NCBI RefSeq assembly: GCF_007785775.2
Contig: NZ_VNIK02000002.1
Span: 213,321 to 277,320 of the forward strand
Length of the DNA: 64,000 bases
Source: Flagellimonas hadalis
Lineage (GTDB): Bacteria; Bacteroidota; Bacteroidia; Flavobacteriales; Flavobacteriaceae
Direction: 5' to 3'
Shown here: positions 1 through 64,000 of the stretch, piece by piece
Position numbering within the stretch: the first letter of the stretch is position 1
Layout of the letters: each line of letters begins with the position of its first letter
The notes under the pieces: model-generated
Told to the model about the DNA's origin: nothing
The model's database searches: none
What the model saw: the letters and a program-made list of their open reading frames with translations, nothing else
Position numbers and translations under genes: made by a program

Positions 1-2
1 CC

Positions 3-758
3 AACGACGCGACAGCACAGGTCACCGTGACCGAAGGAGATTTAGTAGCCTCCGTGGAACCTGTTTATTCATGTGATGCCAATCAGCCAACAAACAGCAT
101 TCTGGTCACTTTGTTTGACCCATCCATGAATGATGATGTGATGTATGCCCTGGATTCTATGAACCCGAATGACTTTGTGTTGAGTCCAAATTTCAATAAC
201 ATAAGTCCTGGTGACCATAGCCTATTTATCATTCACAACAATGGTTGTCTGTCTGAATATCCATTTTCCATTGATGGAATTGAGCCTTTAGAGCTTGCTC
301 TTTCCAACGATTTTGTGAACGGGATAACCGCAAATGTGACTGGTGGGTCCGCTCCTTATACCTATTATTTTGACAATGGGAACGGAACATCTTCCAACAC
401 CTATACCATCAATCGAAATGGCACTTTCATGGTGACGGTAATGGATGCCATTGGTTGTGAAATCACAGAAAGTATCACCATGAACTTTGTGGATATTTCC
501 ATACCGGATTTCTTCACCCCTGACAACAATGATGGACAAAACGATTTTTGGGGACCAAGGAATACTGAGGCCTTCCCAAATATCCAGACATACATCTTTG
601 ATAGGTATGGCAGGAAAATCCAGATTCTAGGGCAATCCGATGTTTGGAACGGTTACTATGAATCCAAGCCCCTGCCTTCAGGCGACTACTGGTACATTGT
701 GAAATTAAATGATGGTTCTGGACGTGAGTTTGTTGGACACTTCACCCTGTACCGATAA
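3..758 (+). CDS. T9SS type B sorting-domain surface protein (3' end only)
   Basis: Open from the window edge, so only the last ~251 residues are visible. The final ~85 residues are a gliding-motility-associated C-terminal domain (CHU_C/type B sorting signal): FFTPDNNDGQNDFW, then YIFDRYGRKI, a W-N-G-x-Y turn, LPSGDYWYIV and a closing FxLYR strand. Upstream residues look like Ig/PKD-like beta-sandwich repeats (APYTYYFDNG, GTFMVTVMDAIGC). Such proteins cross the outer membrane by the type IX system and stay at the surface or are released. The gene is followed 15 bp later by a PorP/SprF gene, the usual partner of type B cargo. The N-terminus and any catalytic domain lie outside the window, so the specific role is unknown. 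Confidence 0.88.
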   Translation, partial: NDATAQVTVTEGDLVASVEPVYSCDANQPTNSILVTLFDPSMNDDVMYALDSMNPNDFVLSPNFNNISPGDHSLFIIHNNGCLSEYPFSIDGIEPLELALSNDFVNGITANVTGGSAPYTYYFDNGNGTSSNTYTINRNGTFMVTVMDAIGCEITESITMNFVDISIPDFFTPDNNDGQNDFWGPRNTEAFPNIQTYIFDRYGRKIQILGQSDVWNGYYESKPLPSGDYWYIVKLNDGSGREFVGHFTLYR

Positions 759-773
759 AAAAATAGATGATAC

Positions 774-1724
774 ATGAAGAAAGCTATTGTACTTATGATG
801 TGGATGAATATGTGCCTGATGAATGCACAGGAACTGACCATTCCGCAGTTGTCCCAATACTTATCCGACAACCCTTTTCTGATGTCCCCTACCTATGCCG
901 GTATCGGGAACTACGTAAAGGTCAGGATGAACGGATTAACACAGTGGGTGGGTGTCAAGGATGCTCCTGATACCCAGTCCCTGTCCGCAGATGTCAGGTT
1001 GGGAAACCGATCGGGAATCGGCATGGTTCTTTACAATGATGCCAACGGGGAAACCAAACAGCGTGGGGGGAAGGTTTCCTTTGCCCATCACTTAACCTTT
1101 GACAAGTATGAGGAAAGTTTCTTCTCTTTCGCGCTATCCTTTAATCTCAATCAAATCAGACTTGATATTGAAAACTTTGACCCAGAAGCAGAAAGTGATC
1201 AAGGGATCATAAACGATAGGGCTTCCAGCAATCCCAATTTTGATCTTGGCACTTTATATAGGAGAGGTGGGTTTTACCTAAGCCTGAATGTTGCGAACAT
1301 TCTAAACAAGGATTTTAGAAAGTTCAACCCTATTTATGAACCCAATACCTTACGAAATTACTATGTGTATTCGGGATACAGCTTCAGAAAGAACAGAAGG
1401 GACGATTTTGAAATAGAGCCTTCCGTTTTCTACCAATATTTTGAAAATGACGGCAGATCTGTGACAGATGTGAGCACCAAGTTCAAATGGTTCGATTTTC
1501 AGGATTATTACTACGCCGGTTTTACCTATAGGTTCCTGAATGATCAACTAGGTTCCCCTCTGTATGTGGCCCCAATTATGGGACTCAAAAAAGGCGACTT
1601 CTACTTTGGATATTCCTATCAGGTGATCATGAACGAAATATTGGGGTATTCCAAAGGAACCCATGTGTTCACCCTAGGGATAGATCTATTCCAAGGTATT
1701 TCAAATTGTACATGCACTTATTAA
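774..1724 (+). CDS. PorP/SprF family type IX secretion outer-membrane protein
   Basis: 316 residues with a short signal peptide (cleavage near MNA-QE) and the family pattern: QLSQYLSDNPFLMSPTYAGI near the N-terminus (the PorP/SprF SxNPAYAG-type motif), then QWVGVKDAPDTQSLS, followed by a predicted beta-barrel rich in alternating aromatic residues. PorP/SprF proteins associate with the surface-retention machinery of T9SS; SprF of Flavobacterium johnsoniae is needed for secretion of the SprB adhesin. Its position directly after a type B cargo gene fits a dedicated cargo-partner role. Length is normal for the family. Whether it serves only the upstream cargo is inferred from adjacency. Confidence 0.88.
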   Translation: MKKAIVLMMWMNMCLMNAQELTIPQLSQYLSDNPFLMSPTYAGIGNYVKVRMNGLTQWVGVKDAPDTQSLSADVRLGNRSGIGMVLYNDANGETKQRGGKVSFAHHLTFDKYEESFFSFALSFNLNQIRLDIENFDPEAESDQGIINDRASSNPNFDLGTLYRRGGFYLSLNVANILNKDFRKFNPIYEPNTLRNYYVYSGYSFRKNRRDDFEIEPSVFYQYFENDGRSVTDVSTKFKWFDFQDYYYAGFTYRFLNDQLGSPLYVAPIMGLKKGDFYFGYSYQVIMNEILGYSKGTHVFTLGIDLFQGISNCTCTY

Positions 1725-1736
1725 AAAAGAGAAACT

Positions 1737-2741
1737 ATGAAAACAAATCCCAAATCATTGCACCTGATCAACCTATCTCTGATATTTCTATTATTACTGT
1801 CCTCCTGTAGCGAAGATGGTATAAATCCTCCTTCGGTTTTGGAAGATGGTGAAGCAGTAATCTCACCGACAATATCGGACACCATTGTACATGTTATGGT
1901 GGGTAACGACCGTATTCCCATCTATTTGTCGATTCCGAAGGATTGCGACCAAAAAAATCATGCTGCTGTAGTGGTGATGCACGGTTCCGACGGCATGTGG
2001 GCAAACCACGATCCAAGCAAAGGGACAATGTCCGGACAGTTCAATGAATGGCGCCAATTTTTCGACGAAAATTGTATGGTAGGTGCCTTTGTCGATAGTT
2101 ATTCCGGTCGGGGTGTTTCCACCAGGACAGGAAAATGGACCACGGCCCCTGACAATTTCAAGATAAGTTCCCAGTTTGTACGCCCACGTGATGCCAATGT
2201 AGCATTGGCATTGCTCCAAAACCTTAGATATAGTGACGGAAGTTCGGTAGTCAGCCCAAACGATATTGGCCTACTCGGATTTTCCGATGGGGCAACTGCA
2301 GTCGCATCCACTTTATATGATACGGATGCCACGCCAGAGGGTTGGGAATGGACACAGACTTTCAATGGTAAGGAATATGATGAATCCTTGGGAGTATTGG
2401 CCCCGGAGCCAAGACCGGATGCTGGATTTGCAGCAGGCGTGTTCTATTATGGAGGTTCAGGGGGTTATGATTATTGGGGGTCGGCCATATGCGGACCAAA
2501 TGCCATGCAAGGTAACATATATAGGCCCTATGCCCCTATCCTGTACCAAATTCCCGAAGTGGACGAGCTGACCGAAAATACCTTGTGCATGTTCAATGTC
2601 CTTGAACAGAAAGGCGATCCTGTCGAATTGAACTTCTATGAAGGGGCCGAGCATGGGTTCGATTTTGATGACAATGCACAAAGTGCCTTGGCGAGAGAGC
2701 GAACCATAGCCTGGTTCAAAGAAAAATTGCACATGGAATAA
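1737..2741 (+). CDS. Dienelactone-hydrolase-like lipoprotein (alpha/beta hydrolase)
   Basis: 334 residues. A lipoprotein signal ends at Cys24 (LLLSSCS), so the enzyme is probably anchored in a membrane facing the periplasm or surface. The body is an alpha/beta hydrolase: VVVMHGSDG (80-86) is the oxyanion region, GFSDGA (181-186) the nucleophile elbow with Ser183, and AEHGF gives the likely catalytic His306. The arrangement resembles the dienelactone hydrolase family, although Ser replaces the Cys of classical dienelactone hydrolases. The substrate is unknown. It starts 12 bp after the PorP/SprF gene and probably belongs to the same transcript. The insert at about residues 200-260 (EGWEWTQTFN..., then YYGGSGGYDYWG) looks like a lid. 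Confidence 0.75.
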   Translation: MKTNPKSLHLINLSLIFLLLLSSCSEDGINPPSVLEDGEAVISPTISDTIVHVMVGNDRIPIYLSIPKDCDQKNHAAVVVMHGSDGMWANHDPSKGTMSGQFNEWRQFFDENCMVGAFVDSYSGRGVSTRTGKWTTAPDNFKISSQFVRPRDANVALALLQNLRYSDGSSVVSPNDIGLLGFSDGATAVASTLYDTDATPEGWEWTQTFNGKEYDESLGVLAPEPRPDAGFAAGVFYYGGSGGYDYWGSAICGPNAMQGNIYRPYAPILYQIPEVDELTENTLCMFNVLEQKGDPVELNFYEGAEHGFDFDDNAQSALARERTIAWFKEKLHME

Positions 2742-2939
2742 TAGTATCATCCGGAACATGTTTTCCGAACATATAGTAAGCCCAAGTTTGACTTGGAACA
2801 AATATACCCTGTGAACCATACCTCATCCCAAAAGAAACTTGGGAGCAACAGGAAACCAATTATCATCCTCAAACAAAGATTGAACCAAAAAACCCGGAAA
2901 CGGGCCCAAATCAGAACACCTAAATAAATGTAATCGACG

Positions 2940-3326
2940 ATGAAAGGAAATTTTCTTGAAAAATGGATTTTGGATCTTGTCAAATCTGAATATGAATACG
3001 GAAAGATCCCCAAACAGGCCACCTATAAGCTTAGGGAAAGGATGGATGACTTCATAGAGGTGACCATAGAGTGGATGGACCCTGAGAACAACAGTCACAA
3101 GATTGTTTACCACGCAAGATCTTATGGCAAAATGAAAGCGGACGAAAGCCTTGAAATTGTGAAGGATCCCATTTTTGAGCTCGAAAACTACTATACGCTG
3201 GAAATCCATACCTATATCAACCATATCAAAAGAAATTATAGCACTAGGAAAATTGCAAACTATGATGTAATGGCGGTGATAGGACAATTGGAAAACGTGA
3301 ATTCAGGAAAAAAGACAAAGACCTAA
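2940..3326 (+). CDS. Hypothetical protein, 128 aa
   Basis: I do not recognise this protein. It is small, charged and soluble-looking, with no signal peptide or membrane segment. The middle reads as beta strands (DDFIEVTIEWMDPENN, KIVYHAR) followed by a helical C-terminal half ending in a Lys-rich tail. The ATG follows an AT-rich stretch with no Shine-Dalgarno site, as is usual in Bacteroidota. It stands alone between a 198-bp gap upstream and the LytTR-like repeats downstream. Codon use looks like the neighbours, and a clean 128-codon frame favours a real gene, but there is no functional evidence. Confidence 0.55.
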   Translation: MKGNFLEKWILDLVKSEYEYGKIPKQATYKLRERMDDFIEVTIEWMDPENNSHKIVYHARSYGKMKADESLEIVKDPIFELENYYTLEIHTYINHIKRNYSTRKIANYDVMAVIGQLENVNSGKKTKT

Positions 3327-3498
3327 ATGCGCCTTTTCCAATCTAGATGAGCCGGTTTTTGGACATTTAATCCCAAAACACACCCATAACCTAGGTCGAA
3401 AATGTGTGACTATGCTGGATTTCCATGAAAAACACTACAAAATGAGACTCAAACCATGCCTTTCACCGATGAAAATTTGCACTTGGTCGTTCATTTTT

Positions 3499-3532
3499 CA
3501 TCCGTCAATTGAGAGCCTACATCCGTCAATTG
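3499..3532 (+). promoter_or_regulatory. LytTR-type operator: two 13-bp direct repeats, 21-bp period
   Basis: CATCCGTCAATTG occurs twice, at 3499-3511 and 3520-3532, so the repeats are exactly two helical turns apart. The core TCCGTCAAT differs by one base from the published LytTR half-site pattern [TA][AC][CA]GTTN[AG][TG], and paired direct repeats with this period are how LytTR regulators bind. The second copy overlaps the candidate -33 TTG. The likely regulator is a LytTR protein such as the one encoded at 8326-9078 (inference). The natural target is the gene now at 4787, cut off by the insertion sequence. Confidence 0.55.
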
Positions 3533-3558
3533 GGCAAATATGGCATCATTTTAATTTG
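3530..3558 (+). promoter_or_regulatory. Candidate Bacteroidota promoter upstream of the IS
   Basis: TTG at 3530-3532 and TTAATTTG at 3551-3558 (one mismatch to TAnnTTTG) are 18 bp apart, slightly short of the usual 19-21. The predicted start of transcription, about 7 bases past the -7 box, falls inside the ATTTAGT duplicated by the insertion sequence. Before insertion this promoter would have given a leader of about 50 nt to the gene at 4787. Confidence 0.4.
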
Positions 3559-3567
3559 TTATTTAGT

Positions 3568-4735
3568 TGTACTAGCCACTACTTAACCTGACAGTTGTGG
3601 TTAATCCGACACTTGAAAAGAACCTTTAAGCTCATTGTGATCGATGAGCTTTTCTTTTGCTAAAAGTATGGAATCCTCGAAAGTCTGCAAAGGGGTCTTT
3701 CCGTAGCAGTGTTTTCCAGTATGTGTCCTTTCGGTATTGTACCATCCGATCCATTGGTCAAGGTCGTCCTGAAGCTCTTCGATGGATCTGTACACCTTCT
3801 TTCTGAATGCGACAAAGAAAAACTCGTTCTGCATGGTCTTGTGGAAACGTTCACAGATACCGTTGGTCTGCGGGCTCTTTGCCTTGGTCCTGGTATGGTC
3901 GATGTCCTCAATGGTCAGGTAAAGCTGATATTCGTGGTGCTCCCGTTTTCCACAGTACTCGGTTCCCCTGTCGGTCAATATGCGCAGCAAGGGAAGCCCT
4001 TTCTGCTGAAAAAAGGGGATTACCCTGTCATTGAGCAAATCGGCGGCCGTAATAGCGTTCTTTCGGTCGTAGAGCTTTACAAATGCCACTTTACAATAGG
4101 TATCGATAAAGGTCTGTGCATAGATACGGCCAATACCTTTGACGGAACCAACGTAATAGGTGTCCTGTGCGCCCAGATAACCCGGGTGGTGGGTCTCTAT
4201 CTCGCCATGGGCCTGTTTTTCCTCCTTTGCACGTTCCAAGGCCTGTAACTGGGCCTCGGTCAAAACAAAACCGTCCTGTGCGGATTTGGCCTCCAAGGCC
4301 TTCAACCGCTTTTTAAAGGTCTCCAGGTCATGGCGCAACCAAACACTCCGTACGCCACCGGGAGATATGAACGTTCCCCGCTTCTTCAGTTCATTGGAAA
4401 CACGTAACTGTCCATAGGCGGGGAGTTCGGTGGCCATAGCCACAACGGCCTTCTCGATTTCTTCGCCGATACGGTTCTTTAGAATCGGCTTCTTTCTCGA
4501 AATTTCCTGAAGGGCCAACTCTCCTCCCTGTTCATAAAGTTCTTTGAACCTGTAGAAACTATCCCGGCTATATCCCATCACCTTACAGGCTTGGGATACA
4601 TTGCCCAACTGCTTGGCAAGTTCAAGCAGTCCCAACTTTGGTTTGATGATCTTTTCTTCTGTACTCATCTGACAAATCTAATTTATGGGTTAAACTAAGT
4701 TATTAAGATTGTCAGATTAAGTCTTAACTATTACA
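3568..4735 (-). mobile_element. IS481-type insertion sequence, complete, 1168 bp
   Basis: The ends are imperfect inverted repeats of about 28 bp: the left end starts TGTACTAG at 3568 and the right end, read inward on the minus strand from 4735, starts TGTAATAG; both share ACTTAA[C/T]CTGACA. About 22 of 28 positions match. The element is flanked by a perfect 7-bp direct repeat ATTTAGT (3561-3567 and 4736-4742), the target-site duplication. It holds one intact transposase gene on the minus strand. Intact ends, duplication and gene suggest a recent, possibly active insertion. It sits between a LytTR-like promoter and the gene at 4787. Confidence 0.9.
3601..4668 (-). CDS. IS481-family transposase (rve/DDE integrase core)
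   Basis: 355 residues in one frame, no frameshift. The N-terminus (about 10-60) is a helix-turn-helix (LGNVSQACKVMGYSRDSFYRF), followed by a second HTH-like region, then a retroviral-type integrase core from about 165. Probable catalytic residues are Asp169 (GAQDTYYVG), Asp233 (ILTDRGTEYCG) and Glu273 (NGICERFHKT), with the D-to-E gap of about 39 and the SPQTNG motif typical of this superfamily. It fills nearly the whole element between the two terminal repeats. The family name IS481 is from overall resemblance and the single-frame layout (IS3 elements normally use two frames). Confidence 0.9.
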   Translation of the reverse strand: MSTEEKIIKPKLGLLELAKQLGNVSQACKVMGYSRDSFYRFKELYEQGGELALQEISRKKPILKNRIGEEIEKAVVAMATELPAYGQLRVSNELKKRGTFISPGGVRSVWLRHDLETFKKRLKALEAKSAQDGFVLTEAQLQALERAKEEKQAHGEIETHHPGYLGAQDTYYVGSVKGIGRIYAQTFIDTYCKVAFVKLYDRKNAITAADLLNDRVIPFFQQKGLPLLRILTDRGTEYCGKREHHEYQLYLTIEDIDHTRTKAKSPQTNGICERFHKTMQNEFFFVAFRKKVYRSIEELQDDLDQWIGWYNTERTHTGKHCYGKTPLQTFEDSILLAKEKLIDHNELKGSFQVSD

Positions 4736-4786
4736 ATTTAGTCCATATTTCAAAGTTCCCAAATTTTAATCTAAACAAAATCGATC

Positions 4787-5464
4787 ATGCTCTCTTTGAC
4801 CATTTTATGGACCCTTATCTGTGCCACTATCATCATTGGCTACCCCATTTATCTCTTCAACAAGTCCTCTTCAATAATGGATAGTGACATGGACCCTAAA
4901 CATACCATGCCATCCAATAGTGTGGAGTTATTGTCTTTTGATATTCGTGAGCAGCTCCCAGGCTGGTCTTTCACTTTGGATGTTCCACAAATTACGGAAG
5001 AAGTGCTGTATAACAATCCTATTTTGTTCTACTTGGAATCGGAGAACAGTTGTCTGAAACTACCCTTGAACAATTCCCAATTGGGATACAGGGCAAGTGT
5101 CTACAAAAATGTGGGCAAGGTCTATGTCACATTCAAGTCCCTTAATGATGGTGTTTCGAACTTCTATGTGCCCGCTTGGCATTTGAGCAAACTCAAGATC
5201 CTCATCATAAAATCCAAGGACAAAAGAATATATGGGGACTGGACCGAAAAAACCAATGCATCACCAATTCACAAGGGCCTATCCAAAGCGGGAATAAACA
5301 TCTATGACTATGAGGACATGTTAGGGTACTTCAGCAATATTGCGACCATAGATTTCAAAGGGCATTTTATAGCCAAGAGGAAGATCAAAAGACCAAGAAA
5401 AGTTCGCCAGAAAGCCTTATCCCCCGTATCCAGTCATGGCCATGAGCTCCGTTCCGTTGGATAA
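4787..5464 (+). CDS. Hypothetical membrane-anchored protein, separated from its promoter by an IS
   Basis: 225 residues. A single hydrophobic segment at about 2-24 (LTILWTLICATIIIGYPIYL) could be an anchor or uncleaved signal. The middle (about 58-145) has the pattern of a small beta-sandwich often seen in Bacteroidota envelope proteins: a W/F-x-F-x-L-x-VPQIT-EEVL opening, a strand with ILFYLES, LKLPLNN, and a closing LKILIIK strand. The C-terminus is strongly basic (KRKIKRPRKVRQK). Function unknown. Removing the insertion sequence brings a LytTR-like operator and promoter about 50 bp upstream of this ATG, so the gene was probably a LytTR target and may now be silent or driven from the element. 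No disabling mutation is visible. Confidence 0.6.
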   Translation: MLSLTILWTLICATIIIGYPIYLFNKSSSIMDSDMDPKHTMPSNSVELLSFDIREQLPGWSFTLDVPQITEEVLYNNPILFYLESENSCLKLPLNNSQLGYRASVYKNVGKVYVTFKSLNDGVSNFYVPAWHLSKLKILIIKSKDKRIYGDWTEKTNASPIHKGLSKAGINIYDYEDMLGYFSNIATIDFKGHFIAKRKIKRPRKVRQKALSPVSSHGHELRSVG

Positions 5465-5495
5465 AACACATCTGTCTATAGTGTTCATGTTAGTC

Positions 5496-5548
5496 AAAGT
5501 GGGATCAATCCCATGTGGAAATCCCACTTTCCATTTTAATTTTTTGAG
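5496..5548 (+). terminator. Rho-independent terminator-like hairpin after 4787 gene
   Basis: AAAGTGGGAT (5496-5505) pairs perfectly with ATCCCACTTT (5521-5530) across a 15-nt loop, and is followed by a T-rich run ending in TTTTTTG. It lies about 30 bp after the stop codon of the 4787 gene. Confidence 0.6.
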
Positions 5549-5674
5549 CTTTAAAACATCATCCGTGAACCCAGAAGGGCCATCCATAAACCCAAACCCC
5601 AGTTACGTCAAATGGGCCCTTAAATATTCATTGAACCAAAGTAGATTTATCCTGGAAAAAAAGAAAAAGGGATT

Positions 5675-5734
5675 GGACTGCACACGGGCAATAGGTCCAC
5701 TTCTTCAGTTCTGGCAATGAAGATTGTGCAGTCC
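5675..5734. other. 10-bp perfect stem with structured 40-nt loop (possible ncRNA)
   Basis: GGACTGCACA at 5675-5684 and TGTGCAGTCC at 5725-5734 are exact reverse complements. The loop carries an inner CTTC/GAAG stem. GC content of the stem is high for this AT-rich gap. No open frame explains it. Confidence 0.4.
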
Positions 5735-6377
5735 CATAGTTTTTCAAAACAGTTTCTGAATTGGATCATGAATCCAAGTTATTGATAGGACACTCACCAT
5801 AAGTAATTCCTGGAAAGCTGAGAGCTAGTATGGGGTTATGCTGCACACAGTTGTATAATGGGACGAACATGGTGAGTTATTTTAATGTATAAAGACATTC
5901 ACTTTGAACAGCTTCAAAGTGCAAAAAACTGAATTTATGATAACCCCGTCCCACTGGCTCCGTTTTATCAAAAAACATTATAGGCCAAATAAATTAATAA
6001 ACTTCCCCCTCAAAAAAATTTGTACTTTAATCCATCGAGGAACCAACCTTCTTCTTGAAGGGGATTTTATGGATTACCATTGGAATTGTGTGGATTGTCA
6101 TGAACAAAGATTAAAATGTTAATCTATGTCCCTGAAAACAAGTCTACTGAAAATTATATCATTTCCTTTGGGAAGCATCGCAGGTTTTCTAGATGAGCGA
6201 CAAAACAAAGAATTGTTGACTTAAATTGACGACTCCATGAACTATCCTTGTTCTAGTTCAATGCCCTTTAGAAAAATTCCTTTGCTCAAGGATAAAGAGC
6301 CCCACTATGGAACAAATATAAGAAATAATCCTATTCTTTCGAGTTTAATAGGAAAAATCCTTTTATAATTTCTTTCA

Positions 6378-8315
6378 ATGGTCAACAGTGCAATCATATC
6401 CTTACTTAAAAACAAACACTGTAGCCCATGTACTGGAAGATTGGCCGTAAAATATATACCACAACGCCTTGCCAGAAAAGAAAAAAGAAAAAAGCCTATT
6501 GCAGTCCTAACCTGCTGTCTGATATTTTTCATGGGCACAACGCCCTTACTGTCCCAGAACATGGAAATGGACAGGAAGACCAAGAAAATACCTCATTCCA
6601 TACTAAAGGTAAACAACCATGATCTGGAAATAGATGGAATACTGAACGGTGACCATCAATTCAGCACCGATGAATCATGGAGGTTCAACGATGTAAATGC
6701 CACGTATTGGGTGAAACTGGATTTCACACATGAACTCGACACATTGGGCACTGAGAATTCCTGGCGTTTGCGCACCCTTAATTTTAGCATGGCCATTCTC
6801 TACTATCAAAAAGATGGCCACATCGAGCATAAACCATTTGGCCATTTCAACAAAATGGAGAAAAACAAATCCCTTGTCCATCTTCAGGGTGTAAGCTTTA
6901 AAAAGGAATACCTGTTCGAACAAAAATATCTATTCATCAAAGTACAGGTCATTGAGCCTTATGGTCGGGCGCCAAGGTTTGAGTATCTCTCGGAAAGGGC
7001 CAACCGATTCTATACCGATTATTATACGACCCATGACCTCGATAGGGTCATAATGGAGCACGTATATTTAGGTGCCTGCCTCATCTTCTTCATCACCTTT
7101 TTTATTATCTTTTACTATACAAAAAAAGCTGAATTTTTATTCTATGCGCTGTACATATTCTTTTCGGCCTTTTTTTTGGTTCGATTGTTCTTTCATGGAT
7201 ATCAAACCTATATCAGTTCTATGTTTGGGTATTGCAGTGTTGTTATCTCCCAAATCCTCATCAACTTCTTTTATGTCCTTTTTGCCATGTATTACCTGAA
7301 CACCAAAAAAAAATATCCAAGGCTTCATGTGGCCATGCAGATAATTGTTGTTGCCCTTATCCTATTGATTTTACTGCTCAGTTATTCCTATTTTTCGGGT
7401 GAGTACACCATAAGTAATGTCACATTGGATCTGCAAAGGTTGTTGATGACCCTTTTCGGCATCCTTTCCATGGGTTATCTTTTGCTGAAGGCAAAGAACA
7501 AACTGGCCATTTTCATAGTCACCGGTTCCTTTATCTACATGGCCGGCGCGTTACTGTATATGTTCACCCTTTCCAAATATTATATGATCATCGGTTCCAC
7601 ACTGGAAATCATCATTTTTTCTTTAGGCCTAGCCTATAAGATCAAACAGGAATATGAGTCCAAGCTAGTGCTCCAACAAGAGGTTTCGATGAAGGAGACC
7701 AATGCGCTCCGGGCCCAAATGAACCCACATTTCATCTTCAATTCCTTGAACTCCATACAGCATCTCATACTCCAGGACGATATGGTGTCCGCACTGAAAT
7801 ATCTTTCAAAATTTGGCAAGATTGCCCGGAACGTACTGGAAAGTTCCCATGAGGTATTGGTGACGCTCACCGAGGAAATAGAGCTGCTTCGCTCCTATCT
7901 GGAACTGGAATCCCTGCGGTTCGACAACAGTTTTGAATACACCATCCATTTGGACAAGGAACTGGATACGGACCAAGTGGAAATTCCCTTGATGCTGATC
8001 CAACCCCTAGTGGAGAATGCCATAATCCATGGGCTTTCGAGCAAAAAAGAGGGAAACAGGACCCTTTCACTTCGCTTTGAAAAGAAAGATGACCTCTGTG
8101 TCATCAAAATTGAGGACAATGGCATTGGAAGGCAAGCCTCCAAGGCCGCTAAGACCCTCAGAAAATCCAGGGGCATGCAGATTACCGAAAAAAGATTGAA
8201 TATGCGCCATAGCCAAAATGGAAAAAAGAACACTATGGAAATCATTGACAAATATGATTCGGGAAACCACCCATCCGGAACCAAAATCATCATCAAAATA
8301 GTCTATAACCCCTAA
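6378..8315 (+). CDS. LytS/YehU-type sensor histidine kinase with 7TM-DISM sensor
   Basis: Up to 645 residues. A basic stretch and hydrophobic segment at about 35-60 (KPIAVLTCCLIFFMGTTPLLSQ) act as signal peptide; the ATG at 6378 gives an unusually long N-region, so an internal non-ATG start such as the TTG near 6441 is possible. Then come an extracytoplasmic 7TMR-DISMED2-like domain (about 60-220), seven membrane segments (about 226-430), a short coiled coil, and a His_kinase domain of the LytS family with phospho-acceptor His451 in AQMNPHFIFNSLNS. The ATPase domain has LIQPLVENAIIHGL and IEDNGIGRQ. It autophosphorylates and passes phosphate to the response regulator 10 bp downstream. The signal sensed is unknown. 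Confidence 0.9.
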   Translation: MVNSAIISLLKNKHCSPCTGRLAVKYIPQRLARKEKRKKPIAVLTCCLIFFMGTTPLLSQNMEMDRKTKKIPHSILKVNNHDLEIDGILNGDHQFSTDESWRFNDVNATYWVKLDFTHELDTLGTENSWRLRTLNFSMAILYYQKDGHIEHKPFGHFNKMEKNKSLVHLQGVSFKKEYLFEQKYLFIKVQVIEPYGRAPRFEYLSERANRFYTDYYTTHDLDRVIMEHVYLGACLIFFITFFIIFYYTKKAEFLFYALYIFFSAFFLVRLFFHGYQTYISSMFGYCSVVISQILINFFYVLFAMYYLNTKKKYPRLHVAMQIIVVALILLILLLSYSYFSGEYTISNVTLDLQRLLMTLFGILSMGYLLLKAKNKLAIFIVTGSFIYMAGALLYMFTLSKYYMIIGSTLEIIIFSLGLAYKIKQEYESKLVLQQEVSMKETNALRAQMNPHFIFNSLNSIQHLILQDDMVSALKYLSKFGKIARNVLESSHEVLVTLTEEIELLRSYLELESLRFDNSFEYTIHLDKELDTDQVEIPLMLIQPLVENAIIHGLSSKKEGNRTLSLRFEKKDDLCVIKIEDNGIGRQASKAAKTLRKSRGMQITEKRLNMRHSQNGKKNTMEIIDKYDSGNHPSGTKIIIKIVYNP

Positions 8316-8325
8316 AAATAACCCA

Positions 8326-9078
8326 ATGGTCCTAAAAGCAGTAATAATCGAAGATGAAAAGCACAGCAGGGAAACCTTGAAATCCATGCTCGAAGAATTT
8401 TGCAAAGATGTAAAAGTCATCGCCATGGCCGGTTCCGTAGAAGAAGGTGTCAAGGTGTTGTCCGTTTATAGCCCTGATGTCGTTTTTCTCGATATTGAAC
8501 TAAAATCCGGCGTAGGTTTTGACGTTCTCAACCAAATCAAGGACCCAGACTTTGAGGTCATTTTCACAACCGCCTTTGAACAGTATGCCATCAAGGCCAT
8601 AAAATTCAGTTCACTGGACTACCTCTTAAAGCCCATAGACCTTGACGAACTGCAAGACGCCGTAAAAAAGGCAAGGACCCGCAGGGACACCAACATATAC
8701 AGGGAACAATTGGATACTCTGATGCAGAACATTTCGAGAGGGGACGTAAGACCGGAGAAAATCTGCTTGGCGACCACCACTGGGATGGAATTCATTGCCA
8801 TTGAAGATGTGGTTGCCTGTAAAGCGGACGGTTCCTACACTTGCTTTATTCTAAAGGATGGTAGCAGCTACATGGTGAGCAAACATTTGAAGGAGTACGA
8901 AAACTTGCTCGCCGAACACCAGTTCATGAGGGTACACAATAGTTATGTCGTCAATTTAAAAGAGGTGAAAAAATATGTCAAGGCAGATGGGGGGTACCTC
9001 ATCATGACCAACGATCTGGAAGTGAACATTTCGTCCCGTAAAAAAGATGAGCTTTTCGAGGCCATGAAACGATTATAA
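8326..9078 (+). CDS. LytTR-family response regulator
   Basis: 250 residues. The receiver domain (1-120) has acidic residues Glu9/Asp10, phospho-acceptor Asp56 (VVFLDIEL), Thr81 (FTTAF) and Lys102 (LLKP), a complete active site. The LytTR DNA-binding domain (about 148-249) includes IEDVVACKADGSYT, RVHNSYVVNL and a C-terminal basic strand VNISSRKKDEL. It is the cognate partner of the kinase 10 bp upstream. LytTR proteins bind paired direct repeats about 21 bp apart; such a pair occurs at 3499-3532, 4.8 kb away, and is an attractive but unproven target. Confidence 0.93.
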   Translation: MVLKAVIIEDEKHSRETLKSMLEEFCKDVKVIAMAGSVEEGVKVLSVYSPDVVFLDIELKSGVGFDVLNQIKDPDFEVIFTTAFEQYAIKAIKFSSLDYLLKPIDLDELQDAVKKARTRRDTNIYREQLDTLMQNISRGDVRPEKICLATTTGMEFIAIEDVVACKADGSYTCFILKDGSSYMVSKHLKEYENLLAEHQFMRVHNSYVVNLKEVKKYVKADGGYLIMTNDLEVNISSRKKDELFEAMKRL

Positions 9079-9088
9079 AAACGGGCAC

Positions 9089-9670
9089 TTACTCCTTTTT
9101 GTCGATCAACCCCTTGGTGAACTCATTGAGGGCCTCCACTTTTTCCTCAAAACTACCCTTTAAGGTCTTTCGGTATTCGTTGAGGTTCTTCACCAAATCA
9201 TCGATATCCTCCGGAAGCACGTCCTCAAAAAACTGGCGGAGCCTTTTGGCCGTTGTGGGCGATTTACCATTGGTGGATATGGCCACCTTCACATTGCCCT
9301 TGGTCACGATTCCGCCCATATAAAAATCACAGAAGGGTGGATTGTCCGCCACATTCACCAAAATGCTCCTTTCCCTACAATCGTGATATACCTGTTCGTT
9401 CACTTCTGGTTTGTCCGTACAGGCAATGACCATGTGCTTTCCTTCCAAAAATTGCTTGTGGTAGGCCTCTTGGACTATTTCCACATGGTGCTTTTGGGCC
9501 AATTCCACAGTTTCGGGCAGAAATTCCAATGCTACCATCTGTACTCGGGCATTGGGACTGGACTTGAGCAAAAAGGTCAGCTTTTCCAGACCCACATTTC
9601 CCCCACCCACAATAAGCACGTCCAATTGGGAAACCTTCAAAAAAATTGGGTACAGTTCATTTCTTTCCAT
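9089..9670 (-). CDS. Siroheme synthase N-terminal-type enzyme (precorrin-2 dehydrogenase / sirohydrochlorin ferrochelatase)
   Basis: 193 residues, matching the CysG-N/Met8p family alone, without the uroporphyrinogen methyltransferase domain. The NAD-binding motif is VLIVGGGNVGLEK (about 18-30). NVADNPPFCDFYMGG (about 106-120) holds Asp109, which aligns with the catalytic Asp of Met8p/CysG, and the STNGKSPTTAKRLR segment is the typical dimerisation region. It oxidises precorrin-2 and inserts iron to make siroheme for sulfite or nitrite reductase. Its usual partners (cobA/cysG-C, sulfate reduction genes) are not next to it here; it converges on the LytTR gene with 10 bp between the stop codons. 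Confidence 0.9.
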   Translation of the reverse strand: MERNELYPIFLKVSQLDVLIVGGGNVGLEKLTFLLKSSPNARVQMVALEFLPETVELAQKHHVEIVQEAYHKQFLEGKHMVIACTDKPEVNEQVYHDCRERSILVNVADNPPFCDFYMGGIVTKGNVKVAISTNGKSPTTAKRLRQFFEDVLPEDIDDLVKNLNEYRKTLKGSFEEKVEALNEFTKGLIDKKE

Positions 9671-9735
9671 AACACCTTTTCAATCTTTCTGTATTGACAC
9701 CATAAAGATAATGACTATTCCGGATGGGCCTTACC

Positions 9736-10674
9736 CTAAAATGTGGGTCGTTGGAGTTGCTTTTGGGGCGATTTGAACTCATACCTAAGGAATATTTCAT
9801 GTGAGCCCCCGGTATAGCTTGCCAAATTGGAAGAAGTGAGGTCATAGGCATAGCCTGCGCTTAGGTTGGGATTGATCTGCATTCCCAACAAGGTAGAAAA
9901 TGAATCGTCCCACCTGTAGGCGAGTCCCACGGTAAAAGTCTCTTTGATCAGGGCACTGGCCGATATATCGGCGATCATAGGCGCACCGGGTACCCATTTG
10001 ACGAAAAAAGCAGGTTTGAGCACCACATCTGCTGTGATGTCCATGAAAGTCCCCCCTATCCAATAATAGTGAAGGCGTTCTGCCGCAATTTCCTGCTCTT
10101 CCCCATCGTAATGTTTTTGAGAAAAGAAATTGGGCACGGCAAAGCCCAGATACCCCTTTTTGGTATGGTAATAAAACCCCGCACCAATGGTAGGGAAGAA
10201 TTTGCTCTTCAGATTGTCCTGAAAGGCCATATCAGGATTTTCCGTGAGTCCTTTGGAAAAATCAACATCAAAGATCCTCCCACCTAACTTCAACCCAAAG
10301 GACAATTGTCTGTTGGTGCTGTCCAACTGTATGGTATAGGACACGTTCCCGTCCACAAATATTTCTGAAGAAGGGCCCAAAGCGTCATGGGCCAGCACAC
10401 CTCCCACCCCGATCTTGTTCTCCAAAGGGGAATCCACCGCCAAGACCTGTGTATTGGGGGCCCCATTGATGCCCACCCATTGGGAACGGTGCATCAAAAG
10501 TGCCGTGAGATGTCCCTGCGAACCTGCATAAGCGGGGTTAACGCTCATCGTATTGTACATGTATTGCGTGAACTGCGGATCTTGTTGGGCCGAAACGAAG
10601 ATGGTTCCCAAAAGTGCCAAACTGCACAGACACCTCAATACTGTTATCCTATTTTTTTTCCTTCCCATTCCCAT
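9736..10674 (-). CDS. PorP/SprF family type IX secretion outer-membrane protein
   Basis: 312 residues. The signal peptide ends near IFVSAQQ. Family motifs follow at once: QDPQFTQYMYNTMSVNPAYAGS, then HRSQWVGINGAPNTQ and a beta-barrel-like body with GYAYDLTSSNL near the end. This is the canonical PorP/SprF form and closer to the consensus than the paralogue at 774. It starts one base after the stop codon of the DUF11 surface protein, so the pair is surely co-transcribed, cargo first. The start could be the first or third codon (MGMGRKK); the choice does not affect the mature protein. Confidence 0.93.
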   Translation of the reverse strand: MGMGRKKNRITVLRCLCSLALLGTIFVSAQQDPQFTQYMYNTMSVNPAYAGSQGHLTALLMHRSQWVGINGAPNTQVLAVDSPLENKIGVGGVLAHDALGPSSEIFVDGNVSYTIQLDSTNRQLSFGLKLGGRIFDVDFSKGLTENPDMAFQDNLKSKFFPTIGAGFYYHTKKGYLGFAVPNFFSQKHYDGEEQEIAAERLHYYWIGGTFMDITADVVLKPAFFVKWVPGAPMIADISASALIKETFTVGLAYRWDDSFSTLLGMQINPNLSAGYAYDLTSSNLASYTGGSHEIFLRYEFKSPQKQLQRPTF

Positions 10675-10675
10675 C

Positions 10676-13600
10676 CTATCTGTTTATGTAAAGCCAATCG
10701 GTTCGTGGTTGCGACCCATCCCCCAAATCAAGAAGGTAGTAATATGTGCCCACGGGCAGTCGGTCTTCTTTTTGGATAATGGCCCGCCCGTTGGGGGTCC
10801 CGTCCCAATCATTTTTGTAGGACCGCGTCTCAAACACAATATTTCCCCATCGGTTGTACACTTGGAGTACATTGTTGGGGTATTGGGAGATACAATCGAT
10901 CGTGAAAAAATCGTTCACCCCGTCCCCATTGGGAGAAAATTCATTGTACACTACCAAACAGCTCGGTGTCACAAAAGCTTCTGCCCTATCGTTGGAACCA
11001 TCACTATCAAATTGGTCCACATAGGACAATAGTGCCTGGTTCACATGATCATTTGTGTCCAGCACCTCAACGGTCAATTCCAAAGTGGCCGATTCCAGTA
11101 CCTGGAGCGTTTCAATTTCCCAAAATCCTGAAGATGCTTCAAAAGTCCCCAATGAGGTTTCCGCACTTACAAACCTATATCCCGAAGGCAATTGTTCCTC
11201 AATACCGATGTTAGATGCCAATCCGGGACCCAAATTGGTGATGGTGATGGTAAACACGACCTCATCCCCCATGTTCGGAAATGGATGGTCCACTTCTTTT
11301 GAAATGGCAATGTCCGTGGTCTGTGGCACCACAAAGGCACTTGCCTCATCATCGTCTTCCAGACCGTCCAAAAGGTCATCTTCGTCAATGCCCTGAAGAG
11401 GATCGCTGTCCGGGTCGGCCAAGAGACTGCCCGATATATAGGTGATGTTCAGATATTCGTCAGCCAAGGCAGTTGGGGCATTCACTCGGGCAAGGAGTTC
11501 CAAACTTTCGGTATTTTGGTCAAAAATGGTCCTGTTCACCCTCCAAACACCCGTTCCGGCAGTATAGACCCCTGCCGTGGAACTATGGGACTGGTAGGTG
11601 TAACCACTGGGCAGCAGGTTGGTAACCTCAACCCCAAGGGCATCGGAAGGACCACTATTGGCAACATTGACCACAAACCGCACCACATCCCCCACGTTGG
11701 GCGCGGGATTGTCCACGGTCATGGTCAAGGAAAGGTCGGCCAAGGCCCCTGGAACTGGCAATACGGCATCTTGATCGTCCTCAGACCCTAAATTGTTGTT
11801 CGGCGTGGAGTCCGGGTCATAGGTATCCAGGGCAATCAGTTCGGCCGTGTTCCTGTAATTCCCTTCGGGAAGGACCGCTACCGTGATCTGCAATGTCTGC
11901 GAACTTCCACTGGACAGGTCGGGTAAGTCCCACGAACCGGATGCCTCATCATAGATCCCGGCAGTTGTTTGGGCCGAAATAAACCGATATCCTGTTTGTA
12001 ATTCATCTTCTATCACCAAACCCGTGGCATCATTGGGTCCTGCATTGTTCACCTCAACAGTAAACACAATGGTATCCCCCACATCTGGGTTCATATGGTC
12101 CACGGTATTTGAAATGGAAATATCCGTCACATGCCTCGGCACGGTGGCAAGTTCTGTCTGATCGTCCTCCGATGGCTCATGATTCCCCGGCGTGGAATCC
12201 GGATCATGGAACCTGGAGGTGACCACTTCAGTTTTAAAATGGTAGTCGCCCGTCGGATCCACTTCGGCAACCATCTGAAATTCCATGCTGGTGTCCGCTT
12301 CAATGTTCCCTATATTCCACAGACCGTTGACAGGGTTATACAATCCACTTGCGCCATCGGACACATAGGTATAGCCGGAGGGCAAAAGGGCCTCTACAAT
12401 GACCCCAAGGGCCTCACTAGGGCCTTCATTGGTCAATCTGATAGTAAAGGTGACCTGCGAACCCACATCAGGGAACCCATTGTCCACCATTAGTTCCAAC
12501 ATCAGATCGGCTGCTGGGACTGGGGTCGTGCCCGCACTGTCCAGGTCGTTCTCAAAGACATTATTGTTGTTCGGTGTTGAATTGGGGTCATAGTTGTTGG
12601 AAGCAATCACTTCGGCCACATTGAAATGTTCCCCGGTAGCATTGACTGTGGCCACAATGTTCAAGGTTTCCGTGTTCTGGTTTACCAAGGTGCCATTCAA
12701 TGCCCAAATCCCTGAAATGGGATCGTACACTCCCGCAGTCCTGCTATTGGACACGTAGGTATATCCCGTTGGCAAAATATCCATGATTTCCACCCCGGTC
12801 ACATCACTGGGTCCAAAATTGGTCACACTGATGTTGAATATGACCTCTTGGCCCACATAAGGGCTCAACACATTCACAGATTTGCGCAAAAGAAGGTCGG
12901 ATACGGGTTGAGGTACCGGTTCCACGGTTTGCTGGTCGTCCTCCGCACTGTTGTTGTTACCTGGGGTCGAATCCACATCATCCTCCGTCACCTGTGTCAC
13001 TTCCGCCGTATTGATATAGCTTCCCGCAGGGAGCACTTCCACAGTAATATCCAAAGTTTCCACAGTGCCATTGTCCAAATTTCCCACCGACCATGACCCA
13101 CTTGTCTCCTCATAAGTTCCGGTGGATGGCACTGCACTTATGAACGAGTAGCCAGAGGCCAAAAGATCCGTGACTACCACATTGGTGGCATCACTGGGAC
13201 CATCGTTCCATACCGTGATGGTAAAAACAATCTCCTCCCCAACGTCTGGAATAAGATTATCGACCGTTTTGGTCAAGGCAACATCCACAACTGGGGTGGG
13301 TATGATGGTAACTTCATCTTGGTCATCCTCGCTTGGAACCCCATTGTTGGGGCTCGAGTCCAAATCGATTTGGTCATGCGCCGTGATCTCGGCAATATTG
13401 GTAAAATCTCCCGAAGGGTTTACCGTGGCCAGAATGTTCAAACTTTCCGAAACCCCACTGGCCAACGTGCCCACATTCCAAATCCCATTGGCATCGTTGT
13501 AATCCCCGCCCCCATTATCGGAGACATAGGTATATCCTGAAGGCAGCAGATCGGTCACCTCAACCGAAGTGGCCTCACTGGGCCCTGCATTGCTCACTGT

Positions 13601-14821
13601 AAGGGTAAACATGACATTATCGCTCACCAAAGGTGGCGATTTGTTGATTTCTTTGGTCAAGGACAGGTCTATGACATCCACCGGGACCAATTCTACCTCA
13701 ACTCGGTCGTCCTCGGTGCCGTTATTGTTTCCCGGGGTCGAATCCATATCAAAAGCATCCGAAGCTATGACCTCTGCGGTATTGGTATAATCTCCCGAAG
13801 GGTTCACCCGAACGGTGAGGACCAAGATCTCCGTACCCCCATTGGCGATTGCGCCCACTTGCCATAAGCCGGTTGACGCATTGTACGAACCCGATGTTGC
13901 GGCATAGGAAACAAAGCTGAAACCGGATGGCAAACTATCTTCCACATCCACATTGGTGGCAACGTGCGGTCCATTATTGGCAACGGACACTTCGAAACTG
14001 ATCTGTTCGCCCACATTGGGGGTGAGGTTGTTTCCAACAACCGATTTGGTCAAGGAAAGGTCTGCCTGTAGCGGGGCCACGGTCAAAGCAGCCTCGTCGT
14101 CTTCGCTCTGGTCCCCATCGTCGTTGTTGGGGGAACTGTCCAGATCAAATTGGTCGCTTGAAACCACCTCGGCGATATGGGTGTATTCTCCTGAACTCCC
14201 TGTTGGCGACAATACGGTGGCATTGAAGCTTAAAACAACCGTGTTACTGCCCAATGGGACATTAAGTCCGGACCAGGTCACATTTCGGGTCAAAAAACTG
14301 AAGGTGCCCCCATTGTTGATCCCACTTACACTCCCATATCCTTCCGGGACCAAATTTTCAAGGGAGACCCCTGTGGCATCGATATCCCCAAAATTGCTAA
14401 GATTGATGGTGAACGTGACCACATCACCGATATCGGGCATGGTATCACTGGCTGACAAAATCACTTCCAGATCCACTCCTACAATGGAAATCCCTACGGT
14501 ATCCGAAGCCGTATCACAACTCACATCCGATACGGTCCATTGAAAGAAATAGGTTCCTGGGACAGCTCCCAACACTTCTGTCTGTGGGTTGGAAACGTCA
14601 TCAAAAGTGACCAATGTTGGGCCGGATAGCTGTGTCCACATACCGGTTCCCACTACGGGGGTATCGGCATCCAAAAAGATAGGGGCCATTTGGGCAATAA
14701 TCTGGTCCGCTCCTGCATTTACCACACATTGTTGTGAATGCCCCATCTGTATGGAAACGAACAGCAGAAGAAAAGACAATAGAAAATGGCTTGGTTTTTT
14801 TCGAGGTTGGGGTCTGTTCAT
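10676..14821 (-). CDS. Large DUF11-repeat surface protein with T9SS type B sorting domain
   Basis: About 1381 residues from the ATG at 14821, chosen because it begins the signal peptide (MNRPQPRKKP, then LLSFLLLFVSIQMGHSQ); an in-frame ATG at 14860 adds 13 unlikely residues. After an Ig/PKD-like N-terminal domain come nine DUF11 repeats, each opening like DLSLTKxVDNxxPxVGD, passing through GPSDATGVxVxDLLPSGYTYVS, and closing with an acidic linker of the DxDSTPNNN...EDDQ kind. The C-terminal ~90 residues are a type B sorting domain (NEFSPNGDGVNDFF, QVYNRWGNIVFE, LPVGTYYYLLDLG). A rod-like adhesin or sheath protein is likely. The acidic linkers could bind calcium (inference). Confidence 0.92.
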   Translation of the reverse strand: MNRPQPRKKPSHFLLSFLLLFVSIQMGHSQQCVVNAGADQIIAQMAPIFLDADTPVVGTGMWTQLSGPTLVTFDDVSNPQTEVLGAVPGTYFFQWTVSDVSCDTASDTVGISIVGVDLEVILSASDTMPDIGDVVTFTINLSNFGDIDATGVSLENLVPEGYGSVSGINNGGTFSFLTRNVTWSGLNVPLGSNTVVLSFNATVLSPTGSSGEYTHIAEVVSSDQFDLDSSPNNDDGDQSEDDEAALTVAPLQADLSLTKSVVGNNLTPNVGEQISFEVSVANNGPHVATNVDVEDSLPSGFSFVSYAATSGSYNASTGLWQVGAIANGGTEILVLTVRVNPSGDYTNTAEVIASDAFDMDSTPGNNNGTEDDRVEVELVPVDVIDLSLTKEINKSPPLVSDNVMFTLTVSNAGPSEATSVEVTDLLPSGYTYVSDNGGGDYNDANGIWNVGTLASGVSESLNILATVNPSGDFTNIAEITAHDQIDLDSSPNNGVPSEDDQDEVTIIPTPVVDVALTKTVDNLIPDVGEEIVFTITVWNDGPSDATNVVVTDLLASGYSFISAVPSTGTYEETSGSWSVGNLDNGTVETLDITVEVLPAGSYINTAEVTQVTEDDVDSTPGNNNSAEDDQQTVEPVPQPVSDLLLRKSVNVLSPYVGQEVIFNISVTNFGPSDVTGVEIMDILPTGYTYVSNSRTAGVYDPISGIWALNGTLVNQNTETLNIVATVNATGEHFNVAEVIASNNYDPNSTPNNNNVFENDLDSAGTTPVPAADLMLELMVDNGFPDVGSQVTFTIRLTNEGPSEALGVIVEALLPSGYTYVSDGASGLYNPVNGLWNIGNIEADTSMEFQMVAEVDPTGDYHFKTEVVTSRFHDPDSTPGNHEPSEDDQTELATVPRHVTDISISNTVDHMNPDVGDTIVFTVEVNNAGPNDATGLVIEDELQTGYRFISAQTTAGIYDEASGSWDLPDLSSGSSQTLQITVAVLPEGNYRNTAELIALDTYDPDSTPNNNLGSEDDQDAVLPVPGALADLSLTMTVDNPAPNVGDVVRFVVNVANSGPSDALGVEVTNLLPSGYTYQSHSSTAGVYTAGTGVWRVNRTIFDQNTESLELLARVNAPTALADEYLNITYISGSLLADPDSDPLQGIDEDDLLDGLEDDDEASAFVVPQTTDIAISKEVDHPFPNMGDEVVFTITITNLGPGLASNIGIEEQLPSGYRFVSAETSLGTFEASSGFWEIETLQVLESATLELTVEVLDTNDHVNQALLSYVDQFDSDGSNDRAEAFVTPSCLVVYNEFSPNGDGVNDFFTIDCISQYPNNVLQVYNRWGNIVFETRSYKNDWDGTPNGRAIIQKEDRLPVGTYYYLLDLGDGSQPRTDWLYINR

Positions 14822-15040
14822 AGTTGGGTCGATGAGGCTGCCCTTGCAAAGCAAGACCACCCAAACATATCAACTACAAAGCAAAAAAAGGAAGTTATGT
14901 TGTATTGCATCCATCATTTGTTGTGAAACATGGGATAAATGATGAAACCCATACCTCTTCACGAAATCTAACAAAACACGCCCTACAACTCAAGAATTTG
15001 AATCAAAAAATTGATGTTCAGTCCTTTAATTTTGTCCGTT

Positions 15041-15415
15041 CTATGTGCAATCCGGACAGGTGCCCGATAGTAGGCAGTTTACATCCTTTACCCTGTACCC
15101 TTCGGGGATTGAAAAATGTACCGATTCCCCCAAACATTCTATGGTATCGCAGGTGGTGCATCTGAAATGAAAATGATGGTTCGGTATCTTTTCGCCCTTG
15201 CAGTCCATACATACCGCAAAATACTGTTTGCCATCCTCGGCCACCACCTTGTGCACAATCCCATCATCACAAAATTGGTTCAGCACCCGATAGATGGTGG
15301 CCCTGTTGGCATCCACCTCGATTTCTTGCTCAATGGCATCGTGGCTCATGGCTTTCTGCCTCTGGGACAACAGCTTCAGGACAGCTTCTTTGGCTGGGGT
15401 TTTTCTTCGTTTCAT
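15041..15415 (-). CDS. Fur-family metalloregulator (Fur/Zur/PerR type)
   Basis: 124 residues, a short member of the family. The winged helix is at about 5-60 (ANRATIYRVLNQFCDDGIVHKV). The regulatory metal site is in HHFHFRCTTC (80-89), and two CxxC pairs, Cys86/Cys89 and Cys120/Cys123 (CPDC at the C-terminus), form the structural zinc site. It probably represses genes when its metal is plentiful. Which metal cannot be read from sequence; the zinc-like island downstream favours Zur. Its start lies 7 bp from a 23-bp dyad (15422-15444) that also covers the divergent promoter, so it likely regulates itself and the 15494 gene. Confidence 0.88.
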   Translation of the reverse strand: MKRRKTPAKEAVLKLLSQRQKAMSHDAIEQEIEVDANRATIYRVLNQFCDDGIVHKVVAEDGKQYFAVCMDCKGEKIPNHHFHFRCTTCDTIECLGESVHFSIPEGYRVKDVNCLLSGTCPDCT

Positions 15416-15421
15416 AAAATA

Positions 15422-15444
15422 TTAATGCGACTTTGTTGCAATAA
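15422..15444. promoter_or_regulatory. Dyad, likely operator of the Fur-family regulator
   Basis: Arms TTAATGCGAC (15422-15431) and GTTGCAATAA (15435-15444) around TTT match as inverted repeats at 8 of 10 positions. The size and AT-rich flanks suit a Fur-family dimer site. It begins 7 bp upstream of the regulator's own start and contains the -33 TTG of the divergent gene. Binding is inferred. Confidence 0.6.
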
Positions 15445-15465
15445 TAAAAATTATTTCTAATTTTG
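15436..15465 (+). promoter_or_regulatory. Promoter of the flavoprotein gene at 15494
   Basis: TTG at 15436-15438 and TAATTTTG at 15458-15465, 19 bp apart, match the Bacteroidota TTG-N19-21-TAnnTTTG promoter exactly. The -33 element is inside the dyad at 15422-15444, so a bound Fur-family dimer would block it. Confidence 0.65.
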
Positions 15466-15493
15466 GCAACTCCATCCCAAAATAAAACCACTT

Positions 15494-16402
15494 ATGGAAA
15501 AAGACAGGATTTTTGATGTGATCATAATCGGAGGCAGTTATGCAGGATTATCAGCTGCCATGTCCTTGGGACGATCGTTGAAGCAGACCTTGGTCATTGA
15601 CAGTGGTAATCCCTGCAATCAAAAAACACCCCATTCCCATAATTTTTTGACCCAGGATGGGAATACGCCCAGCGAAATCACATCATTGGCAAAACACCAA
15701 GTGGAGCAATATGCATCAGTGCATTTTTTTGAAGGTTTTGCTTCCGAAGGGATTCAAAAAGGCAATCAATTTGAGCTCAGAACCCAATCGGGGGACTCAT
15801 TTTTTGGGAAAAAATTGATCTTTGCCTCTGGCATCAAGGATATAATGCCCAACATCAAAGGATTTTCCGAGTGTTGGGGCAAAACCGTAATTCACTGCCC
15901 CTATTGCCATGGATATGAGTTCAAAAGCAAGAAAACCGGAATCTTTGCGCCGGCGGATCGGGCATTTCATTTGGCCTCTTTGGTGAACAACCTCACCCAT
16001 GACCTGACCATCCTAACGTCTGGGCCTGCTTCTTTTTCCCTGGAACAATCCCATACGTTGAAAAAGCACAATATCATTGTTGATGAAAGGGAGATTGGTG
16101 AAATCGAACATCAAAATGGACAAATGCAAAAGGTGGTATTCCAAAATGGTGAAAAACTCAATTTGGATGCGCTTTATGCCGCCGTTCCCTTTGAACAGCA
16201 TTCACAGATCCCGATGGAACTCGGCTGTGAACTTAATGAACAAGGGTACATCAAAACAGACATGTTCCAGCGGACCACAGTGGAGGGTATTTATGCCTGT
16301 GGCGACAACTCCAACCCCATGCGGTCAGTGGCCAATGCGGTACATTCTGGCAATTTTACAGGGGCTGTGGTAAACAAGGAACTGACCGAAGCTTCCTTTT
16401 AA
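15494..16402 (+). CDS. Thioredoxin-reductase-like FAD-dependent oxidoreductase
   Basis: 302 residues. FAD binding: DVIIIGGSYAGLSAAMS (8-24) and the C-terminal GIYACGDN. The redox pair is Cys135/Cys138 in HCPYCHGYEF, where thioredoxin reductases have CATC. The second dinucleotide motif GxGxxA/S, which binds NADPH in thioredoxin reductases, is absent: the region after the CPYC motif reads KTGIFAPADRAFH (148-159). CPYCHG plus a missing NADPH motif is seen in disulfide-forming flavoenzymes of the GliT/DepH kind, so it may be an oxidase rather than a reductase. It is divergent from the Fur-family gene and shares the control region, which suggests metal-dependent expression. Substrate unknown. Confidence 0.8.
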   Translation: MEKDRIFDVIIIGGSYAGLSAAMSLGRSLKQTLVIDSGNPCNQKTPHSHNFLTQDGNTPSEITSLAKHQVEQYASVHFFEGFASEGIQKGNQFELRTQSGDSFFGKKLIFASGIKDIMPNIKGFSECWGKTVIHCPYCHGYEFKSKKTGIFAPADRAFHLASLVNNLTHDLTILTSGPASFSLEQSHTLKKHNIIVDEREIGEIEHQNGQMQKVVFQNGEKLNLDALYAAVPFEQHSQIPMELGCELNEQGYIKTDMFQRTTVEGIYACGDNSNPMRSVANAVHSGNFTGAVVNKELTEASF

Positions 16403-16487
16403 GGAAATTATGTGCGGCCAAAATTCGAGATATGGCAAAAGTCCAACACAACTAACGGATTGCTGGTACCAAATGCGGTTTTTTTAA

Positions 16488-16495
16488 TATGTTTG
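16488..16495 (+). promoter_or_regulatory. -7 promoter element TATGTTTG
   Basis: TATGTTTG is an exact TAnnTTTG match 7 bp before the ATG at 16503, so the transcript would be nearly leaderless. No TTG is found at the expected 19-21 bp; the nearest is 25 bp away. Confidence 0.4.
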
Positions 16496-16502
16496 TAGTC
16501 TT

Positions 16503-16808
16503 ATGAAGGCATATCGTCTCAAAAATAGCATTTCCTTTATCTTTCTTGCCCTTTTTCTGGCAACGAAACTTATTGGGCTTCATGTGCTTACCCACCATGA
16601 CGATTCCGATTATGTGGACCATTGCGCCATCTGCCACAACATTGCCGCAGACAGCCATACTCCAGCCGTGCTTAGCGACCCTGGAGAACCTTTGTCCCCA
16701 ACCATTGAATTTGTCCTTCATCATAAAGTAGAAGCTGGGTACGATTTTCAAATTTCTTGCAACACTGATCCCAGCCTTCTTTTCTCTAGACCTCCCCCTT
16801 CTGTCTAA
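16503..16808 (+). CDS. Small His/Cys-containing exported protein
   Basis: 101 residues, family not recognised. The N-terminal hydrophobic segment (about 10-30, ISFIFLALFLATKLIGLHVL) is a signal or anchor. Right after it comes a metal-ligand-rich patch: HVLTHHDDSDYVDHCAICHN, with five His and a CxxC within about 22 residues, and more His later (DSHTP, FVLHHK). It lies 0.2 kb upstream of the TonB receptor on the same strand. Small His/Cys-rich proteins often precede metal-related TonB receptors in Bacteroidota, so a metal-binding or sensing role is plausible but inferred. Confidence 0.6.
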   Translation: MKAYRLKNSISFIFLALFLATKLIGLHVLTHHDDSDYVDHCAICHNIAADSHTPAVLSDPGEPLSPTIEFVLHHKVEAGYDFQISCNTDPSLLFSRPPPSV

Positions 16809-17010
16809 CCCATCCCTTTTTTCTTTGTTCGCTGTTTGAACAGTTCCATTCCACGATTGGAATTGTGTTGCTTTCGTCGCAACCCATTTGTTGTCAGAAA
16901 GTAAGATAATCTGTTGATTTTCAGTTTAATACACTACAAAGACTTAGGGAAGACCAACAGTGTTAAAGCCTCCATGTGGGGGCAATTGCAAGAAATTTTA
17001 GTTTCCCATA

Positions 17011-19380
17011 ATGTTCAAAAACATGCTCGTGGCATGGCTGTTCATCAGTCTGTGCACACACGCATCCGCACAGGACACCTATACCTTGAGAGGGATGATT
17101 GTGGATGCAAATACCCAAAAGCCCATAGTTGGAGCCAATATTATTGGTAAAAACCTATATGCCGTTTCAGCCGAAAATGGAGAGTTCACGATGGGCAAAG
17201 TGCCCAATGGCACTCATCGTTTTGAAATTACCCATATAGGCTATGCCACGGAACAGCTCACCATAGCCATAACTGGCGACCTGGAGAATGTGGTGGTCCA
17301 ACTCAAAGAGGCCGTCACCAGCCTAGATGGTGTGGAGCTGATGGGCAAGACCGAGCAACGCAAGGCACAGGAACTCTCCACCATAACCGTGGGGGTTTCC
17401 AAGGAATTTTTGGAGAACAACAGGGAAAACAGTTTGATGCAGACCCTACGGAAAATCCCTGGGGTGAGCACCATCACCATTGGTTCGGGACAGTCCAAGC
17501 CTGTCATAAGGGGGTTGGGGTTCAACAGGGTCAGCGTGGTACAGAACGGCATCAAACATGAAGCACAGCAATGGGGCAACGACCACGGGCTGGAAATCGA
17601 TCAATACGGCATTGACAACATCCAGATCATCAAAGGGCCTGCCTCTTTGCTCTATGGTTCCGATGCCATTGCCGGAGTAGTGGACATCCAACCTCCCAAG
17701 ACCCCCATGCCCAATTCTTTTGAGGGGGAAGTAAACCTGTTGGGAGAGACCAACAATGACCTTTTTGGTATTTCTACAGGGATACAGGGCCGGAAAGAGC
17801 AATGGTTCTATAGGGGCAGATTGACCTACAGGGACTACGGTGACTACAAAGTGCCCGCCGATCGAATCAATTATGAAAACTACATTTTTGAACTGCATGA
17901 AAACCACTTGAGAAATACCGCAGGAAGAGAGGCCAATGCCAGTTTCAGCATCGGCTTTGTATCCGATCATATCAAATCCGAGACCTTTTTCAGCAATGTG
18001 AACGCCAAGAACGGTTTTTTTGCCAATGCGCATGGGCTGGAGGTGCGAAATTCTTCCATTGACTATGACAGTTCCATCAGGGACGTGGATTTGCCCTTCC
18101 ATCAAGTGAACCATATAAAAATAACCAACAATACCACATTCTACAGGGGAGACCACACTTTGCAGGTAGATCTTGGTTATCAAAACAACCAAAGGGAAGA
18201 ACGCTCAGAGCCAGTGCCCCATGGTCATATGCCTACCCCTCCCGATAGTAGGGAACGAATCTTTACCAAAAACACCTATTCCCTGAACGTACAGGACACC
18301 TATCGTCCGAATGCCGAACATGACCTGATCTTCGGGGTAAATACAGAATTCCAGAACAATAATATTGGCGGATGGGGATTTTTGATCCCTACCTACGATC
18401 GGTTTACCGTGGGAGCTTTCGTGTTTGACCATTTCAGGATACACGAAAACCTTCATGTGCAAGGCGGCCTTCGGTACGATGTGGGTCTTGTGGATACCCG
18501 ATCGCATTTTGATTGGTGGCAAACTCCCATCAACAATCCAGATGGCACCACTTCCTATGTGTATGTGCAACGTGCACAGGACAGACGTCTGGAATTTGGC
18601 AATTTCAGTGGTTCCATTGGGTTGAGCTACCTCAACAAGAACACTACGTACAAAATCAATTTGGGGAAAAGTTTTAGGATGCCCTTGGCCAACGAACTGG
18701 CCTCGGATGGGGTCAACTATCACATGTACCGATATGAACGGGGGAACATTGACCTGGACCCGGAACAGTCCTACCAATTGGACGTGGGTGTGGACCACTC
18801 CACCACGAAGTTCAATTTAGGGGTCAGCCCTTTCATCAATTTCTTTGAAAACTTCATCTACCTGAACCCCACGCCCAATTATTATGAGACGCTCCAAATC
18901 TATGAATACACGCAGAGCAAGGTCATCCGGTTTGGGGGCGAGGCAAGGGCAGGTATCAACATGACCGACGCCCTGCGTTTGGATGCTTCCGTAGAATATG
19001 TGTATTCCAGACAGACGAGTGGACCCAAAAAAGACTTTACGCTGCCCTTTTCCCCTCCCCTGTCCGGGCTGTTCTCTGCAAGCTATCGGTTCAGGGACAT
19101 TGCCTTTTTTAAATCCCCACAACTCATGGCCGATTTAAGGGTAACGGCCGCACAGAACGACATCGTCCCGCCCGAGGAGAAAACAGAGGGCTATCAAGCC
19201 CTGAACATATCGGCCATGATCGGAATCCACCTTTTTGGAACGGAAAAACCGACCCAATTACGCATCAAGCTGAACAATGTGTTCAACACCGAATATTACG
19301 ACCATACCAGTTTTTATAGGCTCATTGATGTTCCCGAACCTGGCAGGAACCTATCCATTTCAATGACCGTTCCATTTTAA
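17011..19380 (+). CDS. TonB-dependent outer-membrane receptor (probable metal or metallophore uptake)
   Basis: 789 residues. Signal peptide to about 20 (THASA-QDT), then a carboxypeptidase-regulatory-like domain (LRGMIVDANTQKPIVGANII, 25-110), the plug (about 120-235: LRKIPGVSTITIGSGQSKPVIRG broken here for length, RVSVVQNGIKHEAQQWGNDH, IIKGPASLLYGSDAIAGVV) and a 22-strand-type barrel ending in an aromatic residue (MTVPF). No SusD partner is nearby, so it is not a polysaccharide locus. The HEAQQWGNDHGLEID segment and the His-containing loop PVPHGHMPTPPD are compatible with metal import. It is followed 39 bp later by the DUF4625 lipoproteins and probably heads their operon. The substrate is inferred from context only. 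Confidence 0.88.
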   Translation: MFKNMLVAWLFISLCTHASAQDTYTLRGMIVDANTQKPIVGANIIGKNLYAVSAENGEFTMGKVPNGTHRFEITHIGYATEQLTIAITGDLENVVVQLKEAVTSLDGVELMGKTEQRKAQELSTITVGVSKEFLENNRENSLMQTLRKIPGVSTITIGSGQSKPVIRGLGFNRVSVVQNGIKHEAQQWGNDHGLEIDQYGIDNIQIIKGPASLLYGSDAIAGVVDIQPPKTPMPNSFEGEVNLLGETNNDLFGISTGIQGRKEQWFYRGRLTYRDYGDYKVPADRINYENYIFELHENHLRNTAGREANASFSIGFVSDHIKSETFFSNVNAKNGFFANAHGLEVRNSSIDYDSSIRDVDLPFHQVNHIKITNNTTFYRGDHTLQVDLGYQNNQREERSEPVPHGHMPTPPDSRERIFTKNTYSLNVQDTYRPNAEHDLIFGVNTEFQNNNIGGWGFLIPTYDRFTVGAFVFDHFRIHENLHVQGGLRYDVGLVDTRSHFDWWQTPINNPDGTTSYVYVQRAQDRRLEFGNFSGSIGLSYLNKNTTYKINLGKSFRMPLANELASDGVNYHMYRYERGNIDLDPEQSYQLDVGVDHSTTKFNLGVSPFINFFENFIYLNPTPNYYETLQIYEYTQSKVIRFGGEARAGINMTDALRLDASVEYVYSRQTSGPKKDFTLPFSPPLSGLFSASYRFRDIAFFKSPQLMADLRVTAAQNDIVPPEEKTEGYQALNISAMIGIHLFGTEKPTQLRIKLNNVFNTEYYDHTSFYRLIDVPEPGRNLSISMTVPF

Positions 19381-19419
19381 TTAAATCAAATGAAGTATAA
19401 CACCAAAAACAAAAGAAGA

Positions 19420-20199
19420 ATGAAAACAAATCTTAAACCTTTAGCAATTGTCGCCTTTTTGGGAATCCTGTCCTACTCTTGTAGCAGTGATGACGAAGGC
19501 ACACCTCCTGTAGCCGCCCCCGTAATCTCAAATTTTGAATATGGTGAGGGTAGCAGCCATTCCGAAGACCAAGTCGCCTACAAAGGATCTGACATCCATC
19601 TGGAAGCAGAGATCACGGCAGAAGGAACGGTAAGCAGCATTTCCATTGATATCCATGCCCATGACCTCGAAGTGGGCGAAGGGGAAGTGGAATGGGATTT
19701 TGAACAGACCTTTACCGATGCCAGTTATTTGGTCATCAACCCCACTTTCCATGAGCACATCGATGTTCCTTCCAACATTCCAGCAGGTGAATACCATGTT
19801 ACCTTGACCGTAACGGATGAGTTGGGCAACAGCACAGAGGCTGAAGGCCATATTCAGATTTTGGACCCGATCACACTGAGTGAAATTTCCATCAGCGAGA
19901 CCGTTGTACGTGGTACCGATTTCCATACTGAGTTTGTGATATCTGCCGTAAATGGCATCCACCAGATTACCGTGGATGTACACGCCCATGACCTTGAAGT
20001 TGGCGAAGGAGAAGTGGAATGGGATTTTGAGAACATCTATTCCGAAGGATATCATGAGCTCACCGAAGCGGAGTTCCACGAGCATATAGATGTGCCGGAA
20101 ACGGCCCCTGCGGGTGAATACCATATCATTTTCACTGTTGAAGATGAGGATGGGAACACTGTGGAATATGAAACCCATATCGATGTGACCGCATCATAG
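19420..20199 (+). CDS. His-rich lipoprotein with two tandem DUF4625 domains
   Basis: 259 residues from the ATG at 19420, which begins a clean lipoprotein signal (MKTNLKPLAIVAFLGILSYSC); an ATG at 19390 adds ten basic residues. Two homologous domains follow, each with HAHDLEVGEGEVEWDFE and FHEHIDVP...AGEYH. The DNA of the two copies is still close to identical over about 45 bp, a sign of recent internal duplication. The HxH, HEH and acidic residues suggest a metal-binding surface lipoprotein working with the upstream receptor. DUF4625 has no established function that I know of. Confidence 0.8.
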   Translation: MKTNLKPLAIVAFLGILSYSCSSDDEGTPPVAAPVISNFEYGEGSSHSEDQVAYKGSDIHLEAEITAEGTVSSISIDIHAHDLEVGEGEVEWDFEQTFTDASYLVINPTFHEHIDVPSNIPAGEYHVTLTVTDELGNSTEAEGHIQILDPITLSEISISETVVRGTDFHTEFVISAVNGIHQITVDVHAHDLEVGEGEVEWDFENIYSEGYHELTEAEFHEHIDVPETAPAGEYHIIFTVEDEDGNTVEYETHIDVTAS

Positions 20200-20239
20200 C
20201 CCAAAATCAATCATACAGTACAACCTTAAACCACATCAA

Positions 20240-21070
20240 ATGAAACACATAGCAAGACTTTTATTCTTTGCAATCCCGCTTATCTTTTTGGCATCGTGTA
20301 GCAGTGATGACGATGCGCTGGACCCACAAGGGGACATCAACCCGGAACGATTTGAGAACCTTGAGATTGGAAATGCCGATTTTAAAGTGCCCCAAGCCAA
20401 TCCGGACCTTCACACACAGTTCGATTATACCGGAAAGCAAAAGGTCACGGAAATATATTTTGACATTGAGTCGGTAAACATCCAAACTCCGGTCGGTGAT
20501 GAAGTGGACTGGAACATTTCCAACCATTTGATCCCAAAGGACTACTATGAGGGCCAGATCAACCCACATGTCCATTATCATGTGCTGTTCGACCCCCAGA
20601 ATGAATTCATCCCAAGCACCCGCCCAGCGGAAGGCGTCTATAAATTGACCATTACCGTAGTCGAGGAAGATGGTTCAGAGAGCGTACTTTCCAAGGAGTT
20701 TGAGGTTGTAAAAAGGTTTTTTGATGTGGAAGTCGGGCATGATGGACACGTTCATTTTGGCAGTGATGAACTCCATACCGAATTTGAATATCAGGCGGGG
20801 GACAACACCGTCAACGAAATAACCTTCGAACTGTGGTTTGAGGAATGGCGTGAAGGACAAAATGTTCCAGTGGGCAGTTGGGACAAAGTGCTGCACACGC
20901 TGCCCGAAGAGCTCTATGAGAATTCGAGCAACCCACATATCCATTACCACATGTCCATCGACCCAGAATTTCCAGTGGGCAATTACTGGTTGAACATCTA
21001 CGTAAAGGATTCCGGTTCGGAAGAGGCCGTAAAACTGTCCGTGCCCTTTAGTGTGGTTATGGACGAATGA
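20240..21070 (+). CDS. His-rich DUF4625-type lipoprotein
   Basis: 276 residues. The lipoprotein signal ends LIFLASCSSDDD. Two DUF4625-like halves carry NPHVHYHVLFDP and NPHIHYHMSIDP at matching places, plus VGHDGHVHFGSDELH in the middle; the HxHYH motifs make strong candidate transition-metal sites. It is a diverged relative of the preceding gene, 40 bp away, and the next one, so the cluster has three different DUF4625 lipoproteins. Expected at the outer membrane, perhaps passing metal to the TonB receptor or buffering it in the periplasm (inference). Confidence 0.8.
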   Translation: MKHIARLLFFAIPLIFLASCSSDDDALDPQGDINPERFENLEIGNADFKVPQANPDLHTQFDYTGKQKVTEIYFDIESVNIQTPVGDEVDWNISNHLIPKDYYEGQINPHVHYHVLFDPQNEFIPSTRPAEGVYKLTITVVEEDGSESVLSKEFEVVKRFFDVEVGHDGHVHFGSDELHTEFEYQAGDNTVNEITFELWFEEWREGQNVPVGSWDKVLHTLPEELYENSSNPHIHYHMSIDPEFPVGNYWLNIYVKDSGSEEAVKLSVPFSVVMDE

Positions 21071-21091
21071 TTGCAAACAATAGCTTAATAC

Positions 21092-21118
21092 GCCGCACGG
21101 CTTTAAAAACTGTGCGGC
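21092..21118 (+). other. GC-rich intercistronic hairpin
   Basis: GCCGCAC (21092-21098) and GTGCGGC (21112-21118) form a perfect 7-bp stem between two lipoprotein genes. No T-tract follows. It may end or protect the upstream message, or tune expression of the third lipoprotein. It also argues against starting that gene at the ATG at 21067. Confidence 0.5.
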
Positions 21119-21135
21119 CAATTAAAATTTCAATA

Positions 21136-21615
21136 ATGAAAACATTTTCAAAACGGTTCTTTCCACTTTTGTCCATCATGTTGCTGTTCGCATGCTCAAG
21201 CAGTGATAACGGGGATATTGATGAGGACAAACCTACCATCAGCGTAAACTATGCCGAAGGATTCCCACAGGCCTGTGAAACACTGGAAAGGGGACAGACC
21301 TACTCCTTTCGGGCACAAGTTACGGACAATGTGGCACTGGCCGCCTATAGCGTGAACATCCACCACAACTTTGACCACCATACCCATGATGACCAAGGTG
21401 CACAGTGCGACCTGGAACCAGTAAAAACAGCCATCAACCCCATGATGTTCATGGAAAACCATGCCATTGAAGGAGGGGTGACCTCTTATGAGATCAACCT
21501 TTCCATCACTATTCCGGATGACGTGGATCCCGGGGATTACCACTGTGCTTACTCCGTGACCGACCAGACCGGTTGGCAGAGTAGGACTTCGGTGGACATC
21601 AAAATTGTGGATTGA
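21136..21615 (+). CDS. Single-domain His-rich DUF4625 lipoprotein
   Basis: 159 residues from the ATG at 21136, which starts the lipoprotein signal MKTFSKRFF...LLFACSSSD; the frame is open back to 21067 but that would run through the hairpin. One DUF4625 domain with NIHHNFDHHTHDDQGAQC, six His within 11 residues plus Asp and Cys, and a later DYHCAYSVTD. This is the most ligand-dense of the three lipoproteins. It lies 29 bp before the ABC-transporter ATPase, so receptor, lipoproteins and transporter appear to be one transcription unit. Confidence 0.8.
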   Translation: MKTFSKRFFPLLSIMLLFACSSSDNGDIDEDKPTISVNYAEGFPQACETLERGQTYSFRAQVTDNVALAAYSVNIHHNFDHHTHDDQGAQCDLEPVKTAINPMMFMENHAIEGGVTSYEINLSITIPDDVDPGDYHCAYSVTDQTGWQSRTSVDIKIVD

Positions 21616-21644
21616 TCCACTTTCAACTTTAAAACTTTCAAATT

Positions 21645-22361
21645 ATGATATCAACTAAGGATCTGACCAAAAAGTTCGGTGATCTCACAGCAGTGGACCA
21701 TCTTTCCCTTTCAGTAAAAGAAGGTGAGCTTCTGTGCCTATTGGGAGCCAATGGTGCCGGAAAGTCAACCACCATAAACATGCTGTTGAATTTTGTGGCC
21801 CCTACCTCTGGATCGGCCACAATAAATGGCCTGGATGCGACCAGACATCCTATCAAGACCAAGGAATTCATCACCTATATCCCAGAAAATCTGATGCTGT
21901 ATCCCATGCTCACGGCCATTGAAAACTTGGACTACTTCTCGGGCATTACAGGCAGACAATTGGCGCAATCCAGTTTAACTGGTTTTTTGGAAGAGGCCGG
22001 CCTTCAAAAAGACGCCTTCCACAAACGGATATCGACCTTTTCAAAGGGAATGCGGCAAAAGGTGGGCATTGCCATTGCACTGGCCAAGGACACCAAGGTG
22101 CTCCTGTTGGACGAACCGACTTCGGGACTGGATCCCAAGGCAAGCAACGAATTTGGAAATCTATTGCAAAAGCTGAGGGGCAAGGGGGTCGCCATCCTCA
22201 TGGCCACCCACGATCTGTTCAGGGCCAAAGTGGTGGCCACCCACATTGGTATCATGAAAGATGGCAAGCTGGTGCAGCAGTTCGTTGCCGACGATATTTC
22301 GCTCCCCCAATTGGAGAAAACCTACCTGGAAACCATGAACTATAAAGAAGTTTTGTCATGA
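21645..22361 (+). CDS. ABC transporter ATP-binding protein (ABC-2/NosF type)
   Basis: 238 residues. Walker A LLGANGAGKSTT (about 31-42), a Q-loop region with YIPENLMLYPMLTAIENL, signature ISTFSKGMRQKVGIA in place of LSGGQ, Walker B KVLLLDEPTSGLDP and a switch His in MATHDLFR. The FSKGM signature is typical of ATPases paired with ABC-2 permeases such as NosF. It overlaps the permease start by 4 bp (ATGA) and forms one transporter with the two following membrane proteins. Direction and substrate are not known; ABC-2 systems are mostly exporters or complex-assembly factors. Confidence 0.92.
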   Translation: MISTKDLTKKFGDLTAVDHLSLSVKEGELLCLLGANGAGKSTTINMLLNFVAPTSGSATINGLDATRHPIKTKEFITYIPENLMLYPMLTAIENLDYFSGITGRQLAQSSLTGFLEEAGLQKDAFHKRISTFSKGMRQKVGIAIALAKDTKVLLLDEPTSGLDPKASNEFGNLLQKLRGKGVAILMATHDLFRAKVVATHIGIMKDGKLVQQFVADDISLPQLEKTYLETMNYKEVLS

Positions 22362-23764
22362 TCATCAAAACCTTTGTCAAGGAAACCAAGGAATCGTGGA
22401 GGGATGGGCGAGTGCGCATCGCTTTCCTGATCGTCCTCTTACTTTTGGCCATGGCCGTTTGGGTCGGTGTCCGCCAGTACCAAAATGTTAATGAACAGTA
22501 CAGAACGGCAAAAAATACGGAAAGGATCTTGTGGGACAACCAAGGGGAAAAGAACCCGCATTCCGCTGCCCACTATGGCACTTATGCCTTCAAGCCCAAA
22601 TATCCCTTGTCATTGGTGGATCAAGGTGTGGACAAATATGTGGGCACCTCCATTTTTTTAGAGGCCCACAAACGAAATGAAGCGCAGTTCAGTGCCGCCG
22701 CGGACCAAACAGGTTTGGCCCGGTTCGGGGACCTTACCCCGGATTTCATCCTATTGTTCATCATTCCATTGCTCATCATCCTGCTTGGGTACAATAGTTT
22801 TACCAAAGAACGGGAAATGGGAACCTATACCCTTCTTAAGAGCCAAGGGGCCTCCAATTGGAAATGGGCCATGGGCAAATGGATGTCCCTCTTCATTCCC
22901 ATATTTGCCATTACCGCACTATTGTTCCTCATAACAGGCATTCTATTGTCCAATCTCAAGGATTTCGGGGTGTTTAAATGGCAATCGCTGCTCACCATGT
23001 TTGTCATCTACATGGGCTATTACATCATATTCATCAATATTGTTTTGATCATTTCATCAAGGGCAAAAAAATCCGGGATAGCCTTGGTACTGTCCCTTTC
23101 CGTCTGGATTTTGGCCTGTCTCGCCGCTCCAAAGGCCGCCAGCAACATTGCCGAGGCCAAACACCCCTACCCCACCCGACAGGAATTTGCCGCCAATGTG
23201 CTAAAGGACAAAAAGGATGGCTTGGACGGACACAATCCTTGGAGCAAGGAATCAAAATTATTGGAACAGCAAGTCCTGGCCGAGCATGGGGTGGACAGCC
23301 TTCACCAATTGCCCTTCAATTTTGACGCCTACCGGATGCAAAAAGGGGAGGAACATGAGGCCGAAGTATATTTCAAACATTACAATTACCTAAAAGACCA
23401 GTTTGCCCAACAATCCAAAGTGTATAAAGGGTTGGCCATCATCTCTCCCTATCTCCCCACCCGTTTTCTGAGCATGGCGGTCGCACAGACCGATTATGCC
23501 ACACATTGGGATTTTGCGGATGCTGCGGAGGATTATCGTATTGCTACACAGAAATTCTTGAACGATCATTTTGCGGAAAATTCCAATTATGGGGATTGGT
23601 CCTATCAGGCCGATGCCAATTTTTGGGTAGGGCTGCCCAGCTTTGAATATGACCCACCGGAGTTGGGAGAAATCCTTACCGACAACACGTCCAGCCTTTG
23701 GATCCTAGGGGCATGGCTGGCTCTTTCCTTCAGCATTCTTCTCATTACCACCAAAACGATATGA
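22358..23764 (+). CDS. ABC-2 permease with DUF3526-like periplasmic domain (1)
   Basis: 468 residues. One membrane segment at about 20-38 (RIAFLIVLLLLAMAVWVGVRQY), a large extracytoplasmic part, then a cluster of segments (about 128-260) and a last one at the C-terminus (ILGAWLALSFSILLITT). Sequence NSFTKEREMGTYTLLKSQG in the first cytoplasmic loop is the conserved ABC-2 motif contacting the ATPase. A second long periplasmic region (about 265-440) is characteristic of DUF3526-type permeases. It pairs with the next gene as a heterodimer. Confidence 0.82.
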   Translation: MIIKTFVKETKESWRDGRVRIAFLIVLLLLAMAVWVGVRQYQNVNEQYRTAKNTERILWDNQGEKNPHSAAHYGTYAFKPKYPLSLVDQGVDKYVGTSIFLEAHKRNEAQFSAAADQTGLARFGDLTPDFILLFIIPLLIILLGYNSFTKEREMGTYTLLKSQGASNWKWAMGKWMSLFIPIFAITALLFLITGILLSNLKDFGVFKWQSLLTMFVIYMGYYIIFINIVLIISSRAKKSGIALVLSLSVWILACLAAPKAASNIAEAKHPYPTRQEFAANVLKDKKDGLDGHNPWSKESKLLEQQVLAEHGVDSLHQLPFNFDAYRMQKGEEHEAEVYFKHYNYLKDQFAQQSKVYKGLAIISPYLPTRFLSMAVAQTDYATHWDFADAAEDYRIATQKFLNDHFAENSNYGDWSYQADANFWVGLPSFEYDPPELGEILTDNTSSLWILGAWLALSFSILLITTKTI

Positions 23765-25194
23765 CCATGTTACGATACAATTTTATTTATGAATTACGGA
23801 TTTTGTTGCGCAGTCGTTGGATCCAATTGCTGAGCCTCCTCTTGTTGCTGCTTTTTGGCTTTTCAGCATTCAACGGGAAAGAAAAAGTAGAAAAAAGAAA
23901 GGTGGATATTGCTGCAGCCAAACAGGAAGTACTCGATACCGACCAATCCATGCTGAAATTGTTGGATTCCGTGGAGCGGGGCATGGCCGTAAGTGCCTCT
24001 CCCTGGACCATCCCCACCAGTCCCATGGCTGTGGCCAACTATTACCCAAGAGTGGTGGCCATGGATCCGCAGCCTATGGCTTTCGTTTCTACAGGGCAGG
24101 CCGATATCTTCACCCATTATGTGAAACCGACCGCAACTGGGGATGACTTTGCATTGAATTTTACGGAAATGACCAGTCCCGTGCAACTACTCTTCGGTAG
24201 TTTTGACTTGGCCTTTGTGATCGTTTATTTGCTGCCCTTGTTGATCATCGCCTTTTCGTACAACGTGCTCTCGTCTGAAAAAGAATCTGGCTCATTGCGT
24301 TTGTTGGCGTCACAGCCCATATCCATCCGAAAATGGGTGTTCCAGAAACTTATCCTCCGATTTTTCTGGCTGTCCGTTCTGGTAGTGACCACATTGGTGT
24401 TGGTAATTCTGATCGTGGGCATTCAACCGTTGGAATGGAGCAAGGTATTTGGTTTATTGGGCCTGGCCCTGAGCTATATGCTCTTCTGGTTTTCCCTGGC
24501 GTTCCTGGTGAACCTGTATGTGGGGAGTTCGGCCAAAAATGCCGTTTCCCTCTTGGGTCTATGGGTTGTCTTTGTGCTATTGGTGCCCTCGGTCCTAAAC
24601 CAATTGGCGGGAACCCTATACCCAATGCCCTCAAGGACCCTCATGATCAATGAAATGCGCGAGCGTAAAGTAGAAGCCACCAAAAGACAGGATGAGATCT
24701 TGGACAACTTCCTCCGGGACCATCCAGAATATGCCATAAACGATTCGACACAGACCCGAAGTTTCTACCACAACTATATGGCTTCCCAAAAAGTGGTGAA
24801 AGAAGAATTGGCACCCATTGTGAACGCCTACGAAACGCAGTTGAAAAAACAACAATCCTGGTCAAGGCAATTGCAGTGGACCTCCCCCGCTATCGTGGTG
24901 CAGGAATCCCTGAACAATCTATCCGGGACCTCAACGGCAGATTATGAAAACTACCGAAGGCAAGTCATCGCCTTTTCAGAATCATGGAGGGAACACTTCA
25001 TGTCCTTTTTGTACAACAACACCCTATTCAAGAGTGAGGACCATACCAATCTGCCACAGTTCCAATACCATGCCCTTGGCCAAAGTGGCGTTCCCAAAGC
25101 AATCCTGATCCTATTGGCGATGGCATTGGTCCTGTTGGGTCTAGGTTTTGCAGTACAGGGCGCGACGCGGCAAAAAGGAATATTGGCCGATTGA
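23761..25194 (+). CDS. ABC-2 permease with DUF3526-like periplasmic domain (2)
   Basis: 477 residues from the ATG at 23761, which overlaps the previous stop as ATGA; an in-frame start upstream at 23698 would lie inside the previous gene and is rejected. Same plan as its neighbour: N-terminal segment (LLSLLLLLLFGFSAF), loop, segment cluster with the SSEKESGSLRLLASQPIS motif, long periplasmic domain and final C-terminal segment (ILILLAMALVLLGLGFAV). The two permeases look like ancient paralogues. Their large periplasmic faces could dock the lipoproteins encoded upstream (inference). Confidence 0.82.
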   Translation: MTMLRYNFIYELRILLRSRWIQLLSLLLLLLFGFSAFNGKEKVEKRKVDIAAAKQEVLDTDQSMLKLLDSVERGMAVSASPWTIPTSPMAVANYYPRVVAMDPQPMAFVSTGQADIFTHYVKPTATGDDFALNFTEMTSPVQLLFGSFDLAFVIVYLLPLLIIAFSYNVLSSEKESGSLRLLASQPISIRKWVFQKLILRFFWLSVLVVTTLVLVILIVGIQPLEWSKVFGLLGLALSYMLFWFSLAFLVNLYVGSSAKNAVSLLGLWVVFVLLVPSVLNQLAGTLYPMPSRTLMINEMRERKVEATKRQDEILDNFLRDHPEYAINDSTQTRSFYHNYMASQKVVKEELAPIVNAYETQLKKQQSWSRQLQWTSPAIVVQESLNNLSGTSTADYENYRRQVIAFSESWREHFMSFLYNNTLFKSEDHTNLPQFQYHALGQSGVPKAILILLAMALVLLGLGFAVQGATRQKGILAD

Positions 25195-25246
25195 TATTAT
25201 TACAAATACTAAAAGCTTAAGCAAGAATCTGTATAAACGAAATAAA

Positions 25247-25642
25247 ATGAAAATAAAAAATCCGACTTACGATATCATCGCCCTATCCAGTTCACTGATC
25301 TGCGCCATCCATTGCGCAGCGGTCCCCATTGTGCTATCCTTCTCCTCTTTGGCAAGTCTCCATTTTTTACACCATCCGCTCATTGAGTGGTCATTCATTG
25401 CTATCGGGGTGGTATTTGTCTTTGTTTCCCTTTGGCCAAGCTATAAAAAGGCCCATTACAAACTGAAACCATTGCTCATTGCCGGCTGTGGTTTTGGTCT
25501 GATCGCCCTGGGCAGGTTGGATTTGAATGAACTCTGGGAAGTGGCCAATACCGTAACGGGAGCCCTGATGGTTTCGGTGGCCCACTATGTGAACTGGAAA
25601 CTGCTTCGTGCGACGGGCAACCATACCAACTGTAAATCCTGA
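25247..25642 (+). CDS. MerC-domain membrane protein
   Basis: 131 residues from the ATG at 25247. Four membrane segments; the first contains SSLICAIHCAAVPIVLSF, where Cys and His in CAIHC match the MerC pattern of metal-binding residues in helix 1. A Cys is also present in the third segment (IAGCGFG) and at the C-terminus (HTNCKS). MerC proteins of mercury operons import Hg(II), but Bacteroidota carry relatives beside metal-uptake genes with no other mer genes, as here, so transport of a nutrient metal such as zinc is more likely (inference). Confidence 0.8.
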   Translation: MKIKNPTYDIIALSSSLICAIHCAAVPIVLSFSSLASLHFLHHPLIEWSFIAIGVVFVFVSLWPSYKKAHYKLKPLLIAGCGFGLIALGRLDLNELWEVANTVTGALMVSVAHYVNWKLLRATGNHTNCKS

Positions 25643-25698
25643 GGAATGGAAAATCCATCCTTCAATTTTCGAAGAACTTGACAAATACCCCATAATTT

Positions 25699-26328
25699 AT
25701 GGTAAGGACGAGTAATCTAAAATTCGAATACGATAAAAAAAGTGAGCAGTTCCGTTTTCCTGATATTTCTTTGGATGCGTCCCAGAACCTCCTGATCTTG
25801 GGAAAATCCGGAATCGGCAAAACCACCCTGCTGCACCTGTTGGCAGGCTTGTTGCCTCCCATGGATGGCAGCATCGAAATTGACGGGGTTCCCATCCACA
25901 CCCTTTCAAATAGACAGTTGGACAGGTTCAGGGGACAGAACATCGGGATTGTGTTCCAAAACAACCATGCCATCCAATCCCTCACCGTCATAGAGAATTT
26001 AGAGGCCAGGCTTTTCTTTGCCCAAAAAACCATCTCTCAAACCGTGATCAAGGACTTATTGGAACACCTTGACATCTCGGATTGCAAAAACAAAAAAATC
26101 AGGGAGTTGAGCGAAGGACAATTGCAACGTTTGGGCATCGCCATGGCAATGGTACACCATCCGCAGATCATATTTGCTGATGAGCCCACCTCCAGTTTGG
26201 ACGATGACAATTGCACCAAGGTAATGCAACTTTTGATTGAGCAAGCCGAGATGAACAGTGCCAATTTAATTGTAATAACACATGACCAGCGCATAAAACC
26301 TTTGTTCACCAAAACACTGGCATTATGA
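25699..26328 (+). CDS. ABC transporter ATP-binding protein (LolD/MacB-like; zinc-locus type)
   Basis: 209 residues. Walker A LGKSGIGKTTLLH (about 34-46), Q-loop GIVFQNNHAIQSLT, signature LSEGQLQRLGIA, Walker B IIFADEPTSSLDD, switch His THDQR. It overlaps the FtsX-type permease by 4 bp (ATGA). LolD/MacB-type ATPases drive mechanotransmission or lipoprotein extraction rather than solute channels. The order ATPase, permease, small secreted protein is that of the Zur-regulated PA4064-PA4066 genes of Pseudomonas aeruginosa. Confidence 0.9.
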   Translation: MVRTSNLKFEYDKKSEQFRFPDISLDASQNLLILGKSGIGKTTLLHLLAGLLPPMDGSIEIDGVPIHTLSNRQLDRFRGQNIGIVFQNNHAIQSLTVIENLEARLFFAQKTISQTVIKDLLEHLDISDCKNKKIRELSEGQLQRLGIAMAMVHHPQIIFADEPTSSLDDDNCTKVMQLLIEQAEMNSANLIVITHDQRIKPLFTKTLAL

Positions 26329-27536
26329 ACATTTGGAAAATCAGTTTAAGAAATTTTAGGTTCAAGCCCCTTTACACTTTTTTGGGCATCCTAACGCTAT
26401 CGGTAAGCATTGCCCTTCTTGTAGGAATCCAACAATTGGATAAATCTTTCAGGGGGCAATTGGACAACAATTTGGGAGAAATCGATATGGTTGTGGGAGC
26501 CAAGGGAAGCCCTCTCCAACTGGTACTCGCATCCGTGCTCCATATAGACAATCCAACGGGAAACATTCCTTTTGAAGAAGCGAAGGGACTGATGAAAAAC
26601 CCCATGATCCAAAAAGCCGTGCCCATCTCTTATGGCGATAATTTTAAAGGATATAGAATTGTGGGCACCACCGATGACTTTGCCACGCTCTATAGCGCAA
26701 GCATAACACACGGTCGATCTATGGAAAAACCCATGGAAGTGGTCCTTGGGGCTTCCGTGGCCGAAAAATTGGGGCTTCGCATCGGGGACACCTTCCAAAG
26801 TTCCCACGGACTGATTGAAAAGGGCGCACATACGCATGAAGAACCTCTCACCGTGGTGGGCATCTACAACACGACCCACAAAGTATTGGACCGTTTGATT
26901 GTTACCGGATTGGAGACCATTTGGGAAGTGCATCACCATGAAGAGGAGCATAAAGAAGAACATCAGGAGGAAGGAGAAGAGGAACATGAGCAGGAAATCA
27001 CATCATTGTTGGTCTCTTTCAGGAATCCCATCGCACTGCTGACCGTCCCCCGCAGTATCAACGAAAACACCAATATGCAGGCAGCCCTGCCCAAATTTGA
27101 ACTGGAACGTCTGTACCAGTTTACAGGTGTTGGGGTAAAAACGATCACTTGGATAGCCTATGCGATTTTGGTCATTTCCTGCATCACCATATTCATAAGC
27201 CTGTACAGAATGGTACGCGATCGGGCCTTTGACCTGGCACTCATGCGAAGCTATGGGGCCAATAGGTTCCAATTGGCAAAAATGGTACTATATGAAGGTG
27301 TTTTGATGGCCGGGACCGCCTTTCTCATGGGTATCCTCTTATCGCAGATCGGCGTCTTTTTCATTTTTGAAATGATAGCGGACCAATACAAACAAACCAT
27401 GCCGCTCCAACTCAAATACCAAGAAGTATTGCAAACAGGAGTGTTGGTTTTGTCGATGGTCTTGTTGTCCATCGCACTTGCCATTTACCCCCTCATTAAA
27501 ATGAACATCTCCAAAATATTGAGTCATGAAAAATAA
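26325..27536 (+). CDS. FtsX/LolC-type ABC permease with His/Glu-rich periplasmic loop
   Basis: 403 residues. First membrane segment at about 17-37, a large periplasmic MacB_PCD-like domain, then three segments (about 272-392), the FtsX plan. Near the start of the periplasmic domain is IDMVVGAKGSPLQLVLASV followed by HIDNPTGNIP, a stretch I recall as conserved in permeases of the proteobacterial PA4065/ZrgB group. An acidic His-rich run (about 206-227, HHHEEEHKEEHQEEGEEEHE) projects into the periplasm and is a strong candidate metal-binding loop. It likely works with the ATPase upstream and the 27526 protein. Confidence 0.85.
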   Translation: MNIWKISLRNFRFKPLYTFLGILTLSVSIALLVGIQQLDKSFRGQLDNNLGEIDMVVGAKGSPLQLVLASVLHIDNPTGNIPFEEAKGLMKNPMIQKAVPISYGDNFKGYRIVGTTDDFATLYSASITHGRSMEKPMEVVLGASVAEKLGLRIGDTFQSSHGLIEKGAHTHEEPLTVVGIYNTTHKVLDRLIVTGLETIWEVHHHEEEHKEEHQEEGEEEHEQEITSLLVSFRNPIALLTVPRSINENTNMQAALPKFELERLYQFTGVGVKTITWIAYAILVISCITIFISLYRMVRDRAFDLALMRSYGANRFQLAKMVLYEGVLMAGTAFLMGILLSQIGVFFIFEMIADQYKQTMPLQLKYQEVLQTGVLVLSMVLLSIALAIYPLIKMNISKILSHEK

Positions 27537-27963
27537 AATCCTTGTCGCCTTCTTCTTTCTATCCTCCGCAGCCTGTTTCTCGCAAACAGAAATAACATGG
27601 TGGGATTTGTCCCGTATCAATTATACGGAAAAGTATTTTCCAAGCTACGGGGAATATTTTTTGTACCCAGAATTTAGTGAACGGATGAAGTCCCTTGAAG
27701 GCAAGAAAGTATCCATTACTGGCTTTTTTTTGGATATAGACCCTAGTGGCAAACTGTTCATCCTTTCCAAAAACCCCATGGCCTCCTGCTTTTTTTGTGG
27801 TATGGGAGGGCCAGAAACGGCCATGGAAATTCAATTTAAATCGAAACCGGGTTTCAAAACCGATGATATTCTTCATGTCACCGGCATACTGAAGCTCAAT
27901 GCAGATGATGTACAACACTTTAATTACATCCTTACCGATTGTGTTGCCCAAAAAATGAAATGA
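27526..27963 (+). CDS. Secreted DUF3299-like protein of the zinc-type ABC locus
   Basis: 145 residues; signal peptide to about 19 (AACFSQ), overlapping the permease end by 11 bp. The body looks like a small OB-fold-type beta barrel: GKKVSITGFFLDID, FILSKNPMASCFFCGMGGPET, HVTGILKLN. The CFFCG pair and a late Cys (ILTDCVAQK) could bind metal or form a disulfide. Proteins of this kind sit after the ABC permease in proteobacterial zinc loci (PA4066 in P. aeruginosa, zrg genes in Vibrio). Assignment to DUF3299 itself is by resemblance and position, not by a search. Confidence 0.7.
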   Translation: MKNKILVAFFFLSSAACFSQTEITWWDLSRINYTEKYFPSYGEYFLYPEFSERMKSLEGKKVSITGFFLDIDPSGKLFILSKNPMASCFFCGMGGPETAMEIQFKSKPGFKTDDILHVTGILKLNADDVQHFNYILTDCVAQKMK

Positions 27964-27986
27964 AAAACCAATAACACAGTATAAAA

Positions 27987-29399
27987 ATGAACAGAAGAAA
28001 ATTTTTCAGGAACGGAACACTATCAGCCTTGGGAGCTTCCCTTTTTGCTCCATTCGAATCTATTAGGGCTTCCGACTTTGAGGATGGCTGGAAACGGAAA
28101 AAGGCCAAGAACATCATTATGCTGGTCAGCGATGGCATGAGCACGGGCACCCTGAACATGGCCGACCTCTATCTTTCCAGAAAAACGGGAAAGGGCAGCA
28201 ACTGGTTGAACCTGTATCGGGAAAATAAAGTTTCACGTGCCCTGATGGACATGGCGTCGGCAAGTTCCATCGTCACCGACTCTGCTGCTGCCAGTTCATC
28301 ATGGGGAGGTGGTGTCAGGATCAAGAACGGCGGCATCAATATTGGAGTCAATGGCGAAGCCCATCTTCCCATATGGCAAAAATTCAAGGCTGTCGGCAAA
28401 AAGGCCGGATGCGTGACCACGGTTCCCATTACCCATGCGACCCCTGCTGGGTTTTGTGTGAACGAAAAATCCAGAAATGACCAAGAATCCATTGCTGAAA
28501 AATATCTGGAGCACGGTTTTGATGTACTGATGGGTGGGGGCAACGAATACTTTGCGTCGGATAAGCGAAAAGATGGAAAAAATATGTACGCCGCCTTTGA
28601 AAGCAATGGCTATTACGTAGCCCAGACCAGAAATGAAATGTTGGCCGCCCCGAAGGACCAATCCATCTTGGGTGTTTTTACCAATAATGGCCTACCCTAT
28701 GCCAAGGATCGGGAAAACAATGGAGAACTAAAGGAAAGCACCCCCAGTTTGGCCGAAATGACCCAAAAGGCCATTGATAATCTAAAGGGCAGCCCCAAAG
28801 GGTTCGTGCTCCAAGTTGAAGGAGGGAAAGTGGACTGGGCCGCCCATGCCAACGACATTGCCGGGTTGATCTATGATCAAGTTGCCCTTGATGAAGCCAT
28901 CCAAGTTGCCATGGATTTCGCAGAAAAGGACGGGGAGACCTTGGTGATCATCACTACCGACCATGGAAATGCCAACCCTGGGGTCATCTATGGGAACTAT
29001 GCCAATGACCATTTTGATTCCATCCAAAACTACAAGCACACCAACGAATGGATTTTGAACGGTATCGGTAGGGAAACATCCGTAAGCAGTGTGAAAGAGC
29101 GTGTGGAATATGCCAACGGCTTTGAGTTGACGGACGGGGAAGCCAATACACTTTTGGGGTATTACGGTTCCCTCAATGCCGAAGATGGTTTGTACAATCC
29201 CAAGCACTTGCCTTTCAGTGCTTTGGCCGAAATCCAAAAACAACATAACTCAGTGGGTTGGATCAGCATGCAGCACTCCGCCGATTATGTGGAACTGGCC
29301 ATGTACGGCCCTGGAAGCCAATTGTTGAAGCCTTTTTTGAAAAATACCGAACTACACTATCTCATGCTCGAAGCCGCAGAGGTAGAGAATACTTTTTAA
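27987..29399 (+). CDS. Alkaline phosphatase (PhoA superfamily), Tat-type signal
   Basis: 470 residues. The N-terminus MNRRKFFRNGTLSALGAS has a twin-arginine RRKFF motif, so export of a folded metalloenzyme is likely. Active-site pieces: Asp49 (MLVSDGMS), nucleophile Ser99 (VTDSAAAS), VEGGKVDWAAHAND (Glu, Asp and His metal ligands), TTDHGN and a late His in QHSADYVEL. These bind two Zn and one Mg in PhoA-type enzymes, which hydrolyse phosphomonoesters at the envelope. It starts 23 bp after the zinc-type locus on the same strand and may be co-transcribed. No Pho-box-like repeat is evident. Confidence 0.92.
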   Translation: MNRRKFFRNGTLSALGASLFAPFESIRASDFEDGWKRKKAKNIIMLVSDGMSTGTLNMADLYLSRKTGKGSNWLNLYRENKVSRALMDMASASSIVTDSAAASSSWGGGVRIKNGGINIGVNGEAHLPIWQKFKAVGKKAGCVTTVPITHATPAGFCVNEKSRNDQESIAEKYLEHGFDVLMGGGNEYFASDKRKDGKNMYAAFESNGYYVAQTRNEMLAAPKDQSILGVFTNNGLPYAKDRENNGELKESTPSLAEMTQKAIDNLKGSPKGFVLQVEGGKVDWAAHANDIAGLIYDQVALDEAIQVAMDFAEKDGETLVIITTDHGNANPGVIYGNYANDHFDSIQNYKHTNEWILNGIGRETSVSSVKERVEYANGFELTDGEANTLLGYYGSLNAEDGLYNPKHLPFSALAEIQKQHNSVGWISMQHSADYVELAMYGPGSQLLKPFLKNTELHYLMLEAAEVENTF

Positions 29400-29424
29400 A
29401 TGGACCACCCAATTTCCAATCAAA

Positions 29425-31656
29425 ATGAAACCAAAAAGCTCTTTGTCCAACATCTTCCCAATTGGGATATTCCTATTCGTGTCCCTTGGCGGCCTCTTTG
29501 CCCAAGACCAAAAAGATAATTTTCCGCCACCCGAAAATCCCCCCATTATATCCGCTATGCGAACCCAAAGCAAAATAGCGGTTGACGGTTATTTGGACGA
29601 ACCTGAATGGGAAAATGCCGAGACCATCACAGATTTTTTCAGGGTGGAACCCGTTCAGGGAGGGGATATCAAAAACCCTACAACGGTTAGGGTGCTTTAC
29701 GATGACCGAAACTTGTATTTCGGAGTATTCTGTAAGGATTCCATGGGAAAAAAGGGCGTACGGATGCAGGATCTTCGTCGTGATTTCAATAATGATGAGA
29801 ATGATGTGTTCGGTATTCAAATCGATGCGCAGAACACCAAGCAATATGCCATTTCGTTCCAAACCACGCCCCATGGGAACCAACTGGACCAGCAGAGCTT
29901 CAACGATTCCAATACGGATGCCGATTGGAACGCGCTATGGAGTGTACGGACACAACGTACAGCTGAAGGATATTATGCAGAGTTCGCCATTCCTTTCAAG
30001 TCCATCAGATATGACAAGCCTATGGAAGGCGCTCCTGTGGAGTGGGGCATCACGTTTTATCGATTGGCCCGAAAGGATTTTGAGAAAACGGTTTTTCCCG
30101 CCATTCCCCAATCTTTCTCGGAAAACCGGATGACCTATGCTGCCAAGTTGACCGGTCTTGATGTACCTCCTCCCTCGGCAAATGTTCGGGTAGAGCCTTA
30201 TACGCTTTATCAGTATGAAGAATCCAAATCTGGAAACCAACTCATCGATACATCAAGTGACCCGAAAGTTGGAGGTGATGTAAAATGGGCCATAAGCCCG
30301 AACAGTGTACTAGATCTGACCATCAATACGGATTTTGCCCAGGCCGATGTGGACAGGGCGGTGAACAATCTGGAGCGTTTCAATATCTTTTTTCCGGAGC
30401 GAAGACAGTTCTTTTTGGAAAATTCGGGTATTTGGTCCGGTGGGGGCAACACTCAGGTAAGGCCCTTCTTTAGCCGTACCATCGGCTTGGAAAACACATT
30501 TAATGCCAGACCCGCTCCCTTGGATTTTGGTGCCCGGTTTACCGATCGCAATGAAAATAGAACGCTTGCAGGACTGGTAGTACGACAAAGGGAAACGGAC
30601 AATAGTACAGGGAGCACATTTGGCGTGGCCCGATATGCCCAAAATTATGGGAAGGAAAACAATGTTGGTGCCATGGTGACCTATCGGTTGGACGATACGG
30701 CGAGTGACCTTGGGATTTCCAGCCAGAACAATACCACCATTTCAATCGATGGAATGATCCGGCCCAAGAGCGAGATCACCTTTACTTATTTGCTTAGCAC
30801 TTCCCTGGACAGTGAAACGGGACAGACTGGATATTCCGGAAGGATTTTTGGTGGCACCTCTACGAACAATTATTATGTGGGCTATGTAAATGCCTTTGTA
30901 AGCAAGTCTTATAGTCCCGATATGGGTTTTGTCTTCCAAAAAGACGTGATGTACCATAGCCCCGGAGGTTATGCCATCCTACGGCCAAAATCGTTGCCGT
31001 TTGTGAGAAGGTGGGACCCAGGGGTGTTCGTGAACTATTACCATGATTTCGAGGATTTTGGAAGTTTTCAGCAAGCAAGTCTCTATCTATTTCCTGTTTA
31101 CACCTGGTTCAAGGACAATAGTTTTTTGGAACTCTCCTTTACCCCTACATGGCAGAACATCAACTTTGATTTCGCTCCTTTGGGATTGGAAATTGAGCAG
31201 GGAAACTATCAATACACTCGATTTTTTGGCACGTACAATACCGATCAGTCCAAGAAATTATCGGGCTCAGTAAGTTACGACCTAGGCAAATTTTATAACG
31301 GCGACCGTAAAACACTTACCCTTGGAATGCGCTATGCCCCGATACCTCATATTGCCTTCTCCGCCAATTATGAAAACAACAATATCAACGGTCTCGGCAT
31401 TCTACAGGAAGATCTGGATACCGACCTCTATTCCGCAAATGTAAGGGTGGCCTTGAACCCAAGGGTACAGCTGTCCACTTTCTATCAATACAACAGTTTT
31501 GACGAACAGGGACGTTGGAACGTCCGTTTTAGTTGGGAATATATGCCCCTTTCGTTCATCTATCTAGTGTTCAATGATACCCAAACGCATATTTTTGAAC
31601 CGGTACAAAGTTCACGACAGTTTATCAGCAAAATCACATTCTTAAAACAGTTTTGA
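29425..31656 (+). CDS. DUF5916 outer-membrane protein with CBM9-like N-terminal domain
   Basis: 743 residues. The signal peptide ends near GGLFAQDQ. A CBM9-like/DOMON-type domain follows (about 45-225: KIAVDGYLDEPEWENAE, VRVLYDDRNLYFGVFCKD, FAIPFKSIRY), then a DUF5916 beta-barrel part (VDRAVNNLERFNIFFPERRQFFLEN, common to the family) with many aromatic strands and a terminal FLKQF. Such proteins are frequent in Bacteroidota outer membranes; their function is not established. It follows the alkaline phosphatase by 25 bp and ends at a strong bidirectional terminator. Confidence 0.88.
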   Translation: MKPKSSLSNIFPIGIFLFVSLGGLFAQDQKDNFPPPENPPIISAMRTQSKIAVDGYLDEPEWENAETITDFFRVEPVQGGDIKNPTTVRVLYDDRNLYFGVFCKDSMGKKGVRMQDLRRDFNNDENDVFGIQIDAQNTKQYAISFQTTPHGNQLDQQSFNDSNTDADWNALWSVRTQRTAEGYYAEFAIPFKSIRYDKPMEGAPVEWGITFYRLARKDFEKTVFPAIPQSFSENRMTYAAKLTGLDVPPPSANVRVEPYTLYQYEESKSGNQLIDTSSDPKVGGDVKWAISPNSVLDLTINTDFAQADVDRAVNNLERFNIFFPERRQFFLENSGIWSGGGNTQVRPFFSRTIGLENTFNARPAPLDFGARFTDRNENRTLAGLVVRQRETDNSTGSTFGVARYAQNYGKENNVGAMVTYRLDDTASDLGISSQNNTTISIDGMIRPKSEITFTYLLSTSLDSETGQTGYSGRIFGGTSTNNYYVGYVNAFVSKSYSPDMGFVFQKDVMYHSPGGYAILRPKSLPFVRRWDPGVFVNYYHDFEDFGSFQQASLYLFPVYTWFKDNSFLELSFTPTWQNINFDFAPLGLEIEQGNYQYTRFFGTYNTDQSKKLSGSVSYDLGKFYNGDRKTLTLGMRYAPIPHIAFSANYENNNINGLGILQEDLDTDLYSANVRVALNPRVQLSTFYQYNSFDEQGRWNVRFSWEYMPLSFIYLVFNDTQTHIFEPVQSSRQFISKITFLKQF

Positions 31657-31662
31657 AACAAA

Positions 31663-31687
31663 AACGATGCGTTTCCGCATCGTTCTT
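31663..31687. terminator. Bidirectional terminator between DUF5916 gene and nrdA
   Basis: AACGATGCG (31663-31671) and CGCATCGTT (31676-31684) form a perfect 9-bp stem with a TTTC loop; the sequence is A-rich before and T-rich after, suiting both converging genes. Confidence 0.85.
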
Positions 31688-31713
31688 TATTCTATATCTT
31701 AAAAAGGTGGCGT

Positions 31714-33507
31714 TTATGCCTCACAACTGGTGCACTCTTTCTTTTGTTTGAACTTTTGTGCGGCATTCATACTGTGTTGATAGTACAAAGACTTCAGTCC
31801 CAGTTTCCATGCCGTTACATGGATCTTGTTGATGTCCTTCGTGGGCATGTCGGGGTGCACGATGATGTTCACCGATTGCCCTTGATCGATATGGTTCTGC
31901 CTGTTGGCAGCCTGGTACACAATGTCCAACTGGTCCAATTCGGAATAGGTCTTGAACACGGCCTTCTCCTCTTCGGTCAAAAACTCCAAGTGCTGCACGG
32001 AACCGTCCATATCGCGGATGCTCTTCCAGACGTCAGGGGTGTTCTGTCCTTTTTCCTCCAATAGGTCCATCAGATAAGGATTCTTGATGGTCACCTTGAT
32101 CTTGGCAATGTCCTTCACGTAACAATTGCTCCAGATGGGCTCGATTCCCTGGGACACTTGGCCCAAGATGAAGGCTGAGGAAGTGGTGGGCGCAATGGCG
32201 TTCAAGGTCGTGTTCCTTCGGCCATAACCTTTCAATACTTCAGGTTCGCCAAAACGTTCGGCCAACTCTTCAGATGCCTTGTAGGAACGATCCTTGATGG
32301 CCTTGAATATTTCATTGTTGAGATTGTATGCTTCCTGACTATCGAAAGCAAGCCTCTTCGACTGCAAGAGGGAGTGCCAGCCCAAGGCCCCTAGGCCCAA
32401 AGCGCGGTTCTCCTTGGCAAAGTTATAGGCCCTTTCCATAAAGAGGAAGGTCTGTCTGTCATCACGGTCGGAAGAATCCCGATAGGCCTCCAACTTTTCG
32501 ATGAATTCAGTGATCACTGCATCCAAGAAATAGACCATGGTCTCCACGGCATCGGTATTTTTCCATTTGTCGTAGTGCAACAGGTTGATACTGGAAAGCA
32601 CACAGACAAAGGACCAATTGTCGTTGGACGGCAACATGATCTCCGTACACAGGTTACTGGCATAGATACGGTGATCTTTGTCCTTATATACATCCGCGGC
32701 GCCATCGTTGGCATTGTCAGAGAAGAATACGTAGGGATACCCCATTTCTCCCCTTCTCTGGAGCACCTTGGCCCAAACGACCCGCTTGTCCTCATCACCG
32801 GCTATCATTTCCTCCATCCATTGGTTGGTCACGGTGACCCCATGGGTAAGCTGTTGGATCGGGTTTCCTTCGGTCCCTATTTCCAAAAACTCCATGATGT
32901 CCTTATGATCTATGGGCAGGTAGGGCGAAAAACGGCCGCGACGTACGGAACCTTGGCTCACCACATCCACCATGGACTCGAACAGTTGCATGATATGGAC
33001 CGCTCCTGAAGCCTGTCCATTATTTTTTACCGGGGCGCCCCTGTGCCTGATCTTTCCAAAATAACCGGACGTTCCCCCGCCCAATTTGGACATCATGCCC
33101 ACTTCGGACTGGGTGTAGAGGATGTTCCCCATATCGTCATCGATGTGGGACCCAAAACAGCTGATGGGCAATCCCCTTCTTTTCCCAAAATTGGACCAAA
33201 CGGGCGATGCCAAGGAGAAAAACCCTTCGGACATGTAGTGGTAGAACTTGTCCGCATAGCCGGGTATCTGTAAAATATGTTCGGCCCTTTCCGCAATCTC
33301 ACGGATACGTCCCTCCGGGGTTGCCCCTTCGGTGAGGTAGCCCGACCCCAAAAAGCTGCGACTGTATTCATTGAGCCATTCAAAGCCCTTGTCTTCCTCT
33401 TTGGTCTTGAGTTTGGACAGGGCATCCTTTCTGGCATTTACAAGTTCTTGGGTCTTGTTGTCCTTGATTTGGTCCGTGATCTGTGAGGATGGGGTCTTGT
33501 TCTCCAT
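31714..33507 (-). CDS. nrdA: Ribonucleoside-diphosphate reductase large subunit
   Basis: 597 residues, clearly shorter than E. coli NrdA (about 760) because there is no N-terminal ATP-cone. Landmarks: ISCFGSHIDDD with Cys117 of the substrate-reducing pair, the GGGTSGYFGKIR loop, NLCTEIMLPSNDNWSFVCVLSSINL with active-site residues, TTLNAIAPTTSSAFILGQVSQGIEP, and a mobile C-terminal redox pair Cys592/Cys595 (ECTSCEA). It makes deoxyribonucleotides with NrdB, encoded 2 bp upstream. The missing cone is compensated by one on NrdB, as described for Leeuwenhoekiella blandensis. Confidence 0.96.
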   Translation of the reverse strand: MENKTPSSQITDQIKDNKTQELVNARKDALSKLKTKEEDKGFEWLNEYSRSFLGSGYLTEGATPEGRIREIAERAEHILQIPGYADKFYHYMSEGFFSLASPVWSNFGKRRGLPISCFGSHIDDDMGNILYTQSEVGMMSKLGGGTSGYFGKIRHRGAPVKNNGQASGAVHIMQLFESMVDVVSQGSVRRGRFSPYLPIDHKDIMEFLEIGTEGNPIQQLTHGVTVTNQWMEEMIAGDEDKRVVWAKVLQRRGEMGYPYVFFSDNANDGAADVYKDKDHRIYASNLCTEIMLPSNDNWSFVCVLSSINLLHYDKWKNTDAVETMVYFLDAVITEFIEKLEAYRDSSDRDDRQTFLFMERAYNFAKENRALGLGALGWHSLLQSKRLAFDSQEAYNLNNEIFKAIKDRSYKASEELAERFGEPEVLKGYGRRNTTLNAIAPTTSSAFILGQVSQGIEPIWSNCYVKDIAKIKVTIKNPYLMDLLEEKGQNTPDVWKSIRDMDGSVQHLEFLTEEEKAVFKTYSELDQLDIVYQAANRQNHIDQGQSVNIIVHPDMPTKDINKIHVTAWKLGLKSLYYQHSMNAAQKFKQKKECTSCEA

Positions 33508-33509
33508 AA

Positions 33510-34784
33510 TTAAAAAAGGTCGTCGCTGGTTATACTTTGTGTTCTCTTGCTATAGTTGATGGATCTTTTCACAAAAAAGTCTCCGTGTTTTGTTCCTATG
33601 ATCTCGTCATCGAACCATTCGGTCTGTGCCAATAGTTTTTGATCGACATCGAATATTTTGGCAATACCTATGCTCTCCAAGGAATTGTTGAACCGATTTT
33701 TGATGAACTCGTTCACCACAGCCTTCGGCAAAAAGTCAAGCTCGCCCTCCTCAAAGATCCAATCCACAATCTTGCTCTCGGATTGGAAAGCTTCTTCGCA
33801 TAGTTCCTGGATCATGGTCTTGTATTCCTCATCGAACCACTCTGGCCGTTCCTTTTTGATGATGTTGATGACATCGATCCCAAAATCACCATGGATCTGT
33901 TCTTCTTTTGAAGTGGCCTCGACCACATTGGAAATTCCCTTGAGCATATTTTTATGCTTGTTGAACGCCATAATGATCAAGAATTGGGAGAAGAGGGAAA
34001 CGTGCTCAATGAACAGGGAAAAGAGCAAAATGGACTCCGCATACTCCTTGTTGTTCTCGCTTTTGGCGTTTTTGAGGGCGGTCTCCAAATACTGTACCCG
34101 CTTCATGATGACGGGCTTTTTCTTCAGGTTCTCAAACTCATTGTTCAGGCCCAATATCTCCAACAAATGCGAATAGGCATCGTGGTGCCTCACCTCGCTC
34201 TCGGCAAAGGTGGCCCCAACTGAACCTATTTCCGGTTTGGGCATGCGGTGGTAAATATCCCCCCAAAAGGTCTTCACCGCCACTTCTATCTGGGAAATGG
34301 CCAACATGGTGTTCTTGATGGCACTTTTTTCAATTTCGCTAAGACCGGATTTGAAATCTTGGATATCGCTGGTAAAGTTGAACTCGGTATGGATCCAATA
34401 CGAATGCCTGATCGCTGGCACATATTCATACAATTGTGGATACTCGTAGGGCTTTAGGTTGATGCGCTTTTCGAAAATGTCCGTTTGGCGCATTTGGGCC
34501 CTCTTGTTCCTATATATGATATATGCTTTGGCCACGTCATGGAACTCACTGTTCATGAGTTCGTTCTCCACCACATCCTGCACCTCTTCCACGGTGGGCA
34601 CATACTGCTCGTCCTTGCTCTTTCGCTCCAACAAGGTGCGCTGAACGTTGTCCGCAATGGCCTGCGCGTCACTGATCTGCCCATGGTCCACAGCGGTCAT
34701 GGCCTTCAGAATGGCATTGGTAATTTTGTGTAAATCAAATGTTTGGGTACTAAAATCTCTTTTAGTGATTTGGATAATATGCAT
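33510..34784 (-). CDS. nrdB: Ribonucleoside-diphosphate reductase small subunit with N-terminal ATP-cone
   Basis: 424 residues from the ATG at 34784, chosen because MHIIQITKRDFSTQTFDLHK opens the ATP-cone; an earlier in-frame start at 34808 adds eight residues. ATP-cone at about 1-90, then the ferritin-like radical domain. Metal ligands appear in NTMLAISQIEVAVKTFWGDI, AESEVRHHDAYSHLL (Glu, His and the Tyr position) and EEQIHGDFG. The C-terminal tail (SITSDDLF) docks NrdA. Flavobacterial relatives use a dimanganese cofactor (class Id), so manganese may apply here too; that cannot be decided from sequence. Allosteric dATP control should act through this subunit. Confidence 0.95.
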   Translation of the reverse strand: MHIIQITKRDFSTQTFDLHKITNAILKAMTAVDHGQISDAQAIADNVQRTLLERKSKDEQYVPTVEEVQDVVENELMNSEFHDVAKAYIIYRNKRAQMRQTDIFEKRINLKPYEYPQLYEYVPAIRHSYWIHTEFNFTSDIQDFKSGLSEIEKSAIKNTMLAISQIEVAVKTFWGDIYHRMPKPEIGSVGATFAESEVRHHDAYSHLLEILGLNNEFENLKKKPVIMKRVQYLETALKNAKSENNKEYAESILLFSLFIEHVSLFSQFLIIMAFNKHKNMLKGISNVVEATSKEEQIHGDFGIDVINIIKKERPEWFDEEYKTMIQELCEEAFQSESKIVDWIFEEGELDFLPKAVVNEFIKNRFNNSLESIGIAKIFDVDQKLLAQTEWFDDEIIGTKHGDFFVKRSINYSKRTQSITSDDLF

Positions 34785-34922
34785 TTGGAAAACTTTTTGG
34801 AGTTGCACGAAATAGCTCGATTGTAAAATTCATATTTTCTTTACTTGGATTTCACATTGGCCCTCTTAGGTTCTCAACACTTTTATCAACATTCCTTTTT
34901 TTTGGCCTAAAAATCGATGGAA

Positions 34923-34930
34923 CAAACTTA
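34923..34930 (-). promoter_or_regulatory. Candidate -7 element for nrdBA
   Basis: Read on the minus strand this is TAAGTTTG, an exact TAnnTTTG match 139 bp before the nrdB ATG. A T-rich stretch lies upstream but no clear TTG at the ideal distance. Confidence 0.35.
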
Positions 34931-35050
34931 AAAAGTGCGCTTTGCGGAAAAGCTGATAAGTGTCAACCCAAAGGATTTTTTAGAAAAAAGATGAGGCACG
35001 TATACTATTTCCATATTTCCATGAAACCTATTCAAGCATAATAATCTGGG

Positions 35051-35206
35051 ATGGAACTGTCTTTTTTGGAAAAGGCGGCATTGTTGTTAATTACCGGACC
35101 TATGCTTTTTGGAGTTTCAATCATGTTGCCCATTTCACAAAACCTCAACAACGGCAAAGTGGAAATAAAGAACAGGCTATCGGTCTATGTGAACATCAAC
35201 ATTTGA
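35051..35206 (+). CDS. Possible small membrane protein, 51 aa
   Basis: An ATG-started frame of 51 codons encoding MELSFLEKAALLLITGPMLF and then GVSIMLPISQ, a plausible single membrane helix with a charged N-terminus, followed by a polar, basic tail (NLNNGKVEIKNRLSVY) and TGA. It sits alone on the plus strand between nrdB and a minus-strand gene. The helix-plus-tail plan looks protein-like, but with no recognised family it may be chance. Confidence 0.3.
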   Translation: MELSFLEKAALLLITGPMLFGVSIMLPISQNLNNGKVEIKNRLSVYVNINI

Positions 35207-35333
35207 CCTTTATAACCTCCGAAAAAGAATTACACGTAATGATAGTCTGACAGTCAATTAATTATAATCACATTCCTTGATTTCTGGTAAAATTTCGGGT
35301 TTCCTACAGCTCCTTTGGTCTGTTTCATTGAAC

Positions 35334-37673
35334 CTAGTTTGCGGAATAATTGTTTTCAAAAGGGCTGCAGATTTGTTCCGTATGATACAAAATGCCATTG
35401 GCAGACATCCCCTCAATAATGATTTTTACTTTTTTCTGTTCATTCAGAGGCACGGTGATCATATGTGGTACTTCCGAGTTGACCCCAAGTTGACTTTCCC
35501 ACCAAATGGCACCATATCTCTTGTACAAAAATGAGGTGTAATCTGGATAATTTGGACTAAAATAGCTTTGTGCTCGACTGAATCCCTCTGGCAAAGAAAG
35601 ACTTGCAAACCGTACTCTGTCATACAATTCATCATAATCATACCGTAGCGACAGTGAAATAAAAGGTCCTTGTCTACTTTTGCTATAAACTATTGATTTT
35701 ATAGAAGAAAGTGGCATGTTCATCAACTCAACCGGGTTGGCCACCATACCTTCAACAAAGACAGGTACAGCCCTAAGGCCGGGAGGGTCAAGAATATACA
35801 CACCAATACCCCCTTCTTCTAGTTTCAGACGAGTATGAAAGCCCAATATATGGACATAATTTTGAAAAGATCTATATCGATTCACGGTCCCTTTATCAAT
35901 GATTCGTCCTTCAGCCAAAGCGGTTATTTGGAATTTGGTGTTATCCTTCATTTTTTCCAAAACCACAACCTCGTCAAGCAATATGGTCCTTTCCGATAGG
36001 TTCAGGTCGTGATCTATTTCCAAAAGCATAGCTTCTGGCTCAACCTCACTAACATTCGCCAACCATTTTGTATAATCAAAAGTGTCACCACTATAATCTT
36101 TGAAATGGAGTTCCGCTTTGGGCTTTCTGAGTTTTCCTTTTTCGTCCAAAACACTTACCAATATAGAGTCCCCCTCAAATAAAGGAAGGTTCCCTTTGAA
36201 GTTTTTGTTCTTTGAAAGGTCAAAAAGATTGATGGCACCCGATGTTTGTGACATTAGGGAAACCTGTTTTTCATTTTTGAGGTCGGCATCCAAAATCTTA
36301 CCATTAAAAGCAATGTATTTCTCCATTTCATATGGAGTGTTTTGCACATCCATTGACCTAAAACTGTCAAACTTTTCTGTTCCTTCCATGAGCAACCTGG
36401 TGTCCAATTGATAGTCACTTGAACGGTGGGTTCCTTCAAAAAAATAGGGCCCTTTAACAAATTGCTTCTCGAGGTAAGGCTGCACCAAAAAGGACGAGAC
36501 TATGGAATTGTTGGGCAAACACGCACTTGAGTTGGCAGGGAGCACCGACATACTCAAATTGGCCATTTTGTGACCTTTGGGAAGTATCACATCCAACTGC
36601 AGGGAGTCTTGGCCTTTGGTCAGGCAATAGTCGACCTCTACCGAATGTACCTTTTTGCTTGCTGTCCGTCTATTGAAAAACATTCGTTGCGAAAGAGGTC
36701 GCATTTCTTCATCCAAAATCATTGCCGTATTGATTCCGCTGGGAATTTGATAACGGTCCACTGAGATGGAAATACTGTCACCATCAATTTCATGACGATA
36801 TACGAACGAACGGCTTATATGGTTAAAAATTGCCATTGAAAATCTTGCTCCCTCTCTTGAGTTGAAAGTGGCTTTTGACCATTTTGGGCTTAGGACAACA
36901 ACATCTTTTGCCGTGTTATCCACACTGACCCCTATTCCCTGTTGAAGCTTGTTTTCCAGCTCTTTGGTAACCCATGCACCATTCGCATCTTTGATTTTTA
37001 TAAAATATGATTTTGTAGGATTGGCAAAAAAAACAAACCTACCTTGCCCCAACTCGTTTGTTTGAATGTTTGATTGAACTTTATCGCCATCCCCAGTCAC
37101 CAACTGTATTTCCTTGGTTTCTAAAGGGTTTAGAGCCTCGTCAAAAACCATCAGTCCTACACTATTAAATGTACCAGCCATAATTTTCTGGCCCTCTGGA
37201 TGAACCAAAATGGTCATTCCGTTTTCTGCTTTTACTTTTGGTTTATTGGTAGGCCCGATTATTGTTATCTTTTGAAGAAAGGGGGTGGCAAACTCAAAAT
37301 TTTTCATGTAGTTGGTCCAGGCCATAAGAGCATATGAACCCTCGACAAAAGTCGAGTCAATTTTGAAATCACCGTAAGAGCTGCCATTATTGACGAAGAA
37401 CATTTTTTTTATCAGGACCTTTCCATCCTTTGAAAAAATGCCTACATGTAAATTGGTGGTTGTTGAAGATGGTAGTTGTTGGTATTGATCTTGAACATAT
37501 GCCTTGAACCAAAGGTGTTCCCCTTTGAAAAAAACCGTTTTGTTCAGGTGTAAATGTATATTCTCAAGCAATGGGACTTGTTCTGTATCCATTGTTGGAG
37601 CATCTTGTCCAAGCGCAACAAAGAACAGAGTGATAAAAAATAGGAAAGTGGTAATTTTTTTAATATGGAACAC
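35334..37673 (-). CDS. Large secreted protein with macroglobulin-like (MG2) domain
   Basis: About 779 residues from a GTG at 37673, which opens a good signal peptide (FHIKKITTFLFFITLFFVALGQ). The frame is open back to 37838, but those residues are not signal-like and that DNA includes a 29-bp palindrome. After the signal, ENIHLHLNKTVFFKGEHLWFKAYV and GKVLIKKMFFVNNGSSYGDF are typical of an MG2-type domain at the start of Bacteroidota proteins that also carry a TonB plug-like region (around ILGFHTRLKLEEGGIGVYI) and the closing SYFSPNYPDYTSFLYKRYG. Function unknown; it is unlike a classic receptor because no barrel follows. Confidence 0.75.
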   Translation of the reverse strand: MFHIKKITTFLFFITLFFVALGQDAPTMDTEQVPLLENIHLHLNKTVFFKGEHLWFKAYVQDQYQQLPSSTTTNLHVGIFSKDGKVLIKKMFFVNNGSSYGDFKIDSTFVEGSYALMAWTNYMKNFEFATPFLQKITIIGPTNKPKVKAENGMTILVHPEGQKIMAGTFNSVGLMVFDEALNPLETKEIQLVTGDGDKVQSNIQTNELGQGRFVFFANPTKSYFIKIKDANGAWVTKELENKLQQGIGVSVDNTAKDVVVLSPKWSKATFNSREGARFSMAIFNHISRSFVYRHEIDGDSISISVDRYQIPSGINTAMILDEEMRPLSQRMFFNRRTASKKVHSVEVDYCLTKGQDSLQLDVILPKGHKMANLSMSVLPANSSACLPNNSIVSSFLVQPYLEKQFVKGPYFFEGTHRSSDYQLDTRLLMEGTEKFDSFRSMDVQNTPYEMEKYIAFNGKILDADLKNEKQVSLMSQTSGAINLFDLSKNKNFKGNLPLFEGDSILVSVLDEKGKLRKPKAELHFKDYSGDTFDYTKWLANVSEVEPEAMLLEIDHDLNLSERTILLDEVVVLEKMKDNTKFQITALAEGRIIDKGTVNRYRSFQNYVHILGFHTRLKLEEGGIGVYILDPPGLRAVPVFVEGMVANPVELMNMPLSSIKSIVYSKSRQGPFISLSLRYDYDELYDRVRFASLSLPEGFSRAQSYFSPNYPDYTSFLYKRYGAIWWESQLGVNSEVPHMITVPLNEQKKVKIIIEGMSANGILYHTEQICSPFENNYSAN

Positions 37674-38107
37674 TTTTAATAAAGATAGGATATTCTCAGT
37701 GCAAATCAAACCAGCCTTTTGAGCATCGGCCAATTGCCATCCTTCAAGAACAAGTTTAAGAAACACCGCCCTACTTACAACACAAGTTTTCGGGACTAAG
37801 ATGCTAAATGTTTGAAATGGATTTAAAATCCATTTCAAAATCCAACCTTAATTTTCAGCAGAGCAATTTTGTTAAAAAACGGCCAATCTCAAAAAAATCT
37901 GCCACTTTTACGTTATGTGAAAAACACACAACCCTGATAATCAAATGACCATCATGGTTCTTTAGCGCCTTGGGCGGTAACATTGATATAAAAAAGACCT
38001 TCCTGTTTGTGTGCTTCTCTTAGTCTTGCTGAAACCCAAAAGCTTAAATGGAAAAATATCAATAAAGGGCGCTTAATAACACTTAGAAATAAAAACAGGA
38101 GAATTGA
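37674..38107. other. Intergenic stretch upstream of the MG2 protein
   Basis: Besides the 29-bp palindrome and the start of the recombinase remnant at the right edge, I see AT-rich sequence without a credible gene. It probably carries the promoter of the minus-strand gene, but no clean TTG/TAnnTTTG pair stands out. Confidence 0.4.
37811..37839. repeat. 29-bp perfect palindrome
   Basis: Arms TTTGAAATGGATTT (37811-37824) and AAATCCATTTCAAA (37826-37839) are exact reverse complements around a single central A. It lies about 140 bp upstream of the likely start of the MG2-protein gene. It may be an operator or a cruciform element; there is no T-tract for a typical terminator. Confidence 0.6.
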
Positions 38108-38454
38108 TTAACAACAGACTTAACCAAACCGCTCAGAAAATTCTTGGCGGACCGGACGATAAGGAAAACATGTCTTTAACTTACAATTGCTGAGTGACAA
38201 TGCAGCCAATAAAGCAATTCGAAATTGGGTAAAAAGGGGCCAGAATAGATATGCATATTCCTTTTTATTGTGCAAGACATACATTTGCTCATCAGCTATT
38301 GATAAATGGGGCTAACCTAAAAACCGTTGCCGATGCCATGGGTCATAGTTCTATCAGAAGCACCTTGAAATATCTTAACCATCTTCACAGTTACAAGATG
38401 AAGCAATTGATAAGTGACCTACTTTACAATTTATTTGATTGGCATATTATTTAA
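38101..38454 (+). pseudogene. Decayed tyrosine recombinase (C-terminal part)
   Basis: The last segment (38251-38454) reads HIPFYCARHTFAHQLLING, then ANLKTVADAMGHSSIRSTLKYLNH, which includes the ARHTFA box, the LGHSS-like motif and the catalytic Tyr. Two upstream pieces in other frames continue the same protein: NNRLNQTAQKILGGPDDKEN (about 38110-38185) and LSDNAANKAIRNWVKRGQN (about 38190-38245). So at least two frameshifts have destroyed the gene and its N-terminal half is missing. It resembles Bacteroidota phage-integrase/conjugative-transposon recombinases and marks an old mobile element. No att sites could be identified. Confidence 0.8.
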
Positions 38455-38532
38455 TCCTTTTCTAAATATCTAAATGCGCAGATTATTACCTACTTTTATA
38501 CCCATAAGTTCTTTACTTAATTTCTTTATCAA

Positions 38533-38713
38533 AACGATAAGGGTTTCCGACATAGGTCGGGATTAAAAGGGAATCGTGTGTAAATCACGAGCTGACGCGC
38601 AACTGTAAGTCCGATCCCATTTGGGATAGCATGTTTTTGCCAAAAGAGCCATTGTCCGAAAGGATGAGAAGGCGGTAAAAATCGGACAAGCCAGGATACC
38701 TGCCCATATCGTT
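38533..38713 (+). promoter_or_regulatory. Cobalamin (B12) riboswitch
   Basis: Conserved parts of the adenosylcobalamin aptamer are present in order: AAGGGAATCGTGTGTAAATC (38577 region), GAGCTGACGCGCAACTGTAAG (the B12 box core is GCTGACGCGCAACTGTAA) and AAGCCAGGATACCTGCC near the 3' end. The closing stem P1 pairs AACGATA (38533-38539) with TATCGTT (38707-38713). It lies upstream of metE, a textbook target: with B12 bound, metE should be off because the B12-dependent MetH can work. Confidence 0.95.
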
Positions 38714-38731
38714 CCTACGTTGTAGGATTTT
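38713..38731 (+). terminator. Hairpin plus T-run at the end of the riboswitch
   Basis: TCCTAC (38713-38718) and GTAGGA (38722-38727) form a 6-bp stem followed by TTTT. It shares one base with P1, so it is well placed as expression platform, but the stem and T-run are short for a strong terminator. Confidence 0.45.
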
Positions 38732-38836
38732 GACGGTGCCTTCGCGTACAGGGCAGGTCGAACGTTTGAACCTTACCGGGAACCCCTCGGCAAATTCCTT
38801 CTGCGTTCTTCTTGTTTTAAGGCATTGCGAAGTTGA

Positions 38837-38882
38837 GCTAAGGAGCTTTTATCTAATTGTTCAATTTTATAAAAGCTTTAGC
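38837..38882 (+). promoter_or_regulatory. Leader hairpin covering the metE ribosome site
   Basis: GCTAA + AGCTTTTAT (38837-38841, 38844-38852) pair with ATAAAAGCT + TTAGC (38869-38882), a 14-bp stem with a 2-nt GG bulge, ending 1 nt before the ATG. The 5' arm contains AAGGAG, a rare strong Shine-Dalgarno sequence in this genome. It may control translation together with the riboswitch. Confidence 0.6.
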
Positions 38883-38883
38883 A

Positions 38884-41205
38884 ATGAAAACAACCAATTT
38901 GGGCTACCCGAGGATCGGGACCCACCGTGAGCTGAAAAGGGCTTGCGAAAAGTATTGGTCCGGAAAGATCTCCTTGGAGGACCTACTCGAGACCGGAAAG
39001 AGCATACGAACGGAAAACTGGAAGCTCCAACAGGAAAAGAGCATCGACCTTATTCCCTCCAACGATTTTTCATTTTACGATCAGGTCTTGGACACCACCC
39101 TGATGGTCGGAGCTGTTCCCAAACGTTATTTCGATGTGAAGGAATCCCAAGGAAACCTTATGGACCTGTATTTTGCCATGGCAAGGGGTTATCAGAAAAA
39201 AGAAATGGACGTCATCGCCATGGAAATGACCAAATGGTTCGACACAAATTATCACTACATCGTCCCAGAATTTGAAAAGGACCAAGAATTCGAGTTGCTT
39301 TCCACAAAGATCATCGATGAGTTCAATGAAGCAAAGGCTTTGGGGATCCAGACCAAACCTGTGCTCTTGGGCCCTGTCACCTATCTCCTGTTGGGCAAGG
39401 AAAAGGAAGAAGGGTTCCATAGGCTTGACCTCTTGCCCAAACTACTCCCTGTTTACCATATCCTTTTGGAAAAATTGGTGGAAGCCGGAGCGACCTGGAT
39501 CCAAATGGACGAACCTGTTCTTGCCACAGACCTGACGGCCAGGGAAGAAGAGGCCATTGCAAAAGTATATCAGGGCATAGCTGAGAAGTTTCCTTCATTA
39601 AAAATTCTATTGTCCAGTTATTTTGGAGGCTTTGGGGACAATCTTGACACAGCGTTGTCCTTGCCCGTTTGCGCCCTACACCTGGATCTGAAGCGAAGCC
39701 CAGGACTATTGGGCGAAGTATTGGAATCTGGCAAGCTTGGAGAAAAAACATCCCTGTCATTGGGTGTGGTGGACGGACGCAATGTCTGGAAAAATGATTT
39801 TTCCTCTTCATTGGAACACATCCGCAGAGCAAAAACGCAGTTGGGCGAAGAGCGAGTGATTATCTCCCCTTCCTGTTCGCTATTGCACGTCCCCAATGAT
39901 CTGGATTTGGAGACCAATGAAAAGACACTTCCAAAGGAAGTGAAGGACTGGATGGCCTTTGCCAAGCAAAAACTGGAGGAACTCCAAAGCCTCAAAACCC
40001 TTTCAGAAACCCCTGAACACATCTCCCACCCACTCTTTAAAGACAATTTGGCCTCAACGGAGAAAAGGAAGAACGCTGCATTGATCCATAAACCCGAGGT
40101 AAAGAAACGGGTGGAACACCTCAGCGAGAGTGACTTCCGAAGAACATCTCCCTTTGAAAAGAGAAAGGTGCTTCAGGAAACGCATCTAAAACTGCCGCTC
40201 TTCCCGACGACGACCATTGGCTCCTTCCCGCAGACCCCAGCGGTGAGGCAGGCTCGATCGCTGTTCAAAAAAGGTAATCTCAACGAACAGAAATACATTG
40301 ATTTTCTGAAAAAAGAAACCGAAAAGGCGATACACTTCCAAGAGGAGATTGGTCTTGATGTGCCCGTACATGGCGAATTTGAACGCAACGACATGGTGGA
40401 ATATTTTGGCGAACAGTTGGAAGGCTTTGCCTTTACCCAAAATGGGTGGGTGCAGAGTTATGGGTCACGATGCGTGAAACCCCCCATCATTTTCGGGGAT
40501 GTGTCCAGACCAGAGCCCATGACGGTATTTTGGACCTCCTTTGCGCAATCGTTGACGGAAAAACCGGTGAAAGGCATGCTCACGGGGCCGGTCACCATTT
40601 TACAATGGTCTTTTGTACGGGACGATCAGCCCCGTTCCTCAACCTGCAACCAGATTGCCCTCGCCATTCTTGACGAAGTGGTGGACCTTGAAAAAGCGGG
40701 CATAGCGATCATACAGGTGGACGAACCTGCCATACGCGAAGGATTGCCCTTGCGCAAAAAGGATTGGGAAACCTATCTGAACTGGGCCATTGGGGCCTTT
40801 AAACTGTCCACAAGCGGCGTGGAGGATTCCACACAGATCCATACGCACATGTGCTATTCCGAGTTCAACGATATCATCAAGGACATTGCGGACATGGATG
40901 CCGATGTGATCACCATTGAGTGCTCCCGATCACAGATGGAACTCTTGGATGCCTTTTCCGAGTTCGATTATCCCAATGACATTGGACCTGGTGTTTACGA
41001 CATCCATTCCCCTAGGGTGCCATCATCCGAGGAGATTTTGGGGCTTTTGAAAAAAGCGGAAAAGGTGTTGCCCGCATCCAAACTGTGGGTGAACCCGGAT
41101 TGCGGGTTGAAGACCCGAGGATGGGAAGAAACCAAGGAAGCCTTGAAAATCATGGTTTCTGCCGCCCAACAAATGAGGGATATGGTAGCACATCCATCAC
41201 ATTAA
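38884..41205 (+). CDS. metE: Cobalamin-independent methionine synthase
   Basis: 773 residues from the ATG at 38884 (MKTTNLGYPRIGTHRELKRA, the usual MetE start); a start at 38857 would lie inside the leader hairpin. The N-terminal barrel (1-400) and catalytic C-terminal barrel begin with TTTIGSFPQT at about 440. Zinc and homocysteine ligands are visible in HGEFERNDMVEYFGEQ, QVDEPAIREGLP, THMCYSEFND, and ITIECSRSQME with PDCGLKTRGW at the end. It moves a methyl group from methyltetrahydrofolate triglutamate to homocysteine. Expression is controlled by the B12 riboswitch upstream. The enzyme needs zinc, which links it loosely to the metal island. Confidence 0.97.
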   Translation: MKTTNLGYPRIGTHRELKRACEKYWSGKISLEDLLETGKSIRTENWKLQQEKSIDLIPSNDFSFYDQVLDTTLMVGAVPKRYFDVKESQGNLMDLYFAMARGYQKKEMDVIAMEMTKWFDTNYHYIVPEFEKDQEFELLSTKIIDEFNEAKALGIQTKPVLLGPVTYLLLGKEKEEGFHRLDLLPKLLPVYHILLEKLVEAGATWIQMDEPVLATDLTAREEEAIAKVYQGIAEKFPSLKILLSSYFGGFGDNLDTALSLPVCALHLDLKRSPGLLGEVLESGKLGEKTSLSLGVVDGRNVWKNDFSSSLEHIRRAKTQLGEERVIISPSCSLLHVPNDLDLETNEKTLPKEVKDWMAFAKQKLEELQSLKTLSETPEHISHPLFKDNLASTEKRKNAALIHKPEVKKRVEHLSESDFRRTSPFEKRKVLQETHLKLPLFPTTTIGSFPQTPAVRQARSLFKKGNLNEQKYIDFLKKETEKAIHFQEEIGLDVPVHGEFERNDMVEYFGEQLEGFAFTQNGWVQSYGSRCVKPPIIFGDVSRPEPMTVFWTSFAQSLTEKPVKGMLTGPVTILQWSFVRDDQPRSSTCNQIALAILDEVVDLEKAGIAIIQVDEPAIREGLPLRKKDWETYLNWAIGAFKLSTSGVEDSTQIHTHMCYSEFNDIIKDIADMDADVITIECSRSQMELLDAFSEFDYPNDIGPGVYDIHSPRVPSSEEILGLLKKAEKVLPASKLWVNPDCGLKTRGWEETKEALKIMVSAAQQMRDMVAHPSH

Positions 41206-41212
41206 TATTATC

Positions 41213-41236
41213 GGGGCCGATGTTTGCATTGGCCCC
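41213..41236 (+). terminator. Weak hairpin after metE
   Basis: GGGGCC (41213-41218) and GGCCCC (41231-41236) form a 6-bp GC stem 8 bp after the metE stop. It is followed by AAATTAAA rather than a T-run, so termination is uncertain. Confidence 0.35.
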
Positions 41237-41257
41237 AAATTAAATGGTCATACACCT

Positions 41258-41752
41258 ATGAAAGTAGAAGGAAAAAAATTCATCTCCCCATTATTGTGCT
41301 TCGATTTTTACGCAGAGCACTATCACAAACTGATCAAACAATTCAGAAAAGATACAGATCTATCACAACTGAGATCTATCCTTAAGAATGGGGTTGTTGA
41401 AAGAGACGTGGAAAATTTGATACAGCTCGAAACCTATGATGCGATGGTCATCACCGACCCCTACAAGAACATTGTTTGGGTAAGCGATGGTTTTCAGGAA
41501 ATGACCGGGTATTCCAAAAGTTTTGCCATAGGGAAAAGTCCTCATTTTCTTCAGGGAGTCCAAACTTCAGAAAGTACAAAACAGAAAATTCGGGAGCAAT
41601 TAAAAACAGAGCACACCTTTACAGGTTCCGTTTTGAATTACCGAAAAAATGGGGAACCCTATCTCTGTCAGATCAAAATAGTCCCTATCTATGATTCCAA
41701 AAGGATGTTGGTGAATTTTTTGGCCCTGGAAAAGGAGTTGCTTGCAGCCTGA
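41258..41752 (+). CDS. Stand-alone PAS protein, LOV-like but lacking the photoactive Cys
   Basis: 164 residues, no signal or output domain. A helical lead (1-60) precedes a PAS domain: DAMVITDPYKNIVWVSDGFQ, MTGYSKSFAIGKSPHFLQG, then FTGSVLNYRKNGEPYLCQI and a final strand. The order and spacing are those of LOV domains, but the signature GxNCRFLQG reads GKSPHFLQG, so the flavin-adduct Cys is replaced. It may bind a ligand or flavin without the LOV photocycle, or act as a dimerising sensor. It follows metE by 52 bp; a shared role is not evident. Confidence 0.78.
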   Translation: MKVEGKKFISPLLCFDFYAEHYHKLIKQFRKDTDLSQLRSILKNGVVERDVENLIQLETYDAMVITDPYKNIVWVSDGFQEMTGYSKSFAIGKSPHFLQGVQTSESTKQKIREQLKTEHTFTGSVLNYRKNGEPYLCQIKIVPIYDSKRMLVNFLALEKELLAA

Positions 41753-42008
41753 AAGGACAAGCCCATGACGGACTGTAAAACTGGTTTCTATTTGTCCAAA
41801 ATGCTCCAAGAAAACAGAACAAAAGACCAAAGCCTCCTACAATAGGACTCAAAGAATATCCCAGAGGCTTTGCGGACATTCTATTTTTTGATTTCCAATG
41901 TGTAAATGGCAAGCAAATATGTATTGCCCTTACTGACACACCATGCCCCGGGCAGTTGAGCCCTAAAAGAGCGTGGTCTTGACAACATCGCCACCTTTAC
42001 ATCATTAA

Positions 42009-42044
42009 AAAAACCCTGACAAACAAATGTTTATCAGGGTTTTT
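42009..42044. terminator. Terminator after tRNA-Leu (bidirectional)
   Basis: AAAAACCCTGA (42009-42019) and TCAGGGTTTTT (42034-42044) pair perfectly, extended by AAAC/GTTT across one mismatch. On the minus strand it directly follows the tRNA; it can also stop plus-strand reading from the PAS gene. Confidence 0.88.
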
Positions 42045-42047
42045 CAG

Positions 42048-42129
42048 TACCTTGGGTGGGAATCGAACCCACACGTCCGAAGACACTGGATTTTGAATCC
42101 AGCGCGTCTACCAATTCCGCCACCAAGGC
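42048..42129 (-). tRNA. tRNA-Leu (CAA anticodon)
   Basis: 82 nt on the minus strand. Acceptor stem GCCTTGG/CCAAGGT with discriminator A, D arm with GGTAGACGC, anticodon stem CTGGA/TCCAG with loop TTCAAAA (anticodon CAA, decoding UUG), a class II variable arm TGTCTTCGGACGT, and T arm GTGGG-TTCGATT-CCCAC. CCA is not encoded. Confidence 0.95.
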
Positions 42130-42230
42130 ATGCTGGCATTTTCTGAAATGCGACTGCAAAGCTAAACAAATAATTTTATTTACAATCAAAAAATACTTCC
42201 ATTTATCCTTTAGCAACCCGAATTAATTTT

Positions 42231-42238
42231 TAAATTTG
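42231..42238 (+). promoter_or_regulatory. -7 element for prs
   Basis: TAAATTTG, an exact TAnnTTTG match, 50 bp before the prs ATG. TTT at 42209-42211 is at the right distance (19 bp) but is a weak -33. Confidence 0.5.
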
Positions 42239-42288
42239 CACCTCTTTGCAAAAAAGTACTTTAAAAAGCTAGTTAACAAGAGTTTGTA

Positions 42289-43230
42289 ATGGCCTATCAA
42301 GTTCCCGAACCCAAAATTTTTGCCTGCACCCAAAGTATTGAGTTGGGCAAGAAAATAGCCGCCTCATATGGTGCGGAACTGGGAAACATCCAATTCTCCA
42401 GATATAGCGACGGGGAGTTTCAACCTTCGTTCGAGGAATCCATTCGTGGAACAAGGATCTTTATCATAGGCTCCACCAACCCAAGCTCGGAAAACTTGAT
42501 GGAAATGCTACTGATGCTGGACGCTGCCAAAAGGGCTTCCGCTAGGCACATTACGGCCGTAATGCCCTATTTCGGATGGGCCAGACAAGATAGGAAGGAC
42601 AAACCCCGTGTTCCCATTGCTGCCAAATTGGTGGCCAAAATGTTGGAAACCGCCGGTGCCACCCGTATCATCACCATGGACCTACATGCGGACCAGATAC
42701 AGGGATTCTTTGAAAAACCTGTAGATCATTTATTCGCCTCCACCCTGTTCCTTCCTTATTTGAAAGGATTGAATTTGGACAACCTCTGTATTGCATCACC
42801 CGATATGGGAGGTTCCAAAAGGGCCTATGCCTATTCCAAGGCACTGGAGTGTGATGTAGTCATCTGTTACAAGCAGCGGGCCAAAGCGAATGTCATTTCG
42901 CATATGGAGCTGATCGGTGATGTACAGGGCAAAAATGTGATCTTGGTGGACGATATGGTGGACACCGCAGGAACATTGACCAAAGCTGCCGACCTGATGA
43001 TCGAAAGAGGGGCCGAAAGCGTGCGTGCCGTGACCACTCACGGTTTGCTTTCTGGAAACGCTTACGAAAAAATAGAGAAATCAAAATTGACGGAACTGAT
43101 CATCACCGATTCCATTCCGATCGATCACAACCAAAATAAAATAAAGGTATTGAGCTGCGCCGACCTTTTTGCGGACGTCATGCACCGGGTGCACCACAAC
43201 ACCTCGATATCATCAAAATTTTTAATGTAG
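42289..43230 (+). CDS. prs: Ribose-phosphate pyrophosphokinase
   Basis: 313 residues, normal length. Motifs: IQFSRYSDGEFQPSFEESIR near the N-terminus, YFGWARQDRKDKPRVPI (ATP-binding flexible loop region), ITMDLHADQIQGFF with the metal-binding His, and the PRPP-binding loop VILVDDMVDTAGTL. It makes PRPP from ribose-5-phosphate and ATP for nucleotide, His and Trp synthesis. It is followed, after an interspersed repeat, by rplY and pth, a conserved neighbourhood in many bacteria. Confidence 0.97.
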   Translation: MAYQVPEPKIFACTQSIELGKKIAASYGAELGNIQFSRYSDGEFQPSFEESIRGTRIFIIGSTNPSSENLMEMLLMLDAAKRASARHITAVMPYFGWARQDRKDKPRVPIAAKLVAKMLETAGATRIITMDLHADQIQGFFEKPVDHLFASTLFLPYLKGLNLDNLCIASPDMGGSKRAYAYSKALECDVVICYKQRAKANVISHMELIGDVQGKNVILVDDMVDTAGTLTKAADLMIERGAESVRAVTTHGLLSGNAYEKIEKSKLTELIITDSIPIDHNQNKIKVLSCADLFADVMHRVHHNTSISSKFLM

Positions 43231-43231
43231 C

Positions 43232-43294
43232 CTTCGATGAAGTTTACACTGAGCGAAGTCGAAGTGCTCAGGCTGATAAAACCGGGCACTTCGA
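43232..43294 (+). repeat. Flavobacterial interspersed palindromic repeat
   Basis: Starts after the prs stop and contains GTTTACACTGAGCGAAGTCG, a sequence type scattered in flavobacterial genomes, and a perfect 9-bp stem TCGAAGTGC (43259-43267) / GCACTTCGA (43286-43294). It may stabilise or end the prs message. Confidence 0.65.
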
Positions 43295-43331
43295 AGATAA
43301 ATTTAGAATAAATTAAATATTAATATAGATT

Positions 43332-43976
43332 ATGAAGTCAATTACAATCAAAGGATCCCAAAGAGAAAGCGTGGGCAAGGTTGCTACCAAGACCCTACGT
43401 AATGCTGGTAAGGTCCCTTGCGTGCTGTACGGAGGGGAAAAACCATTGCACTTTTCAGCTGAAGAGCTGGAATTCAGAGATTTGGTATACACTCCCAACG
43501 CACACACCGCTGTGATTGAGTTGGAAAATGGCCAAAAATTAGATGCTGTACTGCAGGACATCCAGTTCCACCCAGTGACCGACAAAATCCTTCACGTGGA
43601 TTTCTACCAATTGTTCAAGGACAAACCTGTGACCATGGACATCCCTGTTCGTTTGGAAGGAAACTCCCCAGGGGTACGTAACGGTGGACGTTTGCTTTTC
43701 AGAAAGCGAAAACTTTCCATCAAGGCCCTACCTGAACTTCTTCCCGATTTTATCACTGTGGATATTTCCAAGTTGAGGATAGGCGGTACCATTGCCGTGG
43801 AAACCGTGTTGAGCGATGATTACACGATTCTTCACCCAGATAGCACCGCCATTGTACAGGTGAAAGCTTCCAGGACTTCCATTGCCGATGAGGCGGAAGA
43901 TGAAGAAGAAGGAGCTGAAGGAGCCGAAGCTGCTGAAGGTGGCGAAGCAACTACCGAGGCAGAGGCTACGGAATAG
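43332..43976 (+). CDS. rplY: 50S ribosomal protein L25/general stress protein Ctc
   Basis: 214 residues: an L25 domain (1-95; [29 protein letters not shown], given in two parts because of length: [10 protein letters not shown] and [14 protein letters not shown]) binding 5S rRNA, followed by a TL5/Ctc C-terminal beta domain (about 96-185; [20 protein letters not shown]) and an acidic, Glu/Ala-rich tail ([19 protein letters not shown]). The long form with acidic tail is typical of Bacteroidota. A terminator-like hairpin follows. Confidence 0.95.
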
Positions 43977-43995
43977 TCCAGATAACCTTTTCAAG

Positions 43996-44040
43996 AGCAT
44001 CCCTGTTTTTATTTCGGTAAAATTTGGGATGCTTTTGTAT
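43996..44040 (+). terminator. Terminator-like hairpin after rplY
   Basis: AGCATCCC (43996-44003) and GGGATGCT (44026-44033) form an 8-bp stem with a T-rich loop, followed by TTTGTATTTTT. Confidence 0.65.
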
Positions 44041-44064
44041 TTTTAAGAAAATTCCATTCACCGA

Positions 44065-44694
44065 GTGTTCAGTTTCATCAACAAGCTTTTTGGCACACCA
44101 AAGCAGCTATTGCAAGAAAAAGACCCCATGAAAAAATTTCTCGTCGTAGGCCTAGGGAACATTGGTTCAAAGTATGCCGAAACACGCCACAATATCGGGT
44201 TCAAGGTCCTGGATTTTTTGGCGCAACAGGAGGATTTTACTTTTGAAGATGCTAAACTGGGTGCAGCGGCCACCTTCAAGCATAAGGGAAAAAGCATCAT
44301 CTGTCTAAAGCCTTCCACATATATGAATCTTAGCGGCAAAGCGGTAAAATATTGGATGGACAAAGAGGGCATCCCCCTTGACAACGTCCTTATCATCACA
44401 GACGACATCAATCTCCCCTTTGGCACCATCAGACTGAAGACCAAAGGAAGTGATGGGGGCCACAATGGGCTCAAGGACATCCAAAATGTATTGCAGACGA
44501 TCCAGTACAATCGTTTTAGGTTTGGCGTAGGGGCCGATTTTGGCAAAGGAAAACAAGTGGATTATGTTCTGGGCGAATGGAACGAGGAAGAGATGAAGAC
44601 CATGCCCGAACGCTTAAAAATAGCGACAGAACTTGTCCGATCCTTTGTTTTTGCCGGTGTAAAGAACACCATGAACCTATTTAATGGGAAATAG
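44065..44694 (+). CDS. pth: Peptidyl-tRNA hydrolase
   Basis: 209 residues from a GTG at 44065, or 188 from the ATG at 44128. The extra N-terminus (MFSFINKLFGTPKQ) looks like the extension found in flavobacterial homologues, so the longer form is preferred with modest certainty. Core motifs: FLVVGLGNIGSKYAETRHNI with catalytic His, KPSTYMNLSGKAV, DDINLPFG with the catalytic Asp, and KGSDGGHNGLKDI. It frees tRNA from dropped-off peptidyl-tRNA. It sits after rplY, as in many genomes. Confidence 0.95.
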   Translation: MFSFINKLFGTPKQLLQEKDPMKKFLVVGLGNIGSKYAETRHNIGFKVLDFLAQQEDFTFEDAKLGAAATFKHKGKSIICLKPSTYMNLSGKAVKYWMDKEGIPLDNVLIITDDINLPFGTIRLKTKGSDGGHNGLKDIQNVLQTIQYNRFRFGVGADFGKGKQVDYVLGEWNEEEMKTMPERLKIATELVRSFVFAGVKNTMNLFNGK

Positions 44695-44697
44695 CCC

Positions 44698-45384
44698 TTA
44701 GTACACCTTGAATTCAAATACCCCGGAATCCGAAGTGTTGCCTTCCTCATCGGTGGTGATGATTTTCCAATAATATACCGTTGCAGATTCCACACTTACC
44801 GGAAATTCCATGGTATTGGCGTTAGTGGTTCCCACAGAGTCTTCTGGAAGGCTATCTGTTGAAAAGAACACCTCGAAGGAAGCTATATCGTTGTCCGCAT
44901 CTGCACCCTGCCATTCCAAGACGACTTCGTTGGCAATACTTTTCAATACGGTAGATCCTGATAACGGACTTACCAATTGGGCAGGAAAGGGAGGATACGT
45001 GGTCTGCGATCCCGCATTGTAAAAAAGCCATGTCTCGCTTGAAGCCACCTGATCAGATCGGGAACTTCGGGAAGTGACCGACCATGCAAAAGGGGTGCCC
45101 TTGGCAATGGAAAGGCTGGCCGAAGTAGACGATGTTGAAATGGTCTGGGGCACATTGGTATCAAGGTTGACCACACTCAAGGTATAACTTTCCGTATTCT
45201 TGGAGGCCTTCCACTGAAAAGTGACCTGGCTCAAGGTTTCATTGACACTGACACCGGTGGTACACTCGGAATTTTCATCTGGAAACACCAATTCCGCCCC
45301 TTCGGGTGCAGGCGGCGGACCATCATCACCCCCGCATGAAACCAACAAAGCCAATATGGACAGCCCTAAAATCTTCCGAATCAT
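44698..45384 (-). CDS. Lipoprotein with fibronectin-III-like domains
   Basis: 228 residues. The lipoprotein signal is short: SILALLVSCGGDDG (Cys17). Two Fn3-like units follow, with VTFQWKASKNTESYTLSV and, in the second, VVLEWQGADADNDIASFEVFF and the closing YYWKIITTDEEGN. Its start overlaps the end of the big peptidase gene by 4 bp (ATGA), so the two are translationally coupled and the lipoprotein may assist or anchor the peptidase. Function unknown. Confidence 0.75.
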   Translation of the reverse strand: MIRKILGLSILALLVSCGGDDGPPPAPEGAELVFPDENSECTTGVSVNETLSQVTFQWKASKNTESYTLSVVNLDTNVPQTISTSSTSASLSIAKGTPFAWSVTSRSSRSDQVASSETWLFYNAGSQTTYPPFPAQLVSPLSGSTVLKSIANEVVLEWQGADADNDIASFEVFFSTDSLPEDSVGTTNANTMEFPVSVESATVYYWKIITTDEEGNTSDSGVFEFKVY

Positions 45385-48300
45385 CTTTTTATGAATTTAA
45401 ACATTTCCCTTGCCCCATTTTTGTCCAGACCAAGGTAATAGATTCCCTTTGGCAGCATGGACAGGTCCAGTTGAAGGTTCTCCCCAGTAGCTTTTCTTTC
45501 ATCGGTTAAAACCAATCGCCCATTGACCGAAAAAACCTCTATACCCACATTCCCCACAAAACCGCCCAAATAAACTTCGGTAACGGCATCCACCGGATTG
45601 GGGGAAAGTATCGGCCTAGAAGAATAGAAAAAGGTCTTTTCAAAAACCCCTTGGCATGGCAAATTGGAATAGACCCTCAGTATATTGACGCCCTCTTTCA
45701 GGGTCATTTGTGCTTTGGACAATTCCGTTTGGGTGACCAGACCGTTGAGCTCCACATTGTACAAGGTCGCCCCGCTTAAGGTAAGGTCCAAGACATTTGA
45801 GTTCAAAAGGGCTGAAATGTCCAGTTCATCAGGTTGGGTAATCACCGCGGTGAAACACACTTCCTGATAGGTGATCATTCCATTGGTCCCCGTAATGCAT
45901 ACGGAATATTCGCCTGCACTAAGGCTTCCAAAAGTATGGGAGTTGGTAAAATCAACATTCACCGGAGCCCCTCCACCTTCCAAAACAGCACTATAGGCGA
46001 TGGATGTGTTTTCTGGGACAATGGTGATGGAACCATTATTGCTGTTCCTACAACTTTCACTTTGGATCTCTATCCCAAAATTATCCGAGGCAAACCGATA
46101 AATGGCGCAACCATTGGTGTCCACTTCTACGCCCTTCGGCGTTCCCAAACACAGGTCGTCGCCATCATCAAAAACCCCGTCTTCATCATCATCCGGTCTG
46201 TAAACTCCCTCGACACAGATATCGAGCGAAAATGCCACCAACTCACCGCCATCGCTTGGAGCGGTATCCTGCACCTCCAACGTCCATTCGCCTAAAATGG
46301 ACTCTCCCTGCAACGAACCCAGCGAGCCCAAAGGACGAACCATTCCCGAAATTGCGGGGTTACCGGAACATGAAATGGGTTCACCATCATCATCAAAGAC
46401 CGCATTGACATTGTTCAATTCGCCACAAGTATTGGAAATCAGGGCCACTCTTGTGCCCGCTGGCGAAACCAAGGTGACGATAAGGTCTTCCAGATAGGAA
46501 TGGTCAATTTCCAAGTTCACATTGATGTCGGAAATCGGGAGGTCTTCAAAAAATTGAATGGAAGAAGTCACCAAAGGTGTCCCCACGGATGAAATATCCT
46601 GACGGACGTTCCTGGCCTCGTAGCTCTTACAATTCACCTGCGAAGTGGTAAAGCTAAAAACAGTACCAAAGGCTCCCGTGCCACAGCCATTACTGGGACG
46701 AACCCTCCAAAAATATTCGGTTTCCTGTTCCAGGGCCGTGGTCTTGTAAAAATTGAAAGGCACCGTAACGGATTCTACCACATCCACAAAACCAATGTCC
46801 GTGGCAATTTCCACATCATAACTTGAATAAAGGGGATTTTCTTCCCAGAGGAGTTGGGCGTTCAAGGAAACCCCGGTCTCCCCGTTGGCGGGGGAACTGG
46901 GCAAAACATCTGCAAATACCCCATCCTGTACCGTTAGGGACAAGACCACACTCTTGGTCACGGAAGCGGAAGTGGAGGTCACCGTAATATCATATACGCC
47001 AGGAGCAACTCCAATGGTGTTGGATAGGGTCAGATTCACAGCCGTATCATTGGCACTGGCATCCAAGGGAGTAAAAATGGCGTTGAGGCCCACAGGGACA
47101 TCCGCAGAAAAAGTGGATGTTTCGCCGAAGCCCGAATAGGCTTCATACACAAATGGGATCACGATATCATCTGGCTGGCAGACCTCAAAATCCAGGGCAT
47201 CAAAGTTCAATACCACCTGTGATTCTTCAATGGTAAAGTTGGATGCGTTCATGGCAAAGAATATGTTGTCACTTGCTTTCACCATAATTCTGGCCGAACT
47301 GGTAACGTTTCCGGGTAAAAGGACTTCCTCGCCTCCATCGTTGAGGGTATTTTCCAACAGGATGATGGGAAAGCTCAACCCTCCATCCAAGGAAAGGAAA
47401 ATATCCACGGTCTTGGCATCTATGGGCAAGATATTGGTATGGGCAACGTCCCATGTGATTTCTTGTACGGAACCAGCTTCGTAAGTTTCGTTTGAAGCTT
47501 GTGAGGTGACCACAAAGGGTCCAGCAGCCTTCACCACCTTTACCTCCAACACATCGGAAATGACCTGTCCACCACCAGCCACATTGTCCCTCACGGTACA
47601 GGCAAAGCGTAGATCACGTTCAATTTCTGACACGGTTTCCCATGCACTGCCCTCCGCAGGTGAGGTTTGGATCAAATTGCCCTGGGCCACTTCCGAAAGT
47701 CTGGGAAAGTAACGGGCTGGGTCTGTACTGGGCGGCAATGACCTAAAAATGGCGCCACTGGGATTTGTGGGCCCAAAATTTGCCGTGGTCACAACCCCAT
47801 CGTCAATTTGCTCCCAAGTATAGGTGAGCACATCCCCTACATCTGGATCTGTTGCGTTTCCTTCCAGCACAAAAGCCGTGCCTCTGGGTATGATAAAATC
47901 GTCCACCGGGGTCAGCACAGGAGGTGAGTTGGTCAATGGTGTTGTCACAGCGCAGGAAACCGTTTCCAAATACGCGGATATCTGTAGAATACTATTATAA
48001 TGAAAGTAATCATCCCCATTGGCAGCAACATTGTTCCCTGACACGATTCCTGCATAGCCCATAATGGTGCTCCCACTGGCCGGTTCGGCCTGCACACCTG
48101 TACCCTCGGATTCAAAGGACCAAGTATGGAAGGCCCCAAACTGATGCCCCAATTCATGTGCCACAAAATCAATATCAAAAACATCACCTTGCGGGATGGA
48201 TGCAGATGAAAAAGCACTACCCTTTCTATTATCGATGCAAACGGAGCCAATAAACCCTGCATTCCCATTGTTCTGGGAAGCCGATTGCACCTTGTGGAAC

Positions 48301-49151
48301 AAATGGCCCACATCGTAATTGGCCTCTCCAATGACCGAAGTGAGCGTAGATTGTACCTGCGAATTGAAACTGCTACTATAAGGGTCCGAAGCGGCGTTGG
48401 TGAAAATAATCTGGTCGTTGTTGGCGACCAACTCCAAAGTGACTCCTAGATCGGTCTCAAAAACCTCGTTCACCCGTGTAATGGTGGCATTGATGGCTGC
48501 CAAAGCCCCTGCGACAGTGCCCCCATGGTGGGCCGTATATTCCCCTGTGGTCGACACAGCGATCCTGAACTTTCGCAATACCTGATCGTCCACCAAGGGC
48601 ACAATGGTCTTTCCCGTGGCCATTACGGATTTTTGGGTCTCGCAGATAAAGTTCTCCTTTTCGGCAGCCCCTGCCCCTTCATTATAAACAACATAGGTGT
48701 CCGTGGCATTGGATACGGGCTCCATAAAGGTCTTTTTGTGTGTGCCCAGATCCACTACCATACCTTCAAGGCCCTTTGGCGAGCTACTTAGTTTGATCTT
48801 ATATTTTCCGTCGGGGCTTACCCCTGTGTAGGATTTGATGTCCGGATATTTTTTTGCGAGATCAGGGTGGAATACTGGGGTTTCCTCCAAATAGAAAGGA
48901 ACGACCTCCCCATCGGCACCCGGCAGATAGACCACTTGTTTTCCTTTGGAAGTAGACATTGACCCCATTTCTTTGGAAAAAAGGGCCCTATCCAGCGTAA
49001 AGACCTTTTCGGCCTTTCCCATGTCCTTGATGGACACACTCTTCAGATGGGATTGTTTGGGGATGGATTTCCAATACCCCTGCTGCCCACGAACGGAAAA
49101 GCAGCTAAAAATTATGGTTATTGAAAAAACAAGGTGTAATTTAGCTTTCAT
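45381..49151 (-). CDS. Secreted reprolysin-like metallopeptidase with P-domain and T9SS type A sorting signal
   Basis: 1256 residues. Signal peptide (SITIIFSCFSVRGQ), propeptide, then an M12/M72-type zinc peptidase with HELGHQFGAFHTW at about 332 (HExxHxxGxxH) and a later Met-turn STIMGYAGI. Next come Ig/Fn3-like domains, a proprotein-convertase P-domain (about 865-1000; VNLEIDHSYLEDLIVTLVSP, GEWTLEVQDTAPSDGG), a calcium-type repeat (DDDEDGVFDDGDD) and a type A sorting domain (LSPNPVDAVTEVYLGG, MLPKGIYYLGL, KFIKR). It should be exported by T9SS and degrade proteins outside the cell. It needs zinc. Confidence 0.93.
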   Translation of the reverse strand: MKAKLHLVFSITIIFSCFSVRGQQGYWKSIPKQSHLKSVSIKDMGKAEKVFTLDRALFSKEMGSMSTSKGKQVVYLPGADGEVVPFYLEETPVFHPDLAKKYPDIKSYTGVSPDGKYKIKLSSSPKGLEGMVVDLGTHKKTFMEPVSNATDTYVVYNEGAGAAEKENFICETQKSVMATGKTIVPLVDDQVLRKFRIAVSTTGEYTAHHGGTVAGALAAINATITRVNEVFETDLGVTLELVANNDQIIFTNAASDPYSSSFNSQVQSTLTSVIGEANYDVGHLFHKVQSASQNNGNAGFIGSVCIDNRKGSAFSSASIPQGDVFDIDFVAHELGHQFGAFHTWSFESEGTGVQAEPASGSTIMGYAGIVSGNNVAANGDDYFHYNSILQISAYLETVSCAVTTPLTNSPPVLTPVDDFIIPRGTAFVLEGNATDPDVGDVLTYTWEQIDDGVVTTANFGPTNPSGAIFRSLPPSTDPARYFPRLSEVAQGNLIQTSPAEGSAWETVSEIERDLRFACTVRDNVAGGGQVISDVLEVKVVKAAGPFVVTSQASNETYEAGSVQEITWDVAHTNILPIDAKTVDIFLSLDGGLSFPIILLENTLNDGGEEVLLPGNVTSSARIMVKASDNIFFAMNASNFTIEESQVVLNFDALDFEVCQPDDIVIPFVYEAYSGFGETSTFSADVPVGLNAIFTPLDASANDTAVNLTLSNTIGVAPGVYDITVTSTSASVTKSVVLSLTVQDGVFADVLPSSPANGETGVSLNAQLLWEENPLYSSYDVEIATDIGFVDVVESVTVPFNFYKTTALEQETEYFWRVRPSNGCGTGAFGTVFSFTTSQVNCKSYEARNVRQDISSVGTPLVTSSIQFFEDLPISDINVNLEIDHSYLEDLIVTLVSPAGTRVALISNTCGELNNVNAVFDDDGEPISCSGNPAISGMVRPLGSLGSLQGESILGEWTLEVQDTAPSDGGELVAFSLDICVEGVYRPDDDEDGVFDDGDDLCLGTPKGVEVDTNGCAIYRFASDNFGIEIQSESCRNSNNGSITIVPENTSIAYSAVLEGGGAPVNVDFTNSHTFGSLSAGEYSVCITGTNGMITYQEVCFTAVITQPDELDISALLNSNVLDLTLSGATLYNVELNGLVTQTELSKAQMTLKEGVNILRVYSNLPCQGVFEKTFFYSSRPILSPNPVDAVTEVYLGGFVGNVGIEVFSVNGRLVLTDERKATGENLQLDLSMLPKGIYYLGLDKNGAREMFKFIKR

Positions 49152-49207
49152 ACCGATTCAGGGCGTAGTATTAATTCAAATGTAAGCCTTTTTTATTTCT
49201 TGATCAG

Positions 49208-50137
49208 TTGGAAACAATCCATAACATTTCTCAATTCAATGATATCCAATTCCAAACAGTGACCACCATCGGCACCTTTGATGGTGTGCACCTAGGTCAC
49301 CGAAAGATATTGGAACGCCTCACAAATAATGCCAAAAAAACAGGGCTGAAATCCACCGTGCTCACTTTCTTTCCCCATCCGCGGATGGTACTGCAGAAAG
49401 ATGTGGACATCAAACTGTTGAACACCCTGGAGGAAAAGACCCAGATATTGGAAACCTTGGGCCTGGAATATTTGATCGTACACCCATTTACAAAGGAGTT
49501 TTCAAGGTTGTCCGCCACTGATTTTGTGAACGATATTTTGGTGAACGGTCTCAAGACCAAAAAAATCATCATCGGTTACGACCATAGGTTCGGGCGCAAC
49601 AGAAATGCCAACATCCAAGACCTCATTGCCTTTGGCGAAACCTTGGACTTTGAGGTGGAGGAAATCCCCGCCCAGGAAGTGGACGACATTTCGGTGAGTT
49701 CCACTAAGATCCGAAAGGCACTTTTGGAAGGCGACATCACCACGGCCAACAATTACCTGAGCTATGCCTATATGCTCACCGGAACCATAAAAAAAGGCAA
49801 GGGAATGGGAAGGGACTTCGGGTTTCCGACTGCGAACCTACACATTGCCGAAACCTATAAACTCATTCCTAAGACAGGGGCCTATGTGGTCAACAGCACC
49901 ATCAATGGTAAAGTGTATTTTGGGATGATGAACATAGGATTCAACCCCACAGTTGATGGCACCGAAAAGAGCATCGAGGTCAATTTTTTCGATTTTGAAG
50001 GCGACCTTTATGGTCAAAAGATACAGGTATCCCTCCTCCACCGGATTCGGGACGAACAAAAATTCAGTTCCATTGAAGAACTCAAGACGCAACTGAAAAA
50101 GGACAAAGACTACTCGTTGGAACTAATCTCCAAATAG
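49208..50137 (+). CDS. ribF: Bifunctional riboflavin kinase / FAD synthetase
   Basis: 309 residues from a TTG at 49208 that gives the usual N-terminus (ETIHNISQFND, then VTTIGTFDGVHLGHRKIL). The adenylyltransferase domain has GTFDGVHLGH and IIGYDHRFGRNR; the kinase domain has GKGMGRDFGFPTANL and MMNIGFNPTVDG. It makes FMN and FAD. No FMN riboswitch is seen upstream. The next gene starts immediately after its stop, so the two are co-transcribed. Confidence 0.95.
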   Translation: METIHNISQFNDIQFQTVTTIGTFDGVHLGHRKILERLTNNAKKTGLKSTVLTFFPHPRMVLQKDVDIKLLNTLEEKTQILETLGLEYLIVHPFTKEFSRLSATDFVNDILVNGLKTKKIIIGYDHRFGRNRNANIQDLIAFGETLDFEVEEIPAQEVDDISVSSTKIRKALLEGDITTANNYLSYAYMLTGTIKKGKGMGRDFGFPTANLHIAETYKLIPKTGAYVVNSTINGKVYFGMMNIGFNPTVDGTEKSIEVNFFDFEGDLYGQKIQVSLLHRIRDEQKFSSIEELKTQLKKDKDYSLELISK

Positions 50138-51454
50138 ATGCTGGCCCATTTCCTGTTCAAAAAGATAGACAACGCCCAACTCATCGTCTTTCGGATTTTC
50201 TACGGGCTTTTGGTGAGCGCGGAATGCTATGGTGCCATAGCCACCGGTTGGGTGCGGAGAACCTTGGTGGAACCCAAGTTCACCTTCTCCTTTATCGGTT
50301 TTGAATGGCTACAGCCCCTTCCAGGCAACGGCATGTACATCTATTTCGCTATCATGGGCACTTTGGGCCTGATGATCGCCCTGGGCTATCGGTACCGTTT
50401 TTCGGCACTTGCCTTCGCCGTGATGTGGACTGGGGTCTATCTCATGCAAAAGACGTCCTACAACAACCATTATTACTTGTTGATGCTGTTGGCCTACATC
50501 ATGGCCTTTTTTCCGGCCCACAAGGATGCTTCGCTGGACGCAAAGCGCAATCCCAGCCTACGGTCGCACAGTATGTTCAACTGGATACGGTGGACCATCA
50601 TCTTGCAATTGTTCATTGTCTATACCTATGCCTCCGTTGCCAAACTGTATGCCGATTGGCTGGATTTCAGCATGATAGATGTTTTGATGCAGTCCAAAAA
50701 AGATTATTTTCTTATTGGTGAGTTGCTCCAACAAAAGTGGGTGCACAAAATTGTGGCCATCTTCGGTATTCTCTTTGACCTGCTCATCGTTCCCGCGCTT
50801 TTGTGGAAGCCCACACGGAAGATTGCCTTTGTGCTGTCCATTTTTTTTCATCTTTTCAACAGCATTGTGTTCCAGATCGGGATCTTTCCCTATCTGTCCC
50901 TTGCCTTTACCCTATTCTTTTTTGAACCACAGACCATCCGGAATATTTTTCTCAAGACCAAGGCCGTTAAAATTGACAAAACCATCGTCATTCCAAAATC
51001 CAAAAACCGCATTCTGGTCATCTTGGGGATTTACTTTGTAATCCAGATCTCATTGCCGCTGAGGCATCATTTTTTTGTGGATGATGTGCTCTGGACCGAG
51101 GAGGGGCATCGATTGAGTTGGCGCATGATGCTGCGCAGCCGCTCCGGGACCATCCGCTACCGGGTGGTGAACAAGGAAACCGAAAAGGTGACCTACATCG
51201 ACCTCAAAGAATACCTCACCGCCAAACAGCGTAATCGAGTGGCCTGCTATCCCGATTTTTCATGGCAGTTTGCCCAACGCCTCAAAAAAGAATTTGCCGA
51301 AAAAGGAGAGGATGTCCAAGTTTTTGTGGACAACAAGGTAAAGGTGAACCAAGGGTCGTACCATGAGTTCATCGACCCGGAAGTAGATCTGGCCAGTGTG
51401 CCGTGGAAGCATTTCTCCCACAACGAATGGATTCTCCCTTTACCCAAGGAATAA
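50138..51454 (+). CDS. HTTM-domain membrane protein (vitamin K gamma-carboxylase-like)
   Basis: 438 residues whose ATG follows the ribF TAG with no gap. About eight membrane segments (first at QLIVFRIFYGLLVSAECYG, later YIYFAIMGTLGLMIALGY, NHYYLLMLLAYIMAFFPAH, IILQLFIVYTYASVAKL) match the HTTM fold shared with vitamin K-dependent gamma-carboxylase. Family features include a charged HKDASLDAKRN loop and a C-terminal soluble part (about 330-438; WRMMLRSRSGTIRYRV). Bacterial members have no agreed function; epoxide- or quinone-linked chemistry in the membrane is possible. Adjacency to ribF may be only positional. Confidence 0.85.
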   Translation: MLAHFLFKKIDNAQLIVFRIFYGLLVSAECYGAIATGWVRRTLVEPKFTFSFIGFEWLQPLPGNGMYIYFAIMGTLGLMIALGYRYRFSALAFAVMWTGVYLMQKTSYNNHYYLLMLLAYIMAFFPAHKDASLDAKRNPSLRSHSMFNWIRWTIILQLFIVYTYASVAKLYADWLDFSMIDVLMQSKKDYFLIGELLQQKWVHKIVAIFGILFDLLIVPALLWKPTRKIAFVLSIFFHLFNSIVFQIGIFPYLSLAFTLFFFEPQTIRNIFLKTKAVKIDKTIVIPKSKNRILVILGIYFVIQISLPLRHHFFVDDVLWTEEGHRLSWRMMLRSRSGTIRYRVVNKETEKVTYIDLKEYLTAKQRNRVACYPDFSWQFAQRLKKEFAEKGEDVQVFVDNKVKVNQGSYHEFIDPEVDLASVPWKHFSHNEWILPLPKE

Positions 51455-51458
51455 TAAG

Positions 51459-51489
51459 TTGGGGACTTCTTAATATTCGATTAAATTTG
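51459..51489 (+). promoter_or_regulatory. Promoter of serS
   Basis: TTG (51459-51461) and TAAATTTG (51482-51489) are exactly 20 bp apart, a full match to the Bacteroidota consensus, 17 bp upstream of the serS ATG. It starts only 5 bp after the previous stop. Confidence 0.8.
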
Positions 51490-51506
51490 CGGCTCAAAAT
51501 AAGGCC

Positions 51507-52778
51507 ATGCTTCAATTACAGATTCTCAGGGAAAACAAGGAAAATGTCATCACTGCTCTAAAAAAGCGCAATATCGATGCAGGACCCATGGTGTCCAAGG
51601 TTTTGGAACTCGATGAAAAACGACGTGCCATACAGACCCAATTGGACAACACATTGGCCGAATCCAACAAACTTTCCAAGGAAATCGGGATGCTCTTCAA
51701 ATCTGGAAAGGCACAAGAGGCCAATGAACTGAAGGAAAAGACCGCTGGCCTGAAGGAAGCCTCAAAACAATTGGGCGACGACCTGAATGCCACCGCGACC
51801 GCCCTGCAGGAGCAATTGTACCTGATTCCCAACATGCCCCATGCCTTGGTGCCTGCCGGAAGTTCCGAAGAAGACAATGAAGAGGTTTACCGCGAGGGTG
51901 ACGTTCCCAAACTATCCGAAGGGGCATTGCCACACTGGGAGCTGGCCAAAAAATACGACATCATCGATTTTGAACTGGGTGTCAAGATCACAGGTGCCGG
52001 GTTTCCCGTCTATAAAGGCAAGGGTGCCCGTCTGCAACGCGCCCTGATCTCCTATTTCCTGGACAAGAACACCGAAGCGGGATATACCGAAATGCAGGTG
52101 CCGCACTTGGTCAACGAAGCCTCTGGTTATGGAACCGGACAATTGCCCGACAAGGAAGGGCAAATGTACCATGTGCAGGCCGATGACCTGTACCTTATCC
52201 CGACCGCCGAGGTACCCGTGACCAACCTGCACCGCGACGACCTATTGGCCGAAAGTGATTTTCCCATCAAATACACGGGCTACACCCCTTGTTTTAGAAG
52301 GGAGGCCGGAAGCTATGGCGCGCATGTGCGCGGACTCAACCGCCTGCACCAGTTCGACAAGGTGGAAATTGTGCGTTTGGAACATCCCGACAATTCCTAC
52401 AAGGCCTTGGACGAAATGGTGGAGCACGTGAAAAATATCCTAAGAGAACTGAAACTGCCCTACCGCATCCTTCGCCTTTGTGGGGGAGATCTGGGGTTCA
52501 CCTCTGCCCTCACCTACGATTTTGAAGTCTTTTCCACCGCACAGGACCGTTGGTTGGAGATCAGTTCCGTTTCCAATTTTGAGACCTTTCAGGCCAATCG
52601 CCTCAAGCTCCGCTACAAGGACGAGACCGGGAAGAGCCAGTTGGCCCACACCCTGAACGGTAGCTCTTTGGCATTGCCCAGGGTATTGGCGGGCATCTTG
52701 GAAAATTACCAGACCGAAAACGGCATCCAGATTCCCGAAGTCTTGGTTCCCTATTGTGGGTTCGATGTAATCGACTAG
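51507..52778 (+). CDS. serS: Seryl-tRNA synthetase
   Basis: 423 residues, normal length. The N-terminal antiparallel coiled coil (about 30-100) binds the long arm of tRNA-Ser. The class II core has the TxE-type motif PTAEVPVTNLHRD, motif 2 CFRREAGSYGAHVRGLNRLH (first 20 residues), and motif 3 NGSSLALPRVLAGILENYQ. It charges tRNA-Ser (and tRNA-Sec where present). It has its own promoter and is followed by a separate promoter for the next gene. Confidence 0.97.
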   Translation: MLQLQILRENKENVITALKKRNIDAGPMVSKVLELDEKRRAIQTQLDNTLAESNKLSKEIGMLFKSGKAQEANELKEKTAGLKEASKQLGDDLNATATALQEQLYLIPNMPHALVPAGSSEEDNEEVYREGDVPKLSEGALPHWELAKKYDIIDFELGVKITGAGFPVYKGKGARLQRALISYFLDKNTEAGYTEMQVPHLVNEASGYGTGQLPDKEGQMYHVQADDLYLIPTAEVPVTNLHRDDLLAESDFPIKYTGYTPCFRREAGSYGAHVRGLNRLHQFDKVEIVRLEHPDNSYKALDEMVEHVKNILRELKLPYRILRLCGGDLGFTSALTYDFEVFSTAQDRWLEISSVSNFETFQANRLKLRYKDETGKSQLAHTLNGSSLALPRVLAGILENYQTENGIQIPEVLVPYCGFDVID

Positions 52779-52832
52779 GGTTTTCAATCAATTATTTGGA
52801 TTCGCTTAACAGAATCCCGGACATTTCTACGT

Positions 52833-52840
52833 TATATTTG
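52833..52840 (+). promoter_or_regulatory. -7 element for the TPR gene
   Basis: TATATTTG, an exact TAnnTTTG match, 16 bp before the TTG start at 52857. No TTG at the ideal -33 distance. Confidence 0.45.
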
Positions 52841-52856
52841 AAATAAAAACAAGCGC

Positions 52857-54644
52857 TTGCGGCACTTTTTGTTTCTCATATCATTCTGCGTGCTCCACAT
52901 CTCGGCCATGGCCCAAGAGGACTTTTTGGCCAAACAGTACTTCAATGATGGGGATTATGAAAAAGCAGTGGTCTTCTACGAAAAGTTGGCAGAGACCAAT
53001 CCCAGACGCACCGATTATGCCGAAGGACTGGTGGCCTGCTACCAACAATTGGAACGCTACGATGAAGCCGAGGCCTTTTTGCTGGGGAAGATAGCCGACC
53101 CCTACACCTTTCCCACTTTTTTCATTGAACTGGGCTATAATTACACCCTTCAGGAACAATCTGAAAAAGCAGCAGTCCACTATGAACAGGCCATTCAAAA
53201 AATAGACGAAAACCCCAATTATGGATACAGTGTAGGGTATCGTTTCCAACAATATGCCCTGCTCGACTATGCCATACGGGCCTACTCCAGGGCCATGGAA
53301 CTCAAACCGGACCTGAACTACGATTTTCAACTGGCACGCATTTATGGGGAACAGGGAGATATCGAGAAAATGTACCAATCCTATATCAACCTGATCTGGG
53401 AAGGAAAAACTTCACGCTCCAATGTGCTTCGCAACATCGATGATTTTATTTCCGAAGATCCCACGGATGAAAACAACGTGCTGCTCAGAAAGGTACTCCT
53501 CAGAAATGCACAGCAAAATCCCGATGTGCTCTGGAACGAACTCCTGAGTTGGCTCTTTGTGCAGCAAAAACAGTACAACAGCGCCTTTGGACAGGAAAAG
53601 GCCATTTACAAGCGTGCCGAAGGAAGCAACATGGCCCGCTTGGAAAATCTGGGGGATATTGCCCTAGGGGACAAGGACTTGGAAACGGCCACCTCTATAT
53701 TCCAGTACATTGTGGACAACAGTGACGACCCAAGGGTCAAACTGAATGCCCAACTCCAACTCATCGATATCGTACTGGAAAACCCCACGGGAAAAATGTT
53801 GGACGATGTGGAAAAACAGTTCAATAATCTCGTCGCCGAATATGGGAACCAAAGCCAAACATTGCAACTCCAGATAGCCTACGCCAATTTCCTCACCTTC
53901 AAACGGGAAAGGCCAGAGCCTGCCATTGGCATGCTCAAGGAAAGTCTGGAACTGCCCATGGGAAGGTTGGCCATGGCCTATGTAAAATTGGCCCTTGGGG
54001 ATATTCTGGTGTATGATCAGCGGTTCAATGAGGCCCTTATCCTCTACACCCAAGTACAAAAAAGCCTCAAGAACGATGTGCTCGGACAGGATGCCCGCTT
54101 CAAGGTAGCACAGACCAGTTTCTACAAAGGGGACTTTGATTGGGCACTCACCCAATTGAAAGTTCTCAGGGGATCCACCTCCCAACTCATTGCCAACGAC
54201 GCCATGCAGCTGAGCCTTTTGATCTCCGATAATTCTTTGGAAGATTCCACCCAGACCGCGTTGAAAAAATATGCCCGGGCAGATTTGCTCGCCTACCAAA
54301 ACAAGAACAAAGAGGCCATTGAGGCGTTGGAAGATATTTTGCAAAACCACAAAGGGGAAAAAATAGAGGACGAGGCCCTTTTGAAACAGGCCCAGCTTTT
54401 GGTGGAACAAAGGGAATATGAGAGTGCCGAGTTCAATTATCAAAAAATCGTGGAGTTCTATGCTGATGGTATTTTGGCCGATGATGCCCATTTTGCTCTT
54501 GGGGAACTCTACCAAAACATCTTGAACGAGCCCGAAAAGGCAAAGACCCATTTTGAAAAGATCATCTACAACTATCAGGATAGTTATTATTTCCCACAGG
54601 CCCGGACCAATTTTAGAAAGCTCCGTGGGGATGCCATTAATTGA
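52857..54644 (+). CDS. Secreted tetratricopeptide-repeat protein
   Basis: 595 residues from a TTG at 52857, which gives a good signal peptide (RHFLFLISFCVLHISAMAQ). The rest is nearly all helical repeats of TPR type: AKQYFNDGDYEKAVVFYEKL, ELGYNYTLQEQSEKAAVHYE, DYAIRAYSRAMELKP, and at the C-terminus AQLLVEQREYESAEFNYQK and DDAHFALGELYQNILNEPE. Likely a periplasmic or outer-membrane scaffold for protein assembly; no catalytic motif. Homologues of this length are common in Flavobacteriaceae next to serS and rsmA, which supports a housekeeping role. Confidence 0.88.
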   Translation: MRHFLFLISFCVLHISAMAQEDFLAKQYFNDGDYEKAVVFYEKLAETNPRRTDYAEGLVACYQQLERYDEAEAFLLGKIADPYTFPTFFIELGYNYTLQEQSEKAAVHYEQAIQKIDENPNYGYSVGYRFQQYALLDYAIRAYSRAMELKPDLNYDFQLARIYGEQGDIEKMYQSYINLIWEGKTSRSNVLRNIDDFISEDPTDENNVLLRKVLLRNAQQNPDVLWNELLSWLFVQQKQYNSAFGQEKAIYKRAEGSNMARLENLGDIALGDKDLETATSIFQYIVDNSDDPRVKLNAQLQLIDIVLENPTGKMLDDVEKQFNNLVAEYGNQSQTLQLQIAYANFLTFKRERPEPAIGMLKESLELPMGRLAMAYVKLALGDILVYDQRFNEALILYTQVQKSLKNDVLGQDARFKVAQTSFYKGDFDWALTQLKVLRGSTSQLIANDAMQLSLLISDNSLEDSTQTALKKYARADLLAYQNKNKEAIEALEDILQNHKGEKIEDEALLKQAQLLVEQREYESAEFNYQKIVEFYADGILADDAHFALGELYQNILNEPEKAKTHFEKIIYNYQDSYYFPQARTNFRKLRGDAIN

Positions 54645-54650
54645 TTTTTT

Positions 54651-54676
54651 GTCATTCCCGTGAAAACGGGAATCTC
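54651..54676 (+). repeat. Interspersed hairpin repeat
   Basis: GTCATTCCCGTGAAAACGGG and following AATCT: ATTCCCGT (54654-54661) pairs with ACGGGAAT (54666-54673) over a GAAA loop. This TCATTCCCGxGAAAxCGGGAATCT type of sequence is a common intergenic repeat in flavobacteria and could act as a weak terminator. Confidence 0.7.
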
Positions 54677-54788
54677 ATAGAATGAGTAAGCGTTACAACC
54701 CATGGGCCCTCCATGCGAAATGACTCAAAAATAGCTGCCAATTTCCTAAAAAATACACTAATTTCATCCGCATAGAAACAGACAAAGC

Positions 54789-55106
54789 ATGCTCATATAC
54801 AACGTAACCATCAATATTGATGAAAGTGTCCATGACCAATGGTTGGTATGGATGAGGGACAAACACATTCCCGATATGTTGGAAACAGGTAAATTCTCGC
54901 ATGCCAAAATGGTCAAGGTCCTGGTGGAGGACGATATGGGCGGTGTCACCTATTCCATCCAATACACCACACAGGACAGGCAGACCCTTGAGGCCTATTA
55001 TCGGGAAGATGCAACCCGCCTTAGGGCCGAGGCACAAAAAAACTTTCCCAACAAATTTGTGACCTTCAGAACGGAATTGGAAGTCATCAGCCAACAAATT
55101 CCCTAA
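54789..55106 (+). CDS. DUF4286 family protein
   Basis: 105 residues, cytoplasmic. YNVTINIDESVHDQWLVWMR, then HIPDMLETGKFSHAKMVKVL, and a late YREDATRLRAEAQKNFPNKF follow the DUF4286 pattern, a ferredoxin-like alpha-beta fold. No function is established. It lies four bases before the next small gene and within a run of genes leading to rsmA, all on the same strand, so it is likely co-transcribed with them. Confidence 0.85.
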   Translation: MLIYNVTINIDESVHDQWLVWMRDKHIPDMLETGKFSHAKMVKVLVEDDMGGVTYSIQYTTQDRQTLEAYYREDATRLRAEAQKNFPNKFVTFRTELEVISQQIP

Positions 55107-55110
55107 TACT

Positions 55111-55419
55111 TTGGAGCACCTCTTCACGTACGGCACCCTGCAAGAAAGGCAGGTACAGCTAGATGTATTTGGGCATCTTATGGAAGGCCATCCCGATGTG
55201 CTTTTGAGTTTCAAAAAGATGGAAAATGCCGTGTATGGCCAGTATCCTGTGGTCATCCGGACCGAGAATGTGAAGGACAAGGTCAAAGGAACCGTGTACA
55301 CCCTCTCCATCATCGACCTGGAAAAGGCAGATGCATACGAGACCGATGCCTACAAACGGGAAAAAATCCCTTTGGAATCTGGGCTGGAGGCATGGGTCTA
55401 TATCGAAAATTCCCAGTAA
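55111..55419 (+). CDS. Gamma-glutamylcyclotransferase-like (AIG2 family) protein
   Basis: 102 residues from a TTG at 55111, needed to include the family's opening FTYGTLQERQVQ. The substrate-binding YGTL motif and a central Glu-containing strand (GTVYTLSIIDLEKADAYE) are present; the Glu in LEKADAYE is a candidate acid/base. The family converts gamma-glutamyl amines to 5-oxoproline, but many small bacterial members are untested. Spaced 4 bp from the DUF4286 gene and 18 bp from rsmA. Confidence 0.85.
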   Translation: MEHLFTYGTLQERQVQLDVFGHLMEGHPDVLLSFKKMENAVYGQYPVVIRTENVKDKVKGTVYTLSIIDLEKADAYETDAYKREKIPLESGLEAWVYIENSQ

Positions 55420-55437
55420 CTTGCAAAAAAACCGGCC

Positions 55438-56298
55438 GTGTCCAAAAAGAAGAAAAAATGGTCTGCCCAAGGTGGAACCAAAAAACAGGAAGAAGGTACC
55501 GTTCGGGCCAAAAAACATTTGGGACAACATTTTCTCAAGGATGAGGAAATTGCCGAACAGATAGCAGGGACCCTTACCCTAAAAGGGTATAAAAACGTGC
55601 TGGAGATCGGCCCGGGAATGGGCGTGCTCACCAAACATCTCCTCAAGCGTGACTTGGATCTCGTGGCCATGGACCTCGATGCGGAATCCATCGTGTACCT
55701 GAACCACAGTTTTCCCTTGGAACACGCAGAAATCCTCCAAAAAAACAATCGGCTGAACGTCATTGAGGCTGATTTTTTAAAGTTCGACCTGACCGAGCTC
55801 TATGGCGATGAGCCATTTGCCATCACGGGCAACTTCCCCTACAACATTTCCAGTCAGATCGTTTTCAAAATGCTGGAAATGCGGGAACAGATCCCGGAAT
55901 TTTCGGGTATGTTCCAAAAAGAAGTGGCCCAGCGCATCTGTGAAAAACCGGGGAGCAAGACCTATGGCATCCTGTCCGTGCTGGTACAGGCCTTCTACGA
56001 GGCCGAATACCTGTTCACCGTAGCACCCACCGTTTTTGACCCACCACCAAAGGTGGATTCCGGTGTATTGAGGTTGATACGAAGGGATGAGCAGAAATTG
56101 GCCTGTGACGAACGCCTTTTTTTCAAAGTGGTGAAAACGGCCTTCAACCAACGCCGGAAGACCATCCGCAACAGTCTTAAAACCTTCGACCTATCCAATA
56201 ATCTCAAAGAAGATACTATCTTTGACCAACGCCCGGAACAGCTCAGTGTGGCAGATTTTGTAACGTTGACCCAAAAGATAGCCAATGACCCCATTTAA
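55438..56298 (+). CDS. rsmA: 16S rRNA (A1518/A1519) dimethyltransferase
   Basis: 286 residues from a GTG at 55438. A basic N-terminal extension ([16 protein letters not shown]) precedes the [10 protein letters not shown] motif. The AdoMet site is [15 protein letters not shown], the acidic loop [10 protein letters not shown], and the catalytic motif [17 protein letters not shown] (N-x-P-Y). It dimethylates two adenines in the 16S rRNA 3' hairpin, a late step of 30S assembly. It overlaps mgtE by 14 bp, so the two are coupled. Confidence 0.96.
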
Positions 56299-57640
56299 AC
56301 TTACAGACGAGCTTTTAGAAGAGATCCAGCAACTGATCGCGGAGCAGAAGAACGCCGAGCTCCAGATGATGATGCAGGAATTCCACTACGCCGACATCGC
56401 GGAAATTGCCGATGAACTGGACGTGGACGAGGCCACCTATCTGATCAAACTGCTGGACAGCGAGAAGACATCCGATATCCTTGCGGAAATGCACGAGGAC
56501 ATCCGGGAAGCTGTATTGGGCAATCTTACCGCAAAGGAGATAGCCAGCGAGTTGGAGGAACTGGACACGGATGATGCTGTGGACATCATCAACGAGCTTC
56601 CAAAGGAAATCATCCAAGAGGTCATTTCCGAGATCGAGGACAGGGAGCATGCCAGGCACATTGTGGATCTGTTGCGCTATGACGAGGACACTGCCGGGGG
56701 ATTGATGGCCAAAGAGCTCGTGAAGGTGAACGAGAACTGGAACGTGCTCACCTGCGTGAAGGAGATGCGGGCACAGGCCGAGAACGTGACACGTGTACAC
56801 TCCATCTATGTAGTGGATGACGACGGAATACTCAAAGGAAGGCTCTCCTTAAAAGATCTCCTCACCACTTCTACCAAGACCAATATCAAAGATGTCTACA
56901 TTCCTAAAGTGGATTCGGTAAATGTGAACGAAAAGGCAGAAGAAGTCGCCAAGATCATGTCCAAGTACGACTTGGAGGCCATTCCCGTGGTGGACGAGAT
57001 AGGGAGACTGGTGGGCCGCATCACCATTGATGACATTGTGGACGTGATCCGGGAAGAAGCTGATAAAGATTACCAAATGGCTGCAGGTATCTCCCGGGAA
57101 GTGGAGGCCGATGACAGTATCTGGGAACTCACCCGTGCACGCCTGCCCTGGCTACTCATAGGAATGTTCGGGGGAATCGGCGCCGCAAGCATCATCAACA
57201 GTTTCCAGCCTTTGATGGGAAACTTTCCCATATTGCTCATTTTCGTGCCCCTGATCCAGGCAACGGCAGGGAACGTTGGGGTCCAATCTTCGGCCATCAT
57301 GGTGCAGGGATTGGCCAATGACACCGTGAAAGGTGAGGTCATGAAACGCCTTTTGAAAGAATTTGCCATTGGGCTCATCAACGGCATTGCCATTGCTGCG
57401 GTCGTGTTATTGGTCAGTCACTTTTTGTTCGGCACGCCCTATATGGTTTCCATCACCATTGGGATTGCCGTTATACTGGTCATCATCATTGCGGCCCTCA
57501 TCGGGACCTTTATCCCTGTGTTCTTGGACAAGCGAGGCATTGACCCCGCCATTGCCACGGGGCCATTTATCACTACGAGCAACGATATTTTTGGAATCTT
57601 GATCTATTTCTCGATTGCCAAATTGATTTTGGGAATTTAA
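56285..57640 (+). CDS. mgtE: Magnesium transporter MgtE
   Basis: 451 residues with the full MgtE plan: cytoplasmic N domain (1-130; [14 protein letters not shown], rich in Asp/Glu), two CBS domains (about 135-255; [16 protein letters not shown] region and [19 protein letters not shown]) that sense Mg2+, a linking helix, and five membrane segments (about 285-450) with the family's [20 protein letters not shown] and [19 protein letters not shown]. It is a homodimeric Mg2+ channel gated shut by high internal Mg2+. No Mg2+ riboswitch is apparent; it overlaps rsmA. Confidence 0.96.
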
Positions 57641-57650
57641 AATTCTTCAC

Positions 57651-58016
57651 ATGAAACCCATCAACCTAAAACAAAAGCATGCCGAATTCACGAAGCAATG
57701 GCACCCACATCAAATAGCCGTTGTGGACGATATGCAGGTACTACTTGCCAAACTACAGGGCGAATTTGTCTGGCATGCCCATGAAAACGAGGATGAACTG
57801 TTCCAAGTAATCAAAGGAACCCTCTATATGCAGTTCAGGGACAGGACCGAAGTAGTTCGCGAAGGTGAGATCATTGTGGTCCCCAAAGGAGTGGAACACA
57901 ACCCGATGACCAAGAACGGGGAAGAGGTGCATGTGCTGCTCTTTGAAAGACTATCCACTTCGCATACCGGCAATGTCCAGCACGAAAAGACCCAGACCCA
58001 CTATCCAAAAATATAG
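57651..58016 (+). CDS. Cupin-domain protein
   Basis: 121 residues, a single small beta barrel. Metal-binding positions of the cupin motifs are visible: WHAHENEDELFQVIKGTLYM (His, His, Glu) and PKGVEHNPMTKNGEEVHVLLFE (second motif with His). The function cannot be told; many such proteins bind a metal and act as isomerases, dioxygenases or sensors. It lies 10 bp after mgtE and 20 bp before the dehydrogenase gene, on the same strand. Confidence 0.85.
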   Translation: MKPINLKQKHAEFTKQWHPHQIAVVDDMQVLLAKLQGEFVWHAHENEDELFQVIKGTLYMQFRDRTEVVREGEIIVVPKGVEHNPMTKNGEEVHVLLFERLSTSHTGNVQHEKTQTHYPKI

Positions 58017-58022
58017 GAATCG

Positions 58023-58030
58023 TATCTTTG
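58023..58030 (+). promoter_or_regulatory. -7 element TATCTTTG directly before a start codon
   Basis: TATCTTTG ends 5 bp before the ATG at 58036. Transcription normally begins about 7 bp past this box, which would give a leaderless or near-leaderless message for the dehydrogenase. The -33 side is weak. Confidence 0.5.
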
Positions 58031-58035
58031 ACCCC

Positions 58036-58968
58036 ATGAAAATTCTCCACGTTGACACCAACCATCCATTGCTCATGGAGCAATTTGCCCAATTAGGATT
58101 TGAAAACCACGAAGACTATACCTCGACCAAAGAAGAAGTGGAAAAAAAGATCCGCTTGTACGATGGGGTGATCATCAGGAGCCGCTTCACGCTGGACCAG
58201 CAATTTTTGGAAAAGGCGACCAACCTGAAGTTCATTGGCAGGGTCGGGGCCGGATTGGAAAACATTGATGTCCGCTATGCCAAACACAGGGGCATTTTCT
58301 TAGCCTCCGCGCCCGAGGGTAACCGCAACGCCGTTGGCGAACATGCTTTGGGCATGCTGCTTTCCCTGATGAACAAGATGTGCAAGGCCAATCGCGAAGT
58401 AAAAAAGGGCAAATGGGACCGTGAGGGCAACCGTGGTGTGGAGCTGGATGGAAAGACCGTGGGGATCATCGGTTATGGGAACATGGGTAAAGCATTTGCC
58501 AAAAAACTGAGGGGTTTCGATGTGGAAGTCATCTGTTATGACATTGTGGGCGGCGTGGACGACGACAATGCCCGTCAAGTAGGGATCATGGAGTTCCAAC
58601 AAAAATCCGATGTGGTGAGCCTCCACGTGCCCCAAACGGAACTTACCCAAGATATGGTGAATTCCGAGTTCATCAACGCCTTCCACAAACCTTTTTGGCT
58701 GTTGAACACCGCCCGGGGCAAATGTGTGGTGACGGAGGACCTCGTCACGGCATTAAAATCTGGAAAGGTGTTGGGCGCTGGCCTGGATGTGTTGGAATAT
58801 GAGAAAAAGTCCTTTGAGAACATGTTCGTCCAAAAACCCAAGGCCTTCAAATATCTCAGAAAGGCGAAAAACGTATTATTGACCCCTCACGTGGCAGGCT
58901 GGACCGTGGAAAGCAAGGAAAAGCTGGCACAGACCATTGTGGACAAGGTCAAGGCCAAATTTTGCTAA
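58036..58968 (+). CDS. D-2-hydroxyacid dehydrogenase (phosphoglycerate dehydrogenase-like)
   Basis: 310 residues from the ATG at 58036; longer starts run into the cupin gene and are rejected. NAD site VGIIGYGNMGKAFAKKL (about 145-161). Catalytic residues: Arg in LLNTARGKCVV, Glu in GAGLDVLEYEKK, His in LLTPHVAGWTVES. The substrate loop IGRVGAGLENIDVRYAKHRG and PEGNRNAVGEHALGML match phosphoglycerate dehydrogenases, but there is no ACT domain and serC is not next to it, so serA is only one option among 2-hydroxyacid dehydrogenases. Confidence 0.92.
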   Translation: MKILHVDTNHPLLMEQFAQLGFENHEDYTSTKEEVEKKIRLYDGVIIRSRFTLDQQFLEKATNLKFIGRVGAGLENIDVRYAKHRGIFLASAPEGNRNAVGEHALGMLLSLMNKMCKANREVKKGKWDREGNRGVELDGKTVGIIGYGNMGKAFAKKLRGFDVEVICYDIVGGVDDDNARQVGIMEFQQKSDVVSLHVPQTELTQDMVNSEFINAFHKPFWLLNTARGKCVVTEDLVTALKSGKVLGAGLDVLEYEKKSFENMFVQKPKAFKYLRKAKNVLLTPHVAGWTVESKEKLAQTIVDKVKAKFC

Positions 58969-59030
58969 ATTTAAGCAGCCAAAATCCAACATTCTTATTT
59001 TGGAGGGCGGCAAAACCTAAAAATTTGCCC

Positions 59031-59489
59031 ATGACCATAAACGTCAAAACTCCGGAAGAATATATCAGCAAAGTGCCCGAAGAGCGCAAAGAGGCCATTT
59101 CCAAATTGCGTGAGACCGTAAAAACCAACCTCCCCAATGGTTTTGAGGAATGCATCAATTATGGAATGATCGGATATGTGGTGCCCCACTCCCTTTATCC
59201 AGACGGTTACCATTGCGACCCAAAGTCTCCCCTCCCCTTTGCCAACATTGCCTCACAGAAAAATTTTGTGGCGCTGTACCATTCGGCCATTTATGCCGAT
59301 AAAGAAATACACGATTGGTTTGTGGGCGAATATCCCAAACATGTGAGCACCAAACTGGACATGGGCAAAAGCTGCATCCGTTTCAAGAACATCCAGAACA
59401 TTCCCTATAAACTCATTGGGGAACTGTGCCAAAAGATGACCCCGCAGGAATGGATCAAGATTTATGAACAAAACATCAAGAAATCATGA
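59031..59489 (+). CDS. DUF1801 (YdhG-like) protein
   Basis: 152 residues from the ATG at 59031 (MTINVKTPEEYISKVPEERK); the longer frame from 58962 is not supported. Family landmarks: EECINYGMIGYVVP, NFVALYHSAIYAD, and LDMGKSCIRFKNIQNIP. The fold resembles SRPBCC-unrelated small YdhG/YdeI proteins of unknown role. It overlaps the next gene by ATGA, so the two are coupled. Confidence 0.88.
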   Translation: MTINVKTPEEYISKVPEERKEAISKLRETVKTNLPNGFEECINYGMIGYVVPHSLYPDGYHCDPKSPLPFANIASQKNFVALYHSAIYADKEIHDWFVGEYPKHVSTKLDMGKSCIRFKNIQNIPYKLIGELCQKMTPQEWIKIYEQNIKKS

Positions 59490-59872
59490 AAAACAGAGTG
59501 ACAGGATTGGGCGGGTTTTTCTTCAAGACCAAGGACCCGGACAACATCAAGGAATGGTACAAGACCCATTTGGGCCTCAACACGGACCAATATGGCTGTT
59601 CCTTTTGGTGGAAGGACAAAGAAGGCAATGATTGTATGACCCAATGGAGCCCCATGGATGAAAAAACGTCGTATTTCAAGCCCAGCGAAAAGCAGTTCAT
59701 GATGAACTTTCGGGTGGAAAACCTTGTGGAGCTGTTGGAAGTGCTCAAAAAAGAAGGGGTTCAAGTAATCGGGGAAATTGAAGAATATGATTATGGGAAA
59801 TTTGGATGGATCATGGACCCCGAGGGCAACAAACTGGAACTTTGGGAGCCTGTTGATAAAGCATTCCTCTAG
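59486..59872 (+). CDS. VOC-family (glyoxalase/bleomycin-resistance-like) protein
   Basis: 128 residues, one VOC unit of two beta-alpha-beta-beta-beta motifs. Opening GLGGFFFKTKDPDNIKEWYK, middle MMNFRVENLVELLEVLKKEG, and closing YGKFGWIMDPEGNKLELWEP with the conserved Glu metal ligand; other ligands are not obvious, so metal binding may be partial. It could be a lyase, dioxygenase or a binding protein. Coupled to the DUF1801 gene. Confidence 0.88.
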   Translation: MKNRVTGLGGFFFKTKDPDNIKEWYKTHLGLNTDQYGCSFWWKDKEGNDCMTQWSPMDEKTSYFKPSEKQFMMNFRVENLVELLEVLKKEGVQVIGEIEEYDYGKFGWIMDPEGNKLELWEPVDKAFL

Positions 59873-59924
59873 ATATTGATTTATTTCCTACATTTAGATT
59901 CTGTTTAACCAACACATTAAAACA

Positions 59925-60311
59925 ATGTCCGAAGAAAAAAAAGACTTAGGAGACAAAGCAGAAGAAGCTGCCAAAGAATTCCAAGAGGATGTAAAGCAAA
60001 CCTTTGATCCCCAAAATCCTGATAGCGGGAAAACAGTGGCCATCATTGCCCACTTGACATTGATCGGATGGATCATTGCCATTATTATGAACAGTAGCAA
60101 TAAAACCGAGATTGGTTCTTTCTACATCAGACAAATTCTTGGTATTTTCTTACTAGGGTTGGTTCTGGGAATCATTCCTGTGGTGAATTTGATTGCTTGG
60201 ATTTTTCCCTTCATTCTATGGGTCATCAGTTTGATCGGTGCCATCAACGGAAATCAAAAACCTGTGTTTTTGGTGGGTGAGCATTTCCAAAATTGGTTCA
60301 AAAGTCTATAA
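59925..60311 (+). CDS. DUF4870 (Tic20-like) small membrane protein
   Basis: 128 residues. A charged, helical N-terminus (EEKKDLGDKAEEAAKEFQED) is followed by three to four membrane segments: KTVAIIAHLTLIGWIIAII, YIRQILGIFLLGLVLGIIP, and LIAWIFPFILWVISLIGAIN, ending in the FQNWFKSL motif common in the family. Function unknown. It ends at a clear terminator, and so is separate from the ars operon. Confidence 0.88.
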   Translation: MSEEKKDLGDKAEEAAKEFQEDVKQTFDPQNPDSGKTVAIIAHLTLIGWIIAIIMNSSNKTEIGSFYIRQILGIFLLGLVLGIIPVVNLIAWIFPFILWVISLIGAINGNQKPVFLVGEHFQNWFKSL

Positions 60312-60322
60312 TTTATTAGAAC

Positions 60323-60356
60323 AAAAAGCCGGATAATTATTCGTTCGGCTTTTTTA
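60323..60356 (+). terminator. Rho-independent terminator before the ars operon
   Basis: AAAAAGCCG (60323-60331) and CGGCTTTTT (60346-60354) pair perfectly and end in a T-run. Confidence 0.9.
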
Positions 60357-60372
60357 TTTCAATATATCATCG

Positions 60373-60388
60373 TAATATTGCAATATTA
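60373..60388. promoter_or_regulatory. Perfect 16-bp palindrome, likely ArsR operator
   Basis: TAATATTGCAATATTA is fully self-complementary and lies 22 bp before the arsR ATG. TAAATTTT at 60387-60394 (one mismatch to TAnnTTTG) overlaps its end, so a bound repressor would block the promoter. ArsR/SmtB proteins bind such AT-rich dyads. Confidence 0.65.
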
Positions 60389-60410
60389 AATTTTTATTCA
60401 TAGACATTTC

Positions 60411-60734
60411 ATGGGCGCCTCCAAAACACATATTTTTTCCACAGCCCACAATGAGCTGGCCAAAATCGCGAAGGTCATGGCCCATCCTGCCAGGATCGCC
60501 ATCTTGGAGTATATCAGCAAACAGGACAATTGCATCTGCAACGACCTTGTGGACGTGATAGGTCTTTCGCAGCCCACCATATCGCAACATTTGAACGAAA
60601 TCAAGAAAATAGGCCTCCTTCGGGGCACCTTTGAAGGGAAAAACCTTTGTTACTGTATCAACCAAGAACGTTGGGACGAACTACAACAATCCTTCCATCT
60701 GTTCTTTTCCAATATTAACCGTAATTGCTGTTGA
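60411..60734 (+). CDS. arsR: ArsR-family metalloregulator
   Basis: 107 residues. Winged helix with recognition region LSQPTISQHLNEIKKIGLL. The inducer site is DNCICNDLVD at about 39-48, the CxC of classical ArsR (ELCVCDL), and a C-terminal Cys pair (NRNCC). It represses the operon until As(III) or a related thiophilic metalloid binds. A palindrome over the promoter fits autorepression. The next gene starts 2 bp after its stop. Confidence 0.92.
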   Translation: MGASKTHIFSTAHNELAKIAKVMAHPARIAILEYISKQDNCICNDLVDVIGLSQPTISQHLNEIKKIGLLRGTFEGKNLCYCINQERWDELQQSFHLFFSNINRNCC

Positions 60735-60736
60735 CC

Positions 60737-61225
60737 ATGAAAACATCTGAATTCCTATCCCTTTTAAAACAACACCAAGACAAGAGTTTGCTCTTTGAAT
60801 ATGCACCGGAACAGTTCGTTGGGGCCAACTACCACATCACCGAAGTGAAAAACATCACCATTGACACTGTTGACTGTGGTGCCAATACCGATTTTTGGAA
60901 AGAGACCATTGTCCAGCTTTGGGAAAGTCCAAAGGAGAAGGACAAAACCGGGTTCATGTCTGCCTATAAGGCATTGGGCATCCTGAACAAGGTGGACCGT
61001 ATCAAACCCATGGTCCAAGATGCTGAGATCAAATTTGAATATGGTAATCCTGAGTTCCATACCGCACAGCTCTTTGTGGACGATTATACCTTGGACAACA
61101 AAACACTCATCTTGAAGTTATCCGTTGAAAAAACAGATTGCAAGGCCAAGGAGACCTGTGGCGTTGTTGCCGAAGACCTTGCTGAGGAAAAAGCGTGCTG
61201 TACCCCTGGATCAGGTTGTTGTTAA
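60737..61225 (+). CDS. DUF6428 family protein of ars operons
   Basis: 162 residues from the ATG at 60737. FLSLLKQHQDKSLLFEYAPE, the central VDCGANTDFWKETIVQLWES and YGNPEFHTAQLFVDDY are typical of this family, which in Bacteroidota commonly sits between arsR and arsC. The C-terminus has three Cys pairs or singles (DCKAKETCG, ACCTPGSGCC), good ligands for As(III). An arsenic-binding or trafficking role is plausible but not established. Confidence 0.85.
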   Translation: MKTSEFLSLLKQHQDKSLLFEYAPEQFVGANYHITEVKNITIDTVDCGANTDFWKETIVQLWESPKEKDKTGFMSAYKALGILNKVDRIKPMVQDAEIKFEYGNPEFHTAQLFVDDYTLDNKTLILKLSVEKTDCKAKETCGVVAEDLAEEKACCTPGSGCC

Positions 61226-61236
61226 TATAAAGGGAG

Positions 61237-61731
61237 ATGATAGTTCGAAACATGATCGTTTCCGATTGGGAGCAGGTTTCCAACATCTATTCCGAAGGAA
61301 TAGCTACCGGATTCGCCACATTTGAGACCAGTGCGCCTGATTATGCACAATGGGACAGTACCCATACCACGCATTCCAGATTGGTTGCCGAGGAGAACGG
61401 TGTCCTTTTGGGATGGGCAGCCCTCTCGCCGGTGTCCAGCCGTTGCGTGTATGGCGGTGTCGGCGAGGTCAGCATCTATATTTCCGCCCAAAGCAGGGGC
61501 AATGGAATAGGCCGATTGCTGATGGAACGCTTGATTGAAGAAAGTGAAAAAGCAGGATTTTGGACCATTCAGTCCGGAATTTTTCCAGAAAACCTTGCCA
61601 GCATCAAACTGCATGAAAAAGTGGGGTTTAGATATATTGGTAAAAGGGAGAAAATCGGCAAGATCAATGGGGAATGGAAAGATAATCTGTTGTTTGAAAA
61701 AAGGAGCACATCAGTAGGATTGGATCAATAA
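61237..61731 (+). CDS. GNAT acetyltransferase (phosphinothricin/arsinothricin N-acetyltransferase type)
   Basis: 164 residues. SEGIATGFATFETSAPDYAQ near the start and the acetyl-CoA loop ISAQSRGNGIGRLLMERLIE (Q/RxxGxG/A), then IFPENLASIKLHEKVGFRYIG, match the PAT/ArsN1 group. Members acetylate phosphinothricin, methionine sulfoximine or arsinothricin. In an ars operon, detoxification of arsinothricin is the likeliest role, though the substrate is not proven by sequence. Confidence 0.87.
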   Translation: MIVRNMIVSDWEQVSNIYSEGIATGFATFETSAPDYAQWDSTHTTHSRLVAEENGVLLGWAALSPVSSRCVYGGVGEVSIYISAQSRGNGIGRLLMERLIEESEKAGFWTIQSGIFPENLASIKLHEKVGFRYIGKREKIGKINGEWKDNLLFEKRSTSVGLDQ

Positions 61732-61744
61732 CACCAAAAAAAAC

Positions 61745-62167
61745 ATGAAAAACGTATTGGTACTTTGTACAGGAAATTCTTGCAGAAGCCAAATGGCCCA
61801 TGGCTACCTGAACCATTTTCAGGACAATCTGGCCAAAATCTATAGTGCCGGGATAGAGACCCATGGCCTGAACCCTGGGGCCGTGTCCATCATGAAGGAA
61901 GATGGCATTGATATTTCCCACCATACCTCCAACCATGTGGATGAATATCAGGGCATTGATTGGGACTATATCATTACGGTGTGCGACCATGCCAAGGAAC
62001 ATTGCCCGTATATCCCTTCCAAAAATGCACAGAGGATACACCAAAACTTTTTTGACCCCTCCAAAACCAAAGGTTCCGAAGAAGACATTCATAATGCCTT
62101 TACCCAAGCCAGAAACAGCATAAAGGAATTCTGCTACGCTTTTGTAAAGGACGAATTGGCAAACTAA
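61745..62167 (+). CDS. arsC: Arsenate reductase, low-molecular-weight phosphatase type
   Basis: 140 residues. P-loop LVLCTGNSCRSQMAHGYLN with catalytic Cys near residue 8 (CX5R). The second and third redox Cys lie in ITVCDHAKEHCPY, matching Cys82 and Cys89 of Bacillus subtilis ArsC, so it should be the thioredoxin-coupled type. The general acid Asp is in FFDPSKTKG. It reduces As(V) to As(III), which normally needs an efflux pump; none follows here, the next gene converging on the other strand. Confidence 0.93.
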   Translation: MKNVLVLCTGNSCRSQMAHGYLNHFQDNLAKIYSAGIETHGLNPGAVSIMKEDGIDISHHTSNHVDEYQGIDWDYIITVCDHAKEHCPYIPSKNAQRIHQNFFDPSKTKGSEEDIHNAFTQARNSIKEFCYAFVKDELAN

Positions 62168-62191
62168 ACCCAGCTAAGTATATGTTTAGTT
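62162..62191. terminator. Inverted repeat between converging arsC and acyltransferase genes
   Basis: AACTAAAC (62162-62169) and GTTTAGTT (62184-62191) form a perfect 8-bp stem with a 14-nt loop that covers both stop codons. AT-rich, so a weak terminator at best. Confidence 0.4.
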
Positions 62192-64000
62192 AATGGCAGT
62201 TGGGCCGTTGCCCTCTGCCATTTTTCGTTCCAGTTCGGCCTGGAACTCCTCCATGACCGGCTTCACGGTGCTTTCGGGCAGATCGGCAATCTTGATGTAC
62301 ATAAGCCCATCCACCGAATTGTTGAACAGCGGGTCTACATTGAAGGCCACCACTCTGGCATTCTGCTTGATGTACTTTTTGATCAATACCGGCAATCGTA
62401 AGTTCCCTGGTTCCACCTCGCTGATCAATTTATCGAACTTATTGAGGTCCGCCTGGGTCTCATCGAACACAAACTCCTTATCGGCATCCTTGAGCTTTAC
62501 CTTGAACTCTTTTTTGGGACGGATGTATTGGGCCACATAAGGATCCCAGTAGTTGGACTTCATGAACTCAATCATCAGGGATTTTGAAAAATTGGAAAAC
62601 TGGTTGCTGATGCTCACCCCACCTATCAAATATTTATGCTCCGGGTGCCTCAATGTGGTATGCACGATCCCCTTCCACAGCAAAAACAAGGGCATGGGTT
62701 TTTGTTGGTATTCCTTGATGATATAGGCCCTTCCCATTTCTATGGACTTGGCCATCATGTCGTATAGTTCGGGTTCAAATCGAAAAAGATCTTGGAGATA
62801 AAAGCCATCTATCCCGTATTTCTCAAATATTTCGGACCCCAGTCCCATGCGGTAGGCCCCAACCAAGGCCTTTTCGTCATCATCCCAAAGAAAAAGGTGG
62901 TGGTAATAGGAGTCGAACTTGTCCAGGTCTATGGCATTGTTGGTCCCCTCACCCACTTCCCTGAAGGTCACTTCGCGTTGCCTCCCAATTTCATTCAGGC
63001 AAAAGGGCATATCCTCTTGCTTGGCCAAGAACACCTCATAATTTTTGCTCTGGAGCACACGGCAATCCTTTTCCCGCAATCGTTCTATTTCTTCGGCAAG
63101 CACCTTCGAGTTGATGGGCGTAGCAATTTTTTGGGGTGGTTTCGGGATTTTCAAAGAGGTCGGGACCTTGTCGATCAAGCGTTCCTTTTCAAAGGCATTG
63201 GCCAACAGATAGGTCTTTTTTCTGAGCAGTTCGGTGAAGGATTCCAAGGTTTCTTCCTCGTTCTGGGTGGCTACCGAAATGGGTTGGCCGATACGTACTT
63301 TTATGGGTCGCATCCGCTGGGAGGTCAGCTCCGATGGCAGTTTGGCCGTTCGGAATACATCGTTCATTTTGGAAAGTGCGTAAAAAAGGCGACTGTTCCT
63401 TGCATGAAAATAGATAGGCACTACGGGCACTTCCGCCTTTCGGATCAGTTTGATGGCCGCTTCCTCCCAAGGTCTGTCCACCACTAATTTTCCATCTTTA
63501 TAAGTGGACACCTCCCCTGCCGGAAAAATCCCCAATGGATGGCCTTCCCGCAAATGGTTGAGCGCGCTTTTGAAACCCATGATACTGCTCTTGGCATCCT
63601 TGTGGCTCTCAAAAGGGTTCACTGGCATGATGTAGGGCCGCAAAGGCTCTATCCTATGCAATAGAAAATTGGCGATGATCTTGAAATCAGGACGCTCGTT
63701 CAGCATCAGTTTGAGAAGCAATACCCCATCAATACCCCCCAAGGGATGGTTGCTTATGGTGATATATGGACCCGACTTCGGAAGCCTTTTCAAGTCCTCT
63801 TCGGGGATTTCAAAATCGATTTCGTAATGCTCCAGAATAGCATCCAAGAACTCTGGCCCGGGAAGCTCCTTGTTTTTGTTATAGAACCGATTTATGGTCG
63901 TGATCTTGGTGGCAACCATCAAAAGCCATCCCACAAAAGTCCCCAAAAAACCATATTTGTCCAGATGGACCACCTTTGCCACTTCTTTTGCAGTAACCAA
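62186..64000 (-). CDS. OlsF-like bifunctional acyltransferase (PlsC + GNAT), 5' end cut by the window
   Basis: At least 604 residues; it runs to the window edge and the first codon seen is not a secure start. N-terminal half: lysophospholipid acyltransferase with ISNHPLGGIDGVLLL (about 83-97; the NHx5D form of this group), FPAGEVSTYKDG and VPVVPIYFHARNSRLFY. C-terminal half (about 310-540): an OlsB-like N-acyltransferase with LSKNYEVFLAKQ-type strand, EVTFREVGEGTNN, DLFRFEPELYD and MGRAYI. The two-domain plan matches OlsF, which makes ornithine lipids in Serratia and Flavobacterium johnsoniae. Confidence 0.85.
   Translation of the reverse strand: MVTAKEVAKVVHLDKYGFLGTFVGWLLMVATKITTINRFYNKNKELPGPEFLDAILEHYEIDFEIPEEDLKRLPKSGPYITISNHPLGGIDGVLLLKLMLNERPDFKIIANFLLHRIEPLRPYIMPVNPFESHKDAKSSIMGFKSALNHLREGHPLGIFPAGEVSTYKDGKLVVDRPWEEAAIKLIRKAEVPVVPIYFHARNSRLFYALSKMNDVFRTAKLPSELTSQRMRPIKVRIGQPISVATQNEEETLESFTELLRKKTYLLANAFEKERLIDKVPTSLKIPKPPQKIATPINSKVLAEEIERLREKDCRVLQSKNYEVFLAKQEDMPFCLNEIGRQREVTFREVGEGTNNAIDLDKFDSYYHHLFLWDDDEKALVGAYRMGLGSEIFEKYGIDGFYLQDLFRFEPELYDMMAKSIEMGRAYIIKEYQQKPMPLFLLWKGIVHTTLRHPEHKYLIGGVSISNQFSNFSKSLMIEFMKSNYWDPYVAQYIRPKKEFKVKLKDADKEFVFDETQADLNKFDKLISEVEPGNLRLPVLIKKYIKQNARVVAFNVDPLFNNSVDGLMYIKIADLPESTVKPVMEEFQAELERKMAEGNGPTAIN

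Follow-up and report, generated by a model that had tools for sequence, protein, structure and literature searches.

What does a closely packed run of transporter, receptor and lipoprotein genes do in Flagellimonas hadalis, and which metal, if any, does it serve? The locus lies in a 64,000-nucleotide stretch of contig NZ_VNIK02000002.1 (the window), and we consider it quite likely to be a Flavobacteriaceae zinc-starvation operon that is repressed by zinc-loaded Zur at a box before the flavoprotein gene (Table 1). An earlier note had described a thirteen-gene island of unusual composition ending at 27963. Its own gene list sums to 14, and a GC content of 0.40–0.49 per gene, against 0.39–0.51 per 2 kb across the whole window, rules out an island of unusual base composition. 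All gene families that it named are present, with the qualification that the second lipoprotein falls under the DUF4625 cut-off. The description of the stretch from the receptor to 27963 was borne out: the genes share one strand, with spacers of 29–65 nt or overlaps of 4 or 11 nt between neighbours, sizes that rest on ATG starts chosen by eye. The flavoprotein and small protein genes share this orientation, and the gaps that follow them are 100 and 202 nt. At the other end, an alkaline phosphatase gene follows 23 nt downstream of 27963 and a DUF5916 gene another 25 nt on; both recur at that place in relatives, and the unit extends through them to 31656.

Table 1. Features of the locus, with window positions and the basis for each assignment.
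Feature	Position	Strand	Basis
Zur-like Fur-family regulator, 124 aa	15041..15415	-	Pfam FUR 42 bits
Candidate Zur box TGCGACTTTGTTGCA, in the regulator–flavoprotein intergenic gap	15426..15440	.	palindrome TGCAAC-N3-GTTGCA, one-letter variant
Candidate -7 element TAATTTTG	15458..15465	+	19 nt past a TTG within the box
Flavoprotein, HCPYCHGYE motif, dithiol-oxidase-like (DepH/GliT/HlmI group)	15494..16402	+	phmmer against PDB; Pyr_redox_2
Small His/Cys membrane protein, end SRPPPSV	16503..16808	+	no Pfam/NCBIfam match
TonB-dependent receptor, ZnuD-like	17011..19380	+	best NCBIfam and best PDB match both ZnuD
Lipoprotein with two DUF4625 domains	19420..20199	+	PF15418 201 bits
Diverged DUF4625-like lipoprotein, HVHYH and HIHYH motifs	20240..21070	+	19.8 bits, PF15418 cut-off 27
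Lipoprotein with one DUF4625 domain	21136..21615	+	PF15418 148 bits
ABC-2 ATPase (ABC1)	21645..22361	+	ABC_tran 103 bits
ABC-2/DUF3526 permease 1 (P1)	22358..23764	+	PF12040 98 bits
ABC-2/DUF3526 permease 2 (P2)	23761..25194	+	PF12040 95 bits
MerC-family membrane protein	25247..25642	+	PF03203 75.7 bits
LolD/FtsE/MacB-type ATPase (ABC2)	25699..26328	+	ABC_tran 108 bits; LolD 150 bits, cut-off 308
MacB/LolCE-type permease, His-rich loop (FtsX)	26325..27536	+	MacB_PCD and FtsX
Small secreted protein (SEC), invariant CFFCG motif	27526..27963	+	19-sequence alignment
Alkaline phosphatase (PhoA), in syntenic unit	27987..29399	+	PF00245 237 bits
DUF5916/CBM9 protein, in syntenic unit	29425..31656	+	PF19313 and PF06452

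The gene order exceeds chance, since among 80 named-genome loci, which were fetched by P1, ABC1-P1-P2 is contiguous in 79 and ABC2-FtsX-SEC-PhoA recurs in six. The fullest relative found, L100, has the full island order with a COG0523 gene (a ZigA-like GTPase) in the MerC slot, a position that COG0523 also takes in L103, L107, L112 and L147. PhoA adjoins SEC in eight loci (L057, L065, L100, L101, L103, L107, L112 and L147), a DUF5916 protein is found in 56 of the 80 (directly after P2 in 38), and relatives of the small His/Cys protein sit ahead of TonB or ABC-2 genes. Single modules of the island, without zinc markers, are present in many relatives.

The regulator was compared with solved structures both alone and as a profile of 17 relatives. 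The profile ranks the Zur chains 4mtd (4.6e-13), 3mwm, 7vo0 (which we take to be Streptomyces Zur) and 2o03 above Fur and PerR chains, whereas the single sequence finds Fur chains first. Invariant His55 and nearly invariant Cys69 align with His77 and Cys88 of E. coli Zur, two ligands of that protein. The family profile and the two kept ligands thus support a regulator of the Zur type.

The candidate box is the sole exact match of TGCRACNNNGTYGCA in the 4.07 Mb source genome and the only site with at most two mismatches within 15000–31700; the downstream TAATTTTG fits what we take to be the flavobacterial -7 element consensus. In 120 related loci (2.40 Mb), which had been selected for their genes, TGCAAC-N3-GTTGCA occurs 35 times and the reversed pattern not at all, and 26 of the 35 sites precede a labelled family gene. 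With one mismatch allowed, the box precedes 15 of 21 Fur genes, that of the window included (shuffles, 0.000), and it stands separately before several island modules. It precedes few members of some (TonB 6/47, ABC1 7/85, COG0523 2/13) and none of P2 (0/34) or PhoA (0/11), many of such genes being operon-internal. Across 198 genomes the exact box was found at 65 sites in 44, compared with 18 sites in 17 for the reversed pattern, and it occurs in 11 of 18 strong-DUF3526 genomes as against 33 of 180 others. The 154 genomes that have no exact box include the source genome, because its box carries a G. When loci were picked by the box pattern alone, a family member was present in 11 of 30, and in 3 of 38 control pieces, the latter mainly from the source genome (p 0.006); leaving out TonB and flavoprotein genes, the figures are 7/30 and 2/38 (p 0.04). 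Thirteen of the 30 pattern-picked sites fall within ORFs, as do 14 of 15 one-mismatch places read in the source genome, with one outside; one of these 14 is at the start of an ORF preceding an RND efflux gene. Since the unit holds a single box, read-through from the flavoprotein promoter across the 100- and 202-nt gaps must be assumed.

For the receptor, Neisseria ZnuD is both the nearest named TonB family and the nearest solved structure. Its NCBIfam score (NF038289, 156.7 bits) is far below the cut-off of 950, and the protein is therefore designated ZnuD-like only; among PDB chains ZnuD (5e-20) is followed by copper porins, OprC first, and the protein also resembles haem receptors. It also differs from the Neisseria system in that the receptor gene here precedes three lipoprotein genes. 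The window receptor had no phmmer match among the receptors encoded by six plasmid cassettes or by loci L112 and L120.

The first and third lipoproteins pass the PF15418 cut-off, and the second, which misses it, appears to be a diverged DUF4625 relative at best, with 48 homologues found compared with 386 for the first. The first carries invariant histidines and an acidic signal behind its lipid cysteine, and its structure model is beta-rich (mean pLDDT 87.5). Positions +2 to +6 behind that cysteine hold two or more acidic residues in 43 of 45 aligned DUF4625 lipoprotein homologues, a pattern that resembles the surface export signal described in a passage of PMC5080379. This signal makes it probable that the DUF4625 lipoproteins sit on the cell surface as partners of the receptor, where they would catch metal outside the cell, which argues against their earlier casting as a stand-in for a His-rich periplasmic binder (PA4063/ZrgA). 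Of the 66 genomes with DUF4625 matches, 35 supplied the 40 stretches that were read, mostly the stronger places; 31 of these stretches have a TonB gene no more than two genes away, 13 of the 31 have a Fur gene besides, and nine stretches lack a TonB gene. By description, the Bacteroides XusA/XusB system likewise pairs a TonB receptor with a lipoprotein that binds a metal complex, although its ligand is iron-enterobactin (excerpts of PMC12574912).

The ABC-2 transporter had been regarded as an extra; it is instead found repeatedly as a partner of TonB genes, and a Zur-regulated counterpart has been published. In Caulobacter crescentus, znuK (a TonB receptor) and znuGHI (an ABC-2 ATPase and two ABC-2 permeases), genes with consecutive numbers, are repressed by Zur according to passages of PMC4176598. 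Among 14 control genomes DUF3526 was found in Caulobacter only, and we infer that its DUF3526 proteins are CC1519 and CC1520. The same layout, an ATPase and two DUF3526 permeases by a TonB receptor, is found in the window with three lipoprotein genes intervening. On plasmids, a TonB gene lies beside an ABC gene and two DUF3526 genes in six of seven annotated loci opened (from 11 matches; H3, H5 and H8 were left out and H9 has no annotation). The Caulobacter system differs in that the passages of PMC4176598 mention no DUF4625, MerC, MacB-type trio or flavoprotein beside znuK/znuGHI, and give a Zur box of approximately GTTAT-N3-ATAAC. Five permease 1 histidines (His68, His72, His104, His292 and His341), which would be periplasmic, are kept in 12–14 of 14 proteins, three of these from Proteobacteria. 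A role as a ZnuABC substitute is not put forward, as DUF3526 and ZnuB are not mutually exclusive across 198 genomes: with sets drawn by hand at about 50 and 100 bits, the ZnuB family occurs in 6 of 18 DUF3526 genomes and 81 of 180 others (p 0.46). The source genome has ZIP-family matches and one weak ABC-3 match only, which we read as a FecCD-type protein whose gene neighbours encode a binding protein and an ATPase; Caulobacter is the only control genome without ABC-3.

With PA4063-PA4066 of Pseudomonas aeruginosa and Vibrio ZrgABCDE, known in part from excerpts that place them in a zinc-starvation setting, the locus shares a separate ATPase, a MacB/FtsX-type permease and a small secreted protein. 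In architecture, this parallel, drawn in the earlier note, covers the ATPase/permease pair only. SEC, searched alone or as a profile, gave no significant match among solved chains of the PDB, and these searches lend no support to its being PA4066, which has a solved structure (PMC11481552, in part). In addition, the window permease carries a His-rich loop of its own (HHHEEEHKEEHQEEGEEEHEQE, visible in an 11-sequence alignment), and family matches, as distinct from alignment to PA4063, name no PA4063/ZrgA-type binder among the unit genes.

The flavoprotein, whose CXXC is CPYC, has as its best phmmer matches in the PDB the uncharacterised 3fbs (4e-54, 187 bits) and 4fk1 (6e-43, 151 bits; titled putative thioredoxin reductase), followed by DepH (2e-40, 142 bits), GliT (6e-39, 138 bits) and 4ntd (1e-36, 130 bits), which is titled thioredoxin reductase and which we take to be HlmI. 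A classical thioredoxin reductase was rejected, as DepH and GliT score above 3cty (1e-23, 88 bits). The protein groups with the DepH/GliT/HlmI dithiol oxidases, an activity predicted from sequence. Excerpts of PMC11317636 describe P. aeruginosa DnoP (PA4170) as a dithiol oxidase induced by zinc starvation, downstream of or parallel to Zur. The likeness, a DepH-group flavoprotein with a CXXC, is set by group and not by alignment to DnoP; the difference is that a candidate Zur box here directly precedes the gene. The operon may thus also protect against zinc-chelating antibiotics.

That the locus is an uptake system for zinc or a similar metal was the earlier proposal, and its setting in zinc starvation is supported by the Zur-like regulator, the box candidate and repeated ZigA/COG0523, FolE and AztD-like neighbours, whereas the roles assigned to its components need changing. 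Fur, COG0523, FolE, AztD-like or CobW-like genes accompany 28 of the 80 ABC-2 loci (two or more kinds in nine), and a wider marker set that adds MerC, SEC and the flavoprotein raises this to 36. In the NCBIfam scan of neighbours, L062 alone represents the eight AztD-like genes and L057 alone the COG0523 genes.

Uptake of another metal or metal complex (copper, nickel, cobalt or haem), sensed by the Fur protein, would fit the likeness of the receptor to OprC and haem receptors and the Fur chains that lead the single-sequence search. Both MerC and proteins rich in histidine can bind several metals. Mutants of PA4065 are altered in cobalt and not zinc, as excerpts of PMC11481552 report. The Zur-type regulator profile and the recurring ZigA-like, FolE and AztD-like neighbours, several of which stand behind the same box, make this reading improbable. 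We also regard as improbable a chance pile-up of unrelated operons in which only the TonB–DUF4625 pair is metal-related: the modules are separate in many genomes and 52 of the 80 ABC-2 loci carry no strict marker, but L100 repeats the full order, the trio with PhoA recurs, and the box precedes several modules separately.

A different division of labour, compatible with zinc control, would make exporters of both the ABC-2 and the MacB-type transporter, either for a zincophore or to clear a chelator; the receptor would retrieve the zinc-loaded form, and no separate metal importer would be encoded. Both families are mainly exporters, and a dithiol oxidase gene lies within the same operon. PA4064-PA4065 is described as a MacB-type exporter and modelled for pyochelin (PMC11481552, in excerpt). 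Set against this, no small-molecule biosynthetic genes were recognised by family within the unit, and we think the export scheme rather unlikely, though deserving of some weight.

The gene families, the box, the synteny and the regulator type are observed directly. For the Zur-repressed zinc-starvation operon that we favour, the course of events that we infer, including induction, ligand, location and direction of transport, would run as follows. As zinc falls, Zur would leave the box and the genes would be expressed. The His-rich surface DUF4625 lipoproteins may capture zinc, free or complexed, and pass it to the ZnuD-like receptor, a handover modelled on other TonB–lipoprotein pairs of Bacteroidota. 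In the periplasm, the ABC-2 transporter, as the ZnuGHI counterpart and with its permease 1 histidines, would pass on zinc or its carrier, and MerC might provide a second inner-membrane step. The LolD/MacB-type pair could serve to export or shuttle a substrate, possibly a chelator or lipoprotein. The putative dithiol oxidase, encoded by the first operon gene, would disarm zinc-chelating disulfide antibiotics by re-oxidising them. We advance more tentatively, as a proposal about which we are nearly evenly divided, that TGCAAC-N3-GTTGCA serves as the Zur box in much of Bacteroidota and that the operon joins zinc uptake by DUF4625 lipoproteins at the surface, a receptor like ZnuD and an ABC-2 transporter of the ZnuGHI type, in a genome without recognisable ZnuB, to DnoP-like disarming of zinc-chelating dithiol antibiotics.

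Zinc acquisition by Bacteroidota is little described. Our search of the open literature on Zur and Bacteroidota found no earlier Zur regulon for the phylum, and no mention of DUF4625 or DUF3526 was found there. The main text of a 2018 review of Zur regulons contains no words beginning bacteroid or flavobacter, and the Riemerella ZntR paper states, in a passage of PMC11960050, that the zinc genes of that flavobacterium were previously unstudied. Three things would give access to zinc biology in Bacteroidota: a Zur box that can be tested, a role for the DUF4625 lipoproteins, and a direct link from zinc uptake to protection from zinc-chelating antibiotics.

The unit (15041-31656) is best read, with good probability, as a zinc-starvation operon under Zur, for which we infer the transport direction, ligand, protein location and induction. 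A minus-strand Fur-family gene opens it at 15041, and all other genes lie on the plus strand in the order flavoprotein, small His/Cys membrane protein (SMALL), TonB-dependent receptor, three lipoproteins (D1-D3, with D1 and D3 of DUF4625 type), ABC-2 ATPase (ABC1), two permeases (P1, P2), MerC-family protein, ATPase (ABC2), FtsX-type permease and small secreted protein (SEC), followed downstream, across gaps of 23 and 25 nt, by an alkaline phosphatase (PhoA) and a DUF5916/CBM9 protein. As an observation, the island described in the earlier note holds up and needs small corrections: the count from the Fur gene through SEC is 14 rather than thirteen, and the base composition, claimed to be unusual, is ordinary for the window. 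The closest named proteins come largely from Flagellimonas and Allomuricauda/Muricauda, pointing to a Flavobacteriaceae relative of these genera, and Allomuricauda pb2 (L100) retains the entire island in unchanged order, with a COG0523 gene at the place of MerC. In the own genome (4.07 Mb, 57 contigs), the sole cobW-family match lies within a 1174-aa frame. Immediately left of the unit is a large, repetitive 1394-aa protein with, by eye, a gliding-type C-terminal domain.

Coordinates of features in the window and in fetched loci of relatives
Feature	Location	Remark
Large repetitive protein	10676-14860	
Candidate Zur box	15426-15440	TGCGACTTTGTTGCA; within the 78-nt regulator-flavoprotein gap
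Small H...H/CxxC proteins	16503-16808; L060, L072, L108, L117	SMALL in the window
Alkaline phosphatase	27987-29399	PhoA
Methionine synthase	38857-41154	Meth_synt_1 and 2
One-mismatch box	C56:179167 (L180:4168)	TGCAATAGAGTTGCA
Small-gene pair	L123:12868-13877; L110:6852-7825	

Compared with solved structures as a single sequence, the regulator matches Fur chains first, with Zur chains close behind. A profile of 17 relatives, taken from neighbouring loci, ranks E. coli Zur (4mtd, 4.6e-13) above the Fur and PerR chains, as it does M. tuberculosis FurB/Zur (2o03) and 3mwm and 7vo0 (titled putative metal uptake regulator), the last two of which we take to be Streptomyces Zur. In the profile alignment, the invariant H55 and nearly invariant C69 align to the E. 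coli Zur residues H77 and C88, which are ligands of its regulatory zinc site. Judged by sequence, the regulator is Zur-like.

Exact TGCRACNNNGTYGCA occurs in the own genome only at the candidate box, a one-letter variant of the pattern TGCAAC-N3-GTTGCA; single-mismatch sites there mean little, because the pattern has 16 such places and its reverse 12. One of them, located where a DUF6660 ORF ahead of an RND efflux gene begins, may be a second target, given that Zur activates RND efflux in Caulobacter, or may be chance. By eye, L100 keeps the box and the A+T stretch following it, and the other two gaps have drifted. Across 120 fetched loci chosen for their genes (2.40 Mb), the pattern occurs 35 times against 0 for its reverse, and in 26 of these rows the first gene downstream, to one side or both, is a labelled one (Fur, MerC-like, FolE, COG0523, flavoprotein, DUF4625, SMALL, SEC, ABC1, DUF5916 or one weak TonB). 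With at most one mismatch, counts that take in the window itself and in which divergent genes share one upstream region place the box upstream of Fur (15/21), MerC-like F30 (7/10), flavoprotein (6/10), MerC (3/3), D1-type (5/22) and D3-type (7/25) DUF4625, TonB (6/47), SMALL (3/48), ABC1 (7/85), COG0523 (2/13), FolE (1/2), SEC (1/6), ABC2 (3/20) and DUF5916 (1/19), and never before P2 (0/34), PhoA (0/11), P1 (0/5), D2 (0/2), FtsX (0/1) or CobW2 (0/1); the letter-shuffle value is 0.000 throughout, but 0.005 for ABC2.

Searching 198 genomes of the phylum for the pattern, irrespective of gene content, yielded 65 exact boxes in 44 genomes against 18 reversed in 17. At 30 loci picked by pattern alone, the box lay within an ORF at 13, and family members were present at 11 against 3 of 38 control pieces (p 0.006), or at 7 against 2 with TonB and flavoprotein omitted (p 0.04), a comparison that is indicative because the controls are mostly own-genome pieces. 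Two of the 3 matching controls owed their selection to the same family that they matched. The 11 comprise six with Fur (four with MerC-like too), one AztD-like and four TonB. Among strong-DUF3526 genomes 11 of 18 have the box, and among the remaining 180 genomes 33 do (p 0.0002, uncorrected for kinship).

The gene neighbours point to zinc. Searches of 296 genomes from the order and 296 from the phylum found DUF4625 in 58 and 17, respectively; a TonB gene lies within two genes of it on the same strand in 31 of 40 stretches, 13 of them with a Fur gene too, and the other 9 have no such TonB gene. At L057, genes for a ZigA-like GTPase (565 bits, against a cut-off of 600) and a second CobW-like GTPase share one run with FolE-like and MerC-like genes, and a His-rich lipoprotein family is present at eight loci of one genus, the L062 member being AztD-like (83 bits, cut-off 400). 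PMC2770081 links Zur regulons with COG0523 and FolE paralogues. In a 45-sequence alignment, the first lipoprotein has several invariant histidines per domain; at least two acidic residues stand just past the first cysteine in 43/45 first and 47/48 second lipoproteins, resembling the surface-export signals SDDDD and SDDFE in PMC5080379. An AlphaFold model of the first lipoprotein is nearly all-beta (pLDDT ≥90 at 210/269 residues). Small proteins upstream of TonB or ABC-2 genes show, by eye, an R(P/A/G)PP terminus, H...H and CxxC; in Eleftheria (L226), DUF2946 takes the place of SMALL.

Permease 1 is 74-99% identical among the best 120 of 1541 homologues. In 80 named loci fetched by permease 1, ABC1-P1-P2 is contiguous in 79 and DUF5916 present in 56; Fur, COG0523, FolE, AztD-like or CobW-like genes occur in 28 (at least two kinds in 9), and none of these markers in 52. 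The cassette adjoins a TonB receptor on plasmids of Eleftheria, Blastomonas, Hymenobacter (two), Aureibacter and Spirosoma, and none on a Methylocystis plasmid; these receptors have no phmmer match to that of the window, and the cassette therefore partners with different receptors. According to PMC4176598, Zur directly represses Caulobacter znuK (TonB) and znuGHI (ABC-2 ATPase and two permeases), which rise 12- to 41-fold in a zur mutant. Among 14 control genomes, Caulobacter alone has DUF3526. Five permease 1 histidines are conserved across two phyla, each in 12 to 14 of 14 proteins, and no permease 2 histidine is present in more than 9/14. The ABC-2 transporter is thus a known kind of TonB partner. 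In several loci the ABC-2 genes adjoin a small-gene pair (about 157 and 165-179 aa), which at L123 has no Pfam match; these are possible new zinc-starvation genes.

The ATPase/permease pair is LolD/MacB-like, with scores under the family cut-offs, and its FtsX-type permease carries a His-rich loop; PMC11481552 describes PA4064-PA4065 as a MacB-type exporter tied to pyochelin. SEC carries the invariant motif CFFCG, and no solved structure is significantly related to it. Alkaline phosphatases, which are zinc enzymes, are the closest solved structures to PhoA, whose gene is likewise found at the unit's end in relatives. Another zinc enzyme, a cobalamin-independent methionine synthase, lies 7 kb past the unit; one such synthase is up in the Caulobacter zur mutant (PMC4176598).

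The flavoprotein best matches the uncharacterised structures 3fbs (187 bits) and 4fk1 (151 bits, titled putative thioredoxin reductase), followed by DepH (142), GliT (138) and 4ntd (130), which we take to be HlmI, with thioredoxin reductase 3cty at 88 bits; it shares the motif HCPYCHGYE with DepH and 3fbs. PMC11317636 places P. aeruginosa DnoP in the DepH group and reports that zinc starvation activates it, that gliotoxin exposure raises it 313-fold and that it guards against zinc-chelating disulfide toxins. A dithiol-oxidase-type activity would be expected of the DnoP-like flavoprotein, and its gene, standing directly first after the candidate Zur box, is the most interesting single detail of the unit.
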